A stretch of DNA of 23,431 nt from Saccharofermentans sp. (GTDB lineage: Bacteria > Bacillota_A > Clostridia > Saccharofermentanales > Saccharofermentanaceae). The stretch covers positions 1-23,431 of the forward strand of contig JAILMZ010000018.1 of assembly GCA_024692105.1 (NCBI GenBank), read 5' to 3'. Both the position numbers and the translations under genes were made by a program. A model generated the notes under the pieces. It searched no databases, was not told the origin of the DNA, and worked only from the letters and a program-made list of their open reading frames with translations. Positions 1 through 23,431 of the stretch are shown here, one piece after another; within the stretch, counting starts at the first letter, position 1; the number at the start of each line of letters is the position of its first letter.

Positions 1-139
1 CCTCGAAAATGACCATTACCGGAAGTCCGGCCTCCTTGATCTTCATCTGGCAGGCATTCAGCGCTTCACGTGCAGCCTTGATACCGGCAGCCAATTCTTC
101 ATCTTCCGGTCTTCTTGCTTTTACAAAATCTTCGAGCAT
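1..139 (-). CDS. PPK2-like polyphosphate kinase, N-terminal fragment (cut by window edge)
   Basis: Only the first 46 residues are inside the window; the gene continues off the left edge. It starts at an ATG with a good GGAGG ribosome binding site about 8 bases upstream. The visible part is a charged helix (LEDFVKARR, then ELAAGIKAAREALN) leading to LPVMVIFEG. In the PPK2 / polyphosphate:AMP phosphotransferase family this hydrophobic strand comes immediately before the Walker A loop (FEGWDAAGKG), which here would begin just outside the window. Members move phosphate between polyphosphate and nucleotides in the cytoplasm. The family call is inferred from this short stretch; other P-loop kinases are possible. 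Confidence 0.55.
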   Translation of the reverse strand, partial: MLEDFVKARRPEDEELAAGIKAAREALNACQMKIKEAGLPVMVIFE

Positions 140-235
140 ACAGGTTACCTCCGTTTCGTTCTGATAACTTAACTATAAGACCGGACGCGGATAAAATAAA
201 CTCATCAGTTGGAAATTTTAATAAAACATAATAAT

Positions 236-257
236 CGATGGGGCTGACTCCTAATCG
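236..257 (-). terminator. Weak terminator-like hairpin between the lipoprotein gene and the PPK2-like gene
   Basis: CGAT...ATCG arms enclose a second short G/C stem with a TCAG loop. Read on the minus strand it is followed by a T-rich stretch (ATTATTATGTTTTATT). It could end transcripts from the two-gene unit at 361-4466. The stem has a bulge and a mismatch, so it is weak. A TTGACG / 18 bp / TATACA promoter-like pair lies just upstream (258-287, minus strand); if that is the promoter of the PPK2-like gene, the hairpin would be a leader element instead. Confidence 0.3.
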
Positions 258-360
258 TGTATATTATAACAGCCTCGATTTCGTCAACATCATCGTATCT
301 AAAACAGAAGCAGCTTATATAACAAGAGCAAATAGCAATACTGCCACTCTTCCTTAATAG

Positions 361-942
361 TTATCCCTTTTCACTATTATCTGTTGCTTTTTGATCAATG
401 CACTTTAAGAAAAAAACATTATTAGAAGAGCCTAAAAAAAACTCATTACCACTTTGTGTTTTGTAATTGCTTATATAGAAAGAATCAGTATATTCGACAC
501 CTGTTATATAATCATATGTATTTTCTAGATAATCTGCGTAGTCTTGACAGTACATCTCAACTTCTTTGGAATCGTTGCAATCGAAATACAACACCACCTT
601 ATAAACGGTATCGTCAATTCCATCACAGATCATCACTACACAGTCAACTGCTATGCCATTAATAATTAGAGTCTCTTGGCTTTTGTAAGTACAATCATAG
701 ACATCATCATCTGGTTCAACACTTTTCTGTTCAAGATCAGTGTCAAAGAAATCCTCAGCTAAATCCTCAGCTTCATATCGGGACTTACCCAACAGTCTTT
801 CCATCATTGGGCATACATCTAGGAGTTCATAGTAACTTGGCTCCATCCGACTACATGAACAAATGGTATTAGAAATTGCTAGGATTATTAGAATACATGA
901 TCCTAACCTCGTTATCCTATTAGTCCTCAGTTGGTTTGTCAT
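361..942 (-). CDS. Small secreted lipoprotein of unknown function, translationally coupled to the large mosaic protein
   Basis: 193 aa, no recognised family. The N-terminus has basic residues, then a hydrophobic stretch (residues 13-27) ending in I-C-S-C, which fits a lipobox with Cys30 as the lipidated residue; the mature protein would sit on the outer face of the membrane. The rest is acidic and unusually Cys-rich (seven more cysteines in DVCPM, YDCTY, VDCVVMICD, FDCND, MYCQD and LKCID contexts), with predicted mixed helix/strand. Its ATG overlaps the stop codon of the upstream gene as TAATG, with GGAGA just before it, so the two are almost certainly translated together. It shares the low G+C of that gene's 3' end. 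A partner, anchor or protective role for the large protein is inference from position only. Confidence 0.8.
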   Translation of the reverse strand: MTNQLRTNRITRLGSCILIILAISNTICSCSRMEPSYYELLDVCPMMERLLGKSRYEAEDLAEDFFDTDLEQKSVEPDDDVYDCTYKSQETLIINGIAVDCVVMICDGIDDTVYKVVLYFDCNDSKEVEMYCQDYADYLENTYDYITGVEYTDSFYISNYKTQSGNEFFLGSSNNVFFLKCIDQKATDNSEKG

Positions 943-3900
943 TATATCTCTCCGCTATTTAAATACTTATTCAACACAGGATCGTAATCATATGTATCTT
1001 TTAATGGATCAGCGTATTTTGCGTACATATATATATTATTTTCAAAATCCGACTCCGTAGTGGTAATATACCATTCATACAGGATATCGTCCTTTCCCGA
1101 GAACAAATCTGGTTCATAATAGAAACCTTGGCCATATCGTTCATATCGTACTTGCCCTTGGTATATAGCGATAGAATCATAGTATCTCATAATAATCGCT
1201 TCTCTAAAATCTTGTGGATCCAACAGATTAATCCTACTAAGCTCATCTTCTTCAGCTTCAAGAAACAAATCGTGAAGTATTATATCTCCACTCCAAGTCA
1301 AATCGGAACCTAATAAACAACAGAAACAGTCGAATGCATATATTTCCTTGATTGTGGAAAACTCACTTAAAAACGTCTCTGCTATATTCTTGTTAAGCCA
1401 ATTATTCGGATTCAACTGTGTAGCTGAATCACAAATCATTAGGTCAAGAGTATCAAATCTTCTGGATGTATTGATGTCTTCAATGAAATAGCAATAAAAC
1501 TCTTTTTCATTATCATTATTATTCTCTCTCAAACTTGTTTCTGCTTCGTCGGTTAAATCCGCAAAAAGATAATCTGATTCTCCTAAATCAAATCCTAAGC
1601 CCGTTGAGAAAGAATGACTAATTAAGACTACATCAGTTACATTATAATAATAGAAATCTGTAGAGCCACTGAACACTTCTATAGGCAGAATGAAAAACGG
1701 CAGCAAAGCATAGGCTTTATAATCTCCGATTTCACTCCATTTTTCGACAAAAGATATATATCCATTAAATAAGTACACTTCGCAGCGAATTCCGTTATTC
1801 AAATACTTGTTTTTTAATCCTTTAGATTCAGCCTTGCAGTTTTCGCCAGAACTACATGCGAGAATTACAACCAGGTTTTCATTCTCTTTAAACGGAAGAC
1901 CATCATCATAATCAGAATAATCATCTGCATCTCTGTCTATCGATTGAGGATCTGACCTATATGATGAGGCTTTAAGTTTACCAATTTGGCTTATAACATC
2001 TGCATTAATGCTTATCCCATCTAATTCAGCTAAGCAACAATAATCTGCCAGCGCAGCTGAGACATACACACCGGTTACACTATCAAATGTTCCTAAATCA
2101 AAACTTGAAAGTTCCTGATAATCAAGAATTCCATCTCCGTCAATATCAGAATCAGACTGATTATTCAGTTCGATTGTCTCTTCTCCAAATGTCAGTGCGG
2201 ATATATTATTGCCAGTTGCTTCACATTCACATATTACCCGAGTTTCAGTATATGTTTCAGGATCACGCCATCTCCATCCCCAGCTTCCAAATGTTAACGG
2301 GAATCCCTCCCATTGGGGGAAATCATTTGCATTGTAAGAACCCAACGCCCAATAAGTAAATGTACATTCTTCGTCTGTTATCCAATCAACAGTCGGATTG
2401 CTGATTCCGTGGAATTCAACACCACCGCCTATCCATCCGGCATCTGTAATGCTTGCAATAAGATTATTTTCTTCCGAAGATGTAATAACAGCCGGGTATC
2501 CGCCATACATATCACATACTGCAACTGCCTCGTCATATAGCATCGGAGTATCGGATGTTATAAGGAAGTACTCATGACCATTATAAGTTTTCTTTTCCCC
2601 AAAAGAATATGTCGAATCGGAATTCTGATTCGCTTCGTCAGATTCTCCTTTTAACAGCATCTTGGAAAGATTCTTTTCTCCTTGTTCTTCTTCCTCTATC
2701 CCAAGAAGCTCATACATCTGATCTGTGTCTACCAGACAATATGTGCCGATCATTGAATTGGTTGCATAGACTGTTCCTGTATCGTAGTCGTATTCAGTCT
2801 CGATAGGGATAAGGATGTTGTAGCCTTCCCAGTAGTAGAAGATGCAGTACTTATCTATTTCTGCTTCATATCCGTTCTTTAGCGTATACCTAACGGTTAC
2901 TGAATCGACCTTCATTGCATAGTCGTAGACTATTTCTGGAGATTTACCCAGAATAGTACTGTTATCTTCAATAGCATACTTATATCCCGTTTCCTCAACC
3001 TTGATATACTTATCTACACATCCTGCAGCTGTAATATCAAATGAGAATGTGAATGGCTGATCATCTGTGTTGAACTCGGAGATTTGTTCAGCGATGGTAT
3101 CGAAAGAATAATCCGAGGTATTCTCGTTATCCTTTACTCCTTCGGATGTATCTGTTGTCGGATCAAGACCCAGTGTCAGTTCATCTCCGTCTAAGATGTA
3201 ATCTCCATCAGAGTCTTCTTCGTAAGGATCTGTGTTATAAGTGAAGATCTCTGCGTAATCGTTTATTCCGTCATAATCGCTGTCTGTTGCATAAGGGCAG
3301 GTCCCGTAAGATTCTTCGTCACGGTTGATTATGCCGTCACCATCGAAGTCTTCGTCTCCATCCACTACACCATCAGAATCAGAATCGGCTATTGTTGGGA
3401 AATACATCATTCGAATTTCATAACCATCAGATACACCATCTCCGTCTGAATCTGGGTTATTCGGATCTGTACCGTACATTTCCTCTTCGTTTGTATAGAG
3501 TCCATCGCCGTCCAAATCCTGATCCGGAGTAAAGACAAATTCTGTAGGCGTTGGTTCAGGCGTATCTGTCGGAATGTCAGTTGGTGTTTCTGTAGGAGTC
3601 GGCTCTGCAGTAGGTGTAGGAGTATTGATTTCGATAAAACCTTTACTGTCGATCTCTGCCACATCGGGAATACCATTACCGTTCGAGTCTTCATTCAGGT
3701 TTATTGCCAGAGTGCTCGAATATACTGATGCATTTGTCACTTCAAATGGAACGGAAGAATCATGTTCGCCGCACTGAATGCCAATTTGCACTGATCCACC
3801 TGCAGGAATCTCGGTATAACCGTCTCCTGTTATTGTGTATGTACCATCCTCGTTAGAGGATAATGTAAATCCATACGCGTCCGTTATCGGTCTGTTAGCG

Positions 3901-4466
3901 GATAATGAAAGTGTCCAACTGCCGATTGCGTTTTCTGTGTTGTTTGTGAGGATCAGGACACCAGATGAACCTGTTGTCCAATCGGAATACTCTTGATATT
4001 CAACAGTCACTGCCCCTTCGGACATCATTGTTTGCTCGTTATTGAGCAGATAGAACGACGGCATTATTTCGATGTCGCTTCCGTCAGTGCTTGAAGCAGT
4101 AAATCCGATCGTTACTGATTCACCCGGATTGATATCTTTATTCCATCCGGCATTGGTTATCGTATACAAATCACCTTCATGCTCTACTATGCTGCAACAA
4201 TACGGATTTTCGATGTTATACGGGTAATCGAAAGAATAGTTCCAATTGTATATTGGAGTATCGCCTGTATTTGTAAACACGATCTCGATATTTGCATGGC
4301 CAGGCCATTCAGAGATCACATTTTCCTGAACTGTGTAGGATGCTTCGTTCAAGCTTCTGCATTTGAGACTGTCAGCAATCTCATCAGCAATCGATTCCAA
4401 CGGTAAACAAGAAAGGACTAATACAATTGAAATAAGCGAGCCGATCAATCTTGTTAGTCTCTTCAT
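942..4466 (-). CDS. Large secreted mosaic protein: CBM2-like x2, Ca-binding TSP3 repeats, C-type lectin-like domain, unknown C-terminal domain
   Basis: 1174 aa from the ATG at 4466, chosen because AAGGGGTG lies about 8 bases upstream; the longer frame begins with GTG three codons earlier and has no site. Order: signal peptide (about 1-28); two CBM2-like beta domains (about 45-128 and 153-235; first has NTG, NW, NAGWN, SVTIGF); an EF-hand-like loop DSNGNGIPDVAE (260-272); Thr/Pro linker (282-309); DxDxDG Ca repeats (315-440); a beta domain ending in IGTYCLVD (465-580); a C-type lectin-like domain (about 627-750, with WIGGG and closing VICECE); a second EF-hand loop DIDGDGILDYQE; and a C-terminal domain of about 310 aa. 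No transmembrane anchor, sortase motif or classical dockerin was seen. The modules suggest carbohydrate or surface binding outside the cell. The family is recognised by parts only; the function is unknown. Confidence 0.85.
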   Translation of the reverse strand: MKRLTRLIGSLISIVLVLSCLPLESIADEIADSLKCRSLNEASYTVQENVISEWPGHANIEIVFTNTGDTPIYNWNYSFDYPYNIENPYCCSIVEHEGDLYTITNAGWNKDINPGESVTIGFTASSTDGSDIEIMPSFYLLNNEQTMMSEGAVTVEYQEYSDWTTGSSGVLILTNNTENAIGSWTLSLSANRPITDAYGFTLSSNEDGTYTITGDGYTEIPAGGSVQIGIQCGEHDSSVPFEVTNASVYSSTLAINLNEDSNGNGIPDVAEIDSKGFIEINTPTPTAEPTPTETPTDIPTDTPEPTPTEFVFTPDQDLDGDGLYTNEEEMYGTDPNNPDSDGDGVSDGYEIRMMYFPTIADSDSDGVVDGDEDFDGDGIINRDEESYGTCPYATDSDYDGINDYAEIFTYNTDPYEEDSDGDYILDGDELTLGLDPTTDTSEGVKDNENTSDYSFDTIAEQISEFNTDDQPFTFSFDITAAGCVDKYIKVEETGYKYAIEDNSTILGKSPEIVYDYAMKVDSVTVRYTLKNGYEAEIDKYCIFYYWEGYNILIPIETEYDYDTGTVYATNSMIGTYCLVDTDQMYELLGIEEEEQGEKNLSKMLLKGESDEANQNSDSTYSFGEKKTYNGHEYFLITSDTPMLYDEAVAVCDMYGGYPAVITSSEENNLIASITDAGWIGGGVEFHGISNPTVDWITDEECTFTYWALGSYNANDFPQWEGFPLTFGSWGWRWRDPETYTETRVICECEATGNNISALTFGEETIELNNQSDSDIDGDGILDYQELSSFDLGTFDSVTGVYVSAALADYCCLAELDGISINADVISQIGKLKASSYRSDPQSIDRDADDYSDYDDGLPFKENENLVVILACSSGENCKAESKGLKNKYLNNGIRCEVYLFNGYISFVEKWSEIGDYKAYALLPFFILPIEVFSGSTDFYYYNVTDVVLISHSFSTGLGFDLGESDYLFADLTDEAETSLRENNNDNEKEFYCYFIEDINTSRRFDTLDLMICDSATQLNPNNWLNKNIAETFLSEFSTIKEIYAFDCFCCLLGSDLTWSGDIILHDLFLEAEEDELSRINLLDPQDFREAIIMRYYDSIAIYQGQVRYERYGQGFYYEPDLFSGKDDILYEWYITTTESDFENNIYMYAKYADPLKDTYDYDPVLNKYLNSGEI
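1146..1883 (-). other. C-terminal domain of the mosaic protein with a possible clan CD (caspase/CHAT-like) His/Cys pair
   Basis: Roughly residues 862-1107 of the protein. It contains LVVILACS, then a hydrophobic strand VVLISHS with His951 (codon 1614-1616), and 61 residues later a strand LDLMICDSA with Cys1012 (codon 1431-1433), followed by KEIYAFDCFCC. A strand ending in His and a later strand ending in Cys is the layout of clan CD peptidases (gingipain, CHAT). The expected HG is HS here, so this is an inference from pattern, not a recognised family. The segment is more AT-rich (about 30-37% G+C in sampled lines) than the N-terminal half (about 35-50%). Confidence 0.35.
3147..3524 (-). repeat. 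Thrombospondin type 3-like Ca-binding repeats (protein level)
   Basis: Tandem acidic loops DQDLDGDG, DSDGDGVSDG, DSDSDGVVDGDEDFDGDG, DSDYDGINDYAE and DSDGDYILDGDE, separated by short TDP/YGT spacers. These are diverged repeats, not exact DNA repeats. In the family such loops bind many calcium ions and form a rigid stalk, here between the carbohydrate-binding end and the lectin-like domain. Confidence 0.85.
3540..3623 (-). repeat. Thr/Pro-rich linker
   Basis: About 28 residues of PTPT, EPTPTE and PTDTPEPTP type repeats joining the CBM2-like region to the Ca-binding stalk. This is a typical flexible and often glycosylated linker of secreted clostridial proteins. Confidence 0.85.
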
Positions 4467-4520
4467 TAAGATCACCCCTTGTTGTGATGCAGAAACATGG
4501 TAAAGACTATCTATGGTTAC

Positions 4521-4548
4521 ATTATAGTATGTGCATTTTAATAATCAA
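4521..4548 (-). promoter_or_regulatory. Promoter of the mosaic protein / lipoprotein unit
   Basis: On the minus strand: -35 TTGATT (4543-4548), 16 bp spacer, perfect -10 TATAAT (4521-4526). The start codon at 4466 is about 50 bases past the expected transcription start. It lies between the nrdD terminator and the gene, so the unit is probably transcribed on its own. Confidence 0.7.
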
Positions 4549-4584
4549 TTATTATTGAACGACTATTGTTCTTTCAGTATGTAT

Positions 4585-4620
4585 AAAAAAGACCAGCCCC
4601 GTGATTTCTCACGGAGCTGG
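4585..4620 (-). terminator. Intrinsic terminator of nrdG-nrdD
   Basis: Twelve-base arms (4593-4604 and 4609-4620) with one mismatch and a TTTC-side loop. Read on the minus strand the stem is followed by TCTTTTTTATA. It lies 28 bases past the nrdD stop codon. Confidence 0.85.
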
Positions 4621-4648
4621 AAGGTAATCTGTTTGTTTGAATCGAATC

Positions 4649-7048
4649 TTAAGCCTTGATGCCCTTGCAGTCGTTCATGTACTTTCTGATGGGTGCGATG
4701 TCAGTGAATACTTTCGCACCGTCAGAGTCGGGAATGATGAGAGAGGGTACGTTAACGATGCCGTACTTCTCTGCGATCTCCGGGTTGTCGTCCGCATATA
4801 CGAGGTCATAGTCGAAGCTCTGCTCGTCGAACATTGCCTTTACCTGCTTGCACTTGGGGCAGGTGTGAGTCGTTACGAGGATCGGCTTGTCTACAGAATC
4901 TGTGGGAAGAAGCTCGGGTGTCTCCTTCTCTGCGAACTCTCCGAGAGTAACGGTGGAAGTCTTGGGACGCATATGTGAGTTCTCGATGTCATATGTGCAT
5001 CTGTCCTTGAACTCCTGTGACTTACCGTCGTTCCAGTTCTTGATAGGTCTGTAGTAACCCGTGATCCTTGAGTATGTCTCTGTGGGGTTGCCGCATATGG
5101 GGCAAGCCTTTACTTCGCCTGCAAGATAGCCGTGAGCTGCACAGATGGAGTAGGTCGGGCTCATTGTGTAGTAAGGAAGCTTGTAGTTCTCAGCGATCTT
5201 TCTTACGAGCGAAGCTGCTGCCTTCCAGTCGGGGAGTCTCTCACCGAGGAATGCGTGGAATACCGTACCGGATGTATAGAGTGTCTGCAGATCGTCCTGA
5301 ACGTCCAATGCATCGAAGATGTCTGATGTGTATCCTACGGGCAGGTGTGAGCTGTTTGTGTAGTAGAACACGCCGGAAGCATCGTTTGCAGTGATGATGT
5401 TCGGGAACTTAGCCTTATCGTGCTTAGCAAGACGGAAGGATGTGGACTCTGCAGGTGTAGCCTCGAGGTTGTAGAGGTCGCCGTACTTCTCCTGGTAATC
5501 GGAGAGCTTGTTCCTCATGTGGTTCAATACCTTCTGTGCGAACTCCTGAGCCTCTTTGTTTGTGAGGTCCTTACGGAGCCACTTTGCGTTGAGACATGTC
5601 TCGTTCATGCCGACAAGACCGATCGTGGAGAAGTGGTTGTTGAATGTTCCGAGGTAATGTCTTGTGTAAGGATAGAGACCTTCTTCGAGGAGCTTTGTGA
5701 TGGTGTTCCTCTTGATCTTGAGTGATCTTGCGGATACATCCATCAGGTGGTCGAGTTCCTTGAAGAAATCTTCCTCATTGTTTGCGAGGTAACCGATCCT
5801 CGGGAGGTTGATGGTAACAACGCCGACAGAACCTGTTGACTCACCGGAACCGAAGAATCCGCCGGACTTCTTTCTGAGTTCACGGAGGTCGAGTCTTAAA
5901 CGGCAGCACATTGAACGTACATCGGAAGGCTCCATGTCGGAGTTGATGTAGTTGGAGAAGTAAGGGATGCCGTACTTAGCTGTCATCTCGAAGAGGAGCT
6001 TGTTGTTCTCTGTCTCGGACCAGTCAAAGTCTCTTGTGATGGAGTATGTCGGGATAGGATACTGGAAGCCTCTGCCGTTGGCATCGCCCTCGATCATGAT
6101 CTCGATGAAAGCTTTGTTGACCATGTCCATCTCGGCCTTACAATCCTTGTACTTGAAGTCCATCTCCTTGCCGCCGACGATGCAGTTCTGCTCAGCCAGG
6201 TCGTTAGGAACCGTCCAGTCAAGAGTGATGTTGGTAAAGGGAGACTGTGTGCCCCATCTTGAAGGTGTGTTAACGCCGTAGATGAAGGACTGGATGTCCT
6301 GCTTTACCTGCTTATAAGAAAGATTATCTACTTTAACGAAAGGTGCGAGGTAAGTATCAAAGGAGGAGAATGCCTGAGCGCCTGCCCACTCGTTCTGCAT
6401 GATGCCGAGGAAGTTGACCATCTGGTTGCAGAGTGTGGAAAGATGCTTTGCGGGAGCTGATGTGATCTTGCCGGGGATGCCGCCAAGGCCCTGCTGGATG
6501 AGCTGCTTGAGAGACCAGCCTGCGCAGTAACCTGTGAGCATGGACAGATCGTGGATGTGGATGTCAGCGTTCCTGTGCGCATCTGCGATCTCCTTGTCGT
6601 AGATCTCAGAGAGCCAGTAGTTAGCCGTGATGGCACCGGAGTTGGAGAGGATAAGTCCGCCTACGGAATATGTAACGGTGGAGTTCTCCTTTACACGCCA
6701 GTCCTCAACCTTAACGTAACTGTCAACGAGGTTCTTGTAGTTGAGAAGGGCAGAATTCATGTTGCGGATCTTCTCACGCTGATTTCTGTAGAGAATGTAT
6801 GCCTTTGCAACATCCTCATAACCCATTCTCTGCAGCGTGACTTCTACGCTGTCCTGGATCGACTCGACGTCGACCTTTCCGTCAACGGCCTTGGACTCGC
6901 AGTCGGATACGGCGTTGAGCGCAAGCATGTCGATGATCTGCTTGTTGTACTCTCTCTTCTGTGCGACGAATGCCTTCTCGATCGCGCCGGAGATCTTGCT
7001 CAAGTCGAACTCAACTTCTTTTCCGTCTCTCTTGATGATCTTGTACAT
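4649..7048 (-). CDS. nrdD: Anaerobic (class III) ribonucleoside-triphosphate reductase with fused glutaredoxin-like domain
   Basis: 799 aa; makes deoxyribonucleotides from ribonucleotides without oxygen, using a glycyl radical. Residues 1-95 are an ATP-cone (allosteric control). The catalytic barrel shows DIHIHDL (about 162-168), WGTQSPFTN (about 265-273), active-site Cys381/382 in MCCRLRLDLR and TGSVGVVTINLPRIGY (405-420). The zinc site reads C636-x2-H639-x9-C649-x2-C652, so one ligand may be His. The glycyl radical is Gly664 in RITGYYRP. Residues 717-799 are an additional thioredoxin-fold domain with CPKC (730-733) and cis-Pro motif VPS, resembling NrdH/glutaredoxin. This suggests that reducing power comes through thiols in cis rather than formate, as described for thioredoxin-dependent NrdD types; that part is inference. 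It lies 12 bases downstream of its activase gene. Confidence 0.97.
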   Translation of the reverse strand: MYKIIKRDGKEVEFDLSKISGAIEKAFVAQKREYNKQIIDMLALNAVSDCESKAVDGKVDVESIQDSVEVTLQRMGYEDVAKAYILYRNQREKIRNMNSALLNYKNLVDSYVKVEDWRVKENSTVTYSVGGLILSNSGAITANYWLSEIYDKEIADAHRNADIHIHDLSMLTGYCAGWSLKQLIQQGLGGIPGKITSAPAKHLSTLCNQMVNFLGIMQNEWAGAQAFSSFDTYLAPFVKVDNLSYKQVKQDIQSFIYGVNTPSRWGTQSPFTNITLDWTVPNDLAEQNCIVGGKEMDFKYKDCKAEMDMVNKAFIEIMIEGDANGRGFQYPIPTYSITRDFDWSETENNKLLFEMTAKYGIPYFSNYINSDMEPSDVRSMCCRLRLDLRELRKKSGGFFGSGESTGSVGVVTINLPRIGYLANNEEDFFKELDHLMDVSARSLKIKRNTITKLLEEGLYPYTRHYLGTFNNHFSTIGLVGMNETCLNAKWLRKDLTNKEAQEFAQKVLNHMRNKLSDYQEKYGDLYNLEATPAESTSFRLAKHDKAKFPNIITANDASGVFYYTNSSHLPVGYTSDIFDALDVQDDLQTLYTSGTVFHAFLGERLPDWKAAASLVRKIAENYKLPYYTMSPTYSICAAHGYLAGEVKACPICGNPTETYSRITGYYRPIKNWNDGKSQEFKDRCTYDIENSHMRPKTSTVTLGEFAEKETPELLPTDSVDKPILVTTHTCPKCKQVKAMFDEQSFDYDLVYADDNPEIAEKYGIVNVPSLIIPDSDGAKVFTDIAPIRKYMNDCKGIKA

Positions 7049-7060
7049 GTTCCTTCTCCT

Positions 7061-7759
7061 TTATTCTTCCCCGCGGATCTTTGCCTGCGGTATTATTTCC
7101 TTTGCATTTGCGAGCGCTGCGGAAATCTCTTCTTTTGTCAGCTCCTTCATTCCGTCTCCTGCGACAAGGTCTCCCGAATCAACGAAGTTCTGGAGGAAGT
7201 ATCTGGGTGAACCTTCCACCAGCTTTGCCAGCTCGCCGAAATCCTCCGGTCTGTGGAGCGGAGATACGACCGTTGTCCTGAACTCGTATTCCACGCCGCT
7301 TTCCTTTATGATCCTGATACTCTCAACAATCTTCGAAGTATCAAAACCGGGAACCCCTACTGTCTCGGCATATCTGTCCAAGGTATTCTTCAGATCCATC
7401 GCGACGAAATCGACATTGCCGGAATCAAGTATCTCTTTGACCTTATCCGGGAAGCTCCCGTTGGTATCAAGCTTGACCTTGTATCCCATCGATTTGATCT
7501 TCGCGATGAACTCTTTGAGGTCGGGCTGCAGTGTGGGCTCGCCGCCCGTTATGCAGACACCGTCAAGGATGCCCTGTCTCTTCTTAAGGAAGGAGAAGAA
7601 CTCTTCTTCTGAAAGCAGATTCTCTTCTTCGATCCTGTTTACGAGCGATGCGTTCTGGCAGAACGGGCATCTCATGTTGCATCCAACCGTGAACACCGTG
7701 CAGGCTACGAGTCCGGGGTAGTCGAGAAGTGTGAGTTTCTGTAAACCGCCGAGTCTCAT
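7061..7759 (-). CDS. nrdG: Anaerobic ribonucleotide reductase activating protein (radical SAM)
   Basis: 232 aa from the ATG at 7759. This start has AAAGGAG about 7 bases upstream and gives the usual family N-terminus (MRLGGLQKLTLLDYPG). A longer frame from 7834 has no ribosome binding site and its start overlaps an operator. The radical SAM cluster motif is C27-x3-C31-x2-C34 (GCNMRCPFC), and TGGEPTLQ is the SAM-binding GGE motif. It uses SAM to form the glycyl radical on NrdD, encoded 12 bases downstream in the same operon. The sequence is closer to the NrdG2 / PFL-activase-like branch than to short E. coli NrdG. Confidence 0.95.
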   Translation of the reverse strand: MRLGGLQKLTLLDYPGLVACTVFTVGCNMRCPFCQNASLVNRIEEENLLSEEEFFSFLKKRQGILDGVCITGGEPTLQPDLKEFIAKIKSMGYKVKLDTNGSFPDKVKEILDSGNVDFVAMDLKNTLDRYAETVGVPGFDTSKIVESIRIIKESGVEYEFRTTVVSPLHRPEDFGELAKLVEGSPRYFLQNFVDSGDLVAGDGMKELTKEEISAALANAKEIIPQAKIRGEE

Positions 7760-7827
7760 GCCTGTCTCCTTTGCGCGAAAATTCTTGTGCAGGTACGCGC
7801 CCTCTCTTGCGAAGTGCCCCTTAAGAT

Positions 7828-7843
7828 TACCCATATCTTGTGG
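7828..7843. promoter_or_regulatory. NrdR box 2 (downstream, weaker)
   Basis: Matches about 10 of the 16 positions of the NrdR consensus (acaCwAtATaTwGtgt), with a perfect TTGTG right half. Its centre is 32 bp from the stronger box at 7860-7875, the usual spacing for NrdR pairs (about three helix turns). Confidence 0.6.
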
Positions 7844-7859
7844 TCAAGTCAATACCAAA

Positions 7860-7875
7860 CCACTATATATTGTGG
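7860..7875. promoter_or_regulatory. NrdR box 1 (overlaps the -10 of the nrdG-nrdD promoter)
   Basis: CCACTATATATTGTGG is a near-perfect palindrome matching the NrdR operator consensus. NrdR is the ATP/dATP-sensing repressor of ribonucleotide reductase genes. The box covers the predicted -10 element, so binding would block transcription. Confidence 0.85.
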
Positions 7876-7893
7876 GTTGTAATAATATTGTAA
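7864..7893 (-). promoter_or_regulatory. Promoter of nrdG-nrdD
   Basis: On the minus strand: -35 TTACAA (7888-7893), 18 bp spacer, -10 TATATA (7864-7869). The -10 lies inside NrdR box 1. The start at 7759 leaves a leader of about 95 bases that contains NrdR box 2. Confidence 0.55.
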
Positions 7894-7912
7894 TAGTTCA
7901 AGAAAAAGTGAG

Positions 7913-7938
7913 AAAAAGCCCGCCGTTGAGCGGACTTT
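7913..7938 (-). terminator. Intrinsic terminator of the nucleosidase / SPL-like / SDR operon
   Basis: A 7-9 bp stem (AGTCCGC pairing with GCGGGCT, one G-U) with a six-base loop. On the minus strand it is followed by TTTTTCTCACTTTTTC. It lies 28 bases past the dehydrogenase stop codon and separates this operon from the nrdG promoter. Confidence 0.7.
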
Positions 7939-7965
7939 CCGATTTTTCGCCTGTCACGGGCAGTT

Positions 7966-8652
7966 TTATTTTTTACTGATCCGGTTATATTGGGGCCTGA
8001 CTTCGACCTCCGTCACGGCAGTGCCTTCCCTCATCACGAGCACGTCCTTTACACAATCCGCGACATCTTCAGGAAGCAGGTAGCAGCCGTTATCTTCCGA
8101 CGGCTCGAAATCGGCATTCCTGTACAGCTTTGTCCCCGCCGTAAGATCGGGACATACCGTGACGACCCTTACGCCGTGTTTCCTGACCTCTTCAAAAAGG
8201 CTCCTGCCGTAACTTCTCAGTCCCGCCTTGAACGCACCGTAGCACGCACCGTGCGTGTTGATCCTGGTGGATGTGACGGAAGCTATGTTGATGACCGTTC
8301 CTTTCGAGTCCTTAAGCTTGGGAAGAAGTGCAGCCGTAAGGATCATCGGAGCCTCCAGGTCTGTCCTGCACATCTCCTTGATCTGGTCGGGTGTCATGAA
8401 CTCTGCCAGACCGTAATAAGCACAGCCTGCGGAATTAACCAGCAGATCGCATTCTTTTATTCCCGATACTTTGGACAGGAGAATGTCCGTGTCTCTTATA
8501 TCCATTGATATGCGCTCTTCGAAGAAAGATACATCCCCCTCAAACACCCTGCCGATGCCGTATACTTTATATCCGTTCCCTGCAAGCATCTTCGATATCG
8601 CGTAACCTATTCCGGATGATGCTCCGGTAACTATCGCAGTCTTCAGTTCCAT
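7966..8652 (-). CDS. Short-chain dehydrogenase/reductase (SDR)
   Basis: 228 aa from the ATG at 8652; the longer frame starts at a GTG deep inside the upstream gene. It is a classical cytoplasmic SDR: nucleotide-binding TGASSGIG (residues 9-16), NSAG (73-76), catalytic Ser125, Tyr138 and Lys142 in a YGAFK motif with the correct 13-residue Ser-Tyr spacing. Such enzymes oxidise or reduce alcohol/ketone groups with NAD(P). The substrate cannot be told from sequence; the cofactor loop after strand 2 (GIGRVFEGD) gives no clear NAD/NADP preference. It overlaps the SPL-like gene by 10 bases, so it is the last gene of a coupled operon. Confidence 0.9.
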   Translation of the reverse strand: MELKTAIVTGASSGIGYAISKMLAGNGYKVYGIGRVFEGDVSFFEERISMDIRDTDILLSKVSGIKECDLLVNSAGCAYYGLAEFMTPDQIKEMCRTDLEAPMILTAALLPKLKDSKGTVINIASVTSTRINTHGACYGAFKAGLRSYGRSLFEEVRKHGVRVVTVCPDLTAGTKLYRNADFEPSEDNGCYLLPEDVADCVKDVLVMREGTAVTEVEVRPQYNRISKK

Positions 8653-9617
8653 TTGAATATCTTCTCCCTTCCTATGTGTATCTCGAGCAGGCCGCACATG
8701 AACTCCTGCATCTCCCTGTCGTCTTCTTCCGTATATTGTGCCACGCCGTTCTTTATCACATAAGGGTACCAGGCTATCTCATTTTCCGGCAGGCGCTTAC
8801 GCATCGAGTTCAGGTAATCTCCCGATATCCTGAATGTGCCGACGCTCACGTCGGTCACAAGGTTAAGGTCTATCTTCTCCGTCACTTCTTCCAGAAACCC
8901 CGCATACACTTCGCGCCAGCCGGGAACTTTGATCATGGGGTCAAAACAGAGCCTTACCCTGCACCCGGAATCGATCGCTTTGGCAGCGGACCTGATCCTG
9001 TCTGCCGTGCGCGGCGCGCCGGTCTCATATCTTGATGCCACTTCATCCGGCGATATCGTAGACGCATAGATGACATTGGGTATGTTCCGAAGCGATGGAG
9101 GCGCAGCTTTGGTGCGGAGTTCAACAAGCAGGTCCTCTTTTTCTTCTGCCAGGTCGCACCATCTGTCCGCAAGACCTGTCAGAGAGTTAAGCGCGATGAG
9201 GTCGGTATCGTAAGATGCGCACACGTACATCGGACCCTGCTCAAGATATCCTTCAACGTCCTTCCTGTAGTCTTCGAAATTCACGAACACGACTATATAA
9301 GAGGAAGGATACATGCCTTTGAGATAGCAGTACTGACAGTCGAAGGGACAATTCATGATCGAGCTGGAATAATAGAAATTCCTCTGTCCGAAAGACTGGC
9401 AGACGGGAGCGCCCTTAAACACCCGTGCACCGCTCCTCACCGCGAGAATGAGAGCGGGGTTCTTCCTCTGGAAATTCATGTCCTGCCTCGGCCTGTCAAA
9501 GATATCCTTGTAGTGTTCGATATCGATGATCCTGCTCCCTTGAGATCCTTCGAGGATCTTCTTAGTCAGCGGGTATCCGTATGCCGATCGCTCAACGTAG
9601 ATATGCGTATATCTCAT
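8643..9617 (-). CDS. Spore photoproduct lyase (SPL)-like radical SAM protein
   Basis: 324 aa from the ATG at 9617 (AAAGGAG about 8 bases upstream; the codon before it is TTG). Radical SAM cluster C90-x3-C94-x2-C97 in NCPFDCQYCYLKG, typical of SplB-like proteins. Cys133 in YVCASYDTD sits where SplB has its H-atom-donor cysteine before TSD, and STISPDEVASRYETGAP matches the SPL SxNP-x-E-RYExGxP region. SplB repairs the thymine dimer formed in spore DNA by UV. Many relatives in Clostridia have no proven role, so a different substrate is possible. The start overlaps the end of the nucleosidase-like gene by 26 bases and its end overlaps the SDR gene by 10. Confidence 0.85.
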   Translation of the reverse strand: MRYTHIYVERSAYGYPLTKKILEGSQGSRIIDIEHYKDIFDRPRQDMNFQRKNPALILAVRSGARVFKGAPVCQSFGQRNFYYSSSIMNCPFDCQYCYLKGMYPSSYIVVFVNFEDYRKDVEGYLEQGPMYVCASYDTDLIALNSLTGLADRWCDLAEEKEDLLVELRTKAAPPSLRNIPNVIYASTISPDEVASRYETGAPRTADRIRSAAKAIDSGCRVRLCFDPMIKVPGWREVYAGFLEEVTEKIDLNLVTDVSVGTFRISGDYLNSMRKRLPENEIAWYPYVIKNGVAQYTEEDDREMQEFMCGLLEIHIGREKIFKWN

Positions 9618-10317
9618 CAAGGATCTCCTTTCCCGCCTTCTTGTCCCTGACCGGAATGCGGCCCGAACCGCGCATGTCTTGCAGCAGCTCTTCCAGCTCG
9701 TTCCTGCGTCCTGTTATAACGCAGTAGTGCCAAAGGGATGCAAGTTCGTTTCGCATGTATTGCGAGAGTCTTAATTCATCTGCAAGTCCTTCCGGATACG
9801 ATTCGTATTCCGGTATTGCCGGATCGTCAGCAAGCTTTCCTGCCGCTTCTTCTATCTCAGGCAGATGCTTTCTGATAAGAGCGGTTATATCGTTTGCGGA
9901 AGGGATCTTGCTGCCGTCATCCGAGACCGCCTTGAGCACGCAGCTGTTCGAAGGCGGTATCACCTTAAGTGCCCATTCGCAGATGCGGGCAGCTTCCATA
10001 TCGTAGATGTATCCGGCTTCCGTTCCGGTCACGACCGTACTTGCGGTTACGAGTTTCATTTCGGGAAGATCTGCAGCAGAACTCATGTCGGGGTAGAAAC
10101 GTTTGCCCGTGTCAGCGTTTTCGATGCTGCTTGCAAGATACAGGCCGCCGGCCTTCCCCGCGCAGCAGCCTATGTTGAGGACGCGGTCCGTCTTTTGCAA
10201 AGATATCTGCCCAAGCTTATCCTTGCACCTTTCCCCGACACCCGTAACGATGATCTGTCCCGGCAGGCCGGTAAGCGCGGCCGCTTCACATTTGAGCGCT
10301 GTCAGGACATATAGCAT
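9592..10317 (-). CDS. MTA/SAH-nucleosidase-like (nucleoside phosphorylase superfamily) protein
   Basis: 241 aa from the ATG at 10317, with AAGGAG nine bases upstream; a longer TTG-started frame lacks a site. Superfamily active-site features are present: ALKCEAAAL with a Glu near residue 11, YDMEAAR (Met107-Glu108, ribose binding) and KAVSDDG with the catalytic Asp (133/134). It has an extra helical C-terminal tail of about 70 aa (from about 170) absent from standard MTA/SAH nucleosidase. These enzymes split the base from 5'-methylthioadenosine, S-adenosylhomocysteine or 5'-deoxyadenosine. Being first in an operon with a radical SAM enzyme fits removal of 5'-deoxyadenosine, which is inference. 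HpnG-like nucleosidases are an alternative. Confidence 0.75.
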   Translation of the reverse strand: MLYVLTALKCEAAALTGLPGQIIVTGVGERCKDKLGQISLQKTDRVLNIGCCAGKAGGLYLASSIENADTGKRFYPDMSSAADLPEMKLVTASTVVTGTEAGYIYDMEAARICEWALKVIPPSNSCVLKAVSDDGSKIPSANDITALIRKHLPEIEEAAGKLADDPAIPEYESYPEGLADELRLSQYMRNELASLWHYCVITGRRNELEELLQDMRGSGRIPVRDKKAGKEILDEIYAYLR

Positions 10318-10334
10318 CGGGGGAACTCCTTTTT

Positions 10335-10363
10335 TAGACAATTATATTATAAAGTGTTAATAT
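10335..10363 (+). promoter_or_regulatory. Promoter of trpS
   Basis: -35 TAGACA (10335-10340), 17 bp spacer, -10 TAATAT (10358-10363). The ATG follows about 20 bases after the expected transcription start, with GGGAGG in between. No T-box leader fits in this space. The divergent nucleosidase promoter must share the same 72 bp, where TATAAT occurs on the minus strand. Confidence 0.55.
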
Positions 10364-10389
10364 TAGTCGTTGTTTATAGGGAGGACTAC

Positions 10390-11379
10390 ATGGACAGATT
10401 ACTTACGGGACTTCAGCCCAGCGGCGCACTTACGATCGGAAACTATGCAGGCGGCATCAGCCAGATAGTTAATTACCAGAAGGACTATGAGACATTCCTC
10501 TTCGTCCCCGACATGCATGCCATCACCGTACCTCAGGATCCTGAGGCGCTCCACAGGAACATTATCAATGCCATCGCAATGTACATCGCATGCGGTGTCG
10601 ATCCTGATCTCGAGAACATGCACATCTACATCCAGTCCGAGAATCTGTACCACGCAAACCTGTCCTGGATCTTCGAGTGCCACACTCCTCACGGAGACCT
10701 CACTCGTATGCACCAGTTCAAGGCAAAGTCCGCACTCCACGAGACATTCACGGAAGGTCTCGTTACATACCCCGACCTTATGGCGGCAGACATCCTTCTC
10801 TACGACGCGAAATACGTTCCCACGGGAATCGACCAGAAGCAGCACGTAGAGCTCGCAAGGAATCTCGCCATCCGTTTCAACAACAGATACGGCGAACTGT
10901 TCCGCGTACCCGAGCCGATGATCCCTACCATCGGTGCGAAGATCAGAGACCTGCAAAATCCCGAGCAGAAGATGAGCAAGTCCACGACTAACCCGAAGGC
11001 TTCCGTCTTCCTTTCAGATACAGAGAAGCAGATCCGCAAGAAGATCATGTCAGCAGTAACTGACTCTGACGGCATCATCAAGTTCGACGAAGAGAATAAG
11101 CCCGGCGTATCCAATCTCCTTACCATCTATTCCGTATTCAGCGGATGCACCATTGAAGATGCTGTTGCCAAGTTCGAAGGCGGCGGTTACGGCGACCTCA
11201 AGAAGGGCGTTGCAGACGCAGTCGTCGAGAAGCTCATGCCCGTACAGGAAGAGTACAACAAGGTCATCGAGAGCGGCAGGATCGACGAGATCCTCGACGA
11301 AGGAAGAGAGTTCTCGAACAAGATCGCAGCAGAAAAATACGAGCAGGTCAGAAAGGCTGTCGGTTTCGGCAGGATCTGA
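10390..11379 (+). CDS. trpS: Tryptophanyl-tRNA synthetase
   Basis: 329 aa from the ATG at 10390 (GGGAGG six bases upstream; an upstream in-frame GTG has no site). Class I synthetase joining tryptophan to its tRNA in the cytoplasm. It opens with LLTGLQPSGALTIGN, where TIGN (15-18) is the HIGH signature, and has KMSKS (194-198) in EQKMSKSTTNPKA. The length is usual for bacterial TrpS. It is the only plus-strand gene and is convergent with GH10, with only seven bases between the stop codons. Confidence 0.98.
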   Translation: MDRLLTGLQPSGALTIGNYAGGISQIVNYQKDYETFLFVPDMHAITVPQDPEALHRNIINAIAMYIACGVDPDLENMHIYIQSENLYHANLSWIFECHTPHGDLTRMHQFKAKSALHETFTEGLVTYPDLMAADILLYDAKYVPTGIDQKQHVELARNLAIRFNNRYGELFRVPEPMIPTIGAKIRDLQNPEQKMSKSTTNPKASVFLSDTEKQIRKKIMSAVTDSDGIIKFDEENKPGVSNLLTIYSVFSGCTIEDAVAKFEGGGYGDLKKGVADAVVEKLMPVQEEYNKVIESGRIDEILDEGREFSNKIAAEKYEQVRKAVGFGRI

Positions 11380-11386
11380 TCCCCTG

Positions 11387-12601
11387 TTACAATTCGAATT
11401 CGTCCATACCGGCGCCGATCTTTGTATCGGCGTCTGTTGTTTTTACTTTGTATGTTCCCTTGAATCCCGTTATCTCCGCGATGCCGTCTTCGTTTGTAAC
11501 CACTTCGGCTTCCGTGTGCCACCTGTTAAAGATGAGATCGTGCAGGAGATGGTACGAAGGTTTCTCGCTGTTATCAAGTCTAAGAAATCCGCTCGGTGCG
11601 TTAAGCCATGCGCCGTCCGTAAAATCCCATGTGGTGATCGCCTGTACATTCGGATCTTCAAACAGCAGGGTGTACATCTCTTCCATCTGCTCCGCCTGAC
11701 GTTTCTCGCCTGCAGGTGTGGAAGGCCACTCGTCCGTCGTGACCACAAAATCGTTAAGATCATCAAGTTCCGCCGGAACAAGATAGTCACCTGACGTGAG
11801 TGTGTTTTCCGTAAAGTGAATCGGAAGACCGAACCTGCCAAACCTTTCCAGCACATCCAGGATCTTCTCTTTGCCCCAGTATCCCTGGTGCTGGTGCGAC
11901 TGGATGCCGATGGCGGTTATGGGCACGCCCGCATCGAGGCAACGCTCTATGAGCTCTTCGTACTTCGGGGACGTGTTGAAATCGTTGAGCAGTAACTCCG
12001 CTTCGGGATTGGCAGATCTCGCCGCATCGAAAACGGTCTTTACCAGAGGGACCTGACCGTACTCGTTGCACACTCTCGTTACTGCATTATCGTATTTGTC
12101 GAAGACGGGCATGATGACGACTTCGTTGATGACATCCCACATGTCTATGATGCCTTTGAAGCCTCCGACCTCTCTGCCTATGCGTCCCGTGAGTTTATCA
12201 AGTATCGTCTCATTGTCGTACTTCATGAGCCAGTCGGCGCATACCGTATGCCAGACGAGCGGATGTCCCTTTACCGTGACGCCGCGCTCTGTAAGATACT
12301 TTGCTGCCTGCATTCTGCTCTCAGTCTGAGGGCAGCCTTCTTCGGGTTCAAATGTTCCGAGATAGAACGGCAGCGTGGCATAGTTGAACACCTTTACCCA
12401 CTTGTCCATCCTGTCCTTGTAGAAGGCCTTCTTCTCTTCGTCTTCAGCCTGGAAATAATCGACAAAATCAAAACCGCCGCAGCCGAACAGGAATTTATGG
12501 CTTGTCTGTTCGATCTTAAGGCACCTGCCCGCAAGAGGTCTTTCTTCGTCATCGGTAAATCTTATTAACTTAGTGGTCTTTCTGTGATCAAGATCTGCCA
12601 T
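11387..12601 (-). CDS. Glycoside hydrolase family 10 endo-beta-1,4-xylanase, probably cytoplasmic
   Basis: 404 aa; ATG with GCAGGAGG seven bases upstream. GH10 motifs are complete: GHPLVWH (112-118), acid/base Glu160 in WDVINE, SHQHQGYW (235-242), nucleophile Glu265 in IHFTEN, and TTWDFTDGAWL (323-333) near the barrel end. A short C-terminal appendix (about 365-404, EDGIAEITGFKGTYKV) is the small beta extension found in several GH10 enzymes. There is no signal peptide or lipobox, so it probably cleaves imported xylo-oligosaccharides. It is last in an operon with an alpha/beta hydrolase (30 bases upstream) and a lipoprotein. Confidence 0.93.
   Translation of the reverse strand: MADLDHRKTTKLIRFTDDEERPLAGRCLKIEQTSHKFLFGCGGFDFVDYFQAEDEEKKAFYKDRMDKWVKVFNYATLPFYLGTFEPEEGCPQTESRMQAAKYLTERGVTVKGHPLVWHTVCADWLMKYDNETILDKLTGRIGREVGGFKGIIDMWDVINEVVIMPVFDKYDNAVTRVCNEYGQVPLVKTVFDAARSANPEAELLLNDFNTSPKYEELIERCLDAGVPITAIGIQSHQHQGYWGKEKILDVLERFGRFGLPIHFTENTLTSGDYLVPAELDDLNDFVVTTDEWPSTPAGEKRQAEQMEEMYTLLFEDPNVQAITTWDFTDGAWLNAPSGFLRLDNSEKPSYHLLHDLIFNRWHTEAEVVTNEDGIAEITGFKGTYKVKTTDADTKIGAGMDEFEL
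11413..11444 (+). terminator. Likely trpS terminator lying inside the 3' end of the GH10 gene
   Basis: CGCCGAT / ATCGGCG arms (11413-11419 and 11426-11432) with a CTTTGT loop, then TCTGTTGTTTTT on the plus strand. The hairpin is 34 bases past the trpS stop codon and is embedded in codons of the opposite gene. Confidence 0.5.
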
Positions 12602-12631
12602 GAATTGCCTCCTGCGCTCAGGCCGTAATAA

Positions 12632-13456
12632 TCAAAAACCTTTCTCTGCCAGTTCCTTTGCAAGCAAGGAATAGAAATCCGTAATGTCGCTTATCCTGAA
12701 CATCGACTCCGTTGCAACATTCTTTGACAGAGGCATATGCTTGAGATCTATCTCATCCCAATGGGACACACCCCTCCTGGTCGTACTTCTCACTATACCA
12801 CGGAAGTTGCCCCACTGTGCGGAGGCAGGCGTTACCAGGCCGTCACTCTCGCCTTCGATGCGTTTGATGAAATTCCTGGGTATCGACAGCAGATAGTTCC
12901 CCTTTGCATGGTCCGCCACGAAAGCAAAGCTCTGGCAGTAAACGCCTTTTGGCAGGGGATTTTCTTCATTGAATCTCGCGGCAGCTTCAGTCGTAAAATC
13001 GGTCATTATGTGATAGAAGTCCGGCTGGCTGTCTCCGTATATCCTCATCCATATGTTGGATGTAAAACTGACCAGGCGTACGAACCAGCGTCTCATCTGA
13101 AAGACGCGGTCCAAGGCCTTCGAGCCGTGGTGCGGTGTTCCTATGGTCGTGATGGATGCAACGCAGTCCTCGAGATGGTATTTCGAGACACAGCGCCTTA
13201 TGTCGACGCCGCCTTTGGAATGTGCTATGACATTGATCTTGGAAGCACCGCTGTCCTCTAGGATCTCCTTGATCCTGCCCGCGAGGAAATCAGCGTTGTG
13301 TTCGATAACGGCATTGCAGTCCTGACCGCTGAAATAGATCCTGCAGCCGGACTGTTCCAATGCCTTGGAGATCCTGCCCCAATATTTAAGCCATCTGTCA
13401 TCTCTCCTGCTCATGCCGTGAACGAGCATGACAGGATATTTGAGTTGCCTTGTCAC
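12632..13456 (-). CDS. Alpha/beta hydrolase of the triacylglycerol lipase type
   Basis: 274 aa. The N-terminal PVMLVHGM is the oxyanion strand; the nucleophile is Ser80 in AHSKGG (the first glycine of GxSxG is Ala); GTPHHGS (106-112) is typical of bacterial lipases. Asp205 in ESDGLVTP and His232 or His240 would complete the triad. There is no signal peptide, so it is probably intracellular. The start is GTG, seven bases after the stop of the upstream lipoprotein gene, with only a weak ribosome site, so translation probably depends on coupling. The natural substrate (lipid, acetylated sugar or other ester) cannot be told; the xylanase next door makes an esterase on plant-derived esters conceivable. 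Confidence 0.82.
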   Translation of the reverse strand: MTRQLKYPVMLVHGMSRRDDRWLKYWGRISKALEQSGCRIYFSGQDCNAVIEHNADFLAGRIKEILEDSGASKINVIAHSKGGVDIRRCVSKYHLEDCVASITTIGTPHHGSKALDRVFQMRRWFVRLVSFTSNIWMRIYGDSQPDFYHIMTDFTTEAAARFNEENPLPKGVYCQSFAFVADHAKGNYLLSIPRNFIKRIEGESDGLVTPASAQWGNFRGIVRSTTRRGVSHWDEIDLKHMPLSKNVATESMFRISDITDFYSLLAKELAEKGF

Positions 13457-13463
13457 GTTGTGA

Positions 13464-14561
13464 TCAGCCTGCGGCTACAGGCTCGAAAACGAGTTCGATA
13501 TTTCCGGAACCGAAAAGGTCTTCGTCTACTTCAACGTCGAAAATGATGTTTCCGTTCTCTATCGTTCCGACGGAGCCGGTATCGTAGCCGTCAACATTAA
13601 ATGTTATCGTATCGCCTTCGACAGTGTAGGTACCGTATCCCTCTGCAGACTCAAGCGAAGTGTCATCAGCTGCGATTGCTTCTTCGATCTGGTCACCGAG
13701 ATCGGCCTTCATTGCATCGTAACTGTCATAGCCGAGCAGCGAAGCATAGTCTTCCAGTTCGTCGACTGAAGTAGCTCCGAATGCAGTCATGAACATGATA
13801 TCCAGATTGTCGTTGATGTAAACCTTAAGGGATTCTACCAGGGAATCGGTATCAAGAGCGATATAGCATGTGCCGTCGTCATAGATCGAGAGTGTCCAGG
13901 TTGATATAACACTGCCTTCCATCTCCATGTCAACACCGAGAGAACCTGTAAGGCTGTCTTCGAGGATGCTCGTCATGTCATATACAGCGACATAATCACC
14001 TGTAATGTCGCAGACGGGAAGCGAGTATGATAAGTAATCAAAGATCGCGCCGAAATCATCGCTCTTAAGATTGGTTACTATCCACTCATCGTCGTCCTTC
14101 TCGAACTTGATGGTAAACTCGTACTCCTTTGTATCGAGGTCTTCAATGGCATCCACGATATCGTCTATGTCTTCATAATCTCCGTCATCCAGGTCCTCGA
14201 AGTCTGCCATGGAAAAAGTAATGTCGCATGTAGCCTTCTTGCCGTCGATCTTAACGGAACCGGAGTCGATCTCATATGTCATGGTATCTTTCATGGCATC
14301 GGCATATTTCTGGAAATCATCCGTGCGGAGATCCATGTCCAGGATGAGTTCCAGTGCCTCGGCAACCTCGCCGTCATCCTCTTCGTTTGAACACTTGAGG
14401 ATCTTGCCGGCATCCGCAGATACGACTGCATCACCGAAATTCTCGGCAGCCTCGATAACTGCCTTCTGGCCAAAGATCATATCACAGGAAGCAAGTGATG
14501 TGAGCATTGCTGCCGCTACGGTAACTGCTCCTGCCTTTTTTGCAATACTTGAGATTCTCAT
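13464..14561 (-). CDS. Acidic lipoprotein of unknown function
   Basis: 365 aa from the ATG at 14561 (GGAGGGG seven bases upstream; a longer GTG start would overlap that site). The signal peptide ends in the lipobox L-A-S-C with Cys26 lipidated, so it is anchored on the outer face of the membrane. The mature part is strongly acidic (EDDGE, DLDDGDYEDIDD). It contains a cystatin-like-looking half (about 30-170, ending in KFEKDDDEWIVTN) and a second half with repeated beta-strand patterns (YGTYTVEGDTITF, GTIENGNIIFDVEV) found in clostridial lipoproteins. No family is recognised with confidence. It is first of three genes with the hydrolase and GH10. Confidence 0.8.
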   Translation of the reverse strand: MRISSIAKKAGAVTVAAAMLTSLASCDMIFGQKAVIEAAENFGDAVVSADAGKILKCSNEEDDGEVAEALELILDMDLRTDDFQKYADAMKDTMTYEIDSGSVKIDGKKATCDITFSMADFEDLDDGDYEDIDDIVDAIEDLDTKEYEFTIKFEKDDDEWIVTNLKSDDFGAIFDYLSYSLPVCDITGDYVAVYDMTSILEDSLTGSLGVDMEMEGSVISTWTLSIYDDGTCYIALDTDSLVESLKVYINDNLDIMFMTAFGATSVDELEDYASLLGYDSYDAMKADLGDQIEEAIAADDTSLESAEGYGTYTVEGDTITFNVDGYDTGSVGTIENGNIIFDVEVDEDLFGSGNIELVFEPVAAG

Positions 14562-14590
14562 ATATTTCCCCTCCACTATTGAATATTGTA

Positions 14591-14619
14591 ATTATACTAA
14601 TACGTCACATGTTATTCCA
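14591..14619 (-). promoter_or_regulatory. Candidate promoter of the lipoprotein / hydrolase / GH10 operon
   Basis: On the minus strand: -35 TGGAAT (14614-14619), 17 bp spacer, perfect -10 TATAAT (14591-14596). The start codon is about 30 bases downstream. The -35 is poor. No convincing terminator for corA lies in the same gap, so read-through from corA is possible. Confidence 0.5.
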
Positions 14620-14628
14620 CACGCGTAC

Positions 14629-15546
14629 TTACAGCCACTTCTTGATCTTGAAGAAAATAAGGCATCCTGCAAAGATCAGGACACTGAGTCCTATAACGAT
14701 CGGATATGCGATCGGTGACTGAAGTTCGGGCATGTAAACGAAGTTCATGCCGTACCATCCGGTGATGAGCGTAAGCGGCATGAAGATACTCGTAATTACC
14801 GTAAGGATCGTCATTATGCGGTTCTGCTTCAGATCCATCTGTGCCTGATAGAGGTCTCTGATCTGCGCGGTATAATCCGACAGCGATGAAGTCATGTCGT
14901 GCAGTGTCTGCACTCTCTGTCCGACGAGGTGGAAATATCTCTCGTTGTCATCGTTGAAGAATTCATTCTCGTCTTCTTCGAGTTCCTGGCTCATGTCGAG
15001 GAGCTGCGCATAATGGATCCTGAGTTCTCGAAGTTCGCTCCTTATATCGCTGAGCTCCCTTAAGGAGTCTTCGCCCTCGCCCTTTAAGACCTCCTGCTCT
15101 ATCGCATCAAGCCTCTCGTCGAACTTCTCAAGGATCTGGTAATCCCTGTGGATGATGCTTTCGAGGAAGTCATAGAGGAATCTCTCGAGGCAGGGGTTGA
15201 TGTATTTTTTTGTCTTGGCGATCTTCTCGATTATCTTCGGGGCAAAACCTTCGTCATCGATAAAGACCACGCCCTTCTCATCGAGTGCAAATGCAAATTT
15301 GTGGGCAGGTCCGAAGATGTTCTTCCTGCTCGGTATCGAGAATGTTCCCGTCATGGAATCGATGTTCACGTCGATATGCGTGCTGGATATCTCTTCAGTG
15401 TTGATATCCCACTCTATTCCCATGTCGAACTTCCTGTTGGAGTTGGCCCACTCCTCGGATCCGATCACGGCAATATACTTGAAGTCGATGTTCTCGAACG
15501 TCGTCGGTTCGAACTTTTCTATTCTCTCGCCTATCTTGTAATACAT
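14629..15546 (-). CDS. corA: CorA-family magnesium/divalent cation channel
   Basis: 305 aa. Long cytoplasmic N-terminal funnel with charged helices (about 130-235), two C-terminal transmembrane segments (about 243-262 and 278-300), and the signature GMN (266-268) in WYGMNFVYMPEL between them. CorA pentamers let Mg2+ into the cell. The C-terminal KIKKW is the usual basic ring. The ATG follows directly after the stop of the alkD-like gene (TAAATG), so it is translated as the last gene of the five-gene operon. Confidence 0.95.
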   Translation of the reverse strand: MYYKIGERIEKFEPTTFENIDFKYIAVIGSEEWANSNRKFDMGIEWDINTEEISSTHIDVNIDSMTGTFSIPSRKNIFGPAHKFAFALDEKGVVFIDDEGFAPKIIEKIAKTKKYINPCLERFLYDFLESIIHRDYQILEKFDERLDAIEQEVLKGEGEDSLRELSDIRSELRELRIHYAQLLDMSQELEEDENEFFNDDNERYFHLVGQRVQTLHDMTSSLSDYTAQIRDLYQAQMDLKQNRIMTILTVITSIFMPLTLITGWYGMNFVYMPELQSPIAYPIVIGLSVLIFAGCLIFFKIKKWL

Positions 15547-16245
15547 TTACTTTCCTCTTCTCCCTGTCTTCAAAGACCGCAGATACTGTTTCTGTTCATC
15601 CGTTATGCGGTAACTCTCGATGCTCTTCTGGATCGTCTTGTTGTGCGTCCAGTCATCCAGACGCTTATCCTCCACATAAGAAATTATAGCATCATATTGC
15701 TTTGCCAGTGCCGTCGCGAAATACCACGCACGCATCATGTTGATGTAGTACTCCTCCGACTTTACCTCAGCCACCATGTCCGCATACTCCGGAAGGAAGT
15801 TATCTCCGAGGAAATGCTCCATCAGCATCCCTATCGCGAAACGCACGGTGTACGTCTCATCCGACCTGATCCACTTCTTTATATACGGAAGGAGTCTTTC
15901 AGGCTGTTTCTTGAAAGCCTTTGGCGACATCTGATCGCATGTGGCCCAGTTATCAACATACGGCAGGAATGCTTCCACCTCCTTCACGCACTTATCGAAA
16001 TCCTTCTCCAGCGATATGACGAACGCATGGAGCTGGTTCTCGTCGAAATACTTATGCGGGAGATTTGTAAGGAACTTCGCGCATCCATCGTCTTTATACA
16101 GTACCTTCGCGAAAGCCCTGAGTTCGGGAGTCCTTACTCCTATCACACTGCCGGGATCAGCCGTGGGTATGATCTTCTGCTGCAGGAGAGCATATTCCTT
16201 GTCCTGCATCCCGAACAGTTCTTTCTCGATCTGCTTCAAGTTCAT
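15547..16245 (-). CDS. DNA alkylation repair protein, AlkD-like
   Basis: 232 aa, all-helical HEAT-like repeat protein. Residues corresponding to B. cereus AlkD active-site Trp109, Asp113 and Arg148 are visible as Trp100 and Asp104 in VDNWATCD and Arg135 in TVRFAIGML. AlkD glycosylases remove bulky or positively charged alkylated purines (3-methyladenine, 7-methylguanine) without base flipping. It lies eight bases after the methyltransferase gene and directly against corA. AGGAA precedes the ATG. Confidence 0.9.
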   Translation of the reverse strand: MNLKQIEKELFGMQDKEYALLQQKIIPTADPGSVIGVRTPELRAFAKVLYKDDGCAKFLTNLPHKYFDENQLHAFVISLEKDFDKCVKEVEAFLPYVDNWATCDQMSPKAFKKQPERLLPYIKKWIRSDETYTVRFAIGMLMEHFLGDNFLPEYADMVAEVKSEEYYINMMRAWYFATALAKQYDAIISYVEDKRLDDWTHNKTIQKSIESYRITDEQKQYLRSLKTGRRGK

Positions 16246-16253
16246 ATCGGTTC

Positions 16254-17423
16254 CTACTTTCTCTTAAGGACACAGACGCATTCGCATGCTTCGGTCCAGG
16301 GGAACATGTCACAGGGTTCGGCCGATACGGCACGGTATCCTCTTTCCTCGAACAAACTTATGTCTCTTGCCAGCGTCTCGGGACCGCATGAGACATACAC
16401 TATCTTCGAAGGGTTAAGTCTTGCACAGGCATTGATGAATCTCTTGGTCGTGCCGAGGCGTGTCGGATCCAATACCACGACATCGCACTTGCCACCGGAT
16501 GAGGCAAGCCGTTCCATGTATTCCGTCGCGTCGCCCAGGACAAAATTCACATTCTCCGTCCGGTTTGCCTTGGCATTCTTTACTGCATCTTTTACGGCAT
16601 CGGGATTGATCTCAACGCCTGTCACATGCCCTGCAAAAGGCGCCATGCAGATCGAGATGGTTCCCGTTCCGCAATAGCAGTCGAGCACTTCTTCGGTGGC
16701 CGTCAGTTCCGCCATCCTGATGGCAGTCGAATACAGACGTTCAGCCTGTCTCCTGTTGACCTGATAGAACGAAGATGCCGATATCCTGAACCTCTTTCCG
16801 AGGAGTTCGTCCGTGATGTAACCGGGGCCCGTCTCCTTGCGTATGACATCGCCCAGGATCATTGAATTGTGTCCGCGGTGGATGCTTATCAATATCGTGG
16901 TTATCTCGGGATGGAGCTTCATGAGCTCTTTGATGAAAACATTCTTTTTGGAAAAATACTTGTGTCCGATAACTATTACGACCATGACTTCACCGGTCGC
17001 CTCGGCCACCTTTACCAGCACTTTGCGGAGTTCGCCCTGTCCGCTCGTCTCACTGTATATGTCCACCTTGAGGCGGCCTGCAATCGATGCGCAGTCACGG
17101 ATGATCGAGCCTGCGATCTCGTTTTCCAGCAGGCAGTCGTTCACGCTGATTATGTGATGTGATCCTCTTGAATACGGCCCGCATACGATGCGTCCGTTCT
17201 TGAGCCTCTTATATGCCGAATGTACTTTGTTCCTGTAGTGGAAAGGATTATCACATGTGATTATGGGCTTAACGTCGCAGCTTTTTGGAAGAAGATCTTC
17301 CATCATCTTCTGCTTGGCCATAGCCTGCTCCATGTAGCCGCAGCCCGTATATGTGCAGCCACCGCACTCTCCCGCGTAAGGACAGTTATTCGCAAGCTTG
17401 TCCTTTCCGCCGGCCTTTCCCAT
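16254..17423 (-). CDS. 23S rRNA (uracil-C5)-methyltransferase, RlmD/RlmCD (RumA) family
   Basis: 389 aa. It starts almost directly with an Fe-S cluster motif, CPYAGECGGC (Cys14, 20, 23, then a candidate fourth cysteine), so the N-terminal TRAM domain of many members is missing. SAM-binding motif LDCYCGTGTISI (about 244-255), DPTRLG (usually DPPRxG), and catalytic Cys346 in VSCGPETLARD with a C-terminal Glu (about 381). It methylates uracils in 23S rRNA; which position(s) cannot be decided here, and a tRNA m5U enzyme of the TrmA family is less likely given the Fe-S motif. It begins one base after the folD stop (TAACATG). Confidence 0.9.
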   Translation of the reverse strand: MGKAGGKDKLANNCPYAGECGGCTYTGCGYMEQAMAKQKMMEDLLPKSCDVKPIITCDNPFHYRNKVHSAYKRLKNGRIVCGPYSRGSHHIISVNDCLLENEIAGSIIRDCASIAGRLKVDIYSETSGQGELRKVLVKVAEATGEVMVVIVIGHKYFSKKNVFIKELMKLHPEITTILISIHRGHNSMILGDVIRKETGPGYITDELLGKRFRISASSFYQVNRRQAERLYSTAIRMAELTATEEVLDCYCGTGTISICMAPFAGHVTGVEINPDAVKDAVKNAKANRTENVNFVLGDATEYMERLASSGGKCDVVVLDPTRLGTTKRFINACARLNPSKIVYVSCGPETLARDISLFEERGYRAVSAEPCDMFPWTEACECVCVLKRK

Positions 17424-17424
17424 G

Positions 17425-18279
17425 TTAATCAGCTCCGCAGGTCTTTACGCAGTTGTCGACGACATGCTTAAGAAGCACTGAAGTCGTTACCGAACCTACA
17501 CCGCCCGGAACCGGAGTGATCGCGTCTACTATCGGAGAGACCGCATCGTAGTCAACGTCGCCGCAGAGCTTTCCTTCGCTGTCGACATTCATGCCTACAT
17601 CTATGACGATCTGTCCCTCACGGACAAAGTCCGGCGTGACCATTTTCGCGACACCGCAGCATGCCACGATGATGTCTGCCGCTTTGCACTCTGCCTTGAT
17701 GTCTGCAGTCTTTGTGTGGCAGACGGTAACGGTTGCATTCTCGGTTATGAGCAGCAGCGTGACGGGCTTTCCGATAACAAGGCTCCTGCCGATGACGACA
17801 GCCTTTTTGCCCTTTGTCTCTATTCCGTAGTGGCGGATCAGGCTAATGACGGCTTCTGCCGTGCAGGGCGCAGCCACATCCTTGCGGCCTTCGAGCACGC
17901 CTGCGAGATTCCTTGAATTCATGAAATCAACATCCTTGCCCGGATCTATCGTCTCGATTATATGGCTGTCTGACAGATGCTTGGGAAGCGGTCTGAACAC
18001 GAGTATGCCGTGGATGCCGCTGTCTGCATTCATCTTGTCAAAAGCCGCGTCCAGTTCTTCCTGCGAGCACTCCGCATCCAGTACGGTTACGCTTACGCCT
18101 GCTCCGCAGGACTCGAACTTCTTGAGAAGACCTCTCTCGTATGCGAGGTCATCGCCTCTTTCGCCCACTCTGAGCACGCCGAGTGTGGGAGTAATGCCCT
18201 TGCCGGACAGTTCTTCTATAACAGGCTTAAGGCCTTCCGTTATGCTTTCCGATACTTCTTTTCCGCCTAATCTTCGCAT
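17425..18279 (-). CDS. folD: Bifunctional methylene-THF dehydrogenase / methenyl-THF cyclohydrolase
   Basis: 284 aa from the ATG at 18279 (AAGGAAG seven bases upstream), the usual FolD length; a longer frame would run into fchA. It shows AYERGLLKKFESCG with the catalytic Tyr/Lys region, PGKDVDFMNSRNLAGV, GRSLVIGKPV (NADP site), IDVGMN and TPVPGGVGSVTTSVLL. It interconverts 5,10-methylene-, methenyl- and 10-formyl-THF. The active-site loop reads GILVFRPLPKH instead of the common GxLVQLPLP, a variant in a substrate-proximal position. It lies ten bases after fchA, whose product (methenyl-THF) is its substrate. Confidence 0.96.
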   Translation of the reverse strand: MRRLGGKEVSESITEGLKPVIEELSGKGITPTLGVLRVGERGDDLAYERGLLKKFESCGAGVSVTVLDAECSQEELDAAFDKMNADSGIHGILVFRPLPKHLSDSHIIETIDPGKDVDFMNSRNLAGVLEGRKDVAAPCTAEAVISLIRHYGIETKGKKAVVIGRSLVIGKPVTLLLITENATVTVCHTKTADIKAECKAADIIVACCGVAKMVTPDFVREGQIVIDVGMNVDSEGKLCGDVDYDAVSPIVDAITPVPGGVGSVTTSVLLKHVVDNCVKTCGAD

Positions 18280-18289
18280 GTTGTCTTCC

Positions 18290-18907
18290 TTATCTGCCCA
18301 GAAGGCCGTTTTGTACTGCCATGTAAGTCTCGCTGCAGCTCTTCTTAACATTCTCGACAGCCTTCAGGGTCTTGTCGTTAAGATCTGCTGCATAATCTCT
18401 GTCCTTCATGAGCTTTGTGTTTATATACACGTTCATCGCAGCGCCTTCTGCAGCAGAAGTGCAGAGAGTTGCACCGACACCGACATCGGATATCGCAAGT
18501 CTGGATCCGATCACTGCAAGTCTTGCAAGGACTTCGGCCGTCTCTTCAGCCTTTAAGACCATCTCGTACGGAGCGCTTGCCGCCACCTTGAGACACCCCT
18601 CGAGTTTCTCGTCTCTTCCGGGCTCGTCCTTGGGAATGGAGTATGCTTTCGACAGGGGCTCGAAACACTCCGCATCCTTTACTATCAGCGCCTTGAAATC
18701 ATCACGCAGGGCCTGGGCCTTAACGATGATCTCTTCTATCTCTGTCTGGTATTCGGCATACTTTTTCTTACCGGTGGTAAGGTTTGCCACCATGGAACCG
18801 AGTGATGCCGCCATGGCACCTGCCGCAGCCGATGCTCCGCCGCCGCCCGGTACGGGTGCGGAAGAAGAAAGTTCTTCCAGGAACTGATCCAGACTCTTAT
18901 CTAACAT
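18290..18907 (-). CDS. fchA: Formimidoyl-tetrahydrofolate cyclodeaminase
   Basis: 205 aa, all-helical FTCD_C family; signature APVPGGGGASAAAGAMAASL near the N-terminus (17-36). It releases ammonia from 5-formimino-THF, giving 5,10-methenyl-THF for FolD next door. It is the stand-alone form, without the glutamate formiminotransferase domain. AAGAGG lies before the ATG. No histidine- or purine-degradation genes are in the window, so the source of formimino-THF is not visible. Confidence 0.93.
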   Translation of the reverse strand: MLDKSLDQFLEELSSSAPVPGGGGASAAAGAMAASLGSMVANLTTGKKKYAEYQTEIEEIIVKAQALRDDFKALIVKDAECFEPLSKAYSIPKDEPGRDEKLEGCLKVAASAPYEMVLKAEETAEVLARLAVIGSRLAISDVGVGATLCTSAAEGAAMNVYINTKLMKDRDYAADLNDKTLKAVENVKKSCSETYMAVQNGLLGR

Positions 18908-18941
18908 ATATTCACCTCTTAACAGTTACTTTGACCATATT

Positions 18942-18970
18942 ATTATACAAGGAAATAATAAAAGTGCCGC
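18942..18970 (-). promoter_or_regulatory. Candidate promoter of the fchA-folD-rRNA methyltransferase-alkD-corA operon
   Basis: On the minus strand: perfect -10 TATAAT (18942-18947) with a weak -35 GCGGCA 17 bp upstream (18965-18970) that overlaps the stem of the preceding terminator. The start codon is about 35 bases downstream. Confidence 0.4.
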
Positions 18971-18992
18971 CTCAAAAATCGGGGCAGCACTT
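18962..18992 (-). terminator. Intrinsic terminator of the SH3-NlpC/P60 gene
   Basis: Ten-base arms (18962-18971 and 18983-18992; one G-U) with an 11-base loop. On the minus strand it is followed by TTATTATTT. It lies 28 bases past the stop codon. Confidence 0.8.
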
Positions 18993-19019
18993 GTTCAAAA
19001 CTTAGGAAAAATGTATCCG

Positions 19020-20270
19020 CTACTGGATCATTCGCTTGATGTCTCTGATGGGCATCATGTCGACATTACCGTACTTAACAACGTCTCCGCTTCGCGATGC
19101 GTGGATTACCTGGCCGCCGCCGACATAGATCGCGACGTGTCCGCAGTAGCTTCCGTAGTCATAGCATATGACGTCACCGACCTGCAGGTCGCTTCGCGGT
19201 ACGCTGATACCGTAACTGTTACAGATGGCGTTAGCGCCGTGAGGCAGGTAAACGCCGGCCTGTGCGTAGCAGTACATTACGAGACCCGAGCAGTCGATTC
19301 CGCTGTAGGAAGCTCCGCCGTAAACGTAGTCTACGCCGAGGAATGTCTCTGCGAGGTTTGCTATATCCTGACCGGTCCAGCCCGTTGAAGGAAGCGTGGA
19401 CGGATCGCCGTATGTCTTGGAGTAGCCGCCTCCGCCGCCACCGCCGCCGCCGCTTGATTTCGGCTTGGGTGTGGGAGTAGGCGTAGGAGTCGGAGGAGGA
19501 GTCTGTGTCGTATATGAGATATATACGTAACCCTGCGCTCCGCTCGGAGTTGTTACCTTATACCACTTGTCGCCTACGATGGCGCTGCAGACGAGCTTGT
19601 CTTCGTCGTTAACGACAGTAACCTGATCACTCTGTGTCGAAGGCTCGGCTCTTACGATAAGGCTGTCCGTATCTACCCATACCGTACGGTCGATGCTGAT
19701 CTCGAGCATCGTATCCTGGATGGAATCGGTAAGAACGTATCCTTCCTGTCCGTCTTCGGTCTGGATCTTTGACCATGTATCGCCGATACCGATCCTCGTT
19801 ACTTCCTGTCCCAGGTGAAGGGTGCAGATAGTATAGGAGTCCATGTTCGGGATCTCCTTGAGGATGGAATTGTTTGCTCTTATGTAATATGTGGTATTGT
19901 CAGCGGCAAAGCACTGAACATCGAGAAGTTCGATGGGAAGATTGGACTGATCATATTCCTGGTAAACGATATACTTGGGAACGTCGGAGTAGCTGACCTC
20001 CTGCTCTGCAGCAGCGGCCTGGGCACCGGTATCGAAGGTTCCGTTGCTTACGTCGGCAAGAACAACGCCTTCGCCTACGATATCCTGCGCCTCAACAATG
20101 GTGCCTGCGCCTTCCTGGATACCGAATACCTGAGTATATGCTTTGGAGATGATGAGCGCCGGACTTACACCCGCCCTGATGCCGATAGGCAGACAGATAA
20201 CGGGGATCGCTGCAAAGAACCCGACTATAACTGCAAGTACATGCTGTTTGCGGTTGCGTTTGTAGACCAA
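19020..20270 (-). CDS. Exported cell-wall hydrolase: two SH3 domains and NlpC/P60 endopeptidase
   Basis: 416 aa if started at the TTG at 20270. That start has GAGGAG ten bases upstream, whereas an ATG at 20321 has no spaced site and lies upstream of a perfect -10 box. From the TTG: basic N-terminus and transmembrane/signal segment (about 11-31), low-complexity region, two bacterial SH3 domains (about 126-188 and 204-254; EGYVL, QGYVYIS), Pro/Thr linker then nine glycines (256-283), and C-terminal NlpC/P60 domain with Cys327 (IDCSGLV), His378 (CGHVAIYVG) and His390 (VIHAS). Such enzymes cut the D-Glu-diamino acid bond of peptidoglycan peptides; SH3 domains hold the wall. Monocistronic between its own promoter and terminator. 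Confidence 0.93.
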   Translation of the reverse strand: MVYKRNRKQHVLAVIVGFFAAIPVICLPIGIRAGVSPALIISKAYTQVFGIQEGAGTIVEAQDIVGEGVVLADVSNGTFDTGAQAAAAEQEVSYSDVPKYIVYQEYDQSNLPIELLDVQCFAADNTTYYIRANNSILKEIPNMDSYTICTLHLGQEVTRIGIGDTWSKIQTEDGQEGYVLTDSIQDTMLEISIDRTVWVDTDSLIVRAEPSTQSDQVTVVNDEDKLVCSAIVGDKWYKVTTPSGAQGYVYISYTTQTPPPTPTPTPTPKPKSSGGGGGGGGGYSKTYGDPSTLPSTGWTGQDIANLAETFLGVDYVYGGASYSGIDCSGLVMYCYAQAGVYLPHGANAICNSYGISVPRSDLQVGDVICYDYGSYCGHVAIYVGGGQVIHASRSGDVVKYGNVDMMPIRDIKRMIQ

Positions 20271-20301
20271 AGTGCTCTTTCTCCTCAAATGTTTTGCGTT
20301 A

Positions 20302-20330
20302 ATTATACATTGCGATAACATGCCTTTGTA
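20302..20330 (-). promoter_or_regulatory. Promoter of the SH3-NlpC/P60 gene
   Basis: On the minus strand: -35 TACAAA (20325-20330), 17 bp spacer, perfect -10 TATAAT (20302-20307). Transcription should start near 20295, which places the ATG at 20321 upstream of the mRNA and supports the TTG start at 20270. Confidence 0.6.
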
Positions 20331-20358
20331 CGATTTTTAAGGCAAAAATGCATAAATA

Positions 20359-20388
20359 AACGCCGGAAGAAAATACTCTCCCGGCGTT
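20359..20388 (-). terminator. Intrinsic terminator of rpoC
   Basis: AACGCCGG / CCGGCGTT arms extended by five more pairs (two of them G-U) to a TATT tetraloop. On the minus strand it is followed by TATTTATG and further T residues. It lies about 50 bases past the rpoC stop codon. Confidence 0.8.
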
Positions 20389-20439
20389 ATTATAATCTTT
20401 AAACTCCGCTCTTTGCTTTACAATTGCGAGTCAAATCTC

Positions 20440-23431
20440 TCAGATTCTGTCTCTCTCAAGCTCGAGCTTTGCGGAAGCTTCCCTGTCCTGTTCGTCGAGG
20501 ATGGCGTTCTTTTCCTTTACCATGTCGAGGTATGTGTTCTCGAAGATCTGCTCGTCTTCAGCTTCTGTGCCATACTCATGACCTGTGATAAGGGTTGCAT
20601 TCTCTCTGATGACAGGAACTGCAGTGATATCGCTGTGAGCCTTGATACCTGTACCTGCAGGGATGAGGGAACCGATGATAACGTTCTCCTTGATACCTGT
20701 GAGGCTGTCCGTTCTTCCCTTGATGACTGCGTCTGTGAGGACTTTTGCAGTCTCCTGGAATGATGCGGCTGCCATGAAGGAGTCAGCTGCTGTTGCTGCC
20801 TTAGCGATACCGAGAAGGATGATGTTACCCTTAGCCGGCTGCAGACCCTGCTCCTCGCAGTCTCTGTTCTTGGAGATGAAGTTATACCAGTCAACAGTCG
20901 TACCTGTCATGAAGCCTGTGTCACCCGGCTCGTCAATCTTAACACGTCTCATCATCTGCTTAGCAATGATCTCGATGTGCTTGTCGTTGATGTTAACACC
21001 ACCGCCTGAGTAGTATACCTTTGTGATCTCGCTGATGATGTACTTCTGAACGGCACGGATATCCTTAACCTTGAGGATCTCCTTAGGATCGATCTTACCG
21101 TCGATGATCTGATCGCCGGCTTCGATGAGCTCACCGTTCTTAACAGTCAGCGTAGCGTGTGAAGGAACCTTGTACTCAACCTTCTCGATCGGGTTGCCCT
21201 TTGCATCGAGGATAGGCTGTGTATCAGCATCGTATACGGGTGTAACGACGATTGTCTTCTGCTTTGTCTTCTCGTTCTCAACGATCCTGACATTACCGGG
21301 TACGGAAGAAATGATACCGTGACCCTTAGGATCTCTTGCCTCGAAGATCTCCGTAACTCGAGGGAGACCCTGAGTGATATCTTCGCCGGAACCAGCGATA
21401 CCACCGGAGTGGAACGTTCTCATCGTAAGCTGTGTACCAGGCTCACCGATGGACTGAGCTGCGATGATACCGACAGCCTCACCGACTGCGACCGGACGGC
21501 CTGTAGCGAGGTTGATACCGTAGCACTTTGTGCAGACACCGCGTCTTGAACGGCAGTCGAATACGGATCTGATCTTGATCCTGCCGAGGTGCTGGATATC
21601 TGTCTCGGAGAGTACCTTGCCGGATGCTTCAGCCTCTGCGAGCTTTGCAGCAGCCTTCTCGTCTCTCTCCGCGATCTTCTCGGGAGTAGCCTCGCCCTTG
21701 ATCTTGACGGAGTCGATGATCTTCTGGCGTGCATCTCTTGCCTCTTCCTTAGCCTTATCGACAGACTCGCTGATCTCTTCTGCCTTGAGGGCATCGATCA
21801 GTTCATTCTTAGCGACAATGACTTCGCCTGTCTGGAGGTTAACAATGTCCTCAGCGGCATAACGGCCGTAGAGACGATCGTAAAGTGACTTGATAACGTT
21901 GACCTTGTTGTTGGATGTCTCGGTGATCTCCTTGACCCATGTGAAGTCATCGGTACCGCAGTCTGTCTCTGTAACGACAACGGACTGTGATACGTCAACG
22001 AGACGACGTGTAAGGTAACCTGACTCAGCTGTCTTAAGAGCCGTATCGGAGAGGGCCTTACGAGCACCGTGTGATGAGATGAAGAACTCGAGCACGTTCA
22101 TACCTTCACGGAGGTTGGACTTGATCGGGATCTCGATGGTAGCACCTGTCGTATCCTGCATAAGTCCACGCATACCTGCGAGCTGCTTGATCTGTGATGT
22201 GGAACCACGGGCGCCGGAGTCAGCCATCATACGGATAGGATTATAGATGTCGAGGTTCTCCATGAGTGCCTTGGTAATGTCGTTTGTTGTTGTCTCCCAA
22301 ACGTCAACTACCAGCTTATGACGCTCCTTCTCTGTGAAGAAACCTTCCATGGCAGCTGCGTTGATGTCCTCAACCTGTGCATCACCTTCTGCGATCATCT
22401 TATCCTTAATGTCAGGGATGATCATGTCTTCGATACCGATGGAGATACCGGAGATCGTTGAATACTTGTAACCCATTGCCTTAACGTCATCGAGGAATAC
22501 TGTTGTTCTCTCGAGACCGTGAACTGCAATGCATCTTGCGATGATCTTCTCAAGCTTCTTCTTGCCCATTGCGAACTCGAACTTGGCTTCCTTGCCGTCG
22601 TTCTTCTTAGCTTCTGCAGCCTTCGCTCTCTGATCGGCGATCTTAGGGAAGTCGATCTCGAGCTTGAGGTGGTTCTCAGGGATGGATCTGTCGACAAATC
22701 CGAGGTCCTGAGGAACGATCTCGTTGAAGAGGAATCTTCCGAGTGTGGACTCGACAAGACCTGTCTCAACCTTACCGTCGATCTCCTTGGATACGCGGAT
22801 CTTGATCATTGCGTGGAGTGTGAGCTGGTGCTGGTCATAAGCCATGATAGCTTCATCAACGGATGTGAATGCCATGCCTTCGCCCTTGTCGCCCGGAACT
22901 TCCATCGTGAGATAGTAGCATCCGAGGATCATATCCTGGGAAGGAACCGTAACCGGCTTACCATCCTGAGGCTTGAGGAGGTTGTTGGTAGAGAGCATGA
23001 GCAGTCTTGCCTCAGCCTGTGCTTCAGGAGAGAGCGGTACGTGTACAGCCATCTGGTCACCGTCGAAGTCTGCGTTGAATCCCGTGCAGACGAGCGGATG
23101 GAGCTTGATGGCACGGCCTTCTACGAGTACAGGCTCGAATGCCTGGATGGAAAGTCTGTGGAGCGTAGGAGCACGGTTGAGGAGAACCGGATGATCCTTG
23201 ATGATGTCCTCAAGAACATCCCAGACCTCAGGTGCCCTGTTGTCTACGTCCTTACGTGCTGTCTTGATGTTGAGCTTGTCGTTTGTGTTGACGAGCTTCT
23301 TGATTACGAAGGGCTTGAAGAGCTCAAGAGCCATCTCCTTAGGGAGACCGCACTGATGCATCTTAAGCTCAGGTCCGACGATGATAACCGAACGGCCTGA
23401 ATAGTCAACACGCTTACCGAGCAGGTTCTGT
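20440..23431 (-). CDS. rpoC: RNA polymerase beta' subunit, all but the N-terminal part (cut by window edge)
   Basis: About 996 residues are visible; the frame stays open to the window edge ([23 protein letters not shown] is upstream of the first internal Met), so roughly 300-350 N-terminal residues are missing. Catalytic NADFDGDQM with the three Mg-binding aspartates lies near 23056-23070. Further on are the conserved SGARGS, the zinc-binding [13 protein letters not shown], and the bridge/trigger region [20 protein letters not shown]. Just before the zinc-binding cysteines there is a charged helical insertion of about 65-70 residues (about 21586-21790). The gene ends at a strong terminator rather than leading into ribosomal protein genes. 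Confidence 0.98.

Follow-up and report, generated by a model that had tools for sequence, protein, structure and literature searches.

The two-gene unit at the left end of the window (the whole 23,431-nt stretch of DNA that was analysed), which lies on the minus strand and encodes a secreted protein of 1174 aa and an exported protein of 193 aa, probably belongs, as one of its loci, to a lineage-specific system of polymorphic toxins and immunity proteins, with a surface-acting peptidase tip and an anchored partner that blocks it. The characters by which polymorphic toxins are recognised were found: an exchangeable tip, an adjoining partner that co-varies with it, orphan cassettes and arrays, and the same tip on other fronts. 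Comparison and prediction support the coupling of the two genes, the exchange of tips, the fold and catalytic dyad of the tip, the co-variation of tip and partner, the behaviour of the two as a cassette and the presence of an empty site in relatives. Judged from sequence, the pair looks like a bacterial weapon rather than a simple adhesin, and the small protein most likely protects the producer.

The gene for the large, polymorphic-toxin-like protein occupies positions 942-4466, starting with the ATG at 4466, and the gene for the putatively lipid-anchored partner, a predicted immunity protein, occupies positions 361-942; these and all positions given below for the pair and its upstream region refer to the minus strand. 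Both genes and their coupling by a TAATG stop/start overlap (940-944), in which base 942 is common to the two, were as described in the sequence-only reading. That reading had also given the pair a promoter of its own. A sigma-70-like candidate, TTGATT-16-TATAAT (4521-4548), is present between the terminator-like hairpin of the upstream nrdD gene (4593-4620) and the large-gene ATG, but it is a consensus match only, and promoter-like matches in the region were no commoner than in shuffled sequences (13 observed vs. a mean of 15.9).

The G+C content of the pair was 38.9% (34.9% in the small gene and 39.5% in the large one) compared with 50.9% for positions 4649-23431, and the lowest value among 147 pair-length segments in the rest of the stretch, 48.5%, was above that of the pair. 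The distance in codon usage to the pooled other genes was 0.31 for the large gene and 0.41 for the small gene vs. 0.10-0.24 for 16 other genes, which were themselves part of the pool. The low G+C content noticed initially was thus borne out and was accompanied by deviating codon usage. By Pfam, the rest of the window contains mostly core genes, including those for an anaerobic ribonucleotide reductase, a class I tRNA synthetase, tetrahydrofolate dehydrogenase and others, and rpoC was recognised by eye at its right end. The window also encodes a spore photoproduct lyase-like protein (PF20903; 8643-9620), a GH10 family protein without an obvious signal peptide by eye and perhaps intracellular (11387-12601), and an NlpC/P60 peptidase with SH3 domains, a possible cell-wall hydrolase (19020-20321).

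The nrdD gene of the window is 97% identical to that of genome G074, which belongs to the family of G001 (MAG Saccharofermentans sp. RUI428), and this family is very likely the source of the window. The gene beyond the pair, of which a 46-aa start lies in the window, is presumably polyphosphate kinase 2-like and is named pap here. The gap from nrdD to pap is about 150 bp in G074 and about 215 bp in G083, and 4.5 kb, holding the pair, in the window. The pap gene was found behind nrdD in 11 of the 20 relatives fetched, several of them with other genes in between, and tblastn with the toxin and the lipoprotein of the window gave no match in the nrdD-side stretches (0.8-7 kb) of any of the 20. Where pap was found, the interval behind nrdD in L148-L166 varies from about 150 bp to more than 3 kb and appears to be a small variation hot spot. 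The tip was more AT-rich than the flanks in all 53 family loci compared and more AT-rich than its own front in 52 of them. The empty site in a close relative and the AT-rich tips support the horizontal origin proposed earlier, in the sense that the pair is accessory and perhaps horizontally acquired. A phage search gave no match. A plasmid search gave 26 records; in ten of these, from haloarchaea, the match is confined to residues 313-580 of the large protein (the calcium repeats and a portion of the domain behind them), so there is no evidence of the pair on such elements. The export signal on the protein and the lack of a PADLOC match led to the rejection of an antiphage role.

The plan of the large protein that had been read from its sequence, with binding modules, a stalk, a lectin and a C-terminal domain, was confirmed. 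A signal peptide (about residues 1-27; 4386-4466) was recognised from sequence and alignment, with the cleavage site placed by eye; homologues P0007 and P0010 have other residues in place of its Cys, and it is therefore probably not a lipoprotein signal. Two PF00553 stretches (E 8e-22) correspond to CBM2 module 1 (residues 48-129, the best stretch; 4080-4325) and to a CBM2-like module 2, whose position is an estimate (about residues 151-262; 3681-4016); profile positions 165-259 also match many other Ruminococcus albus ORFs. A Pro-Thr linker and TSP3-like calcium-binding repeats (residues 281-445; 3132-3626), identified by Pfam and sequence, form the stalk. They are followed by a conserved domain of unknown function of about 150 aa (about residues 446-600; 2667-3131), which has matches in two further R. 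albus ORFs, and by a C-type lectin domain identified by Pfam (residues 641-747; 2226-2546). The TSP3-like (E 0.037) and lectin (E 0.002) matches of the window protein fall below the cut-off, and family members L051 and L089 have lectin matches of E 2.5e-15 and 1.3e-12, respectively. The window lectin is 48-49% identical to that of eight homologues and 71% identical to that of P0007. A DxDxDxxxDxxD-type motif that resembles a calcium loop (residues 844-855; 1902-1937) forms the junction with the variable tip (residues 856-1174; 945-1901).

The tip is predicted to be a caspase-like cysteine peptidase with a conserved His/Cys dyad. The predicted catalytic residues, His951 (codon at 1614-1616) and Cys1012 (codon at 1431-1433), were each invariant in 46 of 46 tips. 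In clan CD peptidases, the His and Cys of the dyad are positioned after successive strands of an alpha/beta core. In the predicted structure of the tip, H112 and C173 follow strands 102-110 and 167-171 of such a core, and the model agrees with the clan CD (caspase-like) fold, a call that comes from VIA-align. A Foldseek search of the tip against the PDB gave no match with E <0.001 (best 8.4e-3), and the best structural match was Tce1 of the Pseudomonas aeruginosa H3-T6SS (PDB 9qpe). Matches to the Pfam clan CD families C14, C25, C80, C11 and CHAT were absent up to E 1 in the window protein, L044 and L085; Pfam, NCBIfam and PADLOC searches with the pair gave no match for the tip or the lipoprotein, and a PDB sequence search with the tip profile gave two matches at chance level.

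Protein databases contained ten homologues besides the window protein, nine of them with CBM2; CBM2 was detected in seven and the lectin in two of eight further members scanned, and P0008 and L002 are without CBM2 module 1. The fronts of P0004 and P0011 are 92% identical and their tips 14%, and several homologue pairs combine fronts more than 90% identical with tips less than 20% identical. Conversely, the tip of P0002 is 96% identical to that of the window protein and its lectin only 49%. The conserved fronts with divergent tips, and the window-like tip of P0002, amount to exchange of tips at a fixed junction. These patterns bear on the possibility, which we consider unlikely, that the large protein serves as an adhesin for fibre or cells or as a processing protease, that the partner tethers or chaperones it, and that the peptidase processes the large protein or degrades dietary or host protein with no antagonism involved. 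The CBM2 and lectin modules of the front would suit such a role, and caspase-like domains are known as self-processing from the available text of a toxin survey (PMC3482391), but tethering or self-cutting needs no tips that diverge to less than 20% identity behind near-identical fronts, and the peptidase is the last domain, with nothing behind it to release.

The family was sampled through genomes as well as through proteins. A scan of genome contigs with two short conserved peptides recovered two loci only, those of G001 and R. albus AR67, and a profile search of whole genomes of the family of G001 gave matches at E<=1e-15 in 39 of 115, some to the front alone. Two predicted peptidase folds, caspase-like and putatively papain/C39-like, account for 54 of the 63 tips. 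Gln, Cys and His were all invariant in an alignment of seven papain/C39-like tips; two of these scanned against Pfam gave no match to such a family, and there was no PDB sequence match. Gene calls followed simple ORF rules, and related loci do not count as independent samples (L070 and L071 are near-copies). Tip boundaries were set automatically, with correction by hand in six loci, and as the last 300 residues for L052, L066, L067 and L068; L088, whose tip is broken, and the contig-end loci L047, L061, L072, L091 and L092 have no complete tip and stand outside the tip clusters. L066 and L068 end in DUF4474 and have lipoprotein-like, mutually similar partners, which suggests that DUF4474 can be used as a tip. 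The C-termini of L052, L064, L067, L089 and L094 gave no match to a Pfam enzyme family and are possible further toxin tips, L064 and L089 having one type in common. L067 was rejected as a toxin-immunity pair, its neighbour resembling part of its own large protein and its C-terminus being carboxypeptidase-regulatory-like; it was retained in the adjacency and partner-similarity counts below.

A small, N-terminally anchored next gene on the same strand and within 60 bp was present in 38 of 51 family loci vs. 12 of 349 other genes within these loci. By tip class, an anchored partner was found in 29 of 35 testable caspase loci, six of six testable papain loci, two of two DUF4474 loci and three of five loci with other tips (none in L064 and L094). 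L051 and L053, whose tips look like nucleases by a sequence motif (Pfam gave nothing significant for either tip), have partners without an anchor; with that reading of the two tips, the distribution of anchored and unanchored partners fits a partner that sits where its tip acts. The six caspase-tip loci without an adjacent anchored partner (L002, L050, L056, L060, L069 and L084) include those of R. albus and G001; in L056 and L084 there is an anchored ORF at a distance of about 330-360 bp, and L002, flagged as having an anchored partner for an 89-aa ORF regarded as spurious, is counted as lacking one.

Partner proteins across the family are very diverse, and their similarities follow the tip. 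All 28 partner pairs similar at E<1e-4 had the same tip class, compared with 49% among all pairs (42 loci; L062 was dropped because its partner is cut). Corrected for the front, partner similarity correlated weakly with tip similarity (0.122, reached in 2 of 2000 shuffles), and corrected for the tip it did not correlate with front similarity (-0.002, reached in 1050 of 2000 shuffles; both 42 loci). One pair crossed classes at a looser threshold with signal peptides kept (L087-L089, E 7e-4), and one caspase-class partner profile matched a papain-class partner (E 2e-4). The earlier expectation that the partner would follow the tip as the N-terminal modules vary therefore holds across these loci, and this co-variation supports, at the level of sequence, the proposal that an exported effector or adhesin is paired with a protective partner anchored in the membrane. 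It is hardly credible, and was already disfavoured, that the genes are an accessory pair without matched function that co-occur through operon inheritance only. Some homologues are without a partner and partner sequences are very diverse, as such inheritance would allow, but adjacency and anchoring lie far above the control genes and the partner follows the tip independently of the front.

The partner in the window has a putative lipobox, I-C-S-C, with Cys30 encoded at 853-855. The claim that it stays on the producing cell gains from this motif and loses from P0014, one of three near-identical homologues, which has Ser in place of Cys30; lipid anchoring is likely, not certain. These three sequences are its only close homologues, and comparison with nine partner groups (profile, hhalign) showed no relation beyond the signal-peptide region. 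An AlphaFold model built from four near-identical rows was unusable (pLDDT 32). The immunity role of this partner is suggested by its position, its coupling and the pattern in the family. The association with toxins was partly loosened: some homologues of the large protein have no adjacent partner, and distant relatives of the lipoprotein (23-30% identical) occur in nine genomes of the family, with no toxin of this kind nearby in the four whose surroundings were inspected; the other five relatives are weak matches (E 0.006-0.009). Arrays of varied small lipoprotein-like genes were seen in L134 and L135, one gene being 29-30% identical to the window lipoprotein.

The tip also occurs apart from this front. 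The tip profile matched 32 of 188 genomes of the order, all within the family, four of 396 genomes of the R. albus family, and five of 398 genomes drawn from the phylum, G001 included. In L114, the partner behind an orphan tip agrees at all of 257 residues with the partner of L048 in another genome; L115 holds a further orphan tip-partner pair, L109 an orphan tip with three partner-like genes, and L112 two tandem tips with hydrophobic-N-terminus genes alongside. L078 has a spare partner gene that is 87% identical to the partner of a different toxin. A third secreted front was found in one lineage of three genomes (L144-L146), in two of which it is broken; an adjacent anchored partner is listed in one of the three, and each of the three has a homologous gene at a distance of about 3 kb.

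Rhs proteins are recognised polymorphic toxins. The same tip lies behind Rhs-type sequence in L123, L124 and L147, from genomes of the R. albus family and the phylum sample, each with a small anchored gene adjoining. RHS repeats were matched in eight stretches of L123 (E 1.3e-52), L124 has an Rhs end (RHS E 0.059) with an RHS ORF alongside, and the Rhs front of L147, in which the letters ahead of the tip are masked, was recognised by eye. The presence of the tip on Rhs-type proteins ties it to polymorphic toxins independently of the family of the window protein. Three genomes contain single-domain secreted caspase-like proteins with no adjacent partner (L110, L111 and L116), so the domain occurs as a simple secreted peptidase too, and this favours the adhesin or processing role considered above; that role, however, needs no spare partner genes, no orphan tip-partner cassettes and no shared tip on Rhs-type proteins. 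The domains at L110:5082-5879 and L111:5196-5987 (263-265 aa) stand behind the same row of genes, presumably his genes, and are possibly a housekeeping relative or ancestor.

The preferred reading, a polymorphic toxin with its immunity protein, has precedents. A 2012 survey, as far as its available text goes, predicted C-terminal toxins of the caspase-like type as well as toxins with carbohydrate-binding modules (PMC3482391). Its Tox-Caspase polymorphic toxins resemble the present family in Sec-type export, in a constant N-terminal part and in a variable C-terminal toxin that can be a peptidase of the caspase-like or papain-like type; immunity genes, cassettes that stand alone and arrays of immunity genes are further common features (Zhang et al., 2012; PMC3482391, in part). 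They differ in that the front here is of the CBM2/TSP3-like/lectin type (the words "cellulose," "TSP3" and "thrombospondin" are absent from the portion of PMC3482391 at hand) and in that partners here are mostly anchored, whereas in that portion Imm65 is the only lipoprotein immunity protein. MafB of Neisseria likewise has, behind its signal peptide, a constant N-terminal domain confined to its lineage, and a polymorphic C-terminus (PMC3482391, same portion), but its front domain is another one, and MafA is invariant and upstream where the present anchored gene is variable and downstream. TelC-TipC of Streptococcus intermedius and TslA-TilA of Staphylococcus aureus are Gram-positive toxin pairs that act outside the cytoplasm, and TipC and TilA, to which the anchored partner here can be likened, are membrane- or lipid-anchored exofacial immunity proteins with paralogous immunity genes nearby (PMC6193138, PMC10730906, sections available). 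Unlike the present pair, they depend on type VII secretion, and the toxins are a lipid II phosphatase and a phospholipase, not a cysteine peptidase.

Tce1 (PDB 9qpe) differs in its T6SS delivery inside Hcp rings; in the accessible part of its description, no immunity gene is reported, a marked effect on E. coli is absent and it is held to be probably not antibacterial (PMC13323088). Its companion in P. aeruginosa, Tce2, impairs yeast growth with no marked effect on E. coli (PMC13323088, same part). Together with the carbohydrate-binding modules of the front, this favours a weapon or digestive protease directed against eukaryotes such as ciliates or fungi, with a partner that merely spares the producer's own surface. 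We regard such a target as quite improbable: the diversified, tip-specific partners and the spare partner genes point to exchange among bacteria, and the immunity gene whose absence was taken to argue against antibacterial action (PMC13323088, as excerpted) has a counterpart here that is usually present.

For the toxin-immunity pair, the signal peptide suggests that the large protein is exported by Sec. The CBM2 modules, the calcium-stabilised stalk and the lectin would probably hold it on cellulose and/or cell-surface sugars, and the exchangeable caspase-like tip would harm bacteria that have no cognate partner, most likely through cleavage of proteins exposed on the outside of the target cell envelope. 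No membrane has to be crossed for a secreted peptidase to reach surface proteins, and a set of tips dominated by peptidases would fit extracytoplasmic action. The coupled small protein would be exported, stay anchored at the outer surface of the producer's membrane and, as co-variation, position and predicted anchoring suggest, block the tip of self and kin. The comparison of loci supports transfer of tip and partner, as a cassette, from one front to another.

A wider proposal is possible rather than probable: that Clostridia have cellulose-directed toxins whose carbohydrate-binding modules and lectin bring them to plant fibre and to rival cells, whose tips, for the most part cysteine peptidases of two folds that act at the surface, kill or inhibit rivals from outside instead of entering the cytoplasm, and whose exofacial immunity proteins diversify fast. 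A cellulose-binding polymorphic toxin system of this kind was not found described in the open-access literature searched; as far as searched, the CBM2-TSP3-lectin front with lineage-wide tips, a tip family with no earlier description and the frequent anchoring of partners are new. With the many natural tip-partner pairs, the way in which surface proteases kill and their blocking by an anchored protein become directly testable. R. albus lives on plant fibre. If the proposal is true and the hosts live on plant fibre, the toxins would be placed on the shared food source in the competition for fibre, and peptidases acting at the cell surface would be one of the main classes of interbacterial toxin among Gram-positive bacteria.
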